In this document: in pieces, positions 1 through 64,000 of the stretch
Numbering within the stretch: position 1 is the stretch's first letter
Layout of the letters: each line of letters starts with the position of its first letter
Assembly: GCF_002379095.1 (NCBI RefSeq)
Contig: NZ_NBZV01000005.1
Span: 1-64,000, forward strand
DNA from: Polaromonas sp. AER18D-145
GTDB lineage: Bacteria > Pseudomonadota > Gammaproteobacteria > Burkholderiales > Burkholderiaceae_C
Length of the DNA stretch: 64,000 nt
Direction of reading: 5' to 3'
Position numbers and translations under genes: made by a program
The notes under the pieces: generated by a model
What the model was told of the DNA's origin: nothing
What the model saw: only the letters and a program-made list of their open reading frames with translations
Databases searched by the model: none

Positions 1-145
1 GGTCGTAACCCTTGGCTTCGCCGCCGAACTTGGCTGCAAGCACGGTCGTGATCGCTGCCGTCAGGGTGGTCTTGCCATGGTCAACGTGTCCAATCGTGCC
101 TACGTTGACGTGCGGCTTGGTCCGCTCAAATTTGCCTTTTGCCAT
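1..145 (-). CDS. tuf: Elongation factor Tu, N-terminal fragment
   Basis: This is the start of EF-Tu, the GTPase that delivers aminoacyl-tRNA to the ribosome; the gene runs off the left edge of the window. The visible 48 residues begin [20 protein letters not shown] and contain the P-loop GHVDHGKT, which binds the GTP phosphates. The start is the ATG read from 145 down, the usual start for this family. It lies downstream of three tRNA genes on the same strand, the normal betaproteobacterial order in which tuf is cotranscribed with tRNA-Tyr, tRNA-Gly and tRNA-Thr. Which of the two usual tuf copies this is follows from that context and would be the one near secE/nusG, but those genes are outside the window. 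Confidence 0.97.
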
Positions 146-248
146 TTTTCGACTCCAAATACCTTAAGGATTTACTTACGAAATTTGTCACACCTCAGCC
201 ATCACACCAGCCATGCCGGCACGCCACGCCGGCCATGCACCCATGAAA

Positions 249-323
249 TGGTGCCCATTCCGGGAATCGGACCCGGGACCTCTCCCTTACCAAGGGAGTG
301 CTCTGCCACTGAGCCAAATGGGC
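249..323 (-). tRNA. tRNA-Thr (anticodon GGT)
   Basis: This 75-nt gene folds as a normal cloverleaf. The acceptor arm GCCCATT pairs with AATGGGC, the D-stem is GCTC/GAGC, the anticodon stem is CTCCC/GGGAG around a loop with GGT at the anticodon position, and the T-arm carries GGTCCGATTCC. CCA is encoded at the 3' end. It is the last tRNA before tuf and is probably processed from the same transcript. Confidence 0.97.
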
Positions 324-376
324 CAAATTCAAAAACTCTGCCTACCTGCCAAATACAAAACCAGCGCTTGTTGTGA

Positions 377-450
377 TGGAGCGGGAGACGGGAATCGAAC
401 CCGCGTCATTAGCTTGGAAGGCTAGGGTTCTACCATTGAACTACTCCCGC
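377..450 (-). tRNA. tRNA-Gly (anticodon TCC)
   Basis: This 74-nt tRNA has acceptor arm GCGGGAG pairing with CTCCCGC, an anticodon stem CTAGC/GCTAA with TCC in the loop, a T-arm with GGTTCGATTCC and an encoded CCA end. It is the middle gene of the Tyr-Gly-Thr cluster upstream of tuf. Confidence 0.97.
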
Positions 451-533
451 ATCGACCGCCTTTTCACCTCAAGACAACCCCGAAACACGGCATACCAACC
501 ATCCAGGCCAAGCCTGCCTATCAAAATTATCGC

Positions 534-619
534 TGGTGGAGAGGGCTGGATTCGAACCAGCGTACTCGTTAGAGGGCAGATTTACAGTCTGCTGCCATTA
601 ACCACTCGGCCACCTCTCC
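534..619 (-). tRNA. tRNA-Tyr (anticodon GTA)
   Basis: This 86-nt class II tRNA has a long variable arm, as expected for tyrosine. The acceptor arm GGAGAGG pairs with CCTCTCC, the anticodon stem GCAGA/TCTGC encloses GTA, the T-arm contains GGTTCGAATCC, and CCA is encoded. It is the first gene of the tRNA-tuf transcript. Confidence 0.97.
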
Positions 620-634
620 TTTGGCGAACCTCAG

Positions 635-664
635 ATTATGCCATGGAAATTTGACATCCGGCAA
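635..664 (-). promoter_or_regulatory. Candidate sigma-70 promoter of the tRNA-tuf transcript
   Basis: Read on the minus strand, a -35-like TTGCCG (659-664) and a -10-like CATAAT (635-640) are separated by 18 bp and end 15 bp before the tRNA-Tyr 5' end. The fit to consensus is moderate and the position is right. No experimental support is available from sequence alone. Confidence 0.5.
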
Positions 665-681
665 TCCTGAACAACAAGTGC

Positions 682-1452
682 TTACCACCTCACCGGCCGG
701 CGGCCATGGCTGCGCAAAAAGTCGTTGGCGGCGCTGAAATGCCCGCAGCCAATGAAGGGTTTGGGGGGGCGCAGCGCCGACAGGGGCGAGGGGTGATTGG
801 CCGCCAGCACCAGGTGCCGGGCAGGAATCAGCGCCTGTTTGGTCTGCGCATGGGCGCCCCAGAGCATGAACACCACCGGCTCGGGTTTGGCCGCCACCGC
901 GGCGATCAGCTGGTCGGTCAGCACTTCCCAGCCCTGTTTGGCATGGCTGGCGGCCTGCCCTTCTTCCACCGTCAGGCTGGTATTGAGCAGCAACACGCCC
1001 TGGCTGGCCCAGCGTTCCAGCGAACCGCCGCTGTGCGCTTCCGGCGTCACCGCCGGGTCGCGCGCCAGCTCCTTGAACATGTTGCGCAGGCTGGGCGGGG
1101 GTTTCACGCCGTCGGGGACCGAAAAAGCCAGCCCCTGCGCCTGCCCCGGGCCATGGTAGGGGTCCTGGCCCAGGATCACGACCTCGACATCGGCCAGCGA
1201 GGTCAGCGCCAGGGCCCGGAAGGGCTGTGGCGGGTAGATGATGGCCCCTTGCGCGAGCCGCTGTTCGATGAACGCCCCCAGTTGCTGGCCGGTTTGGCTG
1301 GCCAGGAAATGACCGACTTCCGGCGCCCAATCGGCCGCCAGTGGCCAGTCGGCCGGATTCCAGCGCGTGAGGTGCCGGCCGTGGCCGCCGCCCTCCGGCA
1401 GCGGCTTGGGCCGAGTTTCAAAGGCCAGATCGGCCTGCAGTCCTTGTGGCAT
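682..1452 (-). CDS. ung: Uracil-DNA glycosylase
   Basis: This is a family 1 uracil-DNA glycosylase of 256 residues, which removes uracil from DNA as the first step of base excision repair in the cytoplasm. The water-activating motif GQDPYHG lies near residue 94, the uracil-binding LLNTSLTV near residue 155 and the DNA-intercalation motif HPSPLSA near residue 220, all intact and in the usual order. Length is normal for the family plus a short N-terminal extension. It follows trpC on the same strand, 16 bp after the trpC stop, so it may be read through from the trp genes. Confidence 0.97.
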
Positions 1453-1468
1453 GGGCGTGCGCGGCTAT

Positions 1469-2269
1469 TTAATCAGTAGCATCCGGAAACAGGCCCGCCA
1501 GCGCGACACCGGGGTCTTCGGCCCGCATGAAGGCCTCGCCGACCAGGAAAGCGTTGACTTTGGCCTCGCGCAGGCGCGCCACGTCGGCGGGGGTCGAAAT
1601 CCCCGACTCGGTGACCAGCAGGCGGTCGGCCGGCACGTCCTTGAGCAGGCCCAGCGTGGTGTCCAGCGACACCTCGAAGGTCTGCAGGTTGCGGTTGTTG
1701 ATGCCCAGCAGCGGCGTCTTGAGCTGGAGCGCGCGCTCCAGCTCGGCGCGATCGTGCACCTCCACCAGCACCGCCATGTCCAGCGACAGGGCCAACGCCT
1801 CCAGCGCCTTCATCTGCGCGTCGTCCAGGCAGGCGGCAATCAAGAGGATGCAGTCGGCACCCATGACGCGCGATTCGTAGACCTGGTAGGGGTCGACGAT
1901 GAAGTCCTTGCGCAGCACCGGCAGGCTGCAGGACGCACGTGCCTGCTTCAGGTAGTCGATGCTGCCCTGGAAAAAATCCTTGTCTGTGAGCACCGACAAA
2001 CATGCGGCGCCATGCTCCGCATAACTTTGGGCAATGTCCGCCGGAATGAAGTCGGCGCGCAACACCCCCTTGGAGGGACTGGCCTTCTTGATTTCTGCAA
2101 TCACGGCGGGCTTGCCGGCGCTGATTTTGGCGCGCAGGGCGCCGACAAAATCACGCGTCAGCACGCGCGACTCGGCGTCAAAACGCATCGCGGCCAGGGG
2201 TTTGCGCTTGAGCGCCGCGGCGACTTCTTCGCGTTTGACGGCCACAATCTTGTTCAGGATATCGGACAT
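1469..2269 (-). CDS. trpC: Indole-3-glycerol phosphate synthase
   Basis: This enzyme (266 residues) closes the indole ring in tryptophan synthesis, turning carboxyphenylamino-deoxyribulose phosphate into indole-3-glycerol phosphate. The beta/alpha-barrel signatures are present: [13 protein letters not shown] near residue 55, [15 protein letters not shown] near residue 118, [11 protein letters not shown] near residue 180 and VTESGI near residue 212. It is a monofunctional TrpC, without a fused TrpF domain. Three bases separate it from trpD, so the two are translationally close in the trp operon. Confidence 0.97.
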
Positions 2270-2272
2270 GGT

Positions 2273-3316
2273 TCAGGTCGCCAGGGCTTGGGAAGTGGAA
2301 ACAAGCTGCTCAAGCTTGCCTTTGGCGGCGCCGGAGGTGATGGCCTTGCGGGCCAGCGCGATGCCGGCCAGCATGGATTCGGCCACATTGGCCGCATACA
2401 GGGCGGCGCCGGCGTTGAGGATGACGATGTCGCGCGCCGCGCCGGGCTCGTCGTCGAGCACGCTCCTGAGCATGGCCATGGACTGCTCGGGCGTTTCCAC
2501 GCGCAGGGTGCGGTTGCTGGCCATGGCCAGGCCGAAGTCCTCGGGATGGATTTCGTACTCGGTGATTTCGCCGCCCTTGAGCTCGCCGACCACGGTGGCC
2601 GCCCCCAGTGACACCTCGTCCATGCCGTCCTTGCCGTAGACCACCAGCGCATGTTCGGCGCCCAGGCGCTGCAACGCGCGTATCTGGATGCCGACCAGGT
2701 CGGGGTGGAACACGCCCATCAGGATGTTGGGCGCATCGGCCGGGTTCGTCAGCGGCCCGAGGATGTTGAAGATGGTGCGCACGCCGAGTTCCTTGCGCAC
2801 CGGGGCGACGTTTTTCATCGCCGGATGGTGGTTGGGCGCAAACATGAAACCAACGCCAACCTGCGCGATGCATTTGGCAATCGCGTCAGGGGGCAGGTTG
2901 ATGTTGATGCCCAGGGCTTCGAGCACGTCGGCGCTGCCGGACTTGCTGCTGACGCTGCGCCCACCATGTTTGCTGACCTTGGCGCCGGCCGCCGCGGCCA
3001 CAAACATCGAGCAGGTCGAGATGTTGAAGGTGTGCGAGCCGTCGCCGCCGGTGCCGACGATGTCGACCAGGTGTGTCTTGTCGGCCACATGGACCTTGGT
3101 GGAAAACTCGCGCATCACCTGAGCCGCCGCGGTGATCTCGCCAATGGTTTCCTTCTTCACGCGCAGACCGGTGATCAGCGCCGCCATCAGCACCGGCGAC
3201 ATCTCTCCGCTCATGATCAGCCGCATGATGTGCAGCATCTCGTCGTGGAAAATCTCGCGGTGTTCGATGGTGCGCTGAACGGCTTCCTGCGGGGTGATTT
3301 TGTGGGTGTGGGGCAT
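2273..3316 (-). CDS. trpD: Anthranilate phosphoribosyltransferase
   Basis: This 347-residue enzyme transfers the phosphoribosyl group of PRPP to anthranilate, the second committed step of tryptophan synthesis. The PRPP-binding motif [14 protein letters not shown] is near residue 88, the [15 protein letters not shown] segment near residue 114 and the anthranilate-site [16 protein letters not shown] near residue 163. Length and motif order are normal. It is separated from trpG by a threonine aldolase gene and a LysE-type gene on the same strand, an unusual arrangement. Confidence 0.97.
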
Positions 3317-3358
3317 GACGTGTCTCGTTTCTGTGTTCTTGACTGAAGAATATCTGGA

Positions 3359-4009
3359 TCAGTTCGCCGGCTGGTCGGCAAGGGCCAGCTTGATGCCAAA
3401 TCCGATGAACATCACGCCGGCGGCGCGGTCCAGCCAGTGCATGCCGCGCTGCACCGCATCGCGCCTGGCCATCCACGCGGCAACCAGCGCCCAACCCACG
3501 TTGACAGGGATGGCGTTGAGATTGAACAGCACGCCCAGCATCGCAAAAGCCAGCGCCGGGCTGGCGGCGTCAGGCGCGATGAACTGCGGCACAAACGCGA
3601 GGAAAAAGATCGCCACCTTGGGATTGAGCACATTGGTCCAGAAACCACCGATGAACACCGCCTTCAGCGGGCGTTGCGGTTCGCTGGCGGCCGCGGCCAT
3701 CAGGTCGGTGGCGGCTTGCGGGCGCCTGGAAAACAGGATTTTGATGCCTGTCCACAGCAGGTAGGCAGCGCCCATCCATTTGAGTACCGTGAAGGCCGTG
3801 GCCGAGGCGGCCAGCAGTGCGCTGACGCCGACCGCGGCCGCGAAGATGTGGACGAAACAACCGGCCGTGATGCCCAGGCCCGCAACAATGCCGGCGCGCG
3901 CGCCCGAGCGCAGGGAGTTTGTCACGATGTACAGCACATCAGGGCCCGGCGTCAGGTTGAGCAGCCAGCCGGCCGCGATGAAAAGCAACAAGTGTTGAAC
4001 ATCGGGCAT
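3359..4009 (-). CDS. LysE/RhtB-family amino-acid exporter
   Basis: This 216-residue inner-membrane protein has about six hydrophobic segments and the family motif NLTPGPDVLYI near residue 18, which places it in the LysE/RhtB group of amino-acid and metabolite efflux proteins. Its stop is 42 bp upstream of trpD and its start is 3 bp after the threonine aldolase stop, so it forms a tight pair with that gene inside the trp cluster. From this pairing I infer export of threonine, homoserine or a related amino acid. The substrate cannot be read from the sequence. Confidence 0.9.
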   Translation of the reverse strand: MPDVQHLLLFIAAGWLLNLTPGPDVLYIVTNSLRSGARAGIVAGLGITAGCFVHIFAAAVGVSALLAASATAFTVLKWMGAAYLLWTGIKILFSRRPQAATDLMAAAASEPQRPLKAVFIGGFWTNVLNPKVAIFFLAFVPQFIAPDAASPALAFAMLGVLFNLNAIPVNVGWALVAAWMARRDAVQRGMHWLDRAAGVMFIGFGIKLALADQPAN

Positions 4010-4012
4010 GGC

Positions 4013-5065
4013 TCACGTCCTTGCGTTGAAAAATTGGCGAATCGCCGCCACAGCACGATCCACACCGGCGGTGTCCACGTCCAGGTGGGTGACAAACCGG
4101 AGGCGGTAAAGGCCGGTGGCCTGGACACCCTGCCCCGCCAGGTGCTTGAGCAAGGCCGCAGACTGTTCTCTGGCCGCCCCCGTCAAATCCACAAACACCA
4201 TGTTGGTCTGCGGCACCTCCACCTGCAGGTCTTCAATACCCGCCAGCCCGTCGGCCAGATGTTGGGCCAGCGCATGGTCCTGGGCCAGCCGCCCCACATG
4301 GTGGTCCAGCGCATGCGAGGCCGCGGCCGCCAGCATGCCGGCCTGGCGCATGCCGCCGCCCGCCATCTTGCGGATGCGATGCGCCCGGGCGATGAATTCG
4401 CGCGAGCCGCACAAGGCGGACCCCACCGGGGCACCCAGGCCTTTGCTGAAACACACCGAAACGCTGTCAAAACATTGCGCAATGCGCCGCGCCTCGGCCA
4501 GCGGGTTGCTGCCCGTTTGGGCGGCCTGCGCAACGGCGGCATTGAACAGCCGTGCACCGTCCAGGTGGCGGCTGAGTCCGTGTCTTTGCGCCAGGGCGGT
4601 CGCCTGCTGCACATACTCGAAAGGCAGCAGCTTGCCGCCCAGCGTGTTCTCCAGCGCCAACAGCCGGGTGCGCGCAAAGTGCGCGTCATCGGGCTTGATG
4701 GCCGCCTCGACGTCCGCCAGGGCCAAGGTGCCGTCGGGCTGGTGATTCAGCGGCTGCGGCTGCACGCTGCCAAACACCGCTGCACCGCCGCCTTCCCAGC
4801 GATAGCAGTGTGCCATCTGCCCCACGATGTATTCGTCGCCACGCTGGCAGTGGGCCAGGATGGCGCACAGGTTGCTCTGGGTGCCGGTGGGCACAAACAG
4901 CGCCGCCTCGAAGCCCAGCATCGCCGCGATCTTGTCCTGCAGCGCGTTCACACTCGGGTCGTCGCCGAACACGTCGTCACCCAGCGGCGCAGAGGCCATC
5001 GCGGCACGCATGCCTTCGGTGGGCTGCGTCACGGTGTCGCTTCTCAGGTCAACTTTTGTCGTCAT
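4013..5065 (-). CDS. ltaE: Low-specificity L-threonine aldolase
   Basis: This 350-residue fold-type I PLP enzyme cleaves L-threonine or L-allo-threonine to glycine and acetaldehyde. DLRSDTVTQPTEGMR at the N-terminus, HLDGARLFNAA near residue 167 and the PLP lysine in SVCFSKGLGAPVGS (K208) are diagnostic. The ATG lies at the very edge of a short interspersed repeat (5062-5117) that fills the whole gap to trpG, so the 5' untranslated region is repeat-derived. Gene order suggests cotranscription with trpG upstream and the LysE-type exporter downstream. Confidence 0.95.
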   Translation of the reverse strand: MTTKVDLRSDTVTQPTEGMRAAMASAPLGDDVFGDDPSVNALQDKIAAMLGFEAALFVPTGTQSNLCAILAHCQRGDEYIVGQMAHCYRWEGGGAAVFGSVQPQPLNHQPDGTLALADVEAAIKPDDAHFARTRLLALENTLGGKLLPFEYVQQATALAQRHGLSRHLDGARLFNAAVAQAAQTGSNPLAEARRIAQCFDSVSVCFSKGLGAPVGSALCGSREFIARAHRIRKMAGGGMRQAGMLAAAASHALDHHVGRLAQDHALAQHLADGLAGIEDLQVEVPQTNMVFVDLTGAAREQSAALLKHLAGQGVQATGLYRLRFVTHLDVDTAGVDRAVAAIRQFFNART

Positions 5066-5117
5066 TTATGCCACCAGCCCTTATGGAATATGCACAAGCA
5101 GCTACGCTTTTAATAGC
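5062..5117 (-). repeat. GCTAT-family short interspersed repeat, copy A
   Basis: Read on the minus strand the copy begins GCTATTAAAAGCGTAGC, continues with TGCTTGTGCATATTCC and AAGGGCTGGTGGC, and ends at the ltaE start codon. It occupies almost the entire trpG-ltaE gap. The opening inverted repeat and the AGGGCT/GGC blocks match the other copies listed in this window. Confidence 0.85.
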
Positions 5118-5131
5118 AAACAGAGCCAAGA

Positions 5132-5704
5132 CTAGGCGCGCTGCTCAAGGAAGTTTTTCAGCATCGCGTGGCCGTGTTCGGTCAGTATCGATTCAGGGTG
5201 AAACTGCACGCCCTGGATCGCGAGTTCCTTGTGGCGCACGCCCATGATCTCGCCGTCGTCGGTCCAGGCGGTGATGGCCAGCACCTCGGGGCAGGACGCC
5301 TTGTCGATCGCCAGCGAGTGGTAGCGGTTGACGGTGAACTGCTTGGGCAAACCGGCAAACACGCCTTGCTGCGTGGTGCTGATCACACTGGTCTTGCCGT
5401 GCATCAGCTGCTGCGCACGCACGATCTTGCCGCCAAAGGCCGCGCCCACCGCCTGGTGGCCCAGGCAGACGCCCAGGATCGGCAGCTTGCCGGCGAAATG
5501 CTGAATGGCCGCCACCGAAATACCGGCTTCCGCCGGTGAACACGGGCCGGGTGAAATCACCAGCCGGTCCGGCGCGCGTGCGGCAATGCCTTCGACGGTG
5601 ATTTCATCGTTGCGGAAGACCTCGACCTCGGCACCGAGCTCGCCGAAATACTGGACGATGTTGTAGGTGAAGGAGTCGTAGTTGTCGATCATCAGTAATT
5701 TCAT
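5132..5704 (-). CDS. trpG: Anthranilate synthase component II (glutamine amidotransferase)
   Basis: This 190-residue class I glutamine amidotransferase supplies ammonia to TrpE for anthranilate synthesis. The N-terminus [15 protein letters not shown], the oxyanion segment [11 protein letters not shown], the nucleophile motif [10 protein letters not shown] and the C-terminal FHPES of the catalytic triad are all present. I chose the ATG at 5704 because it begins the conserved N-terminus and follows a GGAGCGG ribosome-binding site; the frame is open further upstream, but only over the trpE end. It starts 10 bp after trpE. Confidence 0.97.
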
Positions 5705-5714
5705 GATCCGCTCC

Positions 5715-7214
5715 TTATTCCAGGCCTTCTTCGACCAGCTCGGAAGCGCGCAGCAAGGCGCGCGCCTTGGCCTCGGTCTCTTTCCATTCGAGCTCGGCCA
5801 CCGAATCGGCCACCACGCCGGCTGCCGCCTGCACATACAGCATCTGGTCCTTGATGACGCCGGTGCGAATCGCTATCGCCACGTCCATGTCGCCGGCATA
5901 GCTGAGGTAGCCGCAGGCGCCGCCGTACAGGCCGCGTTTGGTCGGCTCCAACTGGTCGATCAGTTCCATCGCATGCACCTTGGGCGCGCCGGTCAGCGTG
6001 CCGGCCGGGAAAGTCGCCTTGAGCACGTCCATGCTGGTCATGCCGTCGAGCAACACGCCCTCGACATTGCTGACGATGTGCATGACATGGCTGTAACGCT
6101 CCACCGAAAACGCCTCGGTCACCTTGACCGTGCCGGTTTTGGCGATGCGGCCGATGTCGTTGCGCGCCAGGTCGATCAGCATCACGTGTTCGGCACGCTC
6201 TTTCGGGTCGTTGATCAGTTCCTGCTCGACGGCCTTGTCGGCCTCGGGCGACGAAGCGCGCGGGCGCGTGCCGGCCAGCGGGCGGATGGTGATCTTTTGA
6301 CCTTCTTCCGTTTTCTCCTGGCGCACCAGGATTTCCGGCGAGGCCCCGACCACATGAAAATCCCCGAAGTGGTAGTAATACATGTAGGGGCTGGGGTTGA
6401 GCGAACGCAGCGCGCGGTACAGCGACAGCGGCGACTCGGTGTAGCGCTTCTTGATGCGCTGGCCGACCTGCACCTGCATGAAGTCGCCCGCCTCGATCAG
6501 CCGCTTGGCGCGTTCGACAGCCGCCAGGTAGTCGGCTTTCGCAAAGTCACGTTCGGCCGGATAGCCTTGGGTCGGCTTGACCACGGGCGCGCTGACCGAG
6601 TACTTGAGCTGCTCCTTCAGTTCCCGCACGCGCTTCTTGGCGTTCGCATAGGCTTCCGGCAGGGCCGGGTCGGCGTAAACGATCAGGTAGAGCTTGCCCG
6701 ACAGGTTGTCGATCACCGCCAGTTCTTCACATTGCAGCAGCAGGATATCGGGACAGCCCAGCGTATCAGGCGGACAGGAGGCTTCGAGTTTTTTCTCGAT
6801 GTAGCGCACCGTGTCGTAGCCGAAATAACCAGCCAGACCACCGCAAAAACGCGGCAGGCCGGGCCGCAGCGCGACCTTGAAACGCTTCTGGTAGTCGCTG
6901 ATGAAATCAAGCGGGTTGGCCTTGGAGGTTTCGATGACCTGGTCGTCGCGCACGACCTCCGTCAGCACGTCGGCGCCAAAACCGCTGGCGCGCACCAGGG
7001 TGCGGGCCGGCAGGCCGATGAAGCTGTAGCGGCCAAAACGCTCACCGCCGACGACCGATTCGAGCAGAAAGCTGAATTTTCCGCCGTCCCTCGAATGCGC
7101 CAGCTTGAGGTACAGGGAGAGCGGGGTTTCGAGGTCGGCAAACGCCTCCGCCATCAGCGGAATGCGGTTGTAGCCCTGCTGCGCAAGGCTTTTGAATTCA
7201 AGTTCAGTGATCAC
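5715..7214 (-). CDS. trpE: Anthranilate synthase component I
   Basis: This 499-residue chorismate-using enzyme makes anthranilate with ammonia from TrpG. Conserved chorismate-binding segments include [14 protein letters not shown] near residue 262, the SPEILVR segment near residue 310, [10 protein letters not shown] near residue 330, [16 protein letters not shown] near residue 365 and the C-terminal [13 protein letters not shown] near residue 440. The chosen start is a GTG at 7214 preceded by GAAGGA at good spacing and giving the usual N-terminus [10 protein letters not shown]. An ATG at 7265 in the same frame has no clear ribosome-binding site. It is the first gene of the trp operon here. 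Confidence 0.96.
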
Positions 7215-7670
7215 GGCAAGTTCCTTCACCGGTGGACCCACGCGCGCCGGCGTGGCCACCCTCATTCAGTACGCCCCAAAAAACGGGGCAAGGATGCTCG
7301 TTGCAGGAGGGCAAGAGCGCATCAAAACAGGCTTGCAGGGCAACGAGGCGGGATGGCCTCGGCATGCGAGAGCTGTCAGGCCCGCCAGGGCCAGGCTCCC
7401 CGGTAGCTGCTACCTGTCTGAATGATGCGATGAATGAACATGGAAGGCCGAGTGTAGCAAAGCCAGAAGGACAGAAGGCGCCGCCCAGCCACTCACACAA
7501 ACGCAAAAGAGCGAAGTTCAGCGGGGGCCCAAAAAATCAGGCGCCCCCATAGCCCCGAAAGAATGTAACTAGTAGTAACGCTTATCTCGCAAACCCTCTT
7601 GTGGCGGCTCAGGGGCCGGACCAAAATACACTCATTAACGAACGACCGTTCTTTTTTTGGGAGACCTCTT
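7215..7670. other. Divergent trpE / chalcone-isomerase-like intergenic region
   Basis: These 456 bp hold the leader of the trp operon (minus) and of the downstream plus-strand gene. A short hairpin, GCCCC paired with GGGGC at 7273-7289, would lie 59-75 bases upstream of the trpE start in the leader RNA. I see no tryptophan-rich leader peptide of the attenuation type. A dyad sits at 7640-7651. The rest shows no gene that I can support. Confidence 0.6.
7640..7651. promoter_or_regulatory. Short dyad, possible repressor operator
   Basis: GAACGACCGTTC is a 12-bp dyad (arms GAACG and CGTTC) ending 19 bp before the start codon of the chalcone-isomerase-like gene. Its form resembles operators of TetR-family repressors. 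No such regulator is next to it, so the assignment is only a suggestion. Confidence 0.3.
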
Positions 7671-8258
7671 ATGACCTGGATGAAACCATGCTTGGCGGGC
7701 GCTGTGTCGCTTTTGTTGGCATGCAGCGCCGCAGCAGCCACCGTGGAGGTGGGCGGTGTCAAACTGGATGACCAGATCGACATGCGCGGCAGCAAGCTGG
7801 TGCTCAATGGCGCCGGCGTGCGTTTCAAGGCCGTCTTCAAGGTGTACACCGCCGGCCTGTACCTCGGCAAAAAAGCCGCCACCCCGGAGGAGGTGCTGGC
7901 CGCCCCCGGCGCCAAGCGTCTGCAGATCACCATGCTGCGTGAGATTGATTCCAACGAACTCGGCAAGCTCTTCACGCGCGGCGTGCAGGACAACGCGCCC
8001 AAAGCTGAAATGTCGAAGCTGATCCCGGGCCTGATCAAGATGGGGCAGATTTTCTCGGACCAGAAAAAGCTGCTCGCCGGCGACGTCTTCATGATCGATT
8101 GGGTGCCCGGCACCGGCACGGTGATCACCGTCAAGGGGGTTCCGCAAGGCGAGCCCTTCAAGGAGCCGGAATTTTTCAACGCGTTGATGCGTATCTGGCT
8201 CGGTCCCGTGCCCGCCGACTGGAAACTCAAGGACGCTCTGCTGGGCAAACCCGCCTGA
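7671..8258 (+). CDS. Secreted chalcone-isomerase-like protein
   Basis: This 195-residue protein has a signal peptide (about residues 1-23, ending in CSAAAA) followed by a chalcone-isomerase-like domain: VEVGGVKLDDQIDMRGSKL, then FKVYTAGLYLGKK and a late LGPVPADWKLKDALLG, typical of the bacterial periplasmic group. These bacterial proteins lack a known flavonoid reaction and their function is unsettled. The start at 7671 is chosen for its GGAG ribosome-binding site and the signal peptide. The gene ends at a strong terminator that overlaps the convergent gph gene. Confidence 0.9.
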   Translation: MTWMKPCLAGAVSLLLACSAAAATVEVGGVKLDDQIDMRGSKLVLNGAGVRFKAVFKVYTAGLYLGKKAATPEEVLAAPGAKRLQITMLREIDSNELGKLFTRGVQDNAPKAEMSKLIPGLIKMGQIFSDQKKLLAGDVFMIDWVPGTGTVITVKGVPQGEPFKEPEFFNALMRIWLGPVPADWKLKDALLGKPA

Positions 8259-8279
8259 GCCCAGCGCCGGCTGTGATTT

Positions 8280-9020
8280 TTAACGGGGCGCAAGCCCCGT
8301 TTTTGTTTTCAGGGCGGCCAGGTCCATCGCCGCAAGCGTGTCGACAAAACCATCGGCGTCCACACCGCGCACGGGCTGGCCATGGTTGTAGCCGTAAGTC
8401 ACCAGCAACACCGGACAACCTGCGGCCCGCGCCGCCTGCGCATCGTTGCTGGAGTCACCAATCATCAGCGTTCGCGAGGGTGCGCTTCCCAGTGCCTCGC
8501 AGGTCTTGCGCAGCGGCAGAGGGTCGGGTTTTTTCCGCTCGAACGAATCGCCGCCGAACACCAGGCTGAAAAAACCGTCCAGGCCCTTGGCCTTGAGCAG
8601 GGGCAGGGCAAACGCGGTCGGCTTGTTGGTCAGGCAGGCCAGCTTCAGGCCCTGGCGCTGCAGCAGCTGCAAGCCCTCCAGCACGCCCGGGTAGACGCTG
8701 GCATGCTGGCCGTTGATCGCCAGGTAGTGGCGCTGGTAGCTGCTCCAGGCAGCCGGCAACAGTTGCCCAACTGCTTCTTTATTGATAGCTACCGAAGACC
8801 GCCCGTCAAGGGATACAGGCCGATTCAGCACATGATCCAGGACAGCGCTGATCAAATGCTCCGAGCCCTTGCCTACCCGTGTCCCGACCACGGATCGTTC
8901 GACCGGCGACAGCGACAGATCGGCCAGCATCCGGTTCAGGGCGACCACAAAATCACCGAGCGTATCGACCATGGTGCCGTCCAGGTCAATGATCGCCGCA
9001 TCAAAAAAGCCGGAGCTCAT
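8280..9020 (-). CDS. gph: Phosphoglycolate phosphatase (HAD family)
   Basis: This 246-residue HAD phosphatase removes phosphate from 2-phosphoglycolate formed in DNA repair and oxygenation side reactions. The nucleophile motif AAIIDLDGTMVDTL is at the N-terminus, LTNKPT is motif II near residue 131, the lysine in FERKKPDPLP is near residue 160 and MIGDSSNDAQAARAAG is motif IV near residue 182. Residues of about 65-82 in the cap domain are encoded by a GCTAT-family repeat inserted in frame. Overlap with the convergent terminator means the last residues share bases with that hairpin. It pairs functionally with rpe, from which it is separated by two signalling genes. Confidence 0.95.
   Translation of the reverse strand: MSSGFFDAAIIDLDGTMVDTLGDFVVALNRMLADLSLSPVERSVVGTRVGKGSEHLISAVLDHVLNRPVSLDGRSSVAINKEAVGQLLPAAWSSYQRHYLAINGQHASVYPGVLEGLQLLQRQGLKLACLTNKPTAFALPLLKAKGLDGFFSLVFGGDSFERKKPDPLPLRKTCEALGSAPSRTLMIGDSSNDAQAARAAGCPVLLVTYGYNHGQPVRGVDADGFVDTLAAMDLAALKTKTGLAPR
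8282..8304 (+). terminator. Rho-independent terminator of the chalcone-isomerase-like gene
   Basis: The stem AACGGGGC/GCCCCGTT is perfect over 8 bp with a GCAA loop and is followed by a T-run. It lies 24 bp after the stop codon. The same bases encode the last residues of gph on the other strand. Confidence 0.85.
8773..8825 (+). repeat. GCTAT-family repeat, copy B (inside gph)
   Basis: The plus strand reads GCTTCTTTATTGATAGCTAC and then GCCCGTCAAGGGATACAGGCC, matching the repeat with a degenerate left arm. It lies antisense to gph and is translated there as SLDGRSSVAINKEA, without breaking the reading frame. Confidence 0.7.
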
Positions 9021-9026
9021 GCCCGC

Positions 9027-11549
9027 TCACCGCTTGCCATGGGCGCGCCGGCTGTCAACGGCTTGCCGCAGGCAATTGAGAAACCGCTGCTCGTCGATCG
9101 GCTTTTCAAGCCAGTCGGACACCGCCACCGTGGCGCCGGCGTACAAGCGGGCTTCCGCCGCCGTCACCGACAAAACGAGAACCGGCAGGTCTGCCGTGCG
9201 CTCGTCCTGGCGCAGGGAGCGGATCAGTTCCAGCCCGTTTTCGTAGGGGGGCTGGATATCCACGGTCATGGCGGCGTAGGACTCCATCCTGAGGTAGTCG
9301 CGGGCCTGCGCCGCCGTGTGGGCGATGTCGGCATCGAAGCCGGCCTTGTCCAGCATCATGCCTATCAGTTGCGCCACATCCGGGTCGTCTTCACAGACCA
9401 GGATGCGCGGCCGGTTGAGGCCGTAAAGACTCATGGGCGCCGTGACCGGGGGCGCCTCGCGCCACTCCGGCAGCTCGAAAAAGAAGGTGCTTCCCACATC
9501 GACCTTGGAGGTGAAGCCGAGGCTTCCCTCCATCCGCTCAATGATCGCTTTCGAAATCGCCAAGCCGAGACCGGTCCCGCCCTTCTGGCGCGTATCGGAC
9601 GAGTCGGCCTGCGAGAACTTCTGGAAAATGCGCTGGCGGAATTCTTCGGGAATCCCCGGTCCGCTGTCACTGACCTCGACGCGCACGCGACCCGCGTGCC
9701 GGCCCAGCAGCACCAGCACCGTGCCTTGCGCGGGAGAAAACTTGATGGCGTTGGACAGCAGGTTGGTCATCACCTGGAGCAGGCGGTCGCTGTCCACCTG
9801 GACCTTCAGGGGCTGCCTGGGCGCATGCAGGATCAGCTTGACCTGGTGCTGCGCGGCAAAACCTTCGTTGTCCGCCAGCGTCTGCTGCAGCAGGGGCAGC
9901 AGTTCCAGCGACTGCAACTCGAACTGCATCTTCCCGGATTCGATTTTTTCGCTGTCGAGGATGTCGTTGATCAGGCGGATCAGCCGCTCACAGTTGTTTT
10001 TGGCGATTTCCACGAGGCTTTTGGCGCGGTCCGGCAGCGCTCCGGCCACACCGCCAGAGACCAGCCCCAGCGAACCGCGTATCGAGGTCAGGGGCGTGCG
10101 CAGTTCATGGCTGACCGTGGAGACAAACTCGCTCTTCATGCGGTCGATGCGCTTGAGCTCGGTGACGTCGGTGCCGAGCGTGAAAAATCCGATGACCTTG
10201 TCCTGCACATCGCCTTCACCGTAGCGCGGGAAGTAACTCATCACGTATTCGCGCCGCTCGCCGCTGGCGGTGAGCTGCTCCCGCTCGTAACGCACCGCAT
10301 AACCGGACAGCGCTTCCCGCACATGGCCGCTTATCCGGCTGTAAAACTCGGGGCCAGCGATTTCAAGCAGCGTCTTGCCGTGGATTTTTTCCCGCGGCAA
10401 ACCAAAAACCTCTTCATAGGCCTTGTTATGAAACTGGAAGCGCTGGTCGCTGTCCACATAGGCCATCAGGGCCGGGACATTGTCGGTCAGCTGGCGCAAC
10501 TGCTCCTCGCTGTCGTGTAACGCATCAGCAATGCGCTTGCGTTCGGAAATGTCGCGGATGATGGCCGTGAACAGCCGCCGCCCGCGCACATTGACGTCGC
10601 CGAAGGACACATTGACGGGAAACTCGCTGCCATCGCGGCGCACGGCCAGGACCTCGGTATCGGACTCCCTGAAGCCTGGCGGGCGGTTGACCAGGGTGGC
10701 AAAAAAAGCGGAAAAACCCGGCTGCCAGCGCGCCGGCAAAAGCATGGCCACCGGCTGCTCCAGCAAGTCTTTGAGCCGATAGCCAAACAAGTGCCGGGCC
10801 GCACTGTTGGCGTTGGCAATCAGCCCCTCCGGGGTCGCGGTGATGACGCCGTCAGCCATGCTCTCGGTGATGGCGCGGCTCATGGCTTCGCTGTCGGCCA
10901 GCTCCGCCTGGATGCGGCGGTTGCTCGCCTGCGCGCGGATCACGGCCCGAATGGTCCAGCCGAGCAGCCCGAGCGAGAGCAGGCCGCTCAGCAGGATCAA
11001 CAGCCGGACCGTCTGTGCTGTCCGCCGGGCGTTTTGCTCGGACCGCTCCAGGGTCAGCGTCTGTTCGCTTTTGATCCGGCCGGCGAGTTCCTCGATGTCA
11101 TCGTGAAGCTGGCGATTGAGGTCGCTGCCGACCAGCACGGTCGCCGCTTCCAGCCCCGCCTGCTGCCGGGCGCTGACGGTCTCTTCCATGAGATCCAGGC
11201 GCCGGGCGATCAGCCCCTGCAGGGTGCGCAGGTCCTCCAGGCTCTCGCCCGCCATCGGCAGGTCACCGGCGCCCCGCAGCACCTGCTGCACGCCCGCCCT
11301 GGCCTGCCGGTAGGAAGCCAGGTCCCTGTCGATATTGGTCAAAAGGTAACGCCGCTGCAGGGACTCCGTGGTCTTGAACTGCGAGACGAGCCGCTCCAGC
11401 AGGACCACCGTCACCTGGATTTTTTCTTCGCTTTTCTCGCCCTCGAGCAGCGCATTGATGGTCAGGTAGGACGTGCCCGTGCTCAGGGCCATCAGGAGCA
11501 GGCCCAGGCCCAGGGCAATGGTGATGTTGGTGCGAAAGGGCAGCTTCAT
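9027..11549 (-). CDS. Hybrid sensor histidine kinase (CHASE3-like, PAS, PAS, HisKA, HATPase, REC)
   Basis: This 840-residue membrane kinase has transmembrane helices at about 10-30 and 182-200 around a helical CHASE3-like sensor. Two PAS domains follow (about 222-340 and 345-465), then HisKA with the phosphorylated histidine H481 in STVSHELRTPL, an HATPase (N600 in NLLSNAIKF, DSGPGIP at 628, GTGLGLAIS at 659) and a C-terminal receiver with D764 and K817. I use the ATG at 11549, which has GAGG upstream and opens the first helix. It lies 123 bp after a receiver-cyclase-HPt gene and 6 bp before gph, so a phosphorelay with the cyclase is likely. Confidence 0.93.
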   Translation of the reverse strand: MKLPFRTNITIALGLGLLLMALSTGTSYLTINALLEGEKSEEKIQVTVVLLERLVSQFKTTESLQRRYLLTNIDRDLASYRQARAGVQQVLRGAGDLPMAGESLEDLRTLQGLIARRLDLMEETVSARQQAGLEAATVLVGSDLNRQLHDDIEELAGRIKSEQTLTLERSEQNARRTAQTVRLLILLSGLLSLGLLGWTIRAVIRAQASNRRIQAELADSEAMSRAITESMADGVITATPEGLIANANSAARHLFGYRLKDLLEQPVAMLLPARWQPGFSAFFATLVNRPPGFRESDTEVLAVRRDGSEFPVNVSFGDVNVRGRRLFTAIIRDISERKRIADALHDSEEQLRQLTDNVPALMAYVDSDQRFQFHNKAYEEVFGLPREKIHGKTLLEIAGPEFYSRISGHVREALSGYAVRYEREQLTASGERREYVMSYFPRYGEGDVQDKVIGFFTLGTDVTELKRIDRMKSEFVSTVSHELRTPLTSIRGSLGLVSGGVAGALPDRAKSLVEIAKNNCERLIRLINDILDSEKIESGKMQFELQSLELLPLLQQTLADNEGFAAQHQVKLILHAPRQPLKVQVDSDRLLQVMTNLLSNAIKFSPAQGTVLVLLGRHAGRVRVEVSDSGPGIPEEFRQRIFQKFSQADSSDTRQKGGTGLGLAISKAIIERMEGSLGFTSKVDVGSTFFFELPEWREAPPVTAPMSLYGLNRPRILVCEDDPDVAQLIGMMLDKAGFDADIAHTAAQARDYLRMESYAAMTVDIQPPYENGLELIRSLRQDERTADLPVLVLSVTAAEARLYAGATVAVSDWLEKPIDEQRFLNCLRQAVDSRRAHGKR

Positions 11550-11672
11550 GGCGGGGGCCTCATGCGGGCTGGGTACGGGAATCGGTGCCGGGGTGCTTTT
11601 CCCGATCCGCCTGTACGGACGATACACCAGCGGACCCTGCACGCCTGCCTGCCGCCGGACGCAGCCGCGCGG

Positions 11673-13325
11673 TCATGGCGTTGCCGCCGCAGGCAAGCCG
11701 GCCTCCAGCGCCGCGATCAACTCGCCCAGCGAGGCCTCCAGCCGCTTCAGCAAAACATCGAGCGCGGCGCGCGGCTGCTCCCCGTGCAGGGCCTGCTCCA
11801 GCGCCTGGGCGTGCCCGGGCACCTGCGTGGCACCGATCTGCGCGGACAGGCCGCGCAGGGAGTGGACCAGCAGTTCCGCCGCTTGCAGGTCGCCCGCGTC
11901 CAGCGCCTCCCGGAGGCGACCGGGCGTGTCCTTGCGCCCTTCCAGAAAACGGCTCAGCATGGAAAAATAAAGCGTTTTCACGCCCATCGCCCGGCGCAAC
12001 CCGAGGGCCAGGTCCAGCCCTTCGATGGCGGTGGGCCAGGCATCGGCCGGCGGCTCACCAGCCGCCGTCGCTTCCAGCCTGGCCAGCGCCTTGCGCAACT
12101 CGCTCACGGCCTCGGCCTTTTGCGCCGCGGTCAGTCGGCCCGCATCGATTTCCAGATGCAGGCCCGGCCGGTCGCAGCGAATGACCGCCGGATCGCCAGG
12201 CAGTCCCGTGGTTTCCGGACGGACCACATAAACGGGAATGGGTTGGGAAAACCCCTTGGCCAGGATGGCGTCCCGTGCGTCGGCCTGGACCTCGCCCTGC
12301 ACCAGGGCATGGGTCTCGCTGGAAATCAGGATTTCGCCGGGTTCGGCGGCCTGCTCGAGCCGGGCCGCCAGGTTGACCTCGCGGCCGATGATGGTGTATT
12401 CCATGCGCAGGCTGCTGCCGAAATTGCCGACGTCGCAAAACCCCGAGTTGATGCCGATGCGAATCTCGAAATTCCTGTGGATGCCCATGTCCCGCCAGCG
12501 GGCCCGCAGCCCTTCCATGCGTTTTTGCATGGCGATGGACATCCGCACGCACTGCAAGGCATCCTCGCGAACGCCCAGCGTATGCGGGTCGCCAAAAAAA
12601 ATGACGATGGCGTCCCCGATAAATTTGTCCAGCGTGGCGCCGTATTCGGCGGCAATCTGCGACATCTCCGCGAAATAGCTGTTGAGCAGCAGCGTGACCT
12701 CTTCGGGCTGCCACTGCGCCGTCGATTCGGTGAAGTTCTTGATGTCGGAAAAAAACACCGTCAGCTTCTTGCGCTGCGTCCGGATTTCAGCTTGGCGCGA
12801 ACCGTCGAAAAGCGACTGGTACACCTGCGGCGCCAGATACCGCGAAAGCTGCTCGGACAACACCTTCAGCCGCCTGGCGTTGGCGCTGCGCTCCAGGTGC
12901 AATTTCAGGCGGGCCAGAAGCACCGGCGGACTGATGGGCTTGGTCACGTAGTCGGTGGCGCCCAGGTCCAGACCCCGGTGCTCTTCGTCCTCGCTGCCCA
13001 GCGCGGTCAGGAAGATGACCGGGATATCGGCGGTGCGCGGGTCCCGGCCGAGCCGGGCAAGCACCTCGTAGCCGTCCATGTCCGGCATCACCACGTCGAG
13101 CAGGATGATGTCGGGCCGCTCGGCCGACCGGGCCATCTGCAGACCGGCCTCGCCGGCGGCAGCCGCCACCACCTCATAGCTGTCCTGGAGCAGGGCCGTG
13201 AGCAGGTAACGGATGTCCTCGCTGTCCTCGATCACCAGAATTCGGTGCCTGTGCAGCGGCGCCGGCGCATCTGCCCCTGCGGTCTGCTGCAGCGCCCCCG
13301 CTTCTGATTTGCCCGCTGTCCCCAT
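11673..13325 (-). CDS. Response regulator with class III nucleotide cyclase and HPt domains
   Basis: This 550-residue cytoplasmic protein has a receiver (about 28-145; phosphoacceptor D77 in ILLDVVMPDMDG, K129), a class III adenylate/guanylate cyclase domain (about 185-370) and a C-terminal HPt helix bundle with H488 in LVHSLRG. The metal-binding aspartates D194 (FSDIKNFT) and D238 (KFIGDAIV), K234 and the transition-state pair N318/R322 (VNLAARLE) are all present, so cyclase activity is plausible, probably adenylate. The ATG at 13325 follows GGAAAGG; a GTG at 13355 is the alternative. The adjacent hybrid kinase is the likely partner. Confidence 0.9.
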   Translation of the reverse strand: MGTAGKSEAGALQQTAGADAPAPLHRHRILVIEDSEDIRYLLTALLQDSYEVVAAAAGEAGLQMARSAERPDIILLDVVMPDMDGYEVLARLGRDPRTADIPVIFLTALGSEDEEHRGLDLGATDYVTKPISPPVLLARLKLHLERSANARRLKVLSEQLSRYLAPQVYQSLFDGSRQAEIRTQRKKLTVFFSDIKNFTESTAQWQPEEVTLLLNSYFAEMSQIAAEYGATLDKFIGDAIVIFFGDPHTLGVREDALQCVRMSIAMQKRMEGLRARWRDMGIHRNFEIRIGINSGFCDVGNFGSSLRMEYTIIGREVNLAARLEQAAEPGEILISSETHALVQGEVQADARDAILAKGFSQPIPVYVVRPETTGLPGDPAVIRCDRPGLHLEIDAGRLTAAQKAEAVSELRKALARLEATAAGEPPADAWPTAIEGLDLALGLRRAMGVKTLYFSMLSRFLEGRKDTPGRLREALDAGDLQAAELLVHSLRGLSAQIGATQVPGHAQALEQALHGEQPRAALDVLLKRLEASLGELIAALEAGLPAAATP

Positions 13326-13389
13326 GGTCCGGCCTTTCCAATCTAGCCAGGGCACGGCCCCTGGTTCACCCGCATCCTGCGCTGTCGGC

Positions 13390-14085
13390 TTATGTCGCCA
13401 GTGCTGCCCGCATGCCCGCGATCACCGCCCGGTAGTCCGGCTTGCCGAAAATCGCACTGCCCGCCACAAAAGTATCGGCGCCGGCAGCAGCCACCTGCGC
13501 GATGTTGTCGAGCTTGATGCCGCCGTCGACCTCCAGACGGATGTCCTTGCCCGAGGCGTCAATGCGCTTCCTCGCCTGCTCGATCTTGCGCAGGGCCGAG
13601 TCGATGAAACTCTGGCCGCCAAAACCAGGGTTGACACTCATGATCAGGATCAGGTCGATGTCGTCGATGACCCAGTCCAGCACGTCCAGCGGCGCGGCCG
13701 GGTTGAACACCAGACCGGCCTTGCAGCCTTTGGACTTGATGGCCTGCACACTGCGGTGCACGTGGCCGGAAGCGTCGGGGTGGAAGCTGATCAGGTCGGC
13801 GCCGGCATCGGCAAAGGCCGCAGCCAGGCTGTCCACCGGCTGCACCATCAGATGCACGTCGATCGGCACCGCGGTGCCGTCGGCCTTCTTGGCGTGCGGC
13901 TTGAGGGCGCTGCAGATCATGGGCCCGAAGGTGAGGTTGGGCACGTAATGGTTGTCCATCACGTCAAAGTGGATCCAGTCGGCACCGGCCTCGATGACCG
14001 ACCGGAGTTCCTCCCCCAGGCGCGCGAAATCGGCGGACAAAATCGAAGGGGCAATCCGGTACACGGGTGGCTTGTTTTGGCTCAT
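13390..14085 (-). CDS. rpe: Ribulose-phosphate 3-epimerase
   Basis: This 231-residue beta/alpha-barrel enzyme interconverts ribulose 5-phosphate and xylulose 5-phosphate in the pentose phosphate pathway. [17 protein letters not shown] at the N-terminus, the metal-site [17 protein letters not shown] near residue 36, [10 protein letters not shown] near residue 144 and LEVDGGIK near residue 175 are all intact. The start MSQNKPP at 14085 gives the family's usual N-terminus; a longer in-frame start at 14121 is less likely. It diverges from apaG, with only 74 bp between the two start codons. Confidence 0.96.
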
Positions 14086-14159
14086 GGCGAGATTGTCGCA
14101 GCAAGCGCGCATCCCGCCCATTTCCCCCGGATTCTCCTGCCCGCCAGAGGGCGGTTAAC

Positions 14160-14591
14160 ATGGGCGCCACTCTTGTGGACCCCATGCCGAAATACGAATT
14201 TTCCTGCGACGTCCAGCCGCACTACCTTCCCGAGCAATCTGCGCCCGACGACGAGGTGTACGGCTTTGCCTACACCGTCACGATCACCAACACCGGCGAA
14301 GTCGCGGCGCAACTGATCTCGCGCCACTGGATCATCAGCGACGCGCGTGGCCACACCGAAGAGGTCAAGGGCCTGGGCGTGGTGGGCCACCAGCCCTTGC
14401 TCAAGCCCGGCGAGTCCTTCCAGTACAGCAGCGGTTCGCGCCTGCGCACCCCGACCGGCACCATGCATGGCAGCTACTTCTGTGTCGCCGAGGATGGCGA
14501 ACGTTTCGAGGCGACCATTCCGATGTTTGTGCTCGAGGCGGGCGATGCCGGCGGACCGGGCCAGGCCGGCGCCGGCCGTGTCCTGCACTAG
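14160..14591 (+). CDS. apaG: ApaG protein (Co2+/Mg2+ efflux-associated)
   Basis: This small fibronectin-III-like beta protein carries the ApaG signature: YLPEQSAPDDEVYGFAYTVT, then LISRHWIISDARG, VVGHQPLLKPGESFQYSSG and TGTMHGSYFC. The molecular role is not settled; in Salmonella its homologue CorD affects cobalt resistance and magnesium efflux. The ATG at 14160 has AGAGGGCGG upstream. An internal ATG at 14184 would give the shorter MPKYEFS start used in many homologues. The C-terminus has a short glycine-rich tail. It is 3 bp upstream of the recombinase-like gene. Confidence 0.93.
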   Translation: MGATLVDPMPKYEFSCDVQPHYLPEQSAPDDEVYGFAYTVTITNTGEVAAQLISRHWIISDARGHTEEVKGLGVVGHQPLLKPGESFQYSSGSRLRTPTGTMHGSYFCVAEDGERFEATIPMFVLEAGDAGGPGQAGAGRVLH

Positions 14592-14594
14592 GCC

Positions 14595-16601
14595 ATGCGG
14601 ACACTGAGCGAGTTGCTGGACCAGCTGGAGCCGCGGGCCGAGCTGGCCGTGCGGCACCTCTGGCTCAGCGACCTGCTGGACTGGATACGCGGGGACGCCG
14701 GCAATGCGCAGGCCGCGCTGTCCCGGGTCCAGCTGTTCCTGGACGCGGCGCACGCCCGGCCGGGTTTTCCGGAGCGGCTGCGTCAATGGTGGCTCACCCT
14801 GGTCGAGACGGTGGATGCCACGCCCCTGTTTTCCGATTTCGGTTTTGCGCCGCGTGCCGCCTTTCTCAGCGAACTCGGCGAACGGCTGCGCTACAAGCTG
14901 TTGCCGGGCACGCCCGAGACCACGCACGCCACCGAACTGTTCATGCTGCTGTTCCCGGTGCCGTTCGACGCGCAGTGGCTCAAGCTGCTCGACGAGGACA
15001 CGCTGGGCCGGCTGGGCGCCCTGCTGGACCCGCCCATCGCCACACCGGCCGGCGACGAAGCCGTTGGCGAACCCCCTGCCACCGGCGCCAGCACGTTGTT
15101 GCAGGACTGGCAGGTCACGCTGCTGGAGTCCCTGACCTACTGCACCAGCCAGGTCTGCGCCACCGGCTTCTCGCCGGAACTGCGCCTGCGCATGAGTTCC
15201 CAGAGCCTGCTGGCCCGGCCCTTTCACGGCCTGCAAGCTGATCTTGAAGCGCTGCGCGCCGCGCTGCTGCTGCACGGGCCCGACAGCGGCGCGCTGCACC
15301 TGGCGCTGGACCAGTTCAAGAGCCGGCTCGAGGCTTGCCGCAGCGCCGCCTCGTCGGTGTACGTCCATCTCGATGAACATGGCATCTCGGTCGGCCTGGT
15401 GTTTCGCCTGCGCCAGTTGCGCGAGCGCATCCTGCGCATTCGCGAGCTGCTCGACTGCCTGCTTTCGGACAAACCCGCCACCAGCGCCATGCAGCTGCTG
15501 GCCCGGCTGGTGCTGCTGGCCGAAGAGCGCCGCAGCATACGCGCGCTGGTGGCCAGCAACTCCACCCTGCTGGCCGCCAAGGTGGCCGAGCGCGGCGCCG
15601 AGACCGGCGAGCACTACATCACGCGCGACCGTGCCGCCTACACCGACATGCTGGGCAAGGCGGCCGGCGGCGGCGCCCTGACGGCCGTCACCACGCTGCT
15701 CAAGTTCATGGTGGTGGGGCTGGCGCTGTCGGCCTTCTGGAGCGGCTTCCTGGCCAGCATCGTGTATGCCGCCAGCTTTGTGCTGATCCAGCTGCTGCAC
15801 TTCACGCTGGCCACCAAACAGCCGGCCATGACGGCACCGGCCATGGCCGCCAAGCTCAAGGACCTGCGCACCGGCGAAGCGGTCAGCGAGTTTGTCGACG
15901 AGGTCACCCACCTGGTGCGCTCCCAAGTGGCGGCCGTGCTGGGCAACGTGCTCGTGGTGGTGCCGGTCGTGCTGCTGATCAGCCTCGCCATGCAGTACGG
16001 GCTGGGGCGGCCGATGATCGACGCGAAAGAAGCCGGTCATGTGCTGCACACCCTGAGCCTGCTCGGCCCCACGCTGCTGTGGGCCGCCTTCACCGGTGTG
16101 GTGCTGTTTGCCGCCAGCATCATCGGCGGCTGGGTGGAAAACTGGTTTGTGCTGTACCGGCTGGCGTCAGCCATGCGTTACAACCCGCGCATCACGCGGG
16201 CCCTGGGCGTTGCTCGGGCGCGGCGCTGGGCCCATTTCATGCGCGACAACATTTCCGGCTTCACGTCCAACATCGCCCTGGGTTTCATGCTGGGGCTGAT
16301 TCCGCCCATGACCGGCTTTTTCGGTCTGGAACTCGAAGTGCGCCACGTCACGCTGTCCTCGGGCCAGTTGGCTGCGGCCGCTGCGGCCCTGGGCTGGGAC
16401 GCGTTGCGGCAGCCGGCCCTGTGGTGGTGCGTGGCGTCCATCCCGCTGATCGGTGCACTCAACCTGGGGGTGAGTTTTTACTTCGCCTTCCGGCTGGCGC
16501 TGCGGGCCCACAGCGTCAGCGGTGTGGACCGCGGCCGCATCCGTTCTGCGATCTGGGCGCGCTGGCGCAGCAAGCCGGCCAGCTTTTTTCTGCCCGATTG
16601 A
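14595..16601 (+). CDS. Gcr-type 'site-specific recombinase' membrane protein
   Basis: This 668-residue protein belongs to the family named site-specific recombinase after the Neisseria Gcr protein. Its N-terminal half is helical and soluble, and the C-terminal half has several membrane segments (around residues 365-405, 450-475, 490-515, 555-575 and 610-640). There is no recognisable tyrosine or serine recombinase active site, so I do not take the family name as evidence of DNA recombination. Directly downstream of apaG, in an order I recall from other Comamonadaceae, it looks like a stable chromosomal gene, not a mobile element. Confidence 0.8.
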   Translation: MRTLSELLDQLEPRAELAVRHLWLSDLLDWIRGDAGNAQAALSRVQLFLDAAHARPGFPERLRQWWLTLVETVDATPLFSDFGFAPRAAFLSELGERLRYKLLPGTPETTHATELFMLLFPVPFDAQWLKLLDEDTLGRLGALLDPPIATPAGDEAVGEPPATGASTLLQDWQVTLLESLTYCTSQVCATGFSPELRLRMSSQSLLARPFHGLQADLEALRAALLLHGPDSGALHLALDQFKSRLEACRSAASSVYVHLDEHGISVGLVFRLRQLRERILRIRELLDCLLSDKPATSAMQLLARLVLLAEERRSIRALVASNSTLLAAKVAERGAETGEHYITRDRAAYTDMLGKAAGGGALTAVTTLLKFMVVGLALSAFWSGFLASIVYAASFVLIQLLHFTLATKQPAMTAPAMAAKLKDLRTGEAVSEFVDEVTHLVRSQVAAVLGNVLVVVPVVLLISLAMQYGLGRPMIDAKEAGHVLHTLSLLGPTLLWAAFTGVVLFAASIIGGWVENWFVLYRLASAMRYNPRITRALGVARARRWAHFMRDNISGFTSNIALGFMLGLIPPMTGFFGLELEVRHVTLSSGQLAAAAAALGWDALRQPALWWCVASIPLIGALNLGVSFYFAFRLALRAHSVSGVDRGRIRSAIWARWRSKPASFFLPD

Positions 16602-16613
16602 GTTCCACGGGAA

Positions 16614-16631
16614 CTGTCAGTACCCTGACAG
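16614..16631 (+). terminator. Perfect hairpin after the Gcr-type gene
   Basis: CTGTCAG and CTGACAG form a perfect 7-bp stem with a TACC loop 12 bp after the stop codon. No T-run follows, so it may be a weak or Rho-assisted terminator or an operator. Confidence 0.4.
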
Positions 16632-16879
16632 CCATCACACCAACAGCGCGGCAGGCCCGCATGTGAGTACTTGTCCTACATGCAAAGAGTGTGAAGCGTT
16701 GTAAATTGGGGCTGCTTTTCCCATGGGTGCCTGTCCGGCCTGCAACCCCCGGCCCCGACAATGAACCGCAGCAGGCCCCCGGGGCTTGTCGCCGCATCGG
16801 CGGCCTGTCCCCATCGAGCACCCGCGCACCCCTGCGCGGCGCTGCATGAATTTCAATCAATCAGCGGAGACACTCATCC

Positions 16880-18136
16880 ATGAATGAAATCGTGGCCATT
16901 TGGGCCGAATGGATCAAACCCTCGGCGGGACTTCCCACGGTTCAGTGGTCCATCCTGCTGGCGCTGGCCGCGCTGACCGGGCACCTGGTGCAGCGTTATG
17001 CAGGCGTTCCCAAGGTGGTGGGTTATTCGGCGGTCGGCGCCTTTGCCGGTCTGGCCGGATTCACCGGTGCGGCCTGGCCGCTACAGGGAACCGGCCTTTT
17101 TCTGCTGGAACTCGGCGTGGCCGTCGTGCTGTTTGAAGCGGGTGGCCGCATTCCGCTGCGCTGGTTCCGCCACAACCCCATGGTGCTGGTGCAAAGCCTG
17201 GCCGAATCGACGCTGACCTTTGTCGCCGTCTATTGGGCGCTGACTTTTTTCGGCGTGCGTGACGTGGTCGCCGAGCCGCTGGCCCTGCTGGCCATGGCGG
17301 CTTCGCCGGCGGTGCTGTCGCGCGTGATCATCGACACCCGCGCCTCCGGCCCCGTCACCGAGCGTGCCATGGTGCTGTCGACCCTGAGCACGCTGTATGC
17401 GCTGACGCTTTGCAGCGCCCGCGCCGGCATGATGAACACCGCCGACCAAAGCCTGACCGACACCCTCTACCCGGTGGCGGTGGTGCTGGGCCTGTCGGTG
17501 GTGGTCGGTGCCGGCCTGGCGCTGGCGCTGCGTTCGGCCCTGCGCGTGATGAGCCCGACCAGCGAGAACACCGCCATCCTGCTGCTGGCCCTGATCGCCA
17601 CCGGCGCCGCACTGGCCGCCCACTTCGGCGGCTCGGCGCCCCTGGCCGCACTGCTGGGCGGCATGATGCTCAAGCAGCTCAACCCCCGGCCCTGGTCCTG
17701 GCCGCGGCAGATGGGCACCGCCTCGGCGATGCTGACCATGCTGATGTTCGTACTGGTTTCCGTGGTGGCCGCGCAGGCCGACTGGAGCGGCCAGGTGGCC
17801 GGACTGGTGGCGGCGCTGGTCGTGGCGCGGGCCCTGGCCAAGATCACCGGCGTCGCGCTCGGCAACGTGGGCAGCGGCGCCAGCTGGAAGCAGGCCCTGT
17901 GGGTCGGCTGCGCGATGTCGCCGATGTCCTCGGTGGCGCTGCTGATCGTTTCGCAGTTTGTGGCTTCGTCGGCGTCGCTGGGACCGCGCATTGCCAGCAT
18001 TGCGCTGCCGGCCATCCTGCTGATGGAAGTGCTGGGCGCCATCGTCGCCACCTTCGCCATCTACCGCGCCCGTGAAAGCTCCAAACCCTGGACGCACAAA
18101 CCCTGGACCACCTCAACCGGAGAGCTCCGTGAGTAA
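16880..18136 (+). CDS. Cation/proton antiporter, CPA2 type
   Basis: This 418-residue inner-membrane protein has about 12 hydrophobic segments and the sodium/proton exchanger fold: [19 protein letters not shown] near residue 43, [18 protein letters not shown] near residue 75 and the discontinuous-helix region around residues 125-160. It probably exchanges sodium or potassium for protons. The ATG at 16880 is preceded by GCGGAGACA. The following ligase gene begins 8 bp before this gene's stop, so the two form an operon. The ion specificity is not readable. Confidence 0.85.
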
Positions 18137-19286
18137 ACACACCCCTGCGCAACTGGCACCCGGCGGGCTGGAGCCCTTCCAGAAATCGGAGGCGCTGTCG
18201 CTCGGCGTCGAGCTGGAACTGCAGCTCGTCAACACCCATGACTACGATCTCGCCCCGTATGCCGAAGACATGCTGCGCCTGATGGACAAGATCCCCCTGC
18301 CCGGCAGCGTGGTGCCCGAAATGACCTCGAGCATGATCGAGATCTCTACCGGCGTCTGCCAGTCCTCGTCCGAGGTGCTGGGTCAGCTCACGCAGATCCG
18401 CGACGCACTGGTCAAGTGCGCCGACAAGCTCAACATCGCCGTGGTCGGCGGCGGCACCCACCCCTTCCAGCAATGGCATGAGCGCCGCATCTACGACAAA
18501 CCGCGGTTTCGCGAGCTGTCCGAGCTGTACGGCTACCTGTCCAAGCAGTTCACGATTTTCGGCCAGCACGTGCATGTGGGCTGCCCCGATGCCGACACCG
18601 CGCTGCTGACGCTGCACCGCATGTCGCGCTACATTCCGCACTTCATCGCGCTGTCGGCCTCCAGCCCCTATGTGCAGGGACAGGACACGGCCTTTGATTC
18701 GGCGCGGCTGAACTCGGTGTTTGCCTTTCCGCTGTCGGGCCGCGCGCCGATGGCGCTGACCTGGGACGAGTTCACCGTCTACTTCGAGAAAATGACACGC
18801 ACCGGTGTGGTCCGGAGCATGAAGGACTTTTACTGGGACATCCGGCCCAAGCCGGAGTTCGGCACCATCGAGATCCGCGTCTTCGACACACCGCTGACGG
18901 TGGGCCGCGCCGCCGCGCTGTCCGGCTACGTGCAGTCGCTCGCTTCCTGGTTCATGAACGACCAGCCCTTCATGCCGACCGAAGACGACTACCTGGTCTA
19001 CACCTACAACCGCTTCCAGGCCTGCCGCTTCGGGCTGGAAGCGGTGTATGTGGACCCGGCCACCGGCGAACACATGGCCCTGCGTGACCACATCCTGATG
19101 ACCATGGACAAGATCGGCGCGCACGCCAGGCCGCTGGGCGCCAGCAGCGGCATCCACCTGCTGCGCAGCAGTGTGGAGCTGTCGAACAACGACGCGCGCT
19201 GGTTGCGCGAGTTGCAGGCCAAGGAAAACCTGCTGGCCGAAGTGATTCGCCAAGCCGCGCTTAAGTTTCGGGGATTGCCGGTCTGA
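18129..19286 (+). CDS. Carboxylate-amine ligase, YbdK family (glutamate-cysteine ligase type 2)
   Basis: This 385-residue ATP-grasp-like protein belongs to the GCS2/YbdK family, weak glutamate-cysteine ligases whose physiological product is uncertain. Key segments are [52 protein letters not shown] and [19 protein letters not shown] use the GTG at 18129 with GGAGAG upstream. It overlaps the antiporter stop by 8 bp and yields the normal N-terminus, while the longer frame would lie inside the antiporter gene. Pairing with an ion antiporter suggests a stress or redox role, by inference only. Confidence 0.88.
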
Positions 19287-19801
19287 CTGCGGCTGCATCA
19301 CGCTGCGTCTGCGGTCTGCCCTGGACAGTAGGACGGACTCCCCACTCCCACCCCTAACCCCTGCCCTCGCCTCGCTGGGCGATGGAGGGGGACTTCATTT
19401 GGCTGCGTGTGCTGCACTCGCGTGCAAACATCACGGCCGCTTGAGTCCGACCTGACGCGCTTCGCGCCAGGTCTCCCCGTATCTGCATCCGCTCCCGCTT
19501 TCTTCCCCCACCCGTCGGGCTGGGGCCGAGGAGCGCAGCCGAAAGTGGATCAGGGCGAGCGATTGTCTGAGCCGAAGGCGAGTTCGAGCTCGACCCCACT
19601 TTCGGCGAGCACCGCAGGGTGCCCGTAGCGAAGCGAAGGGACCCAGACCATCGGGTCGCCTTTTCTTTTGCTTACTTTTCTTTTGGCGACGCAAAAGAAA
19701 AGTGAGTTGCCGCCGGGCAACCCCCGGCTTGCCGGCAAACCACGCCTCCTGCATTGGCCAACGAATAAAAAAATGGCCCCACCACCCGTTATGCTCCCCC
19801 C
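19287..19801. repeat. Intergenic block with interspersed-repeat character
   Basis: This 515-bp region holds no gene that I can support. Its composition (runs of CCCCCAC, CGCTCCCGC and TTTCTTCCCCCACCC) and its closing part, with ACTTTTCTTTTG paired with CAAAAGAAAAGT at 19674-19703 around a 6-base loop, resemble repeated intergenic sequence that I associate with Comamonadaceae. The 12-bp perfect inverted repeat could terminate transcription from either side. It separates the ligase gene from thiL. Confidence 0.55.
19674..19703. terminator. Bidirectional terminator-like inverted repeat
   Basis: Perfect 12-bp arms, ACTTTTCTTTTG and CAAAAGAAAAGT, flank a six-base loop. The stem is AT-rich and flanked by CTTTTCTTTTGCTT upstream. 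It is a possible transcription stop between the ybdK-like gene and thiL. Confidence 0.5.
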
Positions 19802-20776
19802 ATGGGTGAATTCGACCTGATCGCGCGTTATTTCACACGCCCCACGACCCGCGCCGTGCTGGGCGTCGGCGACGACTGCGCGCTGCTGCAGCCGGCCGCC
19901 GGCATGCAGATGGCCATTTCCTGCGACATGCTGGTCGAGGGCCGGCATTTCTTCGCCGATGTGGACCCGTTCGCGCTGGGTCACAAGGCGCTGGCCGTCA
20001 ACCTCAGCGACCTCGCTGCCTGCGGTGCGCAGCCGCTGGCCTTCACGCTGGCGCTGGCCCTGCCGCGGGCCGACGAAGCCTGGCTCGCGGCCTTCTCGCG
20101 CGGCCTGTTCGCCCTGGCCGATGCCCACGGCTGCGAACTGGTCGGCGGCGACACAACGCAGGGGCCGCTGAACATCTGCATCACCGTGTTCGGCGAGGTA
20201 CCGCGCGGGCAGGCGCTGCTGCGCTCGGGCGCGCGCGACGGCGATGAGGTGTACGTCAGCGGCACGCTGGGCGAAGCGCGGCTGGCCCTGGAAGCGCTGC
20301 GCGGCAGCATCGCCTTGCCGCACGAACGGCTGGCCGCCGCGCGCGCGCGGCTGGAGCAGCCCACGCCGCGTGTCGCGCTGGGCCTGGCGCTGCGCGGCAT
20401 CGCGACAGCGGCCATCGACGTGAGCGACGGCCTGCTCGGCGACCTCGGCCACATCCTGGAGGCCTCCGGCACCGGTGCCCGCATCGACACCTCGGTTGCT
20501 ATCAATTTACTAGCTGATGGCGCAGATTCCACAAGGGCTGAGGGCCATTTTTCGCATGAAACCCGGCTGCGCTGCGTGCTGGCCGGCGGCGACGACTACG
20601 AGCTGGCGTTCACCGCGCCGGTGTCGGCGCGAGCGGCGGTGCAGGCCGCGGCGCTGCAGGCGCAGACCGCGGTGACCCGCATCGGCGTCATCGAACACCC
20701 GCCCGGCCTGCGGCTGGTCGACGCCTCGGGGCATGCCGTGCCGGGCCGGTATGCGTCCTTCGATCACTTTGCCTGA
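19802..20776 (+). CDS. thiL: Thiamine-monophosphate kinase
   Basis: This 324-residue kinase makes thiamine diphosphate from thiamine monophosphate, the last step of cofactor synthesis. The N-terminus MGEFDLIARYF, the metal/ATP site VGDDCALLQP, CDMLVEGRHF, KALAVNLSDLAACGA, VGGDTTQG and AAIDVSDGLLGDLGH are all in place, and AGGDDYELAFTAP near residue 260 closes the active site. Residues of about 233-253 (AINLLADGADSTRAEGHF) come from an in-frame GCTAT-family repeat. The gene overlaps the convergent tautomerase gene by 13 bp. In related genomes it is usually followed by pgpA; here a LysR module lies between them. Confidence 0.96.
   Translation: MGEFDLIARYFTRPTTRAVLGVGDDCALLQPAAGMQMAISCDMLVEGRHFFADVDPFALGHKALAVNLSDLAACGAQPLAFTLALALPRADEAWLAAFSRGLFALADAHGCELVGGDTTQGPLNICITVFGEVPRGQALLRSGARDGDEVYVSGTLGEARLALEALRGSIALPHERLAAARARLEQPTPRVALGLALRGIATAAIDVSDGLLGDLGHILEASGTGARIDTSVAINLLADGADSTRAEGHFSHETRLRCVLAGGDDYELAFTAPVSARAAVQAAALQAQTAVTRIGVIEHPPGLRLVDASGHAVPGRYASFDHFA
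20498..20560 (+). repeat. GCTAT-family repeat, copy C (inside thiL)
   Basis: The copy begins GCTATCAATTTACTAGCTG and contains GGCGCAGATTCCACAAGGGC, GAGGGCCATTTTT and CGCATGAA, matching the intergenic copies. It is in the sense orientation and 63 bp long, a multiple of three, so thiL stays in frame. Confidence 0.85.
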
Positions 20777-21168
20777 GCCAGCGTGCGCTTGCGGGCCTGT
20801 TGCGTGTGCCCGCCATAGCCCCAATCGGCGGCCGGCAGTTCCCGCACCACCACGTAACTGGCTTCTTCCAGTGCGCCGCCCTCTCCCAGCTGGCGCTGCA
20901 GTTCGGCAAACGCCGCGCTGACAAACGCGGCTTTCTCGTCCACCGTGTTGGTGCCGGCGGTGATGCTGATTTCCAGCAGCGCGGTGGGCCGCCGCAGTTC
21001 GTCGCCACCCACATACCAGTGTCCAACAGGCAGGCCCTCCACGATGACCGCCGTCACCTCGCGCCGCTTGCCGAGCAGCTGCGCGGTCAGCGTGGTCAGC
21101 GCCTGGGCGAGTTGCCGGTAACGGGCCGGGGTTTGCAGCGGTGCCACTTTCAGCGTCAGCGTGGGCAT
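20764..21168 (-). CDS. Tautomerase-family protein
   Basis: This 134-residue protein has the N-terminus MPTLTLKV, so after methionine removal Pro-1 would be available as the catalytic base of the 4-oxalocrotonate tautomerase/MIF superfamily. TAVIVEGLPVGHWYVGG and LEISITAGTNTVDEKAAFV match tautomerase core strands. The natural substrate is unknown. The start at 21168 follows the stop of a 59-residue gene by two bases, so the two are cotranscribed, divergent from the LysR gene. Confidence 0.85.
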   Translation of the reverse strand: MPTLTLKVAPLQTPARYRQLAQALTTLTAQLLGKRREVTAVIVEGLPVGHWYVGGDELRRPTALLEISITAGTNTVDEKAAFVSAAFAELQRQLGEGGALEEASYVVVRELPAADWGYGGHTQQARKRTLAQAK

Positions 21169-21169
21169 C

Positions 21170-21349
21170 TCAGGCCTCCCGCGGAAGTTGCAGCCTTGCC
21201 GGGCGGCGCAAGGCCTGCAGGCGGCGCCGGATGGCTTGCCCCAGCCGGCGCCAGAAATCGTTGATTGCCTGCCGGCGCAAGGCCTCGGCCTGGCGCTTGG
21301 CTGCATCGTGCAGGCGCTGGTAGCTGTCGTGGTGGAGATCGCTGTACAT
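21170..21349 (-). CDS. Small basic hypothetical protein
   Basis: This 59-residue protein begins MYSDLHHDSYQRLHDAAKR and is rich in arginine, leucine and alanine with no signal peptide. I do not recognise its family. An AAAGGA ribosome-binding site stands before the ATG and the stop is next to the tautomerase start, which supports it being real and translationally coupled. It starts 136 bp from the divergent LysR gene and could belong to its regulon. Confidence 0.65.
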   Translation of the reverse strand: MYSDLHHDSYQRLHDAAKRQAEALRRQAINDFWRRLGQAIRRRLQALRRPARLQLPREA

Positions 21350-21485
21350 GGCGGGTCCTTTCATTGCGGTGACTGGTGCAGGCCACTGTAGGCAAGCCCT
21401 CACCCGCGGGAAACAGCGCGACGTGCAATTGGGTTTTGCGTTCGCTGCAAAGGCAGGGGCACCTGCGGCTGGTTACCATCACGCC

Positions 21486-22415
21486 ATGCGCGACCTCAGC
21501 TTCGATGACATGCACCTGTTTGCCCGCGTGGCCGAGCTCGGCACCCTCTCGGCCGTGGCGCGCGAGCGCGACGTGCCGGTGAGCCAGGTCTCGCGTGCGC
21601 TGGCGCGCATCGAAAAAGCCTGCGGCGCGCGGCTGATCCACCGCTCCACCCATGGCCTGACGCCGACCGCCGAAGGCCAGACCTTTTTGCAATACTGCCG
21701 GCGCCTGACCGGCACGCTGGACGAGCTGGAGGGCGAGTTTGCCAGCCAGTCGCGCCAGGCCAGCGGCTGGGTGCGCGTGGCGGCCAGCACGGTGGTGGCC
21801 GAGTACCTCCTGATCCCGAGTTTCGAGAGCCTGCACGCGCGCCACCCCAAACTGTGTGTGGAACTGCAGGTCGAGGACAGGCTGGTGGACATGGCGCACG
21901 ACGGCATCGACATCGCCATCCGCACCGGCGCGCCGCTGACCGACACGGTGGTGGCGCGGCAGCTCGGCACGCTGGGCCGCAAGCTGTACGCCACGCCCGG
22001 CTACCTGCAGGCCCACGGCACACCCCGGCATCCGGACGACCTGCACCAGCACCGCCTGATCACCAACAGCGCGGTGGCCATGCTCAACCACTGGCCTTTC
22101 ATCGTCCAGGGCAAACCCAGCGTGGTGGTGACGGAAGGGCAGTGGCGTTCGGGCAGCACCGGCATCACCGCGCAGCTGGCGCTGCACGGCCTGGGCATTT
22201 CGCGTTTTGCCACGGTGGTGGCCGAGCCCCTGGTGCGGCGCGGTTTGCTGGTGCCGGTGCTGCCCGCCTTTGTCGACGACCAGCCCAGCCCGATTTACGC
22301 CGTCACACTGACGAGCCGGCACCGCCTGCCCAAGATCAGGGCCTGCCTCGACCACTGGGCCGGGTGGTTTGCCCAGGCCGAGGGCGTTCAGCCCGCTGCG
22401 GGTATAACCGCCTGA
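21486..22415 (+). CDS. LysR-family transcriptional regulator
   Basis: This 309-residue regulator has an N-terminal winged helix-turn-helix (MRDLSFDDMHLFARVAELGT, SQVSRALARIEKACGARLIHRST) and a substrate-binding domain with the typical VRVAAS and RTGAPLTDTVVARQLG segments. The ATG at 21486 gives the standard LysR length; upstream codons in the frame are intergenic. It is divergent from the small protein/tautomerase pair and overlaps the following hydrolase by one base (TGATG), so the hydrolase is in its operon. The inducer is unknown. Confidence 0.93.
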   Translation: MRDLSFDDMHLFARVAELGTLSAVARERDVPVSQVSRALARIEKACGARLIHRSTHGLTPTAEGQTFLQYCRRLTGTLDELEGEFASQSRQASGWVRVAASTVVAEYLLIPSFESLHARHPKLCVELQVEDRLVDMAHDGIDIAIRTGAPLTDTVVARQLGTLGRKLYATPGYLQAHGTPRHPDDLHQHRLITNSAVAMLNHWPFIVQGKPSVVVTEGQWRSGSTGITAQLALHGLGISRFATVVAEPLVRRGLLVPVLPAFVDDQPSPIYAVTLTSRHRLPKIRACLDHWAGWFAQAEGVQPAAGITA

Positions 22416-23302
22416 TGCAACCCGACACGCCACCCGCCCCGCCCCCCGACGTCCAGCGCCTGCTGGCCAGTGCCACCTGCCTCGAAACGCCGTGCGGCAA
22501 CGGCAGCATGGTCTGGCACCGGTGGCAGCCCGATCCGGCCCGGGCCGGCGCGCCGCACCTGCCGGTGGTGCTGCTGCATGGCGGCAGCGGCAGCTGGACC
22601 CACTGGTTGCGCAACATCGAATCTCTGGTGGGCAGCGGCCGCGAGGTGCTGGCCGCCGATCTGCCGGGTTTTGGTGACTCGGCGCCGCCCGCCAGAGGCA
22701 ACGACGCCGACGCGCTGGCCGCTCCGGTGCAAGCGGGTCTGCAGGTTCTGCTGGGCGATGCCGCCTGCGACCTGGTGGCGTTTTCCTTCGGCGGCATGGT
22801 CGCCGGCTTTCTGGCGGCGCAGTGGCCGGCCCGCGTGGCGCGGCTGGTGCTCATCGGCTCCCCCGGCCTGGGCGTGGCGTCGAGAAACACCGTCACGCTC
22901 ACGGCCTGGCGCCACCTGCCCGACCCGGCCGAACGCGAGGCCGTGCACCGCAAGAACCTGGCCGCGCTGATGCTCTACCGGCCCGAGGCCATCACCGCGC
23001 TGGCGCTGAGTGTGCACAGCGACAACACGCTGCGCGACCGCATGAAGGGCCGCCGCCTGGCCTACACCGACGTGCTGGCGCGCACACTGGCCGAGGTGCG
23101 CTGCCCGGTGTACGCGATTTACGGCCGCGAAGATGCGCTGTACCGCGAGCGGCAGGAAGCGCTGGCGCTGGCCCTGCAGTCGGCGCCCAACTTTCGCGGC
23201 ATGCACTGGATAGACAACGCGGGCCACTGGGTGCAGTTCGAGCAACCGCAGGCCTTTGATGCCGTGTTGCGGACGGTTCTGGATGAAAGCTCCACCCCTT
23301 GA
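22415..23302 (+). CDS. Alpha/beta hydrolase
   Basis: This 295-residue soluble hydrolase has LPVVLLHGGSGSWTHWLRNI as the oxyanion segment near residue 48, the nucleophile elbow LVAFSFGGMVAGF near residue 117 and the final histidine in WIDNAGHWVQFEQP near residue 270. The elbow is A-F-S-F-G, not the classical G-x-S-x-G, a tolerated variant. The substrate is unknown. The start overlaps the LysR stop, indicating coexpression. A GCTAT-family repeat begins 4 bp after its stop codon. Confidence 0.88.
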   Translation: MQPDTPPAPPPDVQRLLASATCLETPCGNGSMVWHRWQPDPARAGAPHLPVVLLHGGSGSWTHWLRNIESLVGSGREVLAADLPGFGDSAPPARGNDADALAAPVQAGLQVLLGDAACDLVAFSFGGMVAGFLAAQWPARVARLVLIGSPGLGVASRNTVTLTAWRHLPDPAEREAVHRKNLAALMLYRPEAITALALSVHSDNTLRDRMKGRRLAYTDVLARTLAEVRCPVYAIYGREDALYRERQEALALALQSAPNFRGMHWIDNAGHWVQFEQPQAFDAVLRTVLDESSTP

Positions 23303-23305
23303 AGT

Positions 23306-23369
23306 GCTATGAAAAACATAGCTACTTGCGCACGTTTTCATTGGGCCGCGTGCCATTTTTACGCATGAA
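23306..23369 (+). repeat. GCTAT-family repeat, copy D
   Basis: The copy begins GCTATGAAAAACATAGC, followed by TACTTGCGCACG and TTGGGCCGCGTGCCATTTTT, then ACGCATGAAA. It starts 4 bp after the hydrolase stop and lies in the pgpA leader. It is one of the best-preserved copies in the window. Confidence 0.88.
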
Positions 23370-23411
23370 ATAGAATCGCTTCGCCCCCTGCGCACCCGCT
23401 GCCCACACACC

Positions 23412-23960
23412 ATGCCCCCACTGAACGAAACCCCTGCCTTTCCGGGCGTACCGCATGCGGCGCCGCCGCGCCGGCCCACGGCCCGCTTCATGCTGGCCCA
23501 CCCGGCCCACCTGCTGGCGCTGGGCTTCGGCTCGGGCCTGAGCCCGGTGGCGCCCGGCACGGCCGGCACCTTGTGGGCCTGGCTGGCCTTTCTGGCGATG
23601 GCGCCTTGGCTGAGCACGCCGCAGATGGGGCTGCTGATTGCCGTGGCCACGCTGCTGGGCTGGTGGGCCAGCACGGTGACGGCCAGGAACATGGGCGTGG
23701 CCGACCCCGGCAGCATCGTCTGGGACGAAATCGTGGCCTTCTGGCTCATCCTCTGGCTGGTCATGCCGGCGGGGCTGTGGGGCCAGCTCGCGGCGTTTGT
23801 GCTGTTCCGCTTTTTTGACGCGGTGAAGTTCGGCCCCATGGCCTGGGCCGACCGGACTTTCAAGGGTTTTGGCTGGCGCGGTGGTTTCGGCATCATGCTG
23901 GACGACTTCGCCGCGGCGTTCTGCACGCTGCTGGTGATCGCCGCCTGGAGCTTCTGGTGA
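23412..23960 (+). CDS. pgpA: Phosphatidylglycerophosphatase A
   Basis: This 182-residue inner-membrane enzyme dephosphorylates phosphatidylglycerophosphate to phosphatidylglycerol. The PgpA signature is present: GFGSGLSPVAPGTAGTLWAW near residue 38, DPGSIVWDEIVAFW near residue 98 and FRFFDAVKFGPMAWADR near residue 135. Three to four membrane segments follow an N-terminal tail of about 25 residues. It overlaps pncC by 4 bp (GTGA), so both are translated from one message. Confidence 0.95.
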   Translation: MPPLNETPAFPGVPHAAPPRRPTARFMLAHPAHLLALGFGSGLSPVAPGTAGTLWAWLAFLAMAPWLSTPQMGLLIAVATLLGWWASTVTARNMGVADPGSIVWDEIVAFWLILWLVMPAGLWGQLAAFVLFRFFDAVKFGPMAWADRTFKGFGWRGGFGIMLDDFAAAFCTLLVIAAWSFW

Positions 23961-24472
23961 ACCCTTCGTCACTACCAAAAAGTGAGCTGTCTTCGCCCGT
24001 CCTGGCTGGGCTGCTGGCCGATTTGCTTCTCAAAAAAGGCTGGCTGCTGGCCACCGCCGAAAGCTGCACCGGCGGCATGATCAGCGCCGCCTGCACCGAC
24101 CTGGCCGGTTCGAGCAACTGGTTCGAGCGCGGCTTTGTCACCTACTCCAACGAGGCCAAGACCGAGATGCTGGGCGTGGCTGCGGCGCTGGTCACCGCCC
24201 ACGGCGCGGTCAGCGAGGAAGTCGCGCGCGCCATGGTGCAGGGCGCCATCACGCATTCCAGAGCCCGGGTCGCCGTGGCGGTGACCGGTGTGGCCGGCCC
24301 CACCGGCGGCAGCCGCGCCAAGCCGGTGGGCACGGTCTGGTTCGGCTTCATGGTGGACGGACAGGTCAGCAGCGAGATGCAACACTTCGACGGCGACCGC
24401 GCGGCCGTGCGGTCGGCCACCGTCCAACATGCGCTGCAGCGGCTGGTGCAACTGCTGGCCGACCAGCCCTAA
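23957..24472 (+). CDS. pncC: Nicotinamide-nucleotide amidohydrolase (CinA C-terminal domain protein)
   Basis: This 171-residue stand-alone CinA C-terminal domain converts nicotinamide mononucleotide to nicotinic acid mononucleotide in pyridine nucleotide recycling. The signature LLATAESCTGGMISAACTDLAGSS lies near residue 30, WFERGFVTYSNEAKTEMLGV near residue 55 and AVTGVAGPTGG near residue 112. The start is a GTG overlapping the pgpA stop. No CinA N-terminal domain is present, as is normal for this shorter form. Confidence 0.94.
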   Translation: MNPSSLPKSELSSPVLAGLLADLLLKKGWLLATAESCTGGMISAACTDLAGSSNWFERGFVTYSNEAKTEMLGVAAALVTAHGAVSEEVARAMVQGAITHSRARVAVAVTGVAGPTGGSRAKPVGTVWFGFMVDGQVSSEMQHFDGDRAAVRSATVQHALQRLVQLLADQP

Positions 24473-24944
24473 GCCCAATGCTGCTCAGTTAGTTCAGTTA
24501 GCTCCGTTCACCCTGAGCTTGTCGAAGGGCTACAAGGCTTCGACAGGCTCAGCCCGAACGGTAGTTGTACAGAATTGACCGTAAGCCCGCGCCGCGGCGA
24601 GGGCCCCACCTGCGGCGCAAACCCCAGCCGGGCCCACATCTGCACCGTGTACTGCGGCGGGGCCTGCAGGGCGGGCGGTGCGGGCTCGCGCATGGCATAG
24701 GCTTCGCGGTTGGTGTGCCGCAGCAGGGTCTGGGCGAACAGCGGGGGTCGGGCTTGACGGCGGCAGGCGCAGCTGGCGCGCCCAGGGCCAGCCCACCCAC
24801 CCGCAGCTTTTGGGTCAAGGGTTTTCCGGGCTGTGTAAAGTAGGCCTTGCCCCGCAGCGCCGCAGGGGCGGGACGGGTAAAGTTGTTTTGTTTTTTTGGC
24901 CACAAGGACCCCCCAGCGCGACTGGCGGGTTTCACAAGGATTGA
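24473..24944. other. Intergenic region with an inverted repeat and a possible decayed coding segment
   Basis: These 472 bp begin with a CTTCGACAGGCTCAG-type inverted repeat (24506-24559). The rest shows no complete gene. On the minus strand around 24570-24760 one frame reads LLRHTNREAYAMREPA and PPQYTVQMWARLGFAP, which looks like the end of a degraded protein, but I recognise no family. Confidence 0.45.
24506..24559. repeat. CTTCGACAGGCTCAG-type imperfect inverted repeat
   Basis: Arms of 22 bp (24506-24527 and 24538-24559) pair with four mismatches around a 10-base loop; the core is CCTGAGCTTGTCGAAG / CTTCGACAGGCTCAG. Related fragments occur in the block at 40893-41036. This type of intergenic palindrome is common in proteobacterial genomes. 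Confidence 0.75.
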
Positions 24945-25760
24945 ATGCTGACATCACGCTGGCTCCAGACGCTTTGGCACCGCCCCGGTGCGGCGGGCCG
25001 CGTGCAAGGCCCCGCACCGGTGTGGCTGCTGTCCGTGCTGGGGTCCTTGCTGGCCCTGCCTGGCGCCCATGCGCTGGAGTTCAGCTACGGCAACCCCTTC
25101 CCGGACGGCCCGCTGGCCGGTGTGGCCCGCAGCCTGACGATCAGCGGCGAGCTGGTGCCGGGTGACACCGCCCGCCTGACCGAGCTGGTGCGGCGCAAAC
25201 CGGCCGACGCCTGGCACGCCCTGGGGCGGGTCGAGCTGGCCATTTCAGGCGGCGACACCGCGGAAGCCCTGCTGCTGGCCGACACCCTGGCCGCCTTGTA
25301 CCCACACACGGTCACCACCGCCGACTGCGCGGGGCCCTGCGCCATCGTCTGGCTGGCCGGCGCCTGGCGCCTGTTGCCCGCCGGGCGGATTGGCCTGCAA
25401 CAAGCGCCGGGTTCCGCGCGGGACAAGGCGCCTACCGACGGGCTGCGCAACTACCTTGTCAAGCAGGGCCTGCCAGCGCCGGTGTACGAGCGCTGGATGG
25501 CCAGCCGCGGCAACGGGGTGTACTGGCTGTCCGGCCAGGAGGTCAACACCACCGGCACCTGGCCGCCCTACTATTACCAGAAGCTCAGCGCCCGCTGTCC
25601 GCCGCTGGACAACACGGACGAGTCTTTTCACGCCGTGCGGCGTTGTGCGGCCCGGCTGGTGATCAGCCAGAAGGCGTTTGCCTTTGACAAGCTGCTGGAG
25701 GGCGTCAACGACCCCTGGTGGAACGACAACCGGGACCTGCTGCGCGACGCGCCGCGCTGA
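24945..25760 (+). CDS. Exported ClpP/crotonase-like protein (COG3904 type)
   Basis: This 271-residue protein has a hydrophobic signal region (about residues 24-43, VWLLSVLGSLLALPGAHA) and then a domain whose strands ISGELVPGDTARL, ISGGDTAEALLLADTLAAL and CAGPCAIVWLAGAWR match predicted periplasmic ClpP-like proteins of the COG3904 group. In that group a CASAC-type motif follows the glycine-rich SGG segment; here it reads CAGPC, so proteolytic activity is doubtful. Function is unknown. The stop is followed within a few bases by a 95-bp 3'-end repeat. Confidence 0.7.
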   Translation: MLTSRWLQTLWHRPGAAGRVQGPAPVWLLSVLGSLLALPGAHALEFSYGNPFPDGPLAGVARSLTISGELVPGDTARLTELVRRKPADAWHALGRVELAISGGDTAEALLLADTLAALYPHTVTTADCAGPCAIVWLAGAWRLLPAGRIGLQQAPGSARDKAPTDGLRNYLVKQGLPAPVYERWMASRGNGVYWLSGQEVNTTGTWPPYYYQKLSARCPPLDNTDESFHAVRRCAARLVISQKAFAFDKLLEGVNDPWWNDNRDLLRDAPR

Positions 25761-25867
25761 ATGTGGCCCCCACGGTTGCTCACTGCGTGTAGCGCCCTGC
25801 CCCCCGAGGGGGCCGCTGCGCCTGCGGACTGGCAAAGCCAGATCCGCGGCCCTGGCTTGCATTTTTG
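25761..25867 (+). repeat. 3'-end repeat family, copy R1
   Basis: Directly after the stop codon runs GGCCCCCACGGTTGCTCAC, then GTGTAGCGCCCTGCCCC, the hairpin CCCCCGAGGGGG and GCCGCTGCGCCTGCGG, followed by a GGCAAAGCC stem. It is close to 90 percent identical by eye to R2 and lies in the same orientation as the upstream gene. Confidence 0.85.
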
Positions 25868-25960
25868 GCTCGTGTCAACGTTCGCTTCGCTTCGTGTCAC
25901 TTCTTGCAGCGCGCTAACATGAGCGCATCGGTCTTTCTGACCATCACCCAAGGAATTCTC

Positions 25961-26398
25961 ATGCGATCCATCCTCTGCGCCAGCGTTTTGTCATTGTTTG
26001 TGTTGCCCGCCGCCTGGGCGCAAGCCGATGCGGCCGCGGCCGCCGCCGCCAAGGAGGCCGGTGCGTCCGTCACGGCCAGCGGGCTGGTCTACCGCTCGCT
26101 GAAAGACGGCAGCGGCGCCAGCCCGGCCGCCACTGACACTGTCAAGGTGCACTACCGCGGCAGCTTTCCGGACGGCAAGGAGTTCGACAGCTCTTACAAG
26201 CGCAACGAACCCACGGAATTTCCGCTGAACCGCGTGATCCCCTGCTGGACCGAAGGCGTGCAGAAAATGAAGGTGGGCGGCAAGGCCAAACTCACCTGCC
26301 CGGCAGCGATTGCCTACGGCTCGCGCGGCGCGGGCGGCGTGATTCCGCCCAACGCCACGCTGCAGTTCGAGATTGAATTGCTGTCGATAAAGAAGTAG
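25961..26398 (+). CDS. Exported FKBP-type peptidyl-prolyl isomerase
   Basis: This 145-residue protein has a signal peptide (MRSILCASVLSLFVLPAAWA) and one FKBP domain, so it should assist protein folding in the periplasm. SGLVYRSLKDGSG, VKVHYRGSFPDGKEFDSSY, FPLNRVIPCWTEGVQKM and IAYGSRGAGGVIPPNATLQF form the conserved rotamase core. The start at 25961 is chosen for the AAGGA ribosome-binding site and signal peptide. The gene is bracketed by two copies of the same 95-bp repeat, R1 upstream and R2 downstream. Confidence 0.93.
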   Translation: MRSILCASVLSLFVLPAAWAQADAAAAAAAKEAGASVTASGLVYRSLKDGSGASPAATDTVKVHYRGSFPDGKEFDSSYKRNEPTEFPLNRVIPCWTEGVQKMKVGGKAKLTCPAAIAYGSRGAGGVIPPNATLQFEIELLSIKK

Positions 26399-26492
26399 CC
26401 CCCACGGTCGCTCACTACGTGTAGCTCCCTGCCCCCCGAGGGGGCCGCTGCGCCTGCGGCCCGGCAAAGCCGGTTTCGCGGCCCCGGCTTGA
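26399..26492 (+). repeat. 3'-end repeat family, copy R2
   Basis: The copy begins on the base after the TAG stop: CCCCCACGGTCGCTCAC, then GTGTAGCTCCCTGCCCC, CCCGAGGGGGCCGCTGCGCC and a CCCGGCAAAGCCGG stem. It matches R1 and the RNA-sense strands of R3 and R4. Confidence 0.87.
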
Positions 26493-26531
26493 TGGGAGAG
26501 CTACACGCGGGCGGCGCGCGAAGCTTCATCC

Positions 26532-27515
26532 TCAGCCCTGCAGGCCCGCCGTGATCTCGTAGGAGCGCAGGCGCGCCTTGTGGTCGAAGATCTGTGAAGT
26601 GATCATCAGCTCGTCGGCGCCGGTGCGGGCCACGAAGGCCTCCAGCGCATGGCGCACCGTCGTCGGCGCGCCTATGGCCGAGCATGACAGGGTCTGCTCC
26701 AGAATGGCGCGCTCGGGCGGCGTGAGACGCTCCTCGTAACCGGCCACCGGCGGCTGCAGGCGCGAAGGCCTGCCGCTGCGCAGGTTGACAAAGGCCTGCT
26801 GCATCGACGACGACAGCAGCTGCGCCTGTTCGTCGCTATCGGCCGCAAACACATTGAAACCCAACATCACATAGGGGCGCGCCAGTTGCTCCGAGGGTCG
26901 GAAGCGGCCGCGGTAAACCTCGATGGCCTGCATCATCTGCGCCGGCGCGAAGTGCGAGGCAAAGGCAAACGGCAGGCCGAGCTGGGCCGCCAGCTGCGCG
27001 CCGAACAGGCTGGAGCCCAGAATCCAGATCGGCACCTTCAGGCCGGCGCCGGGCACGGCGCGCACGCGCTGGCCCTCGGACACCGGCTCGAAGTAATGCA
27101 TGAGTTCAACCACGTCCTGCGGAAACTCGTTGGGGTCGGCGTTCAGGTCGCGCCGCAGCGCGCGTGCCGTCGCCTGGTCGGAGCCCGGCGCCCGGCCCAG
27201 CCCGAGGTCGATGCGGCCCGGAAACAGCGATTCCAAGGTGCCGAACTGCTCGGCAATCACCAGCGGGGAATGGTTGGGCAGCATGATGCCGCCGGCACCG
27301 ACGCGAATGCGCGACGTCCCGCCGGCCACATGCGCCATGACGACCGCCGTGGTCGCACTGGCAATGCCGGCCATGCCGTGGTGCTCGGCCAGCCAGTAGC
27401 GCTGGAAGCCCCAGCGTTCGGCGTGTTGCGCCAGGTCCAGGGTGTTGCGCAGGGACTGCGCGGCGTCGCTACCCTCCACGATGGGGGAGAGGTCCAGAAC
27501 GGAAAAAGGGATCAT
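26532..27515 (-). CDS. Luciferase-like (LLM class) flavin-dependent monooxygenase
   Basis: This 327-residue protein is a single-domain bacterial-luciferase-family enzyme that would use reduced FMN and oxygen. [12 protein letters not shown] at the start, the [19 protein letters not shown] segment near residue 47, [20 protein letters not shown] near residue 80 and [13 protein letters not shown] near residue 103 match the MsnO8/YhbW-type subgroup. The substrate is unknown. The ATG at 27515 gives the family's N-terminus; upstream in-frame residues are not conserved in style. It is divergent from the NTF2-like gene. Confidence 0.9.
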
Positions 27516-27670
27516 GGTCGAGCAGATGGGTCGCGTTGGCACATTATCAATGCCCGGCCTGTCGCCCGGGTGCCTGCTGGCTGTTACAGGTCGCTGCGCA
27601 GGCGCATCCGGACGGTGTACGATTTCGCGGGTTGATCCCTCTCCGTGCTCCTTCACTTCCGAAAGCGTTT

Positions 27671-28171
27671 ATGCATCCCAACGAGCAGACCCTGGAGAAG
27701 TTCTACAGCGCCTTTGCGCGCCTGGACCCGGACACCATGGCCCAGTGTTATGCACCCGACGCATCTTTTGACGACGAGGCGTTTTCGCTGCGCGGGCACG
27801 AGCAGGTCACGGGCATGTGGCACATGTTGTGCGATGCCACCCGGGCCAAGGGGCGCGATGTGTGGCAACTCGACTACAGCGACGTCCAGGCCGATGCGTC
27901 CGCCGGCCAGGCGCACTGGGAGGCGCACTACCGCTTCAGCGCCACCGGGCGCATGGTGCACAACGTGATCAACGGGCGCTTCACCTTCACGCCGCAGGGG
28001 CTGATTGCCACCCACCGTGACCGCTTCGACTTCTGGACCTGGGCGCGCCAGGCGCTGGGCACGCCAGGCCTGCTGCTGGGCTGGACGCCTTTTCTGCGCA
28101 GCAAGGTGCGCAAGACGGCGGCGGCCAACCTGCACACCTACCTGGCGCGGCGGAAACAGGGCGGGCACTGA
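27671..28171 (+). CDS. NTF2/SnoaL-like protein
   Basis: This 166-residue protein has the cone-shaped NTF2/SnoaL fold pattern: an N-terminal helix ([35 protein letters not shown]) and conserved barrel strands, including [20 protein letters not shown]. It may be a small enzyme or ligand-binding protein; members differ widely. It is 2 bp upstream of the dehalogenase gene, so the two are probably cotranscribed. The ATG at 27671 gives the natural domain start. Confidence 0.8.
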
Positions 28172-28173
28172 GC

Positions 28174-29085
28174 ATGGCGTCCACCCTGCCGCAGGCCTGG
28201 TTTGAAGGTTTTGAAGCGCGCGACTTCGAAGTCAACGGCACCTCCATCTTCGCCCGCTACGGCGGCAATACCGCCGGCCCGACCTTGCTGCTGCTGCACG
28301 GTTTTCCGCAAAGTCATGTGATGTGGCACCGCGTGGCGCTGGCGCTGCAGACACACTTCTTCCTGGTGCTGCCCGACCTGCGCGGCTACGGCGACTCGTC
28401 CAAGGTGGCCGGCCTGCCCGACCACAGCAACTACAGCAAACGCAACATGGCGCAGGACGCCGTGGCCGTGATGGACGCGCTGGGGCGCGGCAACTTCTAT
28501 CTGTGCGGCCACGACCGCGGCGGCCGCGTGGCGCACCGCCTGGCCGTGGACCACCCCGGGCGCGTGGACCGGCTGTGCCTGATCGACATTGCGCCGACGC
28601 TGGACATGTACAACGCCACCGACATGCGTTTTGCCACCGCGTATTACCACTGGTTCCACCTGATCCAGCCCAACCCGCTGCCCGAAACCATGATTGGCGG
28701 CTGCGCCGTCGACTACCTGCATGCCAAGCTGGGCGGCTGGGGCAGCCGCGGCCTGAGCTACATCGAGCCCGAGGCGCTGATCGAATACGAGCGCTGCTTC
28801 TGCACGCCCGAAGCAATCCACGCCGCCTGTGAGGACTACCGCGCCAGCGCCGGCATCGACCTGGTGCATGACCGCGAGAGCCGGGCGCGCGGCGACAAGA
28901 TCGCCTGCGACACCCATGTTCTGTGGGGTGAGCGCGGTGTGGTGCAGCAGCTGTTCCAGCCGCTGGACCTCTGGCAGGCGCAATGCGCCGGCATCGTCAG
29001 CGGCCAGGCCCTGCCGGCCGGGCATTTCATTCCCGAAGAGCTGCCGCTGGAAACGGCGCACGCCCTGCACACCTTCTTCAAATAA
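28174..29085 (+). CDS. Haloacetate dehalogenase, fluoroacetate-dehalogenase type
   Basis: This 303-residue alpha/beta hydrolase matches fluoroacetate dehalogenase at every site that I can place. The nucleophile is aspartate D114 in LCGHDRGGRVAHRLA, with carboxylate-binding R115 and R118, the halide pocket H159/W160 (YYHWFHL) and Y222 (CEDYRA), the triad D138 and H284 (AGHFIPEE), and HGFPQ as the oxyanion segment. In the Rhodopseudomonas enzyme the same residues hydrolyse haloacetates to glycolate. Cleavage of the carbon-fluorine bond is a reasonable inference, not shown. It is 2 bp after an NTF2-like gene and 2 bp before an osmC-like gene. Confidence 0.88.
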   Translation: MASTLPQAWFEGFEARDFEVNGTSIFARYGGNTAGPTLLLLHGFPQSHVMWHRVALALQTHFFLVLPDLRGYGDSSKVAGLPDHSNYSKRNMAQDAVAVMDALGRGNFYLCGHDRGGRVAHRLAVDHPGRVDRLCLIDIAPTLDMYNATDMRFATAYYHWFHLIQPNPLPETMIGGCAVDYLHAKLGGWGSRGLSYIEPEALIEYERCFCTPEAIHAACEDYRASAGIDLVHDRESRARGDKIACDTHVLWGERGVVQQLFQPLDLWQAQCAGIVSGQALPAGHFIPEELPLETAHALHTFFK

Positions 29086-29087
29086 CC

Positions 29088-29564
29088 ATGGCCCACTACA
29101 CCGCTGAAGTTTTATGGCTGCGCAACGAAGGCGACTTTGCGGGCAACCGCTACAGCCGCCGCCACCTGCTCCGTTTTGACGGCGGCCTGGAGGTTCCCGG
29201 CTCGTCGTCACCCCATGTGGTGCCGCTGCCGATGTCCGACGCCTCGGCGCTGGACCCGGAGGAAGCCTTTGTGTCCTCGCTGTCGAGCTGCCACATGTTG
29301 TGGTTTCTGTCGATTGCGGCCAAACGCAAATTCTGCGTGGACCGCTACTTCGACGCCGCGGAAGGGGTCATGGAAAAAAATGCCGACGGCAAGATGGCCA
29401 TGACCGTCGTGACACTGCGGCCCGACGTGGAGTTTTCCGGCGAGCGCCAGCCGACCCGCGAAGAGCTGGACAGTCTGCACCACGAGGCGCACGACGCCTG
29501 CTTCATTGCCAACTCGGTCAAAACCGACGTACGCTGCGAGCCGGTGTACGGTGCGCTCGCATGA
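29088..29564 (+). CDS. OsmC-family peroxiredoxin-like protein
   Basis: This 158-residue OsmC/Ohr-superfamily protein is likely to reduce organic or hydrogen peroxides. It has the two redox-active cysteines of the family, in FVSSLSSCHMLWFLSIA and in the later EAHDACFIANSVKTD. The first residues MAHYTAEVLWLRNEGDF fit the OsmC N-terminus. The gene is 2 bp after the dehalogenase stop and its own stop overlaps the next start (ATGA), so it belongs to a polycistronic unit. Confidence 0.92.
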   Translation: MAHYTAEVLWLRNEGDFAGNRYSRRHLLRFDGGLEVPGSSSPHVVPLPMSDASALDPEEAFVSSLSSCHMLWFLSIAAKRKFCVDRYFDAAEGVMEKNADGKMAMTVVTLRPDVEFSGERQPTREELDSLHHEAHDACFIANSVKTDVRCEPVYGALA

Positions 29565-30568
29565 GCCGCGCAGTGACGTGGGCCGGCCTTCACCGCCGGG
29601 CCGGCTTGATTCCCCTGCTTGGCCTGTTGGGCCTGCTCAGCGGCTGTGCTTCAAAACAGGCGATGAACACCGTCGATCTGGAACAAGGCCGCCTGCCCGC
29701 GCCTGACATCACACTCCAGATTCCTGGCCTGGGGCCCTGCACAGACAATGCCGACCGCAGCTTGCGTCTTGATTCGACCCAGCCGGTGCAGGTGCTGGTG
29801 CATGGCTGCTTCGGCTCCTCCGGCCAGTTTCGGGGCCTGGCCCAGGTGCTGGCTTTTCACGGCCAGCAGACGGCCTGCTTTACCTATGACGACCGTGCCC
29901 GGCTGGCAACGGCAGCAGACGAACTCCGGCAGGCCGTCCAGCAGCTGACCGCGCAATCGCGCGCTCCCCAGATCACGGTGATCGGGCACAGCCAGGGTGC
30001 GCTGATTGCGCGCAAGTCCATGACGGAACCGTCAAACCCGCCGCCCCCAGGGCGGCCTGTCGATCTGCGGCTGGTGACCGTTTCGGGGCCCTTCTCCGGC
30101 ATCGACTCGGCCAGAACCTGCGGCACGACCTGGCTGTACCCGCTCACCCTGGGCATGCTGCCCTTGAGCTGCTATATCGCCACCGGCGCGAAGTGGGCGG
30201 ACATCACCTATTCGTCGCGCTTCATTCGCGAGCCCGGGTCGCTGGCCCCGCAGGTGGCCAGCCACCTGAAGATTGATACCGACGAAAGCGGCACTTGCCG
30301 ACGTGAAGAAAGCGGGCGCTGTGTGGAAGGCGACGATATTTTTTCACTGGCAGAGCAACGCCACCCCATCGTGGAGGCCGACGGGCGCACCAGGCGAGTC
30401 GAAGTGGGCGCAGGCCATGTCGAGATCGTCGGCGACAAGCAGGTGGCTCCCAGAAAGCTGATTGCCATCCTGCAAGCCGAAGGCGTGCTTCGCCCGACGC
30501 CGGCCGCCAGCCTGCCCGCTTTCGGGTTGCTGCTTGCGCGCGTCTACGAAGGCCAACCCACCCGTTGA
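29561..30568 (+). CDS. Lipoprotein with alpha/beta-hydrolase (lipase-like) domain
   Basis: This 335-residue protein has a lipoprotein signal (hydrophobic run to LLSGC; the cysteine near residue 28 would be lipidated) and a hydrolase domain with VQVLVHGCFGSSGQFRGLAQ as the oxyanion region and the nucleophile elbow ITVIGHSQGALIARK. A late histidine in VGAGHVEIVGDK may complete the triad. It is likely an esterase or lipase facing the periplasm; the substrate is unknown. It overlaps osmC by ATGA. Confidence 0.85.
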   Translation: MSRAVTWAGLHRRAGLIPLLGLLGLLSGCASKQAMNTVDLEQGRLPAPDITLQIPGLGPCTDNADRSLRLDSTQPVQVLVHGCFGSSGQFRGLAQVLAFHGQQTACFTYDDRARLATAADELRQAVQQLTAQSRAPQITVIGHSQGALIARKSMTEPSNPPPPGRPVDLRLVTVSGPFSGIDSARTCGTTWLYPLTLGMLPLSCYIATGAKWADITYSSRFIREPGSLAPQVASHLKIDTDESGTCRREESGRCVEGDDIFSLAEQRHPIVEADGRTRRVEVGAGHVEIVGDKQVAPRKLIAILQAEGVLRPTPAASLPAFGLLLARVYEGQPTR

Positions 30569-30588
30569 CAACCAGGACCCACGACAAC

Positions 30589-31050
30589 ATGGCCACTGCC
30601 GTTCTCATTCGCCCGCTCCGCGAAACCGACCTCACCGCCTGGACGCCGCTTTGGGACGGCTACAACGCTTTTTACGGACGCCACGGCGAGACAGCCCTTG
30701 CGCCGGAGATCACGCAAACCACCTGGCAACGCTTCTTCAATGCGGGCGAGCCGGTCTTCGCGCTGGTGGCGGAAAGTGAGGGCCAGCTGCTGGGTCTGAC
30801 CCACTACCTGTATCACCGAAGCACGACCCGCGTCGAGCTCACCTGTTACCTGCAGGACCTGTTCACCGACCCGGCAGCACGCGGCAAGGGCGTCGGACGC
30901 GCGCTCATCGAGGGCGTGTACGAGCGCGCGAAAGCCGCGGACATCAAGCGGGTGTACTGGCAAACCCACACCAGCAATTCAGCCGGCCGGCTTCTTTATG
31001 ACAAGGTGGCCCAACACATGGGGTTCATTGTTTATTCGCATGAGGTTTGA
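30589..31050 (+). CDS. GNAT-family N-acetyltransferase
   Basis: This 153-residue acetyltransferase has the acetyl-CoA-binding motif DLFTDPAARGKGVGRALIEG near residue 95 and the C-terminal YWQTHTSNSAGRLLYDKVA of the GNAT fold. The acceptor is unknown. I use the ATG at 30589; a TTG at 30565 in frame is less likely. It is the last gene before the integron-like segment. Confidence 0.9.
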   Translation: MATAVLIRPLRETDLTAWTPLWDGYNAFYGRHGETALAPEITQTTWQRFFNAGEPVFALVAESEGQLLGLTHYLYHRSTTRVELTCYLQDLFTDPAARGKGVGRALIEGVYERAKAADIKRVYWQTHTSNSAGRLLYDKVAQHMGFIVYSHEV

Positions 31051-31109
31051 AAGTCGCGCGACGGTGCTGCCTGCCATGAACCTGCGACGTCCAGCGGTCA
31101 GTTTGATCT

Positions 31110-31166
31110 GCTAGAAAATAGATAGCTACTAGCGCCCGTCCCCATTGGGCCAGAGGCCAAAAAGGC
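31110..31166 (+). repeat. GCTAT-family repeat, copy E
   Basis: GCTAGAAAATAGATAGC is followed by TACTAGCGCCCG, CCATTGGGCCAGAGGCC and AAAAAGG, in the usual order. It lies between the GNAT gene and the attI-like site. Confidence 0.83.
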
Positions 31167-31212
31167 TATTGAATTTGCGTGGTCGGCACGTCAGAAAGCG
31201 ACAAAAGGGAAT

Positions 31213-31240
31213 TTGCGGTGTTTCGCAAATTTTTTATACC
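31213..31240 (+). promoter_or_regulatory. Candidate cassette promoter (Pc-like)
   Basis: TTGCGG (31213-31218) and TATACC (31235-31240) are 16 bp apart, 120 bp upstream of the recombination core. An outward promoter in this position drives cassettes in known integrons. The match to consensus is modest. Confidence 0.4.
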
Positions 31241-31306
31241 TGTATGAATTTGCAGCGTATTGCGGTAAAACCCAACAGCCATGCCATTTGCAGGAGATTT
31301 TGATGA

Positions 31307-31367
31307 CCAAGTTAAACCGCAGCCGCCAAGTTATACCGCAGGGTTTGCGGTTTAAATTAAGTTAGAC
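31307..31367 (+). other. attI-like integron recombination site
   Basis: Two direct repeats, CCAAGTTAAACCGCAG (31307-31322) and CCAAGTTATACCGCAG (31326-31341), are 19 bp apart. A core GTTAGAC (31361-31367) that fits GTTRRRY lies 31 bp after the second repeat's GTTA. As I recall the class 1 integron site attI1, its DR2, DR1 and core have GTTA spacings of 19 and 32. The site is not palindromic, unlike attC sites, which also fits attI. Confidence 0.75.
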
Positions 31368-31381
31368 ATCGGATACCAAGC

Positions 31382-31849
31382 ATGCTGCAGGCTCAATCCC
31401 TCCAAGTCCTGGCCCCACTGATCCGTGCGTTGGGCTTCTTGCAGATGATCGAAGAGGGTCTGAAGCTATATGTCGGAACCGCTGAAGAACTCATTCAGGC
31501 AGCCACTCCGTACGGCGTACCTTTCAAGGTAGATCGGAAGGCTATTGAGAACGCCCCCTTGGGAAAGCTGATCGGCATGTTTGCGAAGCTCAATCGAAAC
31601 GACCAACTGATCGCCCGACTCCGCCAGCTACCCGAACACAGGAACCACATCGCGCATGCTGCGTTCAAGCGAGCATTTCAGGCGAGCACGGACAAGAACA
31701 TCGATCTTGAATATGCGAAGCGGCACGCGACGGAGGTGGGCGATGAAGCAGAGAAGGTGCTGCTATTGATCGGGCAGGAGATGAGAAGCCTCCTTGCCAA
31801 CTTTCCGAACTCCAAGACCGCCAGCCTCTTTGGGGACGCCGATGCCTAA
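31382..31849 (+). CDS. Cassette 1: HEPN-like hypothetical protein
   Basis: This 155-residue, mainly helical protein is not one I can assign firmly. The segment LPEHRNHIAHAAF contains R87-N-H-I-A-H92, an R-x4-H motif like the catalytic motif of HEPN ribonucleases found in many toxin and defence proteins; the helical context fits. It starts 21 bp after the attI-like core and ends inside the first attC, whose inverse core overlaps its last codons, as is typical of integron cassettes. A defence or toxin role is inference only. Confidence 0.6.
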   Translation: MLQAQSLQVLAPLIRALGFLQMIEEGLKLYVGTAEELIQAATPYGVPFKVDRKAIENAPLGKLIGMFAKLNRNDQLIARLRQLPEHRNHIAHAAFKRAFQASTDKNIDLEYAKRHATEVGDEAEKVLLLIGQEMRSLLANFPNSKTASLFGDADA

Positions 31850-31930
31850 CTTGTCAATCGACACGGACCCACAACAGCAGGAGGCGGCTTCGCCGCTGAT
31901 GTTGGTGGTCCGGTCATTTTTACGTTAGGC
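31844..31930 (+). other. attC recombination site 1
   Basis: The 87-bp site has inverse core GCCTAAC (31844-31850) and core GTTAGGC (31924-31930), which are exactly complementary. Inside, CGGACCCACAAC (31864-31875) pairs with GTTGGTGGTCCG (31901-31912) with one mismatched position. Such a folded bottom strand is the substrate of integron integrases. Confidence 0.9.
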
Positions 31931-31935
31931 CAGCG

Positions 31936-32589
31936 ATGCCCACTTGTACGAAATGCGGAGGATCAAGATTTAATAGCTGGAAACGCTGCATGGATTGCAG
32001 GAACAAGAGAGCTATTGTTCGCGCGGAACGCACTAAGGCGAATGGAGGCTCTCATACCAAGAAGGAATGGGGAACGTTGCTTTCGGAGAGCCCTGCCTGC
32101 GCGGTATGCGGAAGAAAATGGTCGGAAGTACCACCCCGGCCAGATCCTCGATACATGAACACTTGGACCAAAGGCCACAAGGTTCCCATATTCCACGGTG
32201 GCACCGACGCCATTTCGAATATTCAGGCCGAATGTTATGAGTGCAACTTCAAGAAGAACGCCGGAAAACTTACGAAATCAGAGAGAGAAATTGTGGCTAG
32301 GAACCAAGATCGCTTCTCCCGTGCATTCTGTTTTGTCCTTGAATCCGGCAGAGAAATCTATCCGGTGAAAATGAAGCGCCGCGAAACCGGCAACATAGCC
32401 TTTCGGGTGTCCCCTGGCGGAACTGGCGGCAATACGGTGAAGGTCAGCGAAGAGGTCGACGAACCGACGATGATTCACAAAGTCTTGAAGGAAGGGTTTG
32501 CGGTCCGGTGTTCGTCACTGGACGGTGAAGTAAATGGGCTTTACAAGGCTGGACATCGCTCAGTTCGTGAAGTGCGACGCTTGGCCTAA
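31936..32589 (+). CDS. Cassette 2: HNH endonuclease-like protein
   Basis: This 217-residue protein has an N-terminal zinc knuckle (C4/C7 in CTKCGG, C18/C21 in CMDC) and an HNH domain with C55/C58 (CAVCGRKW), H81 in TKGHKVPIFHGG, N95 in DAISNIQAEC and C100/C103 (CYEC). It is a likely metal-dependent nuclease, with a C-terminal region of about 85 residues that I do not recognise and that may bind DNA. The ATG lies 5 bp after the attC core and the stop TAA is inside the next inverse core, so it is a compact cassette without its own promoter. Confidence 0.85.
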   Translation: MPTCTKCGGSRFNSWKRCMDCRNKRAIVRAERTKANGGSHTKKEWGTLLSESPACAVCGRKWSEVPPRPDPRYMNTWTKGHKVPIFHGGTDAISNIQAECYECNFKKNAGKLTKSEREIVARNQDRFSRAFCFVLESGREIYPVKMKRRETGNIAFRVSPGGTGGNTVKVSEEVDEPTMIHKVLKEGFAVRCSSLDGEVNGLYKAGHRSVREVRRLA

Positions 32590-32650
32590 CCACTCGTTCC
32601 AGGGGCCTCGCGCATAAAGTGCGCGAGGCCCCTGAACTCAAACGTCAGAC
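32584..32650 (+). other. attC recombination site 2
   Basis: The inverse core GCCTAAC (32584-32590) is followed by a perfect 14-bp stem (CAGGGGCCTCGCGC at 32600-32613 with its complement at 32621-32634) and a 7-base loop. GTT/AAC extends the stem, with C32599 unpaired like an extrahelical base. The right core reads GTCAGAC (32644-32650) and departs by one base from GTTRRRY. Confidence 0.83.
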
Positions 32651-32673
32651 TTCGTACCCCAAGCATCCACCAC

Positions 32674-33210
32674 ATGCCATCCATTCACCGATGTGAACTC
32701 CCACACGGAGCGCTCCTCGAAAAATATCAAAGCCGGGGGGCGTACGCGGATTGCTACGTCACGGAGATCGCACGACACGTTTCCCAGGCCGAGTATGTCC
32801 AGGCCTTTTACACAACCCCCTTGTTCAAGGTCGAAAGGCGGCTGCTTGCACGGCTCGTTTCGAAACCCTCAACGGACGCGCAGGCGAGTCAACTCGCCTC
32901 AGGAACGCTTGATTCGTTTGCTGCGTGGAGCGTCGAGAAACGGCGTGAAGATCAGTTGCTCATGTGCGACTTCCAGGGCCGCACGCGTTCATGGTTGATG
33001 GTCGTTCCCGCGGAAGGTGAAAGCGCCGCAAGCACGCGCTTGTACTTTGGGTCCGCCGTGGTGCCAGCGCGTGCCCCAAGGGCCGGAGCCCAAACACCTG
33101 GCTTGGGCTTGACCTTTCGCTTGCTGCTTGGCGTTCACAAGCTGTATTCCCGTGCGCTCCTGTTTTCGGCGAAGTCCCGTTTGATGAGACAGCGGTCCGA
33201 GCAGCGTTAG
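32674..33210 (+). CDS. Cassette 3: hypothetical protein
   Basis: This 178-residue protein is one I cannot assign. It begins MPSIHRCELPHGALLEKYQ and contains AAWSVEKRREDQLLMCDFQG and RTRSWLMVVPAEG, a pattern compatible with a ligand-binding alpha/beta fold. There is no signal peptide or clear catalytic motif. It starts 24 bp after the attC2 core and its stop TAG lies in the final core site at 33206. No complete attC is visible after it. Confidence 0.6.
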   Translation: MPSIHRCELPHGALLEKYQSRGAYADCYVTEIARHVSQAEYVQAFYTTPLFKVERRLLARLVSKPSTDAQASQLASGTLDSFAAWSVEKRREDQLLMCDFQGRTRSWLMVVPAEGESAASTRLYFGSAVVPARAPRAGAQTPGLGLTFRLLLGVHKLYSRALLFSAKSRLMRQRSEQR

Positions 33211-33212
33211 GT
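33206..33212 (+). other. Terminal integron core-like site
   Basis: GTTAGGT fits GTTRRRY and overlaps the stop codons of cassette 3 (plus) and of the UPF0149/SEC-C gene (minus). No matching inverse core RYYYAAC is visible in the preceding 130 bp, so the last attC is missing or decayed. Confidence 0.5.
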
Positions 33213-34039
33213 CACCCCGCCCCGTGGCACTTCTTGTATTTCTTCCCGCTGCCGCAGGGGCACAAATCGTTGCGGCCGGGCGTGGCCTCTTTGTGAATGG
33301 TCGCCACCTTGGCGCCGAAGCTGCGCCAGAAGCCGCGCAGGTCGTACACCGCCCATAAGGCTTCGCCGAATTGTTCGAGCCGCGTTTCGCTGGCGCTGGG
33401 CGCGGCGTCTTCACCGAGCATGGGCATTTCCATCGGGCCCGGGTCGTCGTCGGTCAGCTCGATGATGGCGCCCAGCGCTGCGTCGAGGTCCTCCACCGCC
33501 TGCTTGTCCTTGGCTTCCTGGCGCGAGAGTGCCCACTCGTCGGGCCAGGACTCGACCGCGTACATGAAGCCCAGCGCCCAGACCTGGGCAAACGAGGGCA
33601 CGCTGTCCATGTCGATGTCCTTGCGCTCTTCCTCGGGCAACCGGGCCAGCATGCCGCGCATGTCGCCGACCTGCGGGTAAAACGCGCGCTCGTCCTGCAG
33701 GCTTTCCACGTCGGCGTCCAGCGCGCGGCAGATGTCCTGGTAGCGGCGTTCCCACAGGTCCATGAACTGCGCGCGCTGCGCGTCGCTGGCAAACAGCTGC
33801 CGGGCAGCGGCCTCGTCTTCGGCCCCCTCGAAGTCGAGCAGCACGGCCATGTAGTCGTCAGGCGGGATCTCTCGCCGCGTGCAGGCCAGAGCGGCCAGGA
33901 AACCCTCGCAGAACTCCCACTGCGGCGTTTCTTCCTCGCGGTTGCGCAGGTCGTCGAGGATGTTGTCCAGTGTTTCAAACTCCTCGGGGCTCAGGGCGCC
34001 CGGGAAGGTCGAATCGGCAGGGGCGGCGGCGTCTGTCAT
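33212..34039 (-). CDS. UPF0149/YecA-type protein with SEC-C zinc motif
   Basis: This 275-residue protein has an N-terminal UPF0149-like region (LSPEEFETLDNILDDLRNR, WEFCEGFLAALACTRREI) and ends with the SEC-C zinc-binding motif CPCGSGKKYKKCHG. Such motifs occur at the C-terminus of SecA and in YecA-like proteins that can associate with ribosomes or the Sec machinery; the role of this protein is not established. The start at 34039 is the ATG giving MTDAAAPADS. It abuts the last integron core site. Confidence 0.88.
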   Translation of the reverse strand: MTDAAAPADSTFPGALSPEEFETLDNILDDLRNREEETPQWEFCEGFLAALACTRREIPPDDYMAVLLDFEGAEDEAAARQLFASDAQRAQFMDLWERRYQDICRALDADVESLQDERAFYPQVGDMRGMLARLPEEERKDIDMDSVPSFAQVWALGFMYAVESWPDEWALSRQEAKDKQAVEDLDAALGAIIELTDDDPGPMEMPMLGEDAAPSASETRLEQFGEALWAVYDLRGFWRSFGAKVATIHKEATPGRNDLCPCGSGKKYKKCHGAG

Positions 34040-34141
34040 GGGGTGTCCGTGGTGGTTTAACTCGTATGATGGGCAGTGTAGCCGCAGCCCCCCTGGCGGG
34101 CGAGCCCCGGCCACCCGCCCCTTCCCACTGCAAAGGCTTGC

Positions 34142-34576
34142 ATGCTCGATCGTTTCAACGCGGGGTACCCCGTCCGTTACACCGCCCTTGTCCTGTGTGC
34201 GGCCGGTTTCCTGCTGGGCGCTTTCATGCTGCTCGATTCCGGCCGGGGCCTGCTGGCGCTGCTGCTGTTCGGGGTTCTCTGCGGCGTTGGCATCCACGAT
34301 GTCCTGCAGACCAAGAGCTCGATCCTGCGCAACTACCCGGTGATGGGCCACCTGCGTTTTCTGCTGGAGTTCATCCGCCCCGAGGTGCGCCTGCTGTCGA
34401 ACCTGGTGCTGCATGTGAAAGAAGGTTCGCTGCTGACCGACCTGGATAGCCAGCACCAGGTCTTCAAGCTGTACTGGCCGCTGGCCAACGCGCACAGTTT
34501 TGCGGTCAGCAAGCCCAAGGACAAGGTCTCCAGCACCGGCGAAGAGGAGCCCGCTGCCGCGGTGGTGCCGGCATGA
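34142..34576 (+). CDS. Membrane protein resembling the N-terminus of FMN-binding glutamate synthase-like proteins
   Basis: This 144-residue protein has two hydrophobic segments (about 14-30 and 37-52) followed by LQTKSSILRNYPVMGHLRFL and EFIRPEV, a stretch typical of the region just before the catalytic domain in the membrane-anchored FMN-binding glutamate synthase family. The catalytic domain itself is absent, and after IRPE the sequence no longer resembles that family. It may be a stand-alone remnant or a recruited membrane anchor. Its stop overlaps the serine hydrolase start (ATGA). Confidence 0.6.
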   Translation: MLDRFNAGYPVRYTALVLCAAGFLLGAFMLLDSGRGLLALLLFGVLCGVGIHDVLQTKSSILRNYPVMGHLRFLLEFIRPEVRLLSNLVLHVKEGSLLTDLDSQHQVFKLYWPLANAHSFAVSKPKDKVSSTGEEEPAAAVVPA

Positions 34577-35802
34577 CGGATCCTTCTGCCGCCACTGGCC
34601 GTTCCGGGCTGCCAGCGGATTCGATGCAAGCCCCTCGGCCTGACCCGGCGGCGACGGTCGACGCAGTTCCCGGCACCGACGCCATCGGCTCCGTCCGCGA
34701 TCTTTACGATGGCGCCCTGCTGCCCGACCTGCAGGTCAACACGCTTCGCCATGTGGACCGCCTGTTCCCCACCCGCCTCGTGGCGCGCGGTGCCCACGTG
34801 CACGCCTTGCCCGTCAGCTCCCGGCCCTGGCCCGCGATCGGGTTCGACGACGGCGGCCAGCGCTGGGATCTTTTCGACTACCTGTCCCTGAACCGTGTCA
34901 GTGGCTTGCTGGTCCTGCAGAACGGCGAGGTCGCCTTCGAGCATTACGCGCTGGGCAATACACCGGAGACGCGCTGGACCTCGATGTCCATGGCCAAGTC
35001 CATCACCGCCACCCTGGTCGGTGCGGCCATCCACGACGGCCACATCGGCGGCCTGGACGAGCAGGTCTGCCGCTATGTCCCGGCGCTGGCCGGCTCGGCC
35101 TATGACGGCGTGACGATCCGGCAGGTCCTGCAAATGAACTCCGGCGTGCGCTGGAATGAAACCTACACCGACCCCCACTCCGACCGGCGCCGCCTGCTGG
35201 AGGCGCAACTGAGCCAGCGCCCGGGCGCCCTCATGGCCTGCATGGCCGCGTTGCCGCGCGCCAACCCACCGGGCACGGCATGGAATTACAGCACCGGTGA
35301 AACCCAGGTGGCCGGCGCCGTGCTGCGTGCTGCCGTCGGGCGGCCACTGTCCGATTATTTGTCCGAGCGTATCTGGGCCCGCTTCGGCATGGAGGCCGAT
35401 GCCAGCTGGTGGCTGGAGTCGCCAGGCGGGATGGAAGTGGCGGGCAGCGGCTTGAGCGCACGCCTGCGCGACTTCGCACGTTTTGGCCTGTTCATGCTGG
35501 GCGGCGGCGTGGCCGGTGGCGCGCAGATCCTGCCCCAGGGCTGGATCGAGGAAGCCAGCAGCGGCAAGGCAGTGAACGGCAGTGTGGTGCCGTATGGCTA
35601 CATGTGGTGGCCGATGGAGGCTTCGGCCGGCGCGGTGCACCAAGGCGCTTATCTCGCCATCGGCATCTTTGGCCAGTACCTGTACATCCACCCCGCAAGG
35701 CAGGTGGTCATCGCCCAGTGGAGTGCCATGCCCAAGCCCAAAGGAACGGTACCGATCCAGCCCGCGAGCTTCTTCGCTGCGGTCGTGCAAGCGCTGGGCT
35801 GA
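34573..35802 (+). CDS. Serine hydrolase of the beta-lactamase/class C fold
   Basis: This 409-residue protein belongs to the penicillin-binding-protein-like serine hydrolases (beta-lactamase family, class C type). The nucleophile S-x-x-K motif is in RWTSMSMAKSITATLVG (S and K three apart) and the second motif is YSTGE in WNYSTGETQVAG. The third motif near the C-terminus is not a clear KTG. Activity is probably esterase or peptidase-like, not antibiotic hydrolysis. There is no obvious signal peptide. It is translationally coupled to the preceding membrane protein. Confidence 0.85.
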   Translation: MTDPSAATGRSGLPADSMQAPRPDPAATVDAVPGTDAIGSVRDLYDGALLPDLQVNTLRHVDRLFPTRLVARGAHVHALPVSSRPWPAIGFDDGGQRWDLFDYLSLNRVSGLLVLQNGEVAFEHYALGNTPETRWTSMSMAKSITATLVGAAIHDGHIGGLDEQVCRYVPALAGSAYDGVTIRQVLQMNSGVRWNETYTDPHSDRRRLLEAQLSQRPGALMACMAALPRANPPGTAWNYSTGETQVAGAVLRAAVGRPLSDYLSERIWARFGMEADASWWLESPGGMEVAGSGLSARLRDFARFGLFMLGGGVAGGAQILPQGWIEEASSGKAVNGSVVPYGYMWWPMEASAGAVHQGAYLAIGIFGQYLYIHPARQVVIAQWSAMPKPKGTVPIQPASFFAAVVQALG

Positions 35803-35839
35803 AACTGTTCTTCCCGCGTACGCGCTCCAGCGGAAAATC

Positions 35840-36280
35840 TCAAATTGCTATTAAATAAATAGCTGATTGCGCCCGTACATCAAGGGCCAGCAGCCTTTTT
35901 TTCATGCAAAGCACGGCCTGATCCTTGCTCAGCAGCCAGGCTTTGTGCGCCACCGCCAGGTCGAGGAAGATCTGGTCGTCGGCGTCGCTGCAGGTCACCG
36001 GCGCCTTGCTGCCGGCGGCCACGGTGCGCGCATGGGTGTCGAAGGCCAGCAGCACTTGCGCAGCAACCAGGCCGTCGCGCGTCATCCGCTTGGCGACCTG
36101 CGGGTAGTCCAGCACGCGCGCCAGCTCGACACGCATGGCCTCGGTGGCCAGCCATTGCAGCTGCCCGGTGATCACTGCGCTTTTGAGCGCCTGCGCCGCC
36201 AGGTCGCCAAACACAAACAGGTCCAGCACGATGTTGGTGTCGAGCACCACGCAATCACCGGCCCGTGCCTGGGTGTCCAT
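35840..36280 (-). CDS. PIN-domain protein
   Basis: This 146-residue PIN ribonuclease-fold protein carries the acidic residues of the family in CVVLDTNIVLDLF, a mid-protein glutamate (TEAMRVEL) and SDADDQIFLDLAVAH. It could be a toxin of a toxin-antitoxin pair, but no small antitoxin gene is adjacent. I use the ATG at 36280; a TTG at 36295 is possible. The last about 20 residues (MKKRLLALDVRAQSAIYLIA) are encoded by a GCTAT-family repeat, which also brings the gene close to its stop codon. Confidence 0.85.
   Translation of the reverse strand: MDTQARAGDCVVLDTNIVLDLFVFGDLAAQALKSAVITGQLQWLATEAMRVELARVLDYPQVAKRMTRDGLVAAQVLLAFDTHARTVAAGSKAPVTCSDADDQIFLDLAVAHKAWLLSKDQAVLCMKKRLLALDVRAQSAIYLIAI
35847..35910 (+). 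repeat. GCTAT-family repeat, copy F (C-terminus of PIN gene)
   Basis: GCTATTAAATAAATAGC is followed by TGATTGCGCCCGTACATC, AAGGGCCAGCAGCC and TTTTTTTCATGCAA, an almost ideal copy. It is antisense to the PIN gene and encodes that protein's last residues. Confidence 0.88.
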
Positions 36281-36291
36281 GGCGACCGGGC

Positions 36292-37695
36292 TCAAGGTGT
36301 GGCGGCGGGCTTTTTCTCGCGCGCCGAGCCGGCCACCATGTCAAAGCGGAACAGCCGGCATTCGATCGGGCCGTTCCACATCGGCACGCGGCGCGATTCC
36401 TTGAGCCGCATTTTTTGCGGCAGCTTCATGTCGGGCGTCAGCACGTGGGCGGTCCAGCCGGCGTAGTTTTTCTTCCAGTGGCTGGCCAGTTGCGGAAAGA
36501 AGTCCGAGGCCTCCTCGCCCCAGGCATTGAGGGCCTGCTCGCGGCCCGGGTTGGCCGAGCGGTCGCGCGAGGTTTCGAAGGCTGGCTCTTCGCGGGTGTC
36601 GCGGCTGTCACCGGCGTCACGGCTCAAAGGCTGGCCGAACTCGTCGATGGGCTGGTTGCGGTGGTCGTGGGGCGCCTGGCCGCCCTGCTGGCGGCGCTGG
36701 TCGCGCCCCTGCAGGGCGGGGATGCCGGCCACACCGGCCACATCGATACGCTCGCCATAAGGTGGGTTCACCAGCATCACGCCCGAAGGCGCGGGCGGCA
36801 TGCGCTGCAGCGCGTCGCCGCCGCGCAGCTGTACCGCGTGCGAGACGCCGGCGCGTTCGGCGTTGCGTTCGGCGAAGTCGACCATGCGGAAGGACACGTC
36901 GCTGCCGAACACCGGCGCCATCGGCGGCGTGATGGCCTGCTCGGCCTGGTCCAGCAGGCCTTCCCAGACGTGGGGCTGGAAAGGCACGAATTTTTCAAAC
37001 GCAAAATGCCGGCCCATGCCGGCGGCGATGTTGCAGGCAATCTGCGCCGCCTCGATGACGATGGTGCCCGAGCCGCAGCAGGGGTCGTACAGCGGCACGC
37101 CCTGCTGGCACAGGCCGTTTTCACCGCTCCAGCCGCTGGCGGCAAGCATGGCGGCGGCCAGGGTTTCCTTCAACGGCGCGTCACCCTTGTCCTCGCGCCA
37201 GCCGCGTTTGAACAGCGGCTCGCCCGAGGTGTCGATGTAGAGCGTGACGGTGTCGGTGGTCAGGTGGGCGTAGACGCGCACGTCGGGCCAGCGGGTGTCG
37301 ACATCGGGACGCACATCGTATTTGTCGCGGAAGCGGTCGGCGATGGCGTCCTTGATCTTGAGCGCGGCAAAGTTCAGGCTGGTCAGCGGGCTGTGCTGCG
37401 CGGTGATCTCGACCTTGAAGGTCTGCTTGGGTGTGAACCAGATTTCCCACGCCACGCTGGCCGCGGCGTTGTACAGGTCCTGCTCGCTGCGGTAGCTGTT
37501 GTGCTGCAGCTCGATCAGCACGCGCTGGGCCAGCCGGCTGTGCAGGTTGAGCTGCAGCGCATCGCGCCAGGAGCCCGTCACCTGCACGCCGGCGCGCCAG
37601 GCCTTGCCCTGGGCGCCGGTGATGCGTTTGACCTCGGCGGCGAGAAGTTCCTCGACGCCGGCGGCGCAGGGTAAAAATAACTGGAGTTGGTTCAT
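36292..37695 (-). CDS. THUMP-domain SAM-dependent RNA methyltransferase (RlmL/YpsC-like)
   Basis: This 467-residue protein has a THUMP RNA-binding region (about 45-160) and an N2-guanine-type methylase domain with DPCCGSGTIVIEAAQ at 204 and NPPYGER at 310. It would methylate guanine in rRNA, as RlmL does at 23S G2445; the exact target is inferred from the family. Residues 320-398 form an unusual hydrophilic, arginine/aspartate/glutamine-rich insertion between the catalytic NPPY and the C-terminal FFPQLASHWKKNY. The start overlaps the rpoN stop by ATGA. Confidence 0.9.
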   Translation of the reverse strand: MNQLQLFLPCAAGVEELLAAEVKRITGAQGKAWRAGVQVTGSWRDALQLNLHSRLAQRVLIELQHNSYRSEQDLYNAAASVAWEIWFTPKQTFKVEITAQHSPLTSLNFAALKIKDAIADRFRDKYDVRPDVDTRWPDVRVYAHLTTDTVTLYIDTSGEPLFKRGWREDKGDAPLKETLAAAMLAASGWSGENGLCQQGVPLYDPCCGSGTIVIEAAQIACNIAAGMGRHFAFEKFVPFQPHVWEGLLDQAEQAITPPMAPVFGSDVSFRMVDFAERNAERAGVSHAVQLRGGDALQRMPPAPSGVMLVNPPYGERIDVAGVAGIPALQGRDQRRQQGGQAPHDHRNQPIDEFGQPLSRDAGDSRDTREEPAFETSRDRSANPGREQALNAWGEEASDFFPQLASHWKKNYAGWTAHVLTPDMKLPQKMRLKESRRVPMWNGPIECRLFRFDMVAGSAREKKPAATP

Positions 37696-39227
37696 AAAGA
37701 TTTTCGGAGGTTGGCCGGTGCAATACGCAGGGCTTCGCGGTACTTGGCAACGGTGCGGCGCGCGCACTCGATGCCCTGCTCCTTGAGCATCTCGGAAATC
37801 TGGTTGTCGCTGAGCGGCTTTTTCAGGCTCTCTGATGCAACAAACTGCTTGATCAGCGCGCGTACCGCGGTGCTGGACGCATTGCCCCCGGTCTCGGTGC
37901 CCAGCGCCGAGCCGAAGAAATACTTGAGCTCGAAGGTGCCAAAGGGCGTGCTCATGTATTTGGCGGTGGTGACACGCGAAATTGTCGATTCGTGCAGGCC
38001 CAGCTCGTCGGCGATTTCGCGCAGCACCAGTGGCCGCATGGCGAGTTCGCCGTGGGTGAAGAAGTTTTTCTGGCGCTCGACAATCGCGCTGCTGACGCGC
38101 AGGATGGTGTCAAAGCGCTGCTGGATGTTCTTGATGAACCAGCGCGCCTCCTGCAGGCGCTGCTGCAGCGCCTGCCCGCCCTGACCCTTGTTCTGCTTGA
38201 GGGCGTTGGCGTAGATGTCGTGCACGCGCAGGCGCGGCATCACGTCGCTGTTGAGCGACACCTTGAAACCGCGGCCGGACTTGACCACCAGCACGTCGGG
38301 CACGATCAGGTTGCGCTCGACGTTGACAAAACGCCGGCCCGGCTTGGGGTCGAGCCGGCCGATCAGGCCGATCGCGCCCTTGATCACCGCATCGGGGAAA
38401 CCGCAAAGCTGCGACAGGCGCTTGACGTCGCGCTTGGCCAGCAGCTCCATGGGCTGCTGGCACATCGCAATGGCGGCGCGGGTCTCGTCGTTGTCCTTGC
38501 AGTCGAGCAGTTGCAGGCTCAGGCACTCGGCGAGGTTGCGCGCGCCGACGCCGGCGGGCTCCATGTGTTGCAGCAGCTTGAGCGCCACCGCGAACTCATG
38601 CTCCACCGCTTCAAGCTGCTCAAGATCGTCGCCGGCCAAGCCGGCGGCCAACGCCGCCAGGCTGTCTTCGAGGTAGCCGTCATCGTTGAGCGATTCGATC
38701 AGGAAATGCAGCGCGGCCTTGCCCTCGGGCGACAGGCGCAGCGACAGGGCCTGCCGGTGCAAGTGGTCCTGCAGCGACTCCTGGCTGCGCGCCAGTTCGG
38801 TGGCATCGACATCGCTGTCGTCGTTGTTGTTCTTGCGCGGCGTGGCGTCGCCACCCCACTCGCTGTCGTCGGGCGCGGTGTCGACGCTGCCATCGCCCTC
38901 CCAGCTTTCCTCGAGTTTGGCCTCGCTGCTCGGTTCTGCATCATTTTGGCCTGCAGCCCCCGTATCTTCTGCGGATACTGCTATTGAATCAGTAGTGGAT
39001 TCAAACTCGCGGGTTTCCTGGCTGACCGGCGTGTCGACCTGGCCGAGGCCGAAATCCTCGCGCGGGGCGGCCTCCTCGGCCACTTCAAGAAACGGGTTTT
39101 CGTCGAGCATCTGCTCGACTTCCTGGCTCAGCTCCAGCGTCGACAGCTGCAACAGGCGGATCGACTGCTGCAACTGGGGCGTGAGCGCCAGATGCTGCGA
39201 GACGCGAAGAGACAACCCCTGCTTCAC
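37692..39227 (-). CDS. rpoN: RNA polymerase sigma-54 factor
   Basis: This 511-residue sigma-54 directs transcription that needs AAA+ activators (nitrogen and other regulons). The N-terminal activator-interaction region starts MKQGLSLRVSQHLALTPQLQ and is glutamine/leucine rich, a core-binding region follows, and the helix-turn-helix and the RpoN box ARRTVAKYREAL are at the C-terminus. The acidic linker at about residues 75-96 contains an in-frame GCTAT-family repeat, tolerated because that linker is variable. It is downstream of lptA-lptB, as in other proteobacteria. Confidence 0.97.
   Translation of the reverse strand: MKQGLSLRVSQHLALTPQLQQSIRLLQLSTLELSQEVEQMLDENPFLEVAEEAAPREDFGLGQVDTPVSQETREFESTTDSIAVSAEDTGAAGQNDAEPSSEAKLEESWEGDGSVDTAPDDSEWGGDATPRKNNNDDSDVDATELARSQESLQDHLHRQALSLRLSPEGKAALHFLIESLNDDGYLEDSLAALAAGLAGDDLEQLEAVEHEFAVALKLLQHMEPAGVGARNLAECLSLQLLDCKDNDETRAAIAMCQQPMELLAKRDVKRLSQLCGFPDAVIKGAIGLIGRLDPKPGRRFVNVERNLIVPDVLVVKSGRGFKVSLNSDVMPRLRVHDIYANALKQNKGQGGQALQQRLQEARWFIKNIQQRFDTILRVSSAIVERQKNFFTHGELAMRPLVLREIADELGLHESTISRVTTAKYMSTPFGTFELKYFFGSALGTETGGNASSTAVRALIKQFVASESLKKPLSDNQISEMLKEQGIECARRTVAKYREALRIAPANLRKSL
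38941..38998 (-). repeat. GCTAT-family repeat, copy G (inside rpoN)
   Basis: Read on the minus strand: ACTACTGATTCAATAGCAG, then TCCGCAGAAGATACGGGGG and GCTGCAGGCCAAAATGATGC. Its codons line up one to one with those of copy C in thiL, so both insertions use the same reading frame of the element. Confidence 0.75.
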
Positions 39228-39270
39228 AAGAGCTCCAACATCCCGGGAAGTGGCATGTATTTTTCAAGCA

Positions 39271-39362
39271 TGGGCCGCGGAACCGGCTTTGCCGGGCCGC
39301 AGGCGCAGCCCCCTTGAGGGGGGAAGGGGCTACACGAAGTGAGCCTCCGACGGGGGGGAGCC
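39271..39362 (-). repeat. 3'-end repeat family, copy R3
   Basis: Read on the minus strand the copy starts 7 bp after the lptB stop with GGCTCCCCCCCGTCGGAGGC, then TCACTTCGTGTAGCCCCTT, CCCCCCTCAAGGGGGCTGCG and a CCCGGCAAAGCCGG stem. It fills the lptB-rpoN gap and keeps the orientation of the upstream gene. Confidence 0.83.
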
Positions 39363-39369
39363 AAGGTGA

Positions 39370-40137
39370 TCACATCTTGAAGTGCTCACCGAGGTAGACC
39401 CGGCGCACGTCGGCGTTGTTCACGATTTCAGAAGGGGTTCCCGTGGCCAGCACATGGCCGTCGCTGATGATGTACGCGTGGTCGCAGATGCCCAGCGTTT
39501 CGCGCACGTTGTGGTCGGTGATCAGCACGCCGATGCCGCGCGACTTGAGGAAACCGATGATGCGCTGGATCTCGATCACCGCGATCGGGTCGATGCCGGC
39601 AAACGGCTCGTCGAGCAGGATGAAGCGCGGCTGCGTGGCCAGCGCGCGGGCGATTTCAACGCGGCGACGCTCGCCACCGGACAGAGCCGGTGCCGGCGAG
39701 TCGCGCAGGTGGTCAACCCGCAGGTCCTGCAGCAACGAATCCAGGCGCTTGTTGAGCACCGCGGCATTGAGCGGTTTGCCGGCGTCATCGGTCTGCAGTT
39801 CCAGCACGGCGCGCACATTCTGCTCGACCGTGAGCTTGCGGAAAATCGAGGCTTCCTGCGGCAGGTAACTCAGGCCCAGACGCGAGCGCTTGTGAATCGG
39901 CATGTGCTCGATCGACTCGCCGTCGATGGTGATCTCGCCGGCATCGGCGCGCACCAGCCCGACGATCATGTAAAACGAGGTCGTCTTGCCGGCGCCGTTG
40001 GGGCCGAGCAGGCCGACCACTTCACCTTTTTTTACCGCCAGGGAGACATCCCTGACGACCTGGCGGCTTCCGTACGATTTTTGCAGGCCGGTAGCGACCA
40101 GGCGACTGACGGGGGCGGTTTCCGGGGACACATCCAT
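39370..40137 (-). CDS. lptB: LPS export ABC transporter ATP-binding protein LptB
   Basis: This 255-residue ATPase powers lipopolysaccharide extraction by LptFG from the inner membrane. Walker A GLLGPNGAGKTTSFYMI, Q-loop SYLPQEASIFRKL, signature ALSGGERRRVEIARALA, Walker B FILLDEPFAGIDP and the switch histidine in VLITDHNVRETL are complete. The start at 40137 (MDVSPETAPVSR) lies just after lptA; the longer frame overlaps lptA and lacks conserved sequence. It is cotranscribed with lptA, 10 bp away. Confidence 0.97.
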   Translation of the reverse strand: MDVSPETAPVSRLVATGLQKSYGSRQVVRDVSLAVKKGEVVGLLGPNGAGKTTSFYMIVGLVRADAGEITIDGESIEHMPIHKRSRLGLSYLPQEASIFRKLTVEQNVRAVLELQTDDAGKPLNAAVLNKRLDSLLQDLRVDHLRDSPAPALSGGERRRVEIARALATQPRFILLDEPFAGIDPIAVIEIQRIIGFLKSRGIGVLITDHNVRETLGICDHAYIISDGHVLATGTPSEIVNNADVRRVYLGEHFKM

Positions 40138-40147
40138 GGGGGTTTGG

Positions 40148-40768
40148 TTACTTCTTGTCATTGCCCAGCGTGGTGCTGGGCCGTAGGGAAGGAGACGGCC
40201 CGGCCGGCGCGGGCGCTGCGGGGGCGCCGGAAACCGTGTTGCGCGGGGCCAGCAGGGCGCGCACGCGCCCCGTCGGGTTGGAGGGGGTCTTGGTCTGGGC
40301 GCCGGCGTCAACGGTGAATACATCGGTCGGGTTGTCGTAAACAATCAGCTCGCCGGTGGTTTCGTCGGCCAGGGTGGCGCCCACATAACGGCGCAGCACG
40401 GCGCGCTTGATGAACTTGACGGTGTCGGCGCGGCTGTCGTATTCGATTCTTTCGCCCTCGCCCTCGATGTATTCATCGACCCCCTCGCGCTTCTTGCGGT
40501 AGTAGGCCAGCTTGTCGGGCGCCGCAATCACGATCGCGTTCTGGTAACCCTCGGGGTCCTGCTGGACATCGACGCGGGCGCCACGAACAATGATGGTCCC
40601 CTTGGTGATGACCACGTTGCCGGTGAACACACTGGTTTGTTTGAGGTCGTCGTAACGCAGGGCATCAGCCTCGGCGTTCATGGGCTTGTCGCGGTCGGCC
40701 TTTTCAGCCGCAACCGGAAAAGCCGCGAGGACGGCGGCCAGCATCAGTACACAGGCGGGTTTGTTCAT
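40148..40768 (-). CDS. lptA: Periplasmic LPS-transport protein LptA
   Basis: This 206-residue protein has a signal peptide (MNKPACVLMLAAVLAAFPVAA) and an OstA-type beta-jellyroll domain that forms the periplasmic bridge for lipopolysaccharide. Key segments are NAEADALRYDDLKQTSVFTG, GARVDVQQDPEGYQNAIV and EGEGERIEYDSRADTVKFI. The C-terminal 35 residues are proline/alanine rich. The usual upstream partner lptC is not next to it; the upstream sequence is repeat-rich and then dsbA. Confidence 0.95.
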   Translation of the reverse strand: MNKPACVLMLAAVLAAFPVAAEKADRDKPMNAEADALRYDDLKQTSVFTGNVVITKGTIIVRGARVDVQQDPEGYQNAIVIAAPDKLAYYRKKREGVDEYIEGEGERIEYDSRADTVKFIKRAVLRRYVGATLADETTGELIVYDNPTDVFTVDAGAQTKTPSNPTGRVRALLAPRNTVSGAPAAPAPAGPSPSLRPSTTLGNDKK

Positions 40769-40844
40769 AAAGGCACGAATCTTGCTGCTTTGGTGGTGTT
40801 GGCCCATTGTAGCGACGCAACTCCGGGTAATCCACCACGCCCAT

Positions 40845-40870
40845 AAAAAACCCGCCCATTCGGGGCGGGT
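40845..40870 (-). terminator. Rho-independent terminator between dsbA and lptA
   Basis: On the minus strand ACCCGCCC pairs with GGGCGGGT over 8 bp around a 5-base loop, followed by six T residues. It lies after dsbA and R4 and before lptA. Confidence 0.85.
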
Positions 40871-40954
40871 TCGATAGCCACCAAGGGACATGCTTCGACA
40901 CGCTCAGGACGATCGGATTTGAAGCAAGCGACCGTTGGGGGCTCTTCAATCCAG

Positions 40955-41177
40955 CAGGGGCCGCGGATCCGGCCTTGGCCTGTCCTGAGCCGCCTGTCCT
41001 GAGCTCCGTCGAAGGGGTCGAAGGGCCAGTCCGCAGGCGCAGCGGCCCCCGAGGGGCTGGAGCCTGCGGCTCCAAAGCTGCTTGAGCAGCTTTGGACAGG
41101 CGACAGAAGCGAAGCCTCTGGCGAGCGGCGGCCTGCAAGGCCTCGGGAGCTACACGCTAGTAGAGCGACCGTGGGGG
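40955..41177 (-). repeat. 3'-end repeat family, expanded copy R4
   Basis: Starting on the base after the dsbA TAG stop, the minus strand reads CCCCCACGGTCGCTC and GTGTAGCTCCCGAGG, then an inserted stretch with a perfect 11-bp inverted repeat (CCAAAGCTGCT at 41072-41082 with 41085-41095), then CCCCTCGGGGGCCGCTGCG. A nested CTTCGAC/GCTCAGGAC repeat interrupts the right part. It is longer than R1-R3 because of these insertions. Confidence 0.75.
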
Positions 41178-41831
41178 CTAACCTTTCCTGACCTGGGCAA
41201 TCAGGTAGTCGGTGACCAGCAGCGCGCGCGCCATGGTCTGTGCCATCGACCCCGAGGTGAAATAACGCCCGGCGACGCCAAGCGCGGGAACGCCGTCGAT
41301 CTTGTAGGCATCCTGCAGCTGGGTGGCCTTGCGGGCCTTGGTCGCCACCGAAAACGAGTTGTAGGTCTCGAGAAACTTCGCCTTGTTGAGGCCCTGCTTT
41401 TCAGCCCAGGCCGCAATCAGGTCCGGCGTGTTGAGCATCTGCTTTTCCACATGGATGGCGTAAAACACCTTTTTGTGCAGTTCATCGACCTTGTTCATGG
41501 CCTCGAGCACGTAATAAAGGCGCTGCTGCGGCTCGAAATCGGGACGGAAGGCGATCGGCACGCGGCGAACCATCACGTCTTTCGGCGCCTTTTTGATCCA
41601 CTCGTCCAGTGCCGGCTCAAAACTGTTGCAGTGCGGGCAGCTGTACCAGAAGAACTCCACCACCTCGACCTTGCCGGCCGGGGCCTCGACCGGGGCCGGT
41701 TTGTCCAGGACCAGAAAGTCAGTTCCCGCGCGCGGCGCTGGCGCCTGGGCCAGGGCCGGGGTGCTCAGGGCGCCCAGCGAGGCGGCAGCAGCCACCGAAG
41801 CGGTGGCTATCGAAAATTCACGTCGTTGCAT
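41178..41831 (-). CDS. dsbA: Periplasmic thiol:disulfide interchange protein DsbA
   Basis: This 217-residue thioredoxin-fold oxidase introduces disulfide bonds into exported proteins. It has a signal sequence (MQRREFSIATASVAAAASLG to ALAQA) with an RR pair near the start, and the active site CPHC in VVEFFWYSCPHCNSFEPAL near residue 67. The cis-proline loop is in KIDGVPALGVAG. The start is the ATG at 41831; the TTG before it is unlikely. Downstream are repeat R4 and a terminator. Confidence 0.93.
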   Translation of the reverse strand: MQRREFSIATASVAAAASLGALSTPALAQAPAPRAGTDFLVLDKPAPVEAPAGKVEVVEFFWYSCPHCNSFEPALDEWIKKAPKDVMVRRVPIAFRPDFEPQQRLYYVLEAMNKVDELHKKVFYAIHVEKQMLNTPDLIAAWAEKQGLNKAKFLETYNSFSVATKARKATQLQDAYKIDGVPALGVAGRYFTSGSMAQTMARALLVTDYLIAQVRKG

Positions 41832-41893
41832 CAATCATTTCTCCGTTAGTACGCCAATGTGCTGTCAGGTTTGACACCCGGGCGCCAGAAAGT

Positions 41894-42559
41894 TCAGCGC
41901 TGGACGCGAACCAGGACGGTTTCTATGCCGCTTCCGTCAAGCCGTTCCTTGGCCTTGTCGGCGTCGTCCTTCTTGTCGAAAGGCCCCAACCGCACCCGGA
42001 ACACCGTGCGGCCAGACTGCTCGCGCTCGGTCACCTTGGCCTCCAGGCCCATCAGCGAAATCTTGGCGCGCTGCTGTTCGGCGTCCTCGGGGGTGCGAAA
42101 AGCACCCACCTGCACAAAATAGCTGAAAGGGTCGGCCCCGGTGGCGGCCGGCGTGGCCAGCTTGGCCTTGGCCAGGTCGCCAATGGGGTCGGCCGCAGGT
42201 TTTGCGGTCTTGGCAGGCGGCTCGGCCGGGGCGACAGGCGCCGCTGCCGGCTTCTGGGGTGTGACATCGGTCACCGGTCCGCCCGACGCCGCAGCCGGCT
42301 TGGCCGGGTTTTTGCCATACAGGGGGGCGTTGGGGTCCCAGTCCCGGTTTTTCTTGGCCTCGGCCGCGTCATGGTCGGGGCTGCGCGACTGGCTCTTGTT
42401 CATGAAAGGCACCGGCACCTTGGTGATGTAGACGGCCACCGCCAGGGCAGCGGCCAGGCCGATCAGCGCACCAATAATGAGCCCCAGCAGGGTCCCGCCT
42501 CGTTGTGTGTTCATGCCTTGCCCGGTTGGCTTGGTGAAAGGGTTGCGGTTACGCGTCAT
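41894..42559 (-). CDS. SPOR-domain membrane protein (FtsN-like)
   Basis: This 221-residue protein has a short cytoplasmic N-terminus, one transmembrane helix (GGTLLGLIIGALIGLAAALA, about residues 20-40), a long proline/alanine/lysine-rich periplasmic linker and a C-terminal SPOR domain (YFVQVGAFRTPEDAEQQRAK to the end) that binds denuded septal peptidoglycan. This architecture is that of FtsN or DedD. It lies between argS and dsbA, all on the minus strand, 16 bp after argS, so it is cotranscribed with argS. Confidence 0.9.
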   Translation of the reverse strand: MTRNRNPFTKPTGQGMNTQRGGTLLGLIIGALIGLAAALAVAVYITKVPVPFMNKSQSRSPDHDAAEAKKNRDWDPNAPLYGKNPAKPAAASGGPVTDVTPQKPAAAPVAPAEPPAKTAKPAADPIGDLAKAKLATPAATGADPFSYFVQVGAFRTPEDAEQQRAKISLMGLEAKVTEREQSGRTVFRVRLGPFDKKDDADKAKERLDGSGIETVLVRVQR

Positions 42560-42575
42560 GGTGTCAGGCTCGGGT

Positions 42576-44252
42576 TTACATCTTCTGCGGGGCGTCAACG
42601 CCCAGCACCTTCAGGCCATTGTGCAACACCTGCGCGGTAGCGGCGACAAGCGCCAGGCGTGCCAGCTTGACCACGTCGTCGTCGACCAGAATACGCTCGG
42701 CATCGTAGTAGCTGTGGTAGCTGGCAGCGAGCTCGCGCAGGTAAAACGCCACGTCATGCGGCGCAAACCCGGTGGCGGCATTGGCCAGCATGTCGGGGTA
42801 CTTGGCCATCAGCAGCATCAGGGCCTGCGCCTGCGGGCTGTCGAGTGCGGACAGGTCCATGCCCTTGAGCGTGGCGACATCACCGCCCCAGGCCGCCAGC
42901 ACGGAGCAGATGCGGGCGTGCGCATATTGCACGTAATACACCGGGTTTTCGTTGTTCTTGGCGAGGGCCAGGTCGATGTCGAAGACGTATTCGGTGTCGG
43001 GCTTGCGGCTGAGCAGGAAAAAGCGCACCGCGTCCTTGCTGGTCCACTCGATCAGGTCGCGCAGCGTGACATAACTGCCGGCGCGCTTGGAAATTTTCAC
43101 TTCCTCGCCATGGCGCATCACACGCACCATGGTGTGCAGCACGTAGTCCGGGTAACCCTCGGGAACGCCGGCGCCGGCCGCCTGCAGGCCGGCGCGCACA
43201 CGGGCGATCGTGCCGTGGTGGTCCATGCCCTGGATGTTGATGGCACGCGTGAAACCGCGCTCCCACTTGGCCAGGTGGTAGGCCACGTCGGGCACGAAGT
43301 AGGTGTAGCTGCCGTCGCTTTTTTTCATCACGCGGTCTTTGTCGTCGCCGTAGTCGGTGGACTTGAGCCAGAGCGCGCCGTCCTGCTCGTAGGTTTTGCC
43401 GGCTTGCTTCAGCTTGGCCACCGTGGCCTCGACCCGGCCCGAGCTGTACAGGCTGGACTCGAGGTAGTAGTTGTCGAAGCCGACCGCAAACGCCTTGAGG
43501 TCCAAGTCCTGCTCGTGGCGCAGGTAGGCCACGGCGAACTGGCGGATCGCGTCCAGGTCCTCGATGTCGCCGGAAGCCGTGAACTCGCGGTCGTCGGACT
43601 TGACGGTTTTTTGGGCCATGAAGTCGGCCGCAATGTCGGCGATGTAGTCACCGTTGTAAGCCGGCTCGGGCCAGCGCGCGTCGCCGGGCTTGAGGCCCTT
43701 GGCGCGTGCCTGCGTGCTGGTGGCCAGGGTGTGGATCTGCACGCCGGCGTCGTTGTAGTAAAACTCGCGGTAAACGTCCCAGCCCTGGGTCGCGAACAGG
43801 TTGCAGATCGCGTCGCCGAGCGCCGCCTGCCGGCCGTGGCCCACGTGCAGCGGCCCGGTCGGGTTGGCCGAGACAAACTCGACCACCACGCGGCGCGCCT
43901 TGTCCACCGGCTTGACGCCGTATTGCCCGGCCGCCGTCAGCACCTCGCGCACGGTTTCCTGCTTGGCCGCCGGCTTGAGCCGGAAGTTGATGAAGCCCGG
44001 CCCGGCGATTTCCACTGCATCGACCCAGCGCTGGTAAGCCGGCGCCGCCAGCAGCGACTCGCGCAGGCCCTCGGCGAGCTGGCGCGGGTTGAGCTTGAGC
44101 GGTTTGGCCAGCTGCATGGCGGCGGTGGACGCGAAGTCGCCATGGGCGGCGACCTTGGGCGACTCGAAAGCGGCCTTCTGGCCGGCACCGGGGGACAGCT
44201 TGTCCAGCTCAGCGGCCAGGACCGCGAGCAATTCTTGTTTGACTAGGAGCAT
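42576..44252 (-). CDS. argS: Arginyl-tRNA synthetase
   Basis: This 558-residue class Ia synthetase charges tRNA-Arg. It has the Arg-specific N-terminal domain, the HIGH-like motif [20 protein letters not shown] near residue 125 (HVGH), the KMSKS-like [18 protein letters not shown] near residue 390 and the C-terminal anticodon-binding helices. Length is normal. It is followed by the SPOR-domain gene. Confidence 0.97.
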
Positions 44253-44308
44253 GCGCTGATTTTACGGGTGCGGGCCGGCAAGCGGGCCGGCGCAGTTGGC
44301 CGCGCTGC

Positions 44309-44761
44309 CTACTTGCCGTAGCCGCGCGCCAGAAACACGGCGGCCAGCGGGATCAGCGGCAGCAGATGGGCCTGCACCATCACCCGCTTGCGCGCCTGCG
44401 TGACCTGGCTGACGTCGGGCAAGCGGCCGGTGGCGCGCAGCTCGCGGCGCCAGCGGGCAAACAGCCGCGTGGGCTGGATGGACAGCAGCGCGATGATGAC
44501 GAACAAGGCCAGCTTGACGTAGAGCAGCGGGTTGGTGCCGTACCAGCCCGCACCCTTGGCGCCCAGGAACACGCGCAGCAAGCCTGTCAGCAACACGGCA
44601 CCCGCCGCCACGGCGTAGATCAGGTCGATCTTGCCCAGACGCTCGACCACGGCGGCATTGAGCCACTCGCTGCGGCACAGGGCGGCCTCGCTGGCGAGAA
44701 ACACCACCATGGTCAGGATGGCCAGGATGTGGGCATAAGCGAGCAAGGCTTCAAACGTCAT
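44309..44761 (-). CDS. DUF2214-family membrane protein
   Basis: This 150-residue protein has four hydrophobic segments and the pattern LLAYAHILAILTMVVFLASE near the start, then IDLIYAVAAGAVLLTGLLR, which match DUF2214 membrane proteins. Their function is unknown. The ATG at 44761 is preceded only by weak ribosome-binding signals. It lies 56 bp upstream of argS and 27 bp after the LysR gene stop, on the same strand. Confidence 0.8.
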   Translation of the reverse strand: MTFEALLAYAHILAILTMVVFLASEAALCRSEWLNAAVVERLGKIDLIYAVAAGAVLLTGLLRVFLGAKGAGWYGTNPLLYVKLALFVIIALLSIQPTRLFARWRRELRATGRLPDVSQVTQARKRVMVQAHLLPLIPLAAVFLARGYGK

Positions 44762-44787
44762 GGGGTCTGCCGGTGGTCCGGGGGCTA

Positions 44788-45825
44788 TCAGGGGTGCGCG
44801 GTGCGCGAGCCGGTCCAGAACGCCGGCTCGCCGTAATTGTGCTTGAGGAAATCTATCCACAGGCGTACGCGCAGCGGCAGGTGCTTGCGCTGCGGGAACA
44901 CCGCGTAAATCCCGTTGGGCGGCGCATCGAAGTCCTGCAGCACCGCCACCAGTTTGCCGGCGGCAATTTCAGCCTCGACCTCCCAGGTGCTGCGCCAGGC
45001 AATGCCATAACCGGCCATGCACCAGTCGTGCAGCACCTGCCCGTCGGAGCAGTCCAGCGGGCCGCCTGGCTTGAGATGGATGACCTCGTAGTCGCCGTCA
45101 CCTGACGCGTCCGTGAGGACGCCTTCCTGTGGTCGCCCTTGAGCGCTGCGCGGAACACCGGCATCCGCAAGGGTGCCTTCCTGTTGTCGCCCATGGGCGT
45201 TGCGCGGAACGCGAAACGCCCAGCCCCGCGTCTGCGAAGCGTCGCTGGACAGCGTCAGGCAGTCAAATTTCGCGAGTTCGGTGGGGTGCTGTGGCGTGCC
45301 GTGGCGCTGCAGGTAGCCGGGCGTGGCCACACACAGGCGGCGGTTGTCGGCCATGCGCGCACTGACCAGCGAGGAATCGGGCAGGTCGCCGACACGCACC
45401 GCGCAGTCAAAACCCTCGCCCGCCAGATCGACCACGCGGTCGCTGAGGTTCAGTGAAATGGTGACGTCGGCATGTGATTGGCGAAACAGCGGCACCAGCG
45501 GCGCCACATGGCGGCGACCGAACCCGGCCGGCGCCGTGATGCGCAAATGCCCGCTGGCCTTGACCCCGCCGGCCGACACGCTGGCTTCGGCATTGGCCAC
45601 GTCGATCAGCAGGCGCTGGCAGTCTTCCAGAAAGGCACTGCCCTCATGGGTCAGCGAAATCCGCCGCGTGGTGCGCACCAGCAGCTTGACGCCCAGACGT
45701 TCTTCCAGCGCATCGAGCCGCCGGCCCATGATGGCCGGTGCCACGCCCTCGGCGTTGGCCGCCGCCGTCAGACTGCCGCGCGTGGCCACCGAGACGAAAG
45801 ACTCCATTTGTTTGAGTTTGCTCAT
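44788..45825 (-). CDS. LysR-family transcriptional regulator with a 54-bp tandem repeat insertion
   Basis: This 345-residue LysR protein has the N-terminal winged helix (MSKLKQMESFVSVATRGSLT to RLDALEERLGVKLLVRTTR) and an effector domain starting GHLRITAPAGFGRRHVAP. It is longer than usual because residues of about 205-240 contain two 18-residue units (VPRNAHGRQQEGTLADAG and VPRSAQGRPQEGVLTDAS) inserted into the effector domain. It is 77 bp downstream of the catabolic operon's last gene, on the same strand, so it may or may not regulate it. Confidence 0.9.
   Translation of the reverse strand: MSKLKQMESFVSVATRGSLTAAANAEGVAPAIMGRRLDALEERLGVKLLVRTTRRISLTHEGSAFLEDCQRLLIDVANAEASVSAGGVKASGHLRITAPAGFGRRHVAPLVPLFRQSHADVTISLNLSDRVVDLAGEGFDCAVRVGDLPDSSLVSARMADNRRLCVATPGYLQRHGTPQHPTELAKFDCLTLSSDASQTRGWAFRVPRNAHGRQQEGTLADAGVPRSAQGRPQEGVLTDASGDGDYEVIHLKPGGPLDCSDGQVLHDWCMAGYGIAWRSTWEVEAEIAAGKLVAVLQDFDAPPNGIYAVFPQRKHLPLRVRLWIDFLKHNYGEPAFWTGSRTAHP
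45107..45214 (-). repeat. 54-bp tandem repeat in the LysR gene
   Basis: Two units (about 45107-45160 and 45161-45214) share GCCTTCCTG, GTCGCCC and TGCGCGGAAC at a period of exactly 54 bp. The 18-codon period keeps the frame. The units differ at about a quarter of their bases, so the duplication is not recent or came from a repeat that already varied. Confidence 0.85.
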
Positions 45826-45902
45826 GATCCGCGATTATGAACACAAAAGGTGGCAATGGGATGCTGAAGGTCTCTATTGCGCCGCCGCTGCCGCAGCGTG
45901 TG

Positions 45903-46817
45903 TCAATGCGTAGCGGCATCGAGCCCGCGTTTCAGACGGATGCGGTTCGGCAACGGCACGGACCGCCGGAGCACTTCTTCGCCCAGCCACAGGGCCGAGC
46001 GCCGGGCGCGCTGGGCCACCGTCGGCAACGGCATCTGCTGGTAGTCGTCGTTGAAGACTTCAAAGCTGTAGTCCCCGCGGTACCCCAGGCTGTGCAAACG
46101 GCTCACCAGGGCGGCGAGGTCCGCGCTGTGCACGCCTTCCCCGGGGAACACCCGGAAATGCCGGGCCGTGGCGATGCGCTCCTCCACCGACTTGATCTCG
46201 GTCCACATGAAGTCGGCCAGCTGCACCAGGAAGATCTTGTCGGGATCGAGCAGGTCGAGTTCGTCCAGCGGGGTCCGGGTCGCAAACATGTGAAACGAGT
46301 CAAAGCCCAGACCCAGGTTGGGCATGTCGGCCTGGCAAATGAGCTCCCAGGCCTGCGGAAACTCATTGACGGTGCGGCCCCAGGACAGCGCTTCATAGGC
46401 GATCCGGATGTTCATCGGAATCGCCAGCATGGCCAGTTTGCGCAGGTCCCGGACCAGCGCCTGCGTCTCGCCGCTGGCATGCACCGAGGTCGAGGAGCAG
46501 ATCAGCAGCAGCCGGCAACCGAGTGCATGGCACATCTCCAACATGGACTTGGCAATGTCCATCTTGTAGTCGTGCAGGTGGCCCGACAGGCCTTCGAAAT
46601 CGCGCAGCACCTGAAAGCCCGTCACGCGCAGGCCGCTGGCGCGCACGGCGGCCACCGCCGCGGCCAGCCCATCGGGGTGGCCCACCAGGTCCCGCGCGGC
46701 CAGCATGATCTGGGTGAAACCGGCGTCGCGCACGGCTTGGAGCTTGGCTTCGAGAGGCCCGGCCAGCGAGATGGTGTCCATCCCGAAGTCGGCGATATTT
46801 CCGCTGTCGTGGTTCAT
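45903..46817 (-). CDS. 3-Dehydroshikimate dehydratase-like TIM-barrel enzyme
   Basis: This 304-residue protein belongs to the sugar phosphate isomerase/epimerase (AP endonuclease 2) superfamily and fits the dehydratase domain of QuiC, which turns 3-dehydroshikimate into protocatechuate. Likely metal ligands are E142 (AYEALSWG), D173 and H176 (GFDSFHMF), Q199 (VQLADFMW) and E253 (SFEVFNDD). GFQVLRDFEG near residue 67 is also typical. It is the last gene of the TRAP-transporter operon, 5 bp after the VOC-domain gene, which corresponds to the other half of fused QuiC proteins. Confidence 0.85.
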   Translation of the reverse strand: MNHDSGNIADFGMDTISLAGPLEAKLQAVRDAGFTQIMLAARDLVGHPDGLAAAVAAVRASGLRVTGFQVLRDFEGLSGHLHDYKMDIAKSMLEMCHALGCRLLLICSSTSVHASGETQALVRDLRKLAMLAIPMNIRIAYEALSWGRTVNEFPQAWELICQADMPNLGLGFDSFHMFATRTPLDELDLLDPDKIFLVQLADFMWTEIKSVEERIATARHFRVFPGEGVHSADLAALVSRLHSLGYRGDYSFEVFNDDYQQMPLPTVAQRARRSALWLGEEVLRRSVPLPNRIRLKRGLDAATH

Positions 46818-46822
46818 GGTGA

Positions 46823-47728
46823 TCAGCCCCGCTCGTCGTGCACGAGCTCGAAACTCACACCGCCCAGCCAGGTGTGGGTCAGGGCGCCCCGGTCTTCGGT
46901 GTGCACGCTGCGCGATTCGACAAAGGTCACGCCGCGCCGGCCAAGCTCGGCCACCGTGGCCAGCACATCGGCCGTGCCCAGGCCGATGCGCTGCAGGCCT
47001 TCGTCATCCTCCACATCGAGCAAACCGGCTTCGGGCTCGATCAGCTGGATGTAAAAACGCGACGCGGGCGGGCACGGACTGCGCAGAATCCGGCCCTTGG
47101 GCAGAATGCCGAAACGCTGCTCGGCGGGCAACTCGGCAAAGCCGAACAGCTCGCGGTAAAACTCGGACCAGTCCTCGGCGCGGTCATTGCCGATGTATTG
47201 CACGACGCCGAAAAAATGCAGCCCCGCCACCGCCGGCGGGTACGGGTCCACGCCGGGAATCGGCACGAAGTCCACGTCGTAGATCGAAAACCGGTCGTAA
47301 CGGTCGACAAAATAGATGCGGCTGGTGCCCACGCCATGGATCGCCGGGATGTTCAGTTCCATCACCTCGACGCGGGGCGGCACGGCCCAGGCGCCCCGCT
47401 CCAGCGCGCGGCGGTAGGCGGCTGCGGCATCGCGCACGCGCAGCGCCACGGCGGCGATCACCGGCTTGTCCTGCGGTCCTGCGGCGGTCGGCAAAGCCGG
47501 CGTGTGGGCATTGACAATCACGTTGATGGCACCCTGCCGGTAGAGCAGGACCTCGCGCGAGCGGTGCCGGGCCACCGGCCGGAAACCCATCATCTCCAGC
47601 ACCTGGCCCAGGGCCTGCGGCCGGGTCGTGCTGTATTCGATGAACTCGATGCCGTCCAGCCCGAGCGGGTTGGCGGCCTCCGCAATCGCTTCCCGGTCGG
47701 CGGCTGTGGCCTGGCGTAGGGTGTTCAT
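46823..47728 (-). CDS. VOC-family protein, stand-alone homologue of the HPPD-like half of QuiC
   Basis: This 301-residue protein resembles 4-hydroxyphenylpyruvate dioxygenase: two VOC repeats with GLDGIEFIEYS near residue 25, ILYRQ-type strands (EVLLYRQGAINVIVN), GLHFFGVVQYIGNDRAEDW in the second half and a final SFELVHDERG. In many bacteria this domain is fused to the dehydroshikimate dehydratase; here they are separate neighbouring genes. The precise reaction of this half is uncertain. The ATG at 47728 is chosen because GGAGA stands just upstream. Confidence 0.85.
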   Translation of the reverse strand: MNTLRQATAADREAIAEAANPLGLDGIEFIEYSTTRPQALGQVLEMMGFRPVARHRSREVLLYRQGAINVIVNAHTPALPTAAGPQDKPVIAAVALRVRDAAAAYRRALERGAWAVPPRVEVMELNIPAIHGVGTSRIYFVDRYDRFSIYDVDFVPIPGVDPYPPAVAGLHFFGVVQYIGNDRAEDWSEFYRELFGFAELPAEQRFGILPKGRILRSPCPPASRFYIQLIEPEAGLLDVEDDEGLQRIGLGTADVLATVAELGRRGVTFVESRSVHTEDRGALTHTWLGGVSFELVHDERG

Positions 47729-47787
47729 GGGGTTCTCCATTGGGGTTGAGCAGTTCGAAACATGAGGAGACTTTCCGCCCGCCGGCG

Positions 47788-48621
47788 TCAGTAGCTCAGA
47801 CGTGCCACCGAGCGCAGGGCCTCGGGCGTCGCCGCGCCGAAACCGAAAAACTCGAGGTAAGCCGGAATCTGCTCGAACAGCATGTCCGAGCCCACCTGCA
47901 CCTCGCAACCGCGTGCCTGCGCCGCACGCAGAAAGGCCGTCATCTCCTTTTTCATCACGACTTCGCCGGCAAAGGTCGATGGCGCCATGCGCGCCACATC
48001 GACCGGCAACGCGTCCCCGTCGTTCATGCCCAGGGGCGTGGCATTGACCACCAGGTCGTAGCCGGCCGGGTCGTTGCTGCCGGTGGCGACCTGCAGCGCC
48101 GGGTAATGCTTGCGCAGACGGGCGCCAAGCGCCTCGGCAGGCGCCGGGTGGACGTCATGCAAGCCAATCGCGCCAATGCCTGCCGCCGCCAGCGACGCGG
48201 CAATCGCCGATCCCACGCCGCCACTGCCGACCACGAGCACGCGGGCACCTGCCAGCTTCAAACCCTTGCGCAACACGCCGCGCACAAAACCGGCGCCGTC
48301 GAACATGTCGCCGAGCAGGCTGCCGTCGGGACGGCGCAGGATGGCATTGCAGGCGCCGGCAATTTCCACGGCCGGGGTGCATTCGTCCAGCAATGCCAGG
48401 GTGCTCACCTTGTGCGGCATGGTGATCAGCGCGCCGCGGATGTTGGTGAGCTTGAACAGGCTTTTGAGCACCTGCGGGTAGTCCTCGGCTTTGACGCCCA
48501 TGGGCACCACGACCGCGTCGATACCGGCCTGTTCAAACCAGGGGTTGTAGATCATCGGCGCCTTGAAAGCCTCCGTCGGGTAGCCGAGGTGGGCAATCAG
48601 GGTAGTGGTGCCGCGAATCAT
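47788..48621 (-). CDS. Shikimate dehydrogenase-like NAD(P)-dependent oxidoreductase
   Basis: This 277-residue AroE-family protein has the catalytic lysine K71 (ITMPHK), N92 and D108 in the NAI and DMFDGAGF segments, and the nucleotide-binding VLVVGSGGVGSAIAASLAAAG. In the substrate loop, however, the two serines that bind the shikimate carboxylate in E. coli AroE (G-N-P-I-A-H-S-K-S-P) are replaced: here GYPTEAFKAP. Substrate use may therefore differ from shikimate. Its place in a TRAP catabolic operon argues for a degradative role, not aromatic amino acid synthesis. Confidence 0.85.
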   Translation of the reverse strand: MIRGTTTLIAHLGYPTEAFKAPMIYNPWFEQAGIDAVVVPMGVKAEDYPQVLKSLFKLTNIRGALITMPHKVSTLALLDECTPAVEIAGACNAILRRPDGSLLGDMFDGAGFVRGVLRKGLKLAGARVLVVGSGGVGSAIAASLAAAGIGAIGLHDVHPAPAEALGARLRKHYPALQVATGSNDPAGYDLVVNATPLGMNDGDALPVDVARMAPSTFAGEVVMKKEMTAFLRAAQARGCEVQVGSDMLFEQIPAYLEFFGFGAATPEALRSVARLSY

Positions 48622-48766
48622 GTCCGCCTCCCGCAGGAGGCAGCGCGCGCGGCGTGGCCGCCGGAAAGAACGCTCAGGCTAGGGTTCATGCAAATCAGAC
48701 AAGGGGACATCGGTGAGGCCCGGCGTCCGGGGCCAGGCCCCGGACGCGCAGGCGCCTTCTTCTTAC

Positions 48767-49774
48767 TTATTTACGCAGCTTGGCCAGCTCGGCCATCAGT
48801 TCATTGACCGTGGACTCACCCACACCGCCGGAGTACTTGGCGATCACCGGCTTCATCCGGTCGCGCAGCTTGGCCATTTCGGCGGGCGGCAATTCGGTGA
48901 CCTGCATGCCGGCCTTCTTGAGGGCTTCCAGCGTGGCGCCTGCCGCATCGCGCGACGCCTGGCGCTGGTACTTGCCGGCTTCGACGGCAGCGTCGGCCAG
49001 CAGTTTTTTCTCGTCATTGCTCAAGGTGTCCCAGAACTTCTTGCTGATGATGACCGACTGCGGGTTGTAAACGTGGTTGGTCAGGGTCAGGTGTTTCTGG
49101 ACCTCGGCGAACTTGTTGGCCAGGATGGTGCTCAGCGGGTTCTCCTGGCCGTCCAGCGCCTTGGATTCCAGCGCAGCGTAGACCTCGGGGAAAGCCATGG
49201 GTGTGGGGTTGGCATCGAGCGCCTTGACCCAGTCCAGGTTGATGGGGTTGGGAATCACGCGGATCCGCAGGCCGGCCAGGTCTTCCACCTTGTTGATGGC
49301 GCGTTTGCTGTTGGTCATGTTGCGAAAGCCCAGTTCCCAGTAGGCCAGACCCACCATGCCTTTTTCCTGCAGCTTGTCGTGCATCTTCTTGCCGAAGGCG
49401 CCGTCCACCACGGCATCGGCTTCCTTCGCATTGGCAAACAGGAAGGGGAAGTCGTACACCGCGAACTCCTTGGCCTGGCTGGCCAGGATGCCGGAGTTCA
49501 GCACTACCATTTCAATGGTGCCGCCCTGCAGGCCCGACACGTTGGGCGCATCACCGCCGAGCACGCCGCCGGGGAACAGGTTGACCTTGATCTTGCCGCC
49601 CGATTTGGCGGTGACGATCTCGGCGAACTTCTCCATGCCCATCACGATGGGGTGGCCCTTGGGGTTCTGGTGGGCGAACTTGATCGTGCGCTCCTTGATG
49701 TCCTGGGCAGAAGCCAGGCCGAAGGCGGCCAGGGCAGCGGCAGCCACCAGGGTTTTGATCATCAGACGTTTCAT
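48767..49774 (-). CDS. dctP: TRAP transporter substrate-binding protein (DctP family)
   Basis: This 335-residue periplasmic binding protein has a signal peptide (MKRLMIKTLVAAAALAAFGLASA) followed by a DctP/TeaA-type domain: IKFAHQNPKGHPIVMGMEKFA, YDFPFLFANAKEADAVVDG, and the ligand-site arginine segment AGLRIRVIPNPINLDWVKALD near residue 165. It captures an organic acid for the DctQM membrane parts. Operon partners suggest a hydroaromatic or aromatic acid. A GAGGAG site precedes the start. Confidence 0.92.
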   Translation of the reverse strand: MKRLMIKTLVAAAALAAFGLASAQDIKERTIKFAHQNPKGHPIVMGMEKFAEIVTAKSGGKIKVNLFPGGVLGGDAPNVSGLQGGTIEMVVLNSGILASQAKEFAVYDFPFLFANAKEADAVVDGAFGKKMHDKLQEKGMVGLAYWELGFRNMTNSKRAINKVEDLAGLRIRVIPNPINLDWVKALDANPTPMAFPEVYAALESKALDGQENPLSTILANKFAEVQKHLTLTNHVYNPQSVIISKKFWDTLSNDEKKLLADAAVEAGKYQRQASRDAAGATLEALKKAGMQVTELPPAEMAKLRDRMKPVIAKYSGGVGESTVNELMAELAKLRK

Positions 49775-49949
49775 GTTTGTCTCCTCGGGAAAGTTCAAAG
49801 TACGCAAACAGGGAGGGTGCAGGACCTGGCGTACCAGACACGCCCTGCGCCACGGGAATCAGGATCGGTGCCGGGCTGTTCCAAGCCAGCCGCGCCCCCC
49901 AGAGGAACAGCGCAGCCAACGAAGCGCCAAGCGTGGGGACGACATGTTT

Positions 49950-51230
49950 TCAGCCATAGAACCAGCGCGCGGGCACCATGACAATCTGGGGGAACAGCAC
50001 CATCAGGAACATGACCGAGAACTGAGCCAGCATGAAGGGCCAGACACCGCGGGTCACCTCGTCCATGCTGACCTTGCCGACACCGGCGACGGTGTTGAGC
50101 ACCGTGCCCACCGGCGGGGTGATCAGGCCGATCGCGTTGTTGATGATGAACAGCACGCCGAAGTAAACCGGGTCGATGCCCGCGGCCTTGACAATGGGCA
50201 TCAGCACCGGTGTCAGGATCAGGATGGTCGGCGTCATGTCCATCGCCGTGCCCACCACCATCACCAGCAGCATGATGGCCATCATCAGCAGTTTGGGGCT
50301 GTCCAGCAGCGGCTGCAGCAGCGTCACCACCTGCGCCGGCAACTGCGCCACCGTGATCAGCCAGGCCGACACCATGGCCGCCGCCACCAGGAACATGATC
50401 ACCGCCGTGGTTTTGGCCGCCGCGAGAAACAGGCCGTACAGCTGGCTCAGCTTGAGCTCCCGGTAGATCAGCGTGGAGACCAGCAGCGCGTACACAGCGG
50501 CCACCACCGCCGCTTCGGTGGGCGTGAACACACCGAATTTGAGGCCGACCACCACAATCACCGGCAGCACCAGTGCAAAAGTGGCGTCCCCGAAGGCGGC
50601 AAGGACCTCGGCGCGGGACTTGCGCGCCGGAACCGCAACGGCTTCCTTGCGCGCCACCCACCACCAGGTCAACCAGAGCGCCGCGGCGAGCATGATGCCG
50701 GGCGCAATGCCCGCCATGAACAGTTTTGAAATGGACACGTTGGCGGCCACGCCAAAGATCACGAAGCCGATGCTGGGTGGGATGATGGGCGCGATGATGC
50801 TGGCCGAGGCCAGCAGGCCGGCGGAACGCGCCTTGTCGTGGCCGGCCGCCACCATCATCGGCAGCAGCAGTGCCGAGAGCGCCGCGGCATCGGCGACGGC
50901 CGAGCCCGACAGGGCAGCCATCATGACCGCGGCCACGATGGCCACATAACCCAGACCGCCCTTGATGTGGCCCACCAGCGTCATGGCGAAGTTGACGATG
51001 CGGCGCGACAGGCCGCCCGCGTTCATCACCTCGCCGGCGAGCATGAAGAAGGGCACGGCCAGCAGCGGAAAGCTGTCGGCACCGTTGATCACGTTCTGCG
51101 CCAGGATCTGCGCGTCAAACATGTCGAGGTGCCACATCAGCGCGGCCCCGCACAGCAGCAGGGAAAAGGCGATGGGAATGCCCAGCGCCATGGCGGCGAG
51201 CAGGGAACCCAGGAAAATGGCGATGGTCAT
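49950..51230 (-). CDS. dctM: TRAP transporter large permease (DctM)
   Basis: This 426-residue inner-membrane protein with about 12 helices is the sodium-driven transport subunit of the TRAP system. MTIAIFLGSLLAAMALGIPIAF at the start, PLLAVPFFMLAGEVMNAGGL near residue 53 and GLITPPVGTVLNTVAGVGKVS near residue 365 are typical DctM segments. It begins 15 bp after dctQ. The DctP gene follows after 175 bp. Confidence 0.95.
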   Translation of the reverse strand: MTIAIFLGSLLAAMALGIPIAFSLLLCGAALMWHLDMFDAQILAQNVINGADSFPLLAVPFFMLAGEVMNAGGLSRRIVNFAMTLVGHIKGGLGYVAIVAAVMMAALSGSAVADAAALSALLLPMMVAAGHDKARSAGLLASASIIAPIIPPSIGFVIFGVAANVSISKLFMAGIAPGIMLAAALWLTWWWVARKEAVAVPARKSRAEVLAAFGDATFALVLPVIVVVGLKFGVFTPTEAAVVAAVYALLVSTLIYRELKLSQLYGLFLAAAKTTAVIMFLVAAAMVSAWLITVAQLPAQVVTLLQPLLDSPKLLMMAIMLLVMVVGTAMDMTPTILILTPVLMPIVKAAGIDPVYFGVLFIINNAIGLITPPVGTVLNTVAGVGKVSMDEVTRGVWPFMLAQFSVMFLMVLFPQIVMVPARWFYG

Positions 51231-51245
51231 GCGGTGTTCCTGCGG

Positions 51246-51785
51246 CTAGCGGGCGAGCGGTTGCTCTTCGTGAGGCACTTCTTCGTTTTCCCGAATGCCG
51301 ACCAGCTCTTCGCCGGTGAGCTGTCCCGTGAGCAGGCGCCACAAATCGCTGAGCAGGATCAGCGCACCCGAAACGGCAAACACCAGGCCACAGCCGTAAA
51401 ACAGCGCCATGGACACTTCCATCGCCGCACTGGTGGAGTCCCAGTTGATCTTGACCTGGTCAAGGGTGCCCCTGAAAAGCAGCCAGCAGATGAACAGCAT
51501 GAGGACATGCCCCAGACCCAGGCAGATTTTCTTGCCCAGCACCGGCAAGCGGGCCACCAGCATGTCCGTGCCCAGGTGGGCGCGCTCGTGGAGTGCGACG
51601 ATGGCGCCCAGAAAGGTCAGCCAGACGAACAGCCAGCGCGACAGTTCCTCGGAGACCGCGATGCCGGAGTTGAAGGCGTAACGCAAGACCACATTGGTGA
51701 ACACCAGCACCACCATGAGCGCGAGGCTGGCAGCCATCAGCCAGGACAGAAGCTGGCAATAGCTGTTGATGACTTTCCGGACCAT
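51246..51785 (-). CDS. dctQ: TRAP transporter small permease (DctQ)
   Basis: This 179-residue membrane protein has four hydrophobic helices and the segment NVVLRYAFNSGIAVSEELSR near residue 30 followed by WLFVWLTFLGAIVALHERAHLG, typical of DctQ. It anchors the DctM permease. It is the first gene of the catabolic operon; the promoter should lie in the 105 bp between it and the TetR gene. Confidence 0.94.
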   Translation of the reverse strand: MVRKVINSYCQLLSWLMAASLALMVVLVFTNVVLRYAFNSGIAVSEELSRWLFVWLTFLGAIVALHERAHLGTDMLVARLPVLGKKICLGLGHVLMLFICWLLFRGTLDQVKINWDSTSAAMEVSMALFYGCGLVFAVSGALILLSDLWRLLTGQLTGEELVGIRENEEVPHEEQPLAR

Positions 51786-51835
51786 GAATGTCTCCTGCAG
51801 GCGCTGCAGATAACGCCCGAAGTCATTAATGTACG

Positions 51836-51843
51836 AACTAGTT
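51836..51843. promoter_or_regulatory. Short perfect palindrome upstream of the TRAP operon
   Basis: AACTAGTT is a perfect 8-bp dyad 51-58 bp upstream of the dctQ start codon and 48 bp downstream of the TetR-family gene's stop. It is embedded in an AT-rich promoter-like stretch (TACGAACTAGTTAGTTTC). It is a candidate operator for the adjacent regulator, on position alone. Confidence 0.35.
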
Positions 51844-51890
51844 AGTTTCTATAAATCAGTATTTACCCTTGGCCGGGCGCCGGGGGCCGC

Positions 51891-52574
51891 TTAAGCGCGA
51901 ACGAAGCGCACGACCATCTCGATGACGCTCTCGCGCCGCGCGGCCACCGCCTGCGGGGAGCGGGCATCCTGCTTGAAGATCAGGCCGAAGGTGTGCTGGT
52001 TGGACACATTGAAAAAGGTCAGGGCCGAGATCGAGGCGTGGATGTCGATCGGATCCAGGCCGGGCCGGAACACCCCGGAGGCCACGCCGCGGTCGTAGAG
52101 CTTGCGGATGGCCTGGATCGCGGGCACGTTGAGCTGCTGGATGCTTTTGCTCTGCGCCAGGTAGGCGCCGCGCTCCATGTTCTCGGTCATCACGAGCCGG
52201 ATGTAGTCCTGGTTGTCATGGTGATGGTCGAAGGTGAAGCCCACCAGCCTGCGCAAGGCCTCTTCGGGCGGCAGGTCTTCAAGGTGCAGTTCGGCCTCGA
52301 TGCTGCGCATGCGGCGGTAGGCTTCCTCGAGCACCGCGATGTACAGGCCCTCCTTGCTGCCGAAGTAGTAATAGATCATGCGCTTGCTGGTGCGCGTGGC
52401 CGCCGCGATCTCGTCGATGCGCGCGCCGCTGAGCCCCTTGCTGGCGAACTCCACGGTCGCCACTTCGAGAATCCCGGCCATGGTCCGGGCCGGATCGTTG
52501 GTGCGGGTGGTTTCGCGAACCGCGGTTTTGGCCACCGGCTTCGCCGGACGCACGGAATGTACTGACTGGTTCAT
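51891..52574 (-). CDS. TetR-family transcriptional regulator
   Basis: This 227-residue regulator has the TetR helix-turn-helix: ILEVATVEFASKGLSGARID, EIAAATRTSKRMIYYYFGSK near residue 60, then a helical ligand-binding domain with the RutR-like pattern GLDPIDIHASISALTFFNVSN. A basic N-terminal tail of about 30 residues precedes the DNA-binding domain. It is just upstream of the TRAP catabolic operon on the same strand and probably controls it; a hydroaromatic or aromatic inducer is a guess. Confidence 0.88.
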   Translation of the reverse strand: MNQSVHSVRPAKPVAKTAVRETTRTNDPARTMAGILEVATVEFASKGLSGARIDEIAAATRTSKRMIYYYFGSKEGLYIAVLEEAYRRMRSIEAELHLEDLPPEEALRRLVGFTFDHHHDNQDYIRLVMTENMERGAYLAQSKSIQQLNVPAIQAIRKLYDRGVASGVFRPGLDPIDIHASISALTFFNVSNQHTFGLIFKQDARSPQAVAARRESVIEMVVRFVRA

Positions 52575-52625
52575 TTCGGCAGTATAGAGGCGCAGGCGGC
52601 CGCCAGCCCGGCGCGCGCCACCTAC

Positions 52626-53855
52626 TTATCCCGCAACAATCTTCCCGCCCTGCAGGGCCTGGATGTCCGCCTCGGCATAGCCGAGTTCCTGCAGCAATAC
52701 CAAGGTGTGTTCGCCCAGCCGGGGCGGGTTCAGGCGCACACCGGGGCGCTCGCCGCCCAGCGTCAGGGGCAGCAGCGGCACGTGGGTCTCCCGCCCGTCC
52801 GGCAGTCTCAAGGGCGCCAGACCGCCGGTCTGCTGCAAATGCGGGTCCTCAAACAAGTCCTCGGGCCGCGTGATGGGCGCAAACGGCAGGCCGTGCTGCT
52901 CGAACAACGCGCTGAGTTCGGCCGCCGTTCGCGGCGCCAGGCGTTCGCGCAGCTGCGGCAGCAGCCAGTCGCGTGCACGCACGCGGTCGTTGTTGCGGTC
53001 CAGCCGCGGGTCGGCGCGCAGGTCGGCAAACCCGAAGGCGTCGCAAAACAGCTGCCACTGCGTGTCGCTGACCACGGCCAGAAAGATCTGTGCGCCGCCG
53101 TGCACGGTGAACACGTCGTAAATGCCCCAGGCCGAGATGCGGCCCGGCATGGGCGCGGCCGGCTGGCCGGTCACGGCAAACTGCATCATGTGCTGGGCCA
53201 CGAGGAACACATTGTTTTCAAACAGCGCGGCCTGCACCTCCTGGCCCTTGCCGGTTTTGGCGCGCGCGGCCAGCGCCGCCATGGCGCCGATGGCACCGAA
53301 CATGCCGCCCATGATGTCGTTGACGCTGGTGCCCGCGCGCAGCGGGTCGCCGGGCCGGCCCGTCATGTAGGCCAGGCCGCCCATCATCTGCACCACCTCG
53401 TCGAGCGCGGTGCGGTGGTCATACGGGCCGGGTAAAAAGCCCTTGTGGCTGACGTAAATCAGGCCTTTGTTGAGTTTCGACAGGCTGGCGTAGTCGAGCC
53501 CCAGCTTCTGCATGGTGCCGGGCTTGAAGTTCTCGCTGACGATATCGGCGGTTGCCACCAGCTTGAGCGCAATCTCCCGGCCCTGCGGTGTCTGCAGGTC
53601 CAGGGCGATGCTTTTCTTGTTGCGGTTGAACAGCGCAAAAAACCCGGCGCCCGAGCCCAGCAAGCGGCGCGTGTTGTCGCCACCCAGCGGCTCGACCTTG
53701 ATGACCTCCGCGCCCAGATCGGCCAGCACCATGCCGCAGGTCGGGCCCATCACCATGTGGGTGAACTCGATCACGCGCAGGCCGGCCAGCGGCAGGGGCG
53801 TGGCGGGCGCGGTGGGGCCGGAAGCCGCTGGCGGCGGCGGGGAAGGCTCGGACAC
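52626..53855 (-). CDS. CaiB/BaiF family CoA transferase
   Basis: This 409-residue type III CoA transferase has LAGLRVIEFTHMVMGPTCGM near residue 23, ADLGAEVIKVEPLGGDNTR near residue 45 and the catalytic aspartate D180 in TSVNDIMGGMFG, the position of D169 in formyl-CoA transferase. It moves CoA between organic acids; the substrates are unknown. A proline-rich 20-residue N-terminal tail precedes the domain. It is divergent from the haloacid dehalogenase gene, across a 160-bp AT-rich promoter region. Confidence 0.92.
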   Translation of the reverse strand: MSEPSPPPPAASGPTAPATPLPLAGLRVIEFTHMVMGPTCGMVLADLGAEVIKVEPLGGDNTRRLLGSGAGFFALFNRNKKSIALDLQTPQGREIALKLVATADIVSENFKPGTMQKLGLDYASLSKLNKGLIYVSHKGFLPGPYDHRTALDEVVQMMGGLAYMTGRPGDPLRAGTSVNDIMGGMFGAIGAMAALAARAKTGKGQEVQAALFENNVFLVAQHMMQFAVTGQPAAPMPGRISAWGIYDVFTVHGGAQIFLAVVSDTQWQLFCDAFGFADLRADPRLDRNNDRVRARDWLLPQLRERLAPRTAAELSALFEQHGLPFAPITRPEDLFEDPHLQQTGGLAPLRLPDGRETHVPLLPLTLGGERPGVRLNPPRLGEHTLVLLQELGYAEADIQALQGGKIVAG

Positions 53856-53932
53856 GGTGGAATCCTTGATAAAACGGTGGTGGGCCGACCACTCGGCTCA
53901 TGAACTGCAAATTATGCGGCGCCACTCAGGCT

Positions 53933-53955
53933 GACAAATTACCCGCAAATTTGTC
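53933..53955. promoter_or_regulatory. Inverted repeat in the divergent CaiB / haloacid dehalogenase promoter
   Basis: GACAAATT and AATTTGTC are perfect 8-bp arms 7 bases apart, in the AT-rich 160-bp gap between the two divergent genes. A second element, ATTAATCAATTAAT, is at 53971-53984. Either could bind a shared regulator. No regulator gene is adjacent. Confidence 0.45.
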
Positions 53956-54014
53956 ATGGATAAATCGCTTATTAATCAATTAATCTTTGTCGAAGTATCA
54001 AATACAGTCTGACC

Positions 54015-54722
54015 ATGGAAAAACCCAAAACCGGGCGCGTCGTGCCACGGGCTGTTCTTTTTGATGCCTACGGCACGCTGTTCGACGTGTACAGCGTGGG
54101 CCTGCTGGCGGAGCAACTGTTTCCGGGTCAGGGCCAGGCGCTGGGTGTGCTCTGGCGCGACAAGCAGATTGAATACACCCGGCTGGTCACCACCAGCAAT
54201 GGCGGCCAGTTTTACCAGCCCTTCTGGGACCTGACCCGCGCCGGCCTGCGTTACGCCTGCAAACGCCTGGGCCTGGACCTGACGGCCGAACGCGAAGAGC
54301 GGCTGATGAACCAGTACCGCCACCTGTCGGCCTTTCCGGAAAACCGCGAGGTGCTGCAGGCCTTGAAAAAACGCGGCATCGTCACCGGCATTCTGTCCAA
54401 CGGCGATCCTTCGATGCTGGACGTGGCCGTCAAGTCCGCCGGGCTCGGGGACCTGCTCGACCATGTGCTCAGTGTCGACAGCATCCGCAAATACAAGACC
54501 CACCCCGAGGCCTATGCGCTCGGGCCGCAGGCCACGGGGCTGGCCGCGGCGCAGATCGCCTTTGTCAGCTGCAACAGCTGGGACGCGCTGGCCGCGACCT
54601 GGTACGGCTACCAGACACTCTGGGTCAACCGTTATGCCCTGCCCTTCGAGGAGCTGGGTACACAGCCGTCGCGCACCGGCAGCAATCTGCGCGACGTGCT
54701 GGGTTTCTTCCCGGCGGGATAA
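54015..54722 (+). CDS. L-2-haloacid dehalogenase (HAD type II)
   Basis: This 235-residue HAD-superfamily hydrolase carries all the residues that define (S)-2-haloacid dehalogenases: nucleophile D17 and T21 in FDAYGTLFDVY, R48 (LWRDK), S128/N129 (ILSNGDP), K161 and Y167 (KTHPEAY), S185, N187, W189 and D190 (FVSCNSWDA). It would hydrolyse short L-2-haloacids, including haloacetates, to hydroxy acids. It lies 67 bp upstream of malate synthase G on the same strand, a sensible neighbour if haloacetate is converted to glycolate and glyoxylate. Confidence 0.92.
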   Translation: MEKPKTGRVVPRAVLFDAYGTLFDVYSVGLLAEQLFPGQGQALGVLWRDKQIEYTRLVTTSNGGQFYQPFWDLTRAGLRYACKRLGLDLTAEREERLMNQYRHLSAFPENREVLQALKKRGIVTGILSNGDPSMLDVAVKSAGLGDLLDHVLSVDSIRKYKTHPEAYALGPQATGLAAAQIAFVSCNSWDALAATWYGYQTLWVNRYALPFEELGTQPSRTGSNLRDVLGFFPAG

Positions 54723-54789
54723 TCCGTTTCACTGTTTCGACCTTCTTTTTTCTTTTTCCTTCTTTTTTGCCCTTTTTTGAGGTTCCCCC

Positions 54790-57006
54790 ATGACGACAAC
54801 AACCCCACGCACATCGCTCCACGGCCTGCAGGTGGCCACGGTTTTGCAACGCTTTGTCGATGACCAGGTCCTGCCCGGCACCGGCGTGGACCGTGCCGCC
54901 TTCTGGAAGGGTTTTGACGCCATCGTGGCAGACCTGGCTCCGAAAAACATCGCCCTGCTGGCCGAGCGCGACCGCCTGCAGACCGAGATGGACAGCTGGC
55001 ACAAAGCCAACCCCGGACCGATTGCCGACATGAAGGCCTACCGCGCCTTTCTGGAAAAAACCGGCTACCTGGTGCCCCAGCCGAAGAAAATCACGATCAC
55101 CACGGGCAATGTGGATGCCGAACTGGCCAAACAGGCCGGCCCGCAACTGGTGGTGCCCATCCTGAATGCGCGTTATGCGCTGAACGCGGCCAATGCGCGC
55201 TGGGGCTCGCTGTACGACGCGCTGTACGGCACCGACGTGCTCTCCGAAGACACCGGCGCTGAAAAAGGCAAGGGCTACAACCCGGTGCGCGGCGCCAAGG
55301 TGATCGAGTACGCACGTTATGTGCTGGACCGCACCGCGCCGCTGGTCAAGGGCTCGCACATCGATTCGACCGGGTATGCACTTCGGGGCGGCAAGCTGGT
55401 CGTCGCCCTCCAGGGCGGCAAAACCACCACACTGGCCGACGCGAGCCAGCTCGTCGGTTACCAGGGCAAGGCCTCGGCGCCGTCGTCGGTGCTGTTGCAG
55501 CACAACGGCCTGCACATCGACATCCGCATCGACCGCAGCACGCCGATCGGCAAAAGCGATGCGGCCGGCGTGAGCGACCTGGTGGTGGAAGCGGCGCTCT
55601 CCACCATTCTGGATCTGGAGGACTCGGTGGCGGTGGTCGATGCCGACGACAAGGTGCTGGCCTACAGCAACTGGCTGGGCATTCTGCAGGGCACGCTGAC
55701 CGAAAGCGTCACCAAGGACGGCAAGACCTTCACCCGCGGCCTGAACCCGGACCGCGAGTACACCTCGCCCAAGGGAAAACCCGTCACCCTGCACGGCCGC
55801 TCGCTGATGTTTGTGCGCAACGTCGGCCACCTGATGACCAACCCGGCCATCCTCTACACTGCCGCCGACGGCTCGACGAAAGAAATTCCCGAAGGCATCC
55901 TCGACGCCGTCGTCACCACGACGATCGCGATTCACGACCTGAAGCGCAAGGGCAAAAAAGGCATCAAGAACTCGCGCAAGGGCTCGGTCTACATCGTCAA
56001 GCCCAAGATGCACGGCCCGGCCGAAGTCGCCTTTGCCGCCGAGCTGTTCAGCCGTGTCGAAAAAATGCTGGGGCTGCCCGACAGCACCGTCAAGCTCGGC
56101 ATCATGGACGAAGAGCGCCGCACCAGCGTCAACCTGAAAGCCTGCATCGCCGCGGCCAAAAGCCGCGTGGCCTTCATCAACACCGGCTTCCTGGACCGCA
56201 CCGGCGACGAGATGCACACCGCCATGTACGCCGGCCCCATGATCCGCAAGGGCGACATGAAAAGCAGCGCCTGGATTGCGGCTTACGAGAAGAACAACGT
56301 GCTGGTGGGCCTGTCCTGCGGCCTGCGCGGCAAGGCGCAGATCGGCAAGGGCATGTGGGCCATGCCCGACCTCATGAAAGCCATGATGGAGCAGAAGATT
56401 GCCCACCCCAAAGCCGGCGCCAACACTGCCTGGGTGCCCAGCCCGACCGGCGCGACGCTGCATGCGCTGCACTACCACCAGGTCAAGGTCAGCAAGGTAC
56501 AGAAAGACCTCGAAAAAGTCGGCGCCAACAAGGAGCGCAATGCCCTGCTGAACGGTTTGCTGCAGGTTCCCGTCACGGCCACGCCCGACTGGAGCGCCGA
56601 GGCGAAACAGCAGGAACTCGACAACAACGCCCAGGGCATCCTCGGTTATGTGGTGCGCTGGATCGACCAGGGCGTGGGCTGCTCCAAGGTGCCCGACATC
56701 CACAACGTCGGCCTGATGGAAGACCGCGCTACCCTGCGCATCTCCAGCCAGCACATGGCCAACTGGCTGCTGCATGGCGTGGTGACGAAAGCGCAGGTGA
56801 AGGAAACCTTTGAACGCATGGCCGCCGTGGTGGACAAGCAGAACGCCGGCGACCCGCTGTACCAGCCCATGGCCGGCCACTTCGACACTTCAGCAGCCTA
56901 CAAGGCAGCGTGTGACCTGGTGTTCAAGGGCCTGGAGCAACCGAGCGGCTACACCGAGCCGCTGCTGCATGCGTGGCGCCTGAAGGTGAAGGCCGGCAAC
57001 GCTTGA
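54790..57006 (+). CDS. glcB: Malate synthase G
   Basis: This 738-residue enzyme condenses glyoxylate with acetyl-CoA to malate. Its length and motifs are those of the monomeric G form: an N-terminal domain starting [38 protein letters not shown] near residue 270, [16 protein letters not shown] near residue 335, [19 protein letters not shown] near residue 437 and [19 protein letters not shown] near residue 464. A pyrimidine-rich leader precedes the ATG. A perfect terminator follows 72 bp after the stop. The haloacid dehalogenase gene immediately upstream suggests use in C2 acid metabolism. Confidence 0.97.
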
Positions 57007-57009
57007 CCC

Positions 57010-57064
57010 GCTACTGAATCAATAGCTGCCTCCGCTCTATCAGGGCCGGGGCAGGATTTGATAC
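57010..57064 (+). repeat. GCTAT-family repeat, copy H
   Basis: GCTACTGAATCAATAGCTGC is followed by CTCCGCTCTATCAGGGCC and GGGGCAGGATTTGATA. It starts 3 bp after the glcB stop codon. Confidence 0.8.
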
Positions 57065-57078
57065 ACAAACCCATCTCC

Positions 57079-57102
57079 ACGGCGTCTTCGGACGCCGTTT
57101 TT
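57079..57102 (+). terminator. Rho-independent terminator of glcB
   Basis: ACGGCGTC and GACGCCGT form a perfect 8-bp stem closed by a TTCG tetraloop and followed by TTTTT. It lies 72 bp after glcB, beyond repeat copy H. Confidence 0.92.
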
Positions 57103-57142
57103 CATTGCAGGGCTGCAACGGGCCCGGACCAACACCCTCCCA

Positions 57143-57163
57143 CCACAGCGCGATGCGCTGTGG
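57143..57163. terminator. Hairpin between convergent glcB and SPW genes
   Basis: CCACAGCGC and GCGCTGTGG form a perfect 9-bp stem with a 3-base loop, midway between the convergent genes. There is no long T-run on either side, so its strength as a terminator is uncertain. Confidence 0.45.
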
Positions 57164-57215
57164 TTGTCACCTCACCGCAACCGGCCTCAGCCAGCCACAG
57201 CCCGCCGCTGACCGC

Positions 57216-57581
57216 TCAGCGCACCGTCCGGTCGCGCATCCAGCCGCTGTAGTCCTTGTCGGTTAGCAGCGTCCACAGGGCCAGGACGGCAATGGCCAAG
57301 CCGGCCGCCACCGCATTGAGTGTGGCCTGTTCATGCGTGGTGAACCCGAGAACCCAGGGCGAGACGACCAGCCACAAGCCCAGCGCTCCTTCGGTCCACT
57401 CCTCCCAGGCGCGCGGGACAAAAATGGCTCCCAGTGCCACGGCGACCAGCGCCGCGCCGACGATGACCGCGTTCAGCATGATCATCCGCTCATCCTGGAA
57501 ACCCAGCGCCCAGGGTGAAAGAAGGACCCAGAGACCCAACAAGGCATTGACCGGGTCTTGCCAGTGTTTCAGTTGCTCCAT
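57216..57581 (-). CDS. SPW-repeat membrane protein
   Basis: This 121-residue inner-membrane protein has four hydrophobic helices containing two SPW motifs, GLWVLLSPWALGF and GLWLVVSPWVLGF, which define the SPW repeat family. The function is unknown. The ATG at 57581 has a strong AGGAGG site upstream, while the longer frame has none. It diverges from the fasciclin-domain gene. Confidence 0.9.
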   Translation of the reverse strand: MEQLKHWQDPVNALLGLWVLLSPWALGFQDERMIMLNAVIVGAALVAVALGAIFVPRAWEEWTEGALGLWLVVSPWVLGFTTHEQATLNAVAAGLAIAVLALWTLLTDKDYSGWMRDRTVR

Positions 57582-57794
57582 GGTGACACCTCCTGACAGC
57601 GGGAAAAAAAGCTCCGCTGCAAAAACTTTGACCTCACCCGGCCCGATTTTGTTCCCTGGGGCGGGTCCACGGCGCTGTGAAGATTGACCCTTGAATCCAG
57701 CGGGGCATTCCGGGCGTATTCCTTCCAGGCGGACAACACGCTGACGCGCTGTGGCGGATTCCACAGACCAACAACCCTTAACAGGAGTCTCACT

Positions 57795-58364
57795 ATGAAA
57801 AAACTACTGATTGCAGCCGGCGTTGCCGTTTTGCTCAGCGCTTGTGCCGGTGGCATGTCCGGCAGCCAGATGTCCGGTGGCCCCTCGGTCATGGTCGGCG
57901 GCGCCGCCATGTTCCCGACCAAGGACATCGTTGACAACGCCGTCAATTCCAGGGACCACACGACACTGGTGGCCGCCGTCAAGGCTGCCGGCCTGGTCGA
58001 CACGCTCAAGAGCCCCGGCCCGTTCACCGTGTTTGCACCGACCAATGCCGCGTTTGACGCCCTGCCGGCCGGCACCGTCGCCACGCTGCTCAAGCCCGAG
58101 AACAAGGCCCTGCTGACAAAAATCCTGACGGCCCACGTGGTGCCCGGCAAGCTCGACGCTGCTGCCCTGAGCCAGCGCGTGATGGCCGGCAATGGCCGGG
58201 CTACCCTGACCACCGCCAGCGGCGACAGCCTGGTGGTCACGGCCAGCGGCTCCAATGTGATGGTGACCGACGAAAAAGGCGGCACGGCGATGGTCAGCAT
58301 TGCCAACGTCTACCAATCCAACGGCGTGATCCACGTGGTCAACAAGGTGCTGGTGCCCAACTGA
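57795..58364 (+). CDS. Fasciclin-domain lipoprotein
   Basis: This 189-residue lipoprotein ([20 protein letters not shown], lipobox LSAC) has one FAS1 domain: [57 protein letters not shown] and the C-terminal [17 protein letters not shown]1 proteins are adhesive or surface-associated and the exact role is unknown. The start at 57795 follows AGGAG. A glycine/serine/methionine-rich linker separates lipid anchor and domain. A long hairpin follows at 58422. Confidence 0.93.
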
Positions 58365-58421
58365 TCCCGGGTTGAACCGACCCACGGGCGGGGCTGCCAG
58401 GCCGGCAGCGCCGCCCCCCTG

Positions 58422-58460
58422 CAAAGCCACAACAAACTGCAACGGTTTGTTGTGGCTTTG
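58422..58460 (+). terminator. Strong hairpin after the fasciclin gene
   Basis: CAAAGCCACAACAAA pairs perfectly over 15 bp with TTTGTTGTGGCTTTG around a 9-base loop, 57 bp after the stop. No T-run follows, so it may be a processing or stabilising hairpin instead of a classical terminator. Confidence 0.6.
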
Positions 58461-58538
58461 GCCGTTCGGGCCCGGCCACGCACCAACAGTGAGCGCCAGC
58501 CGAAAGGCTGCAGCAACTGCACGGGTTGCCCCCGATTC

Positions 58539-58598
58539 GCTATGCAAAACATAGCTGCAGGCGACCGTTCCTGTTGGGCTCATGGCGGATTTGCCTGC
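58539..58598 (+). repeat. GCTAT-family repeat, copy I
   Basis: GCTATGCAAAACATAGCTGC is followed by AGGCGACCG, GTTGGGCTCATGGCGG and ATTTGCC. It lies in the leader region of the DUF1631 gene. Confidence 0.82.
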
Positions 58599-58859
58599 AC
58601 ACCCCCGCCGCCCGGGTCATCCGCGCGAAAAGCGGCCCCCGGAAGGCACCGGCGGTTGCGGCCAGGCTGTCGGAATGTAAGCAGCGTCTCTTTGCTGCGC
58701 AGTGCGTTAGAAATCGTTACAAGATACTTCTGCATTTCCAGCAGCATCCCGCCAGTTCAGACCACACTTCGGGGTCGGGTGAACCGGGATTTCCCCCCCA
58801 CCATTGACTTGACAGCTCTTCAGGCCCACGCCTCTCTCTTAACCACATCGCCCTCCACC

Positions 58860-61412
58860 ATGGCATCGCAACAAGCCGACGTCTTACTCCGCTGTCTGCA
58901 GGAGGCTGCCCAAGCCGCCAAGCCGGCGCTTGAACGTTGTATTGACCACGCGGTGGCGGCGCTGCAGCTGACAGACACCCAAAGCCTGAAAGTCGCTGAG
59001 CGCGACGAGGTGGCACTGGCCTGGCGCGAACTGCTGCGCCACCGCGACGGCTGGTGTGCGCAATACCCCGCGGCCCTGCTGGCGGCCTTCCACCAGCCCG
59101 CAAAGCCGGCTGCGCAGCCGGTCGCGACGCGCACCCCGGTGCCTGCGCTGGCGGGCGCCGACAGGTTCTCGCTGATTGACGACACCGAGGTCGAGCAAGG
59201 CATCGAGTCCGCGCGGCTGCTGCAGCAGGTCGCCCCCACGGTCGAGCAGGTGCTGGCCGAACTGGATGGCCTGATGAGTTCGGCGCAGGGGCTGGTCACT
59301 GTCCGCGCGCAGGCCAACCCGGTGCGGCCCGAGGTTTTTGCGCAGACGCTGCGCACCCTGCTGCTGGGCGCGCCGGTGGCGCCCGCGATCAGCACGCTGT
59401 GGATCAAGCACCTCGGCGAGCCCCTGGGGCGCGAACTAAAACGCATCTACGAACGCCTGATCAATGTGCTGGAACTGGCCCAGGTGCGGGCCGCCAGTTA
59501 CCGGGTGCTGCAGACGCCCGCCCGCGCCGGCAAAAAGCCGGGCAGCGCCGCAGCCGGCACCCCTATTGGCGACAACAAGCCCGGCGCCGGGCCAGGCGTG
59601 CAAGGCGGTCCCGCCGGCATCGGTTACGCCTCGGACGAACCCTTCACCCGGGTGCCGTCGCAATACGCGGACCTGTCCAACGACGACGTCAAGGACGCGC
59701 TGCTCCAGGACTTCCTGTTTCGCGGCGGCAGCAAGGCCGACCATGGGCTGGCGCCGGCCTACTACGCCACCATTGAAGAAGAACTGATCGCGCTGAAGGG
59801 CACGCCCGACTCGGCACAGGCGGCGCTGCAGGCCGAGGCCGAAGCTGACGACCGAAGCTACTGCGGCACCCGCAGCGACCCGCGCCGCCCGGCGCTGCCG
59901 GCGCAGGACGCCGACGAGGAGCCGGACAACCCGTCACGCATCGTGGACGTGCTGAGCCAACTCAGCTCGCAGGTCTGGGGCGTCTACGGCCGTGCCCGCG
60001 AGCGCGCGATGGTGCGCACGCAGCTCCACAAAGACGCCACCCGTGTCGGCCAGGTGCTGGGCATGGAGGTGGTGAAAAAACTCGTGACCCAAGTCGCGCA
60101 GGACCCGCGCCTGCTGGTGCCGGTGCGCGAGGCGATTGTGGCGCTGGAGCCTTCGCTGCTGCGCCTGGCCATGGTGGACTCGCACTTTTTCAGCGAGGAA
60201 AACCACCCCGCGCGTCGCCTGATGGAACGTGTGGCGCAACGCAGCTTCAAGTACAACGACGAACACAGCCCGGCGTTCGACGTTTTTTTCCATTCGCTGA
60301 CCGAGGCCTTCAACGGGCTCAACGCCCTTGAGATCGAGGACGCCCGGCCCTTCGGCGCCGCGCTGGGCGAACTGCAGGCGCTGTGGGACGAGCAGGACCA
60401 GCACGAGCGCGATCTGCGCGGCACCATGCGCCAGACCATGCAGTTTGCCGAAGAGCGGCAGGCGCAGGCCGACCAGATTGCGCTGGACATGAGCCTGCGC
60501 GCCGACCTGGACCAGGTGCCCGGGGTGGTGCTGGACTTCCTGTTCGGGCCGTGGGCGCTGGTGATGGCGCATGCCCGGCTGACCGACACCGCGCGCCAGA
60601 TCGACCCCCAGGGTTACGGCTCGCTGGTGACCGACCTGCTGTGGAGCGTCAAACGCGAGGCCACGCTCAAGCGCCCGGGCAAACTCATCGCCATGATTCC
60701 CGGCCTGCTCGGCAAGCTGCAGGCCGGCCTGGCAGCACTGGGGCTGGACCCGGGCGAGACCGGGGCGTTTTTCGACGCCATGGAAAGACTGCACCACCCG
60801 GTGCTCAAGCTGCGCCGCGTCCGCAGCCGGCGCGACGCCGTCGAATCGGACAACGCCCCACTCGAAGTGGGCATGGGCGAAACCGACTTGTCCGACCTGA
60901 GCGACCTGAGCGACCTCCTGCCCGCCACCCCCGAGCAGCGCAAAGCCAAGGCGGCCGGCCAGCCCTGGCTGGCGCCGCAGGAACTCGACAAGGCCGGCTT
61001 TGACAATACCCTGACGTCCGGCCCGGCAGCGCTGGGCGCCACGCCGGAGGATGACATCCCGGCCTCCGAAGCGCCCGACAGCGGCGCTGCTGACACCCCG
61101 GCAGACGCCGCCGGCGATGGCGCGCGCCAGCCCGAAGATATCCTGATGGGCCTGCGCGAAGGCAGCTGGGTGGATATCTACTCCCGGCGCCACTGGCTGC
61201 GCGCGCAGCTGATCTGGGCCAGCAACCGCGGCACCCTGTTCATGTTCGTCAGCCACGGCGGCCAGCCCCACTCGATGACCAAACGCAGTTGCGAACGCCT
61301 GATCAGGGACAGGCTGATGCGTCCCGTCGATACCCACGGCGTGGTGGCCCACGCGCTGGACCACCTGGTCAAGGACGCCGCGCCGCTGGACCCGCAAGGC
61401 CGTGCCGCTTAG
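58860..61412 (+). CDS. DUF1631-family protein
   Basis: This 850-residue cytoplasmic protein belongs to the DUF1631 family (sometimes mislabelled thymidine phosphorylase). The N-terminus is helical (QADVLLRCLQEAAQAAKPAL). A middle segment RIVDVLSQLSSQVWGVYGRA and the C-terminal WVDIYSRRHWLRAQLIWASN / GTLFMFVSHGGQPHSMTKR resemble PilZ-like strands in members of this family. A short DLS repeat (DLSDLSDLSDLL) is near residue 680. Function is unknown. The ATG at 58860 gives the expected family start. Confidence 0.8.
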   Translation: MASQQADVLLRCLQEAAQAAKPALERCIDHAVAALQLTDTQSLKVAERDEVALAWRELLRHRDGWCAQYPAALLAAFHQPAKPAAQPVATRTPVPALAGADRFSLIDDTEVEQGIESARLLQQVAPTVEQVLAELDGLMSSAQGLVTVRAQANPVRPEVFAQTLRTLLLGAPVAPAISTLWIKHLGEPLGRELKRIYERLINVLELAQVRAASYRVLQTPARAGKKPGSAAAGTPIGDNKPGAGPGVQGGPAGIGYASDEPFTRVPSQYADLSNDDVKDALLQDFLFRGGSKADHGLAPAYYATIEEELIALKGTPDSAQAALQAEAEADDRSYCGTRSDPRRPALPAQDADEEPDNPSRIVDVLSQLSSQVWGVYGRARERAMVRTQLHKDATRVGQVLGMEVVKKLVTQVAQDPRLLVPVREAIVALEPSLLRLAMVDSHFFSEENHPARRLMERVAQRSFKYNDEHSPAFDVFFHSLTEAFNGLNALEIEDARPFGAALGELQALWDEQDQHERDLRGTMRQTMQFAEERQAQADQIALDMSLRADLDQVPGVVLDFLFGPWALVMAHARLTDTARQIDPQGYGSLVTDLLWSVKREATLKRPGKLIAMIPGLLGKLQAGLAALGLDPGETGAFFDAMERLHHPVLKLRRVRSRRDAVESDNAPLEVGMGETDLSDLSDLSDLLPATPEQRKAKAAGQPWLAPQELDKAGFDNTLTSGPAALGATPEDDIPASEAPDSGAADTPADAAGDGARQPEDILMGLREGSWVDIYSRRHWLRAQLIWASNRGTLFMFVSHGGQPHSMTKRSCERLIRDRLMRPVDTHGVVAHALDHLVKDAAPLDPQGRAA

Positions 61413-61452
61413 CGCAGGCTTGCCGGCCCATCCCGGGCCCCACCCCCGGTAC

Positions 61453-61510
61453 GCTACAAATTCAATAGCACCCTGCGCCCGCCATTTGCGGGCCGGAAGC
61501 CGATTTCACA
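61453..61510 (+). repeat. GCTAT-family repeat, copy J
   Basis: GCTACAAATTCAATAGCACC is followed by CTGCGCCCGCCATTTGCGGG and CCGGAAGCCGATTTCAC. It lies between the DUF1631 gene and the YoaK-like gene. Confidence 0.8.
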
Positions 61511-61556
61511 AAAAATCTTGCAGCCAGCGCCGGCGTCGGCGGTTCCCCGCACCATA

Positions 61557-62348
61557 ATGTCCACTGTCATGCTTCTTGCATGGCAGAGGTCCATCTTGTT
61601 CAAATTTCTGCTTCGACTCACCGCCAGGGAACGCACGCGCCGCAGCAACCGGCAGTTTGGCGGCATCCTGGCGTTTGTGGCCGGGGCCATCAATGCCGGC
61701 GGCTTTCTCGCCGTGCAGCGCTACACCTCGCACATGACGGGCATCGTCTCGTCCATCGCCGACGACCTGGTGGTCGGCAGCATCGGCCTGGCGCTGGCCG
61801 GCCTGGTGAGCCTGGCGGCGTTTATCGGCGGGGCCATCACCACCACCTTGCTCATCAGCTGGGCGAGGCGCCAGGAACTGCGCAGCAAGTACGCGCTGGC
61901 CCTGCTGCTGGAGGCGGTGCTGCTGCTGATGTTCGGCCTGGTGGGCGCCAACCTGAACTCCTTTGCCACCCTGCTGGTACCGACGGCGGTGCTGCTGCTG
62001 TGCTTCATCATGGGCCTGCAAAACGCCATCATCACCAAGATCTCGAACGCCGAGATCCGCACCACCCACATGACCGGGGTCATCACCGACCTGGGCATCG
62101 AGCTGGGGCGCCTGATCTACTGGAACCAGTCGAAAAAGGCCAACAGCATCCAGTTTGTCGCGGCCAACACCGACAAGCTATTCATCCATGCCACCCTGCT
62201 CGGGCTGTTTTTTTCGGGCGGCCTGTTTGGCGCCGTCGCCTTCAAGGCCATGGGCTTCAGCGCCACCCTGCCGATCGCCCTGCTGCTGGTGGCGATGGCC
62301 CTGCCGGCGGTTGCGCTGGACCTGCGCAAGATCGCGAGGTCGCTGTGA
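61557..62348 (+). CDS. YoaK/DUF1275-family membrane protein
   Basis: This 263-residue protein has about six membrane segments and the DUF1275 pattern: FGGILAFVAGAINAGGFLAV near residue 36, YTSHMTGIVSSIADDL, then CFIMGLQNAIITKISNAEIR and TTHMTGVITDLGIELGRLIY. It may be a small-molecule transporter; the substrate is unknown. The start is uncertain, as ATG codons at 61557 and 61569 both lack a strong ribosome-binding site. It overlaps the next gene by 4 bp. Confidence 0.85.
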   Translation: MSTVMLLAWQRSILFKFLLRLTARERTRRSNRQFGGILAFVAGAINAGGFLAVQRYTSHMTGIVSSIADDLVVGSIGLALAGLVSLAAFIGGAITTTLLISWARRQELRSKYALALLLEAVLLLMFGLVGANLNSFATLLVPTAVLLLCFIMGLQNAIITKISNAEIRTTHMTGVITDLGIELGRLIYWNQSKKANSIQFVAANTDKLFIHATLLGLFFSGGLFGAVAFKAMGFSATLPIALLLVAMALPAVALDLRKIARSL

Positions 62349-63115
62349 CACTGGCGTCCGATGATTTTCAGTCGCTGCAGTACGTCAAACCCTTTGTGCG
62401 GGAGGACGGCGCATCGAAGTCGCTGCATTTCACGCTGGGTGAGCTGCAAAGCCGCATGCTCATGCACCAGCCCTGGCGGCTGGACCTGGACTACACCCGG
62501 ACCATGATGGGTTTTCTGCTGTTCCAGCCCGCGCCGGCCCATATCGGCATGATCGGGCTGGGCGGCGGCTCGCTGGCCAAGTTCTGCCACCGGCAGTTGC
62601 CGGCCTCGCGCATGACCGTGCTCGAGATCAACCCGCATGTGATCGCCCTGCGGCGCGAGTTCCAGATTCCCGACGACGACGAACGGTTTGCGGTGATCGC
62701 CGCCGACGGCGCGCTTTACCTGCAGGCCGCAGCGCCGGCCTTCGATGTGCTGCTGGTCGACGGTTTCGACCAGGACGGCCAGCCTGCGGCGCTGTGCTCC
62801 CAGCGTTTTTATGACGACTGCTTTGCCGCCCTGGGCGAGGACGGTGTGCTGGCGGTCAACCTGCACCACGACCACCCCGATTACCCGGTGCTGGCCGGCC
62901 GCATCCACCGCAGCTTCAGCGGCAACGCGGTCGAAGTCATGGCCGCAGAAAAAAGCAACGCGATTGTGTTTGCCTCCCGCGGCCCGGCCATTTCACCGCG
63001 CCGCGTGAACCTGGCCAGAAGCCTGGCCGGCTTGGACGACGCGGCGCGCCTGCAGCTCAAAGCCGAGCTGGGGCGCATCGCCTGGGAAATGAAAGACCTC
63101 GCCGGGGAAGCTTAG
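62345..63115 (+). CDS. Spermidine synthase-like methyltransferase-fold protein
   Basis: This 256-residue protein has the spermidine synthase-like Rossmann fold: GMIGLGGGSLAKFCHRQLP near residue 75, MTVLEINPHVIALRREF near residue 94 and FDVLLVDGFDQDGQPAAL near residue 132. The aspartate in LLVDGFD sits where the catalytic aspartate of aminopropyltransferases lies. It lacks the usual N-terminal beta domain of full SpeE enzymes, so the real substrate is open. The GTG start at 62345 overlaps the YoaK stop (GTGA), indicating translational coupling. Confidence 0.85.
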   Translation: MTLASDDFQSLQYVKPFVREDGASKSLHFTLGELQSRMLMHQPWRLDLDYTRTMMGFLLFQPAPAHIGMIGLGGGSLAKFCHRQLPASRMTVLEINPHVIALRREFQIPDDDERFAVIAADGALYLQAAAPAFDVLLVDGFDQDGQPAALCSQRFYDDCFAALGEDGVLAVNLHHDHPDYPVLAGRIHRSFSGNAVEVMAAEKSNAIVFASRGPAISPRRVNLARSLAGLDDAARLQLKAELGRIAWEMKDLAGEA

Positions 63116-63214
63116 GGGAGCCAGGCCGCCGACGGCAGGGCGCGCCCCTGTCCCACGCCAGCGGGTCGGCGTGCAGGCACACTGGAAGCTTCCCGACGGA
63201 CACGAAGGATCAGG

Positions 63215-63491
63215 ATGAGCCAGAAAACCAATTTTTCGTTTGACATCCACTACCCGGCCGACACCCGCGCCCAAGGCACAACGCACGCAGCTGATGGCCT
63301 CGCTGGGTCCGACGCTGCAGGCGCTGTTTGCCGCTGACGACAGCGCGGCCACGGTGGCCGTCAGCGACAGCCACCAGGGCAGCGGCCACAAGATAGTCGA
63401 GCTGGTAACCAGCTTGCAGGACAGGCAGATTGCAAGCATCCTGAAGGCGTTTTCCGAACAGCACGGTTTGTCCGTGCAGGCGCTCGAATAG
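63215..63491 (+). pseudogene. Small gene, apparently frameshifted
   Basis: An ATG at 63215 with a good GAAGGATCAGG leader begins MSQKTNFSFDIHYPADTRA, but this frame stops at 63337. Another frame continues from about 63260 to 63491 as PKAQRTQLMASLGPTLQALF, ending in ASILKAFSEQHGLSVQALE, with coherent, protein-like composition. Joining the frames near 63270 would give one protein of about 90 residues. I do not recognise it. It could instead be two small genes or an internal start at the ATG of MASLGPT. Confidence 0.45.
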
Positions 63492-63520
63492 CTGCCCCGG
63501 GCCGCATCGGCCAGCCGATC

Positions 63521-63580
63521 GCTATGAAATCAGGAGCTGCTTGCGTCCACGGATACTGGGCCAGAGCGTTTTTTGATCAG
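63521..63580 (+). repeat. GCTAT-family repeat, copy K
   Basis: GCTATGAAATCAGGAGCTGC is followed by TTGCGTCCACGG, ACTGGGCCAGAGCG and TTTTTTGATCA. Its right end overlaps the stop codon of the zinc peptidase gene on the other strand. Confidence 0.82.
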
Positions 63581-64000
63581 GGCCGGCTTTGCTGCTGGCC
63601 CTGATCCTGTCCCTGTCCATCGCCTGCCCCGTCGCGGACGGAAGTCACCACCAGGTGGATGAAATGCAGCTTGGCCACCACTTCGCGCGGCAGCACAAAG
63701 GGGTAAAAGTCGGGCTGCCCCATGGCGCGCGACATTTCGTTGAGCAGCGTGGTCAGCCGGGTCCACTGGTTCAGGAAGTCCAGGAACACCTGCGCCCCCG
63801 GGTGATCCGGCTGGTACAGCGCATCCAGCGTGAAGGGCGTGAACTCCAGCTGGGCGCTTTCGGCCGACAGGCCAAAACTCAGGGCCGTGTCGACGGTGTC
63901 GCGCATGTGCAGGTAGTGGGCCCAGCACTCGGCCCAGTCTTCCCAGGGATGCACGCTGGCGTACGCACTCACGTAGTGCAGCGCCCAGTCCGGCCGCGGC
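63577..64000 (-). CDS. Zinc-binding metallopeptidase-like protein, C-terminal fragment
   Basis: The visible 141 residues are the end of a protein that continues beyond the right edge. PRPDWALHYVSAYASVHPWE and DWAECWAHYLHMRDTVDTA resemble the region after the zinc site in the putative zinc-binding metallopeptidase family; the HExxH motif would be outside the window. The C-terminus ends in a glutamine/glycine-rich tail (GQGQDQGQQQSRP). The stop codon lies in a GCTAT-family repeat. No start is visible. Confidence 0.7.
   Translation of the reverse strand, partial: PRPDWALHYVSAYASVHPWEDWAECWAHYLHMRDTVDTALSFGLSAESAQLEFTPFTLDALYQPDHPGAQVFLDFLNQWTRLTTLLNEMSRAMGQPDFYPFVLPREVVAKLHFIHLVVTSVRDGAGDGQGQDQGQQQSRP

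Follow-up and report, generated by a model that had tools for sequence, protein, structure and literature searches.

How does a protein-coding gene come to end in a copy of a dispersed repeat? In the window, by which we mean the whole 64,000-nucleotide stretch of DNA that was analysed, this question is raised by a PIN-domain gene. The initial annotation proposed that the last about 20 residues of the PIN protein are the antisense translation of a repeat copy, that the stop codon lies just beyond this copy, and that an open antisense strand would make gene capture and 3'-end replacement easy. The PIN translation ends ...CMKKRLLALDVRAQSAIYLIAI*, and its tail can also be written ...VLCMKKRLLALDVRAQSAIYLIAI. 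The protein passes both curated profile cut-offs, matching PIN_3 with 58 bits against a cut-off of 27 (residues 16–126) and TIGR00305 with 39.7 against 29.15. Its named relatives belong mostly to Polaromonas and other Comamonadaceae, the closest being from Polaromonas with an identity of up to 95%. An antitoxin was not found as the upstream neighbour of the gene; this place is occupied by an RlmL-like gene. The features of the locus and the copies of the repeat in the window are collected in Table 1.

Table 1. Positions of the PIN locus features and of the repeat copies in the window.
Feature	Position	Strand	Detail	Basis
PIN-domain gene (PF13470 PIN_3; TIGR00305)	35840..36295	-	151 aa	ORF and profile matches
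PIN stop codon	35840..35842	-	directly past the repeat	sequence and ORF
Repeat copy at PIN end (~68-bp dispersed family, sense strand)	35843..35910	+		
Hairpin of the repeat, GCTAT-n7-ATAGC	35847..35863	+	minus strand encodes A-I-x-x-I-A	sequence
Codon -1 (CTT), boundary of native-gene and repeat DNA	35909..35911	-	GC3 collapses here	GC3 in orthologues
Last 23 PIN codons in repeat DNA	35843..35911	-	encode the final helix and strand, then a floppy end	
Beta-lactamase-family (PF00144) gene, convergent	34573..35802	+	ends 40 bases before the repeat	
RlmL-like methyltransferase gene	36292..37767	-	upstream of PIN	
Copy inside thiL (19802-20776, +)	20494..20560	+	sense frame; 44.5 bits	
Weak, decayed copy in gph-like ORF (8280-9026, -)	8769..8836	+	8.7 bits	
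Intergenic copy	23302..23369	+	57.5 bits; training copy	
Intergenic copy	31106..31173	+	44.3 bits	
Repeat copy	58535..58602	+	53.3 bits; training copy	
Copy between tandem genes	5054..5121	-	42.8 bits	
Repeat copy	61449..61516	+	32.9 bits	
Repeat copy	1417..1484	-	28.0 bits	
Repeat copy	63517..63584	+	26.1 bits	
Copy between convergent genes	57006..57069	+	24.5 bits	
Weak repeat copy	23980..24034	+	23.4 bits	

Our analysis confirmed that the PIN gene ends in a dispersed repeat of about 68 bp. A covariance model (R1), aligned from 29 other copies of the same genome with the PIN copy excluded, matches 35843–35910 on the plus strand with 61.5 bits (E 1.9e-18). Similarly, the leave-one-out PSSM score of the PIN copy is 73.6, against -26.5 at the 99.99% quantile of the null; this quantile was used as the reference, the counts of null scores at or above a site including true neighbouring copies in the flanks. 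Among the 150 genome-wide matches listed, the PIN copy ranks 26. The last 22–23 PIN codons are written in the antisense strand of the repeat and the stop codon adjoins it, so both the repeat origin of the protein end (about 22 codons) and the position of the stop stand as annotated.

The repeat unit of about 68 bases is composed of the hairpin GCTAT-n7-ATAGC, followed by TGcttGCGCccgt-n5-aaGGGCtggaGgCC and an AT-rich tail. Its GC content is 40% at the PIN copy and 0.40–0.58 across the copies in the window. The strict repeat pattern, with which the training copies for R1 were gathered, gave 81 rows in the whole genome (75 distinct places by our own count) and 0 in a reversed control, and thus the repeat is not due to chance. 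Both orientations are about equally represented (38 and 43 rows). R1 finds at least 150 copies in the genome, and 11 matches with E < 1e-4 in the window, two of which are training copies; extrapolating from these 11, several hundred copies per genome are likely. In the bacterial family to which the window's genome belongs, at least one match (E 1e-4) is present in 71 of 200 genomes and in 56 of 141 sampled genera. The spread is patchy: 129 of the 200 family genomes have no match at E 1e-4, and others reach at least 25 matches. Within the window, the copy in the gph-like ORF, whose name comes from the initial annotation, is weak (8.7 bits, E 0.012 in a search of 401 bases) and is absent from the window-wide R1 match list up to E 1. 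Its peptide SLDGRSSVAIN (8781–8813, minus strand) had been placed in the same phase as ALDVRAQSAIY of the PIN protein (35855–35887, minus strand), and this holds, both peptides being offset by 12 bases from the starts of their copies (8769 and 35843).

Based on gene calls from a caller trained on seeds and using codon usage only, we determined the context of 98 copies (11 in the window plus 27 and 60 elsewhere, out of at least 150), six of which failed a simple hairpin check as weak copies and were kept in the count. The neighbouring genes are convergent for 35 copies, divergent for 3 and tandem for 44; a further 9 copies are located in genes, and 7 have a called gene on a single side. The gene list of the window, taken as the baseline, contains 8 convergent and 8 divergent neighbours by our own count, so the ratio of 35 to 3 (p 7e-8) reflects a real preference for 3' ends. 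Both strands fold somewhat better than simple base shuffles, the z-score of 60 copies averaging -1.44 for the sense and -1.40 for the antisense strand. Judged from its position and these modest folding z-scores, the most likely role of the repeat is that of a 3'-end signal between genes, acting as DNA or as RNA. A search with 4227 Rfam models gave nothing for 35800–35960 up to E 1, and over the whole window at gathering scores it gave three tRNAs and nothing else; identity with a known RNA family was dropped for want of an Rfam match.

The copies look old, because no pair is more alike than the 95% point of shuffles, with which the top identity in variable columns (0.73) coincides. No recent duplicates stand out among the copies by this measure, which lends no support to present mobility. 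Two copies of the window's genome lying 0.9 kb apart, C59:101701–101768 and C59:102619–102686 (L276 and L270), are 0.73 alike in the variable columns; this value is shared with two other pairs, and the two copies are perhaps a local duplication. In one genome of the genus (L174), three copies lie within about 1.2 kb (348–415, 488–555 and 1498–1565), one at a PIN end and two opposite in orientation and 140 bases apart (65 and 66 bits). Conservation amounts to about 61 bits over 68 columns, a figure inflated by choosing the copies with a hairpin-fixing pattern. For the same reason, the test of hairpin covariation is circular; among the 5 pairs, 0 changed on both sides. Moreover, of 89 copies, 58 have T,T and 18 have A,A at model columns 55 and 57, and 46 have AA and 14 have TT at columns 39–40, with strong linkage. 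These complementary block forms look like a micro-inversion inside a foldable unit.

To compare PIN genes with and without the repeat, we read the PIN tails of 156 loci, comprising 17 named genomes, the window, 109 family loci and 29 loci of a genus sample; the family loci (L050–L158) represent the best 109 of 179 matching genomes other than the window's own. The strict hairpin is present at the homologous base in 41 of the 156 loci. Among the 109 family loci, a hairpin-bearing PIN gene occurs only in genomes that hold the repeat (12/62 vs 0/47, Fisher p 0.001). Eleven of the 156 rows are duplicates and were left out of the tree, and from 145 loci, after exclusion of 13 intermediate rows and 12 'none' rows (PSSM > -15), 33 repeat-bearing orthologues were set against 87 repeat-free ones. 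The GC3 of the repeat-bearing group averages 0.85 upstream and only 0.44 in the tail, whereas in the repeat-free group GC3 is normal (group mean 0.81–0.85). A drop of more than 0.2 in the tail is observed in 33/33 repeat-bearing and 7/87 repeat-free orthologues. In particular, the break coincides with the very end of the repeat, where GC3 at codon -1 is 0.06 in the former and 0.95 in the latter, and codon 3 is AAA in 33/33 repeat-bearing orthologues. Collectively, the GC3 drop, its break at the edge of the repeat and the shared AAA codon indicate that the tail is encoded by repeat DNA.

The residues encoded in this DNA fall into two halves. The first half consists of residues common to orthologues with and without the repeat (KRLxxxGV): of the 87 repeat-free orthologues, 71 carry K/R at codon 3, 74 carry R at codon 4, 73 carry L at codon 5, 71 carry G at codon 9 and 59 carry V at codon 10, and among the 33 repeat-bearing ones the same codons encode K in 33, R in 32, L in 33, G in 21 or D in 8, and V in 26. 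The second half (RAQSAIYLIAI) is repeat-specific, with RAQ at codons 11–13 in 16/33 repeat-bearing and 0/87 repeat-free orthologues. The A-I/M after the RAQ position, found in 33/33 repeat-bearing genes, is no independent evidence because this group was chosen by the hairpin that encodes A-I/M. The initial annotation had regarded a C-terminal peptide retained by repeat-free orthologues as telling against a repeat-derived end; such retention is seen for the first half and not for the second. In addition, it had proposed to see whether orthologues end before the repeat, which simple 3' capture would predict. They do not, as the distance from SKD to the stop does not shrink without the repeat: the median is 25 residues with the repeat and the lower quartile is 24 without it, and more than half of the repeat-free tails extend beyond the 27 codons read. 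Many PIN relatives that do not belong to the family terminate in another last strand, ...I.TPe.f (27 loci, L370–L396, the last one cut). In the AlphaFold2 model of the PIN protein of the window (146 aa), the pLDDT is 91 for residues 121–130 and 88 for residues 131–140, a block that reaches the A of RAQSA, and it falls to 53 for the last six residues, IYLIAI.

The conserved first half together with the GC3 drop in the tail suggests that the native end was overwritten, not appended to. Our preferred explanation, which we consider somewhat more likely than not, is that the native 3' end of PIN was overwritten by a repeat copy that did not lengthen the gene by its own size, and that the same happened in purK and ubiA and, with a small gain, in thiL, purL and aceE. 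The copying step itself is one that we infer. It would most likely be ectopic copying into a site, such as gene conversion at a short stretch that resembles a copy or the annealing of a single strand of the repeat at a replication fork. At the PIN locus, the overwriting would have taken place in an ancestor of several genera. It might have survived because the antisense frame is often open and yields a peptide that is suitable at this position. Elsewhere, in other lineages, GC-rich codons would have returned as the copy decayed, with the protein being retained. The PIN tail would then be a tolerated passenger, its first half being held to the native residues by selection. The openness of the antisense strand, asserted in the initial annotation for the element as a whole, applies to 15 of 29 copies, in which the PIN frame is open along the entire 68 bases, and not to the other 14; the other two antisense frames are open in 14 and 0 copies, and the three sense frames in 12, 19 and 0. 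The PIN tree (114 columns) is too poorly resolved, with 73 of 142 inner branches open, for gain and loss of the hairpin to be separated; on it, the hairpin label requires at least 20 changes, against 39 in shuffles, and 2 are forced by well-supported branches.

Furthermore, the repeat is found in frame inside unrelated genes, namely purK, ubiA, purL, aceE, ileS, thiL and ygfZ, whose names rest on NCBIfam, as well as a DUF3025 gene and an aminopeptidase gene. The annotation had also suggested looking for other genes that end in the same peptide, and at least one was found: an IMS-family (dinB-type) polymerase (L226) ends ...RRAQAATESIATDQLF, a similar antisense peptide in the PIN frame; at this repeat-derived end, GC3 declines from 0.84 to 0.41. 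For purK, whose copy was held out of R1 and scores 58.4 bits, the repeat region aligns with two solved PurK chains without a gap and the added length is 0; the segment is 52 aa long in 29 of 30 loci, 7 of these hairpin-bearing (best 30 of 56 matching genomes). Similarly, the UbiA segment, whose copy is a training copy of R1, is 52 aa long in 27 of 30 loci, 8 of them hairpin-bearing (best 30 of 59 matching genomes), and repeat-bearing UbiA shows no gain, with 277 residues over 280 profile positions. The net change is +7 residues for thiL relative to two solved chains, +11 for purL and +9 for aceE relative to outgroups, and ileS is 9 residues shorter. Across the family, thiL usually has 62 aa between anchors with or without the hairpin, and 50, 56, 56 and 60 aa in four GC-rich genes. 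Thus, in none of the six genes measured does the length change come near +22, and the gains of 7–11 residues in thiL, purL and aceE imply that the overwriting is not always exact.

A held-out model matches the purK and ubiA sites in other genera too. Repeat-free purK sites mostly retain a likeness to the repeat (L314 ranks 1/8212 in its locus), but L334 ranks 1219/8140. Low-scoring ubiA rows range from rank 19/7558 to 4860/7558, three of them lying within the top 0.5% of the locus and some having no likeness to the repeat at all. The likeness at hairpin-free sites may be a remnant of the repeat or may have preceded it, so that evolution in place stays conceivable. Among the purK loci L308–L337, the GC-rich, hairpin-free L314 and L332 keep VYEGNLP or VYPGNLP like the repeat-bearing genes, and L334–L336 start with VPAP, as do the two solved PurK chains. 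For purK, this suggests that repeat-derived residues outlived the repeat DNA. Among the antisense in-gene copies, counting those flanked on both sides by coding evidence and those that are read through (as in PIN and L226), and excluding mere crossing ORFs, 7 of 8 share the PIN frame (p 0.043 vs open-frame odds of 15:14); without L035, a gene that we take to be rarA, the count is 6 of 7 (p 0.075). We regard this as a weak frame preference.

An alternative to overwriting is that the 68-base motif was built in place by mutation under selection or drive at the DNA level, at coding sites that tolerated it, as is the case for DNA uptake sequences; it might, for instance, serve a competent cell as a site of binding or uptake. 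Such sequences (DUS/USS) are about 10–30 bases long, are dispersed in both orientations, are length-neutral in coding genes and are paired near gene ends. The window's repeat resembles them in its length-neutral sites in coding genes, its nearly equal orientations and its enrichment between convergent genes; moreover, no recent duplicates stand out, the same sites are kept across genera, and likeness is graded at hairpin-free sites, as evolution in place would lead one to expect. At about 68 bases, with roughly 61 bits over its columns (a sum inflated by the choice of copies), the repeat is however far longer than the known uptake sequences, and the held-out purK copy is alike over its full length within a gene, including the tail columns. 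We consider construction in place unlikely, albeit the best placed of the alternatives to overwriting.

Plain capture of a 3' end is rated lower still, as clearly unlikely. Here, the repeat would have inserted near the end of PIN, the frame would have run into it and gained a new C-terminus, and the native residues downstream would have been lost later. RAQ and the residues that follow are indeed specific to the repeat, the stop codon comes right after it, and the dinB-type gene is arranged alike. Nevertheless, K/R-R-L-x-x-x-G-V is encoded in register by most orthologues that lack the repeat, whose ends do not precede its position, no displaced native tail was seen by eye 3' of the hairpin in the PIN loci, and purK and ubiA have gained no length. 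The presence of the first half of the tail in repeat-free orthologues, and the absence of an end before the repeat, thus argue for overwriting more than for capture. What remains of the annotated gene capture or 3'-end replacement is that repeat DNA supplies the C-terminus of the PIN protein; a native end was overwritten more than a new one was captured.

It is quite improbable that PIN was the founder, with the repeat born from its 3' end plus a hairpin and spreading from there. The PIN tail and the repeat are in full-length register, the PIN site is kept over many genera, and hairpin-free PIN tails are somewhat nearer to the repeat than other parts of their loci (44/91 in the top 10% of the locus, 15/91 in the top 1%). 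Against such an origin, the antisense of the 29 copies ranks only 23 among 732 frame-offset combinations (z 1.8) when compared with a profile of 77 repeat-free PIN loci, and 50 of the 62 repeat-holding genomes have a PIN gene without the strict hairpin. Finally, the idea that an AT-rich native gene end resembles the repeat by coincidence, in favour of which the native tail (KRLxxLG) is compatible with the repeat's antisense frame, is refuted to the point of being negligible by the held-out match, by the GC3 drop in every repeat-bearing orthologue and by the strict hairpin at the same base of so many loci.

Compared with known repeat systems, the window's repeat shares features with several and coincides with none of those considered here. 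Rickettsia palindromic elements (RPEs) are likewise short, palindromic, located in frame inside unrelated genes and tolerated there, and the available text of their description gives them about 150 bp and integration as translational fusions (PMC10969869). The window's repeat differs by description: it occurs in other bacteria, and none of the six genes measured has grown by the length of the repeat (purK and ubiA 0; thiL, purL and aceE 7–11 residues). RU-1, RU-2 and RU-3 of enterobacteria are also small repeats whose reading frames are used in annotated genes, whereas they are 103–168 bp long and are presented, in the available part of the source, as fusions that form new proteins and not as overwriting (PMC2759123). 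The GTAG- and CGTC-tagged REPs of the REP/RAYT system are, as the accessible text of the paper has it, palindromic and high in copy number, some lying in genes including error-prone polymerases (PMC3733652); REPs are palindromes of 20–40 bp, whereas the window's unit has about 68 bp with a hairpin at one end only. Polaromonas, Acidovorax, Delftia, Rhodoferax and Variovorax are not named in the main text of that paper. RAYT was rejected as the mobiliser of the repeat, as the genome has a single Y1_Tnp gene without adjoining copies: the 3327-base locus of its only Y1_Tnp match contains no R1 match up to E 1. Terminal inverted repeats of the MITE kind were not seen, the consensus ends of the repeat not being complementary by eye.

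The betaproteobacterial repeat element (BRE) overlaps with the repeat in its hosts, with 29 copies in Polaromonas sp. JS666, some of them in coding sequences; in the available text, Bordetella BREs are 75–91 bp long (one partial copy of 50) and have 69% GC on average (PMC3110155). Identity of the repeat with BRE, compared by description and not by sequence, was rejected on GC content (0.40–0.58 vs 69%) and length. The window contains a second dispersed repeat, GC-rich and with a CCCCGAGGGGGC core, at four places (25763–25859, 26395–26491, 39264–39330 and 41025–41056); its longest pair is about 97 bp, and it fits the published description of BRE (about 90 bp, 69% GC) as far as that text is available (PMC3110155), being likened to BRE by description only. 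The repeat at the PIN end is not described in the titles and abstracts of the literature searched, a search that had most subscription journals outside its reach. In-gene palindromic repeats are known as insertions that the protein has to tolerate; here, codons seem to have been replaced in a way that keeps the frame and often the length.

Extending the preferred reading of overwriting from single genes to the whole family, we tentatively propose, as a possibility held with clear doubt, that the repeat spreads by rewriting and not by inserting: gene segments of about 68 bases would be replaced in frame and at equal length, as in biosynthetic genes such as purK and ubiA, through annealing at the fork or a drive linked to transformation, and the residues would outlast the DNA. 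As the window's genome has at least 150 sites and 56 of the 141 genera sampled carry the family, it is feasible to trace how sites are gained and lost and how codons recover, which makes the spread of non-autonomous bacterial repeats testable by genome comparison. If codons are indeed replaced without a change in length or frame, the repeat could enter genes in which an insertion would do harm. Moreover, such an overwriting repeat would give rise to correlated changes of amino acids, which in an alignment would pass for ordinary divergence.
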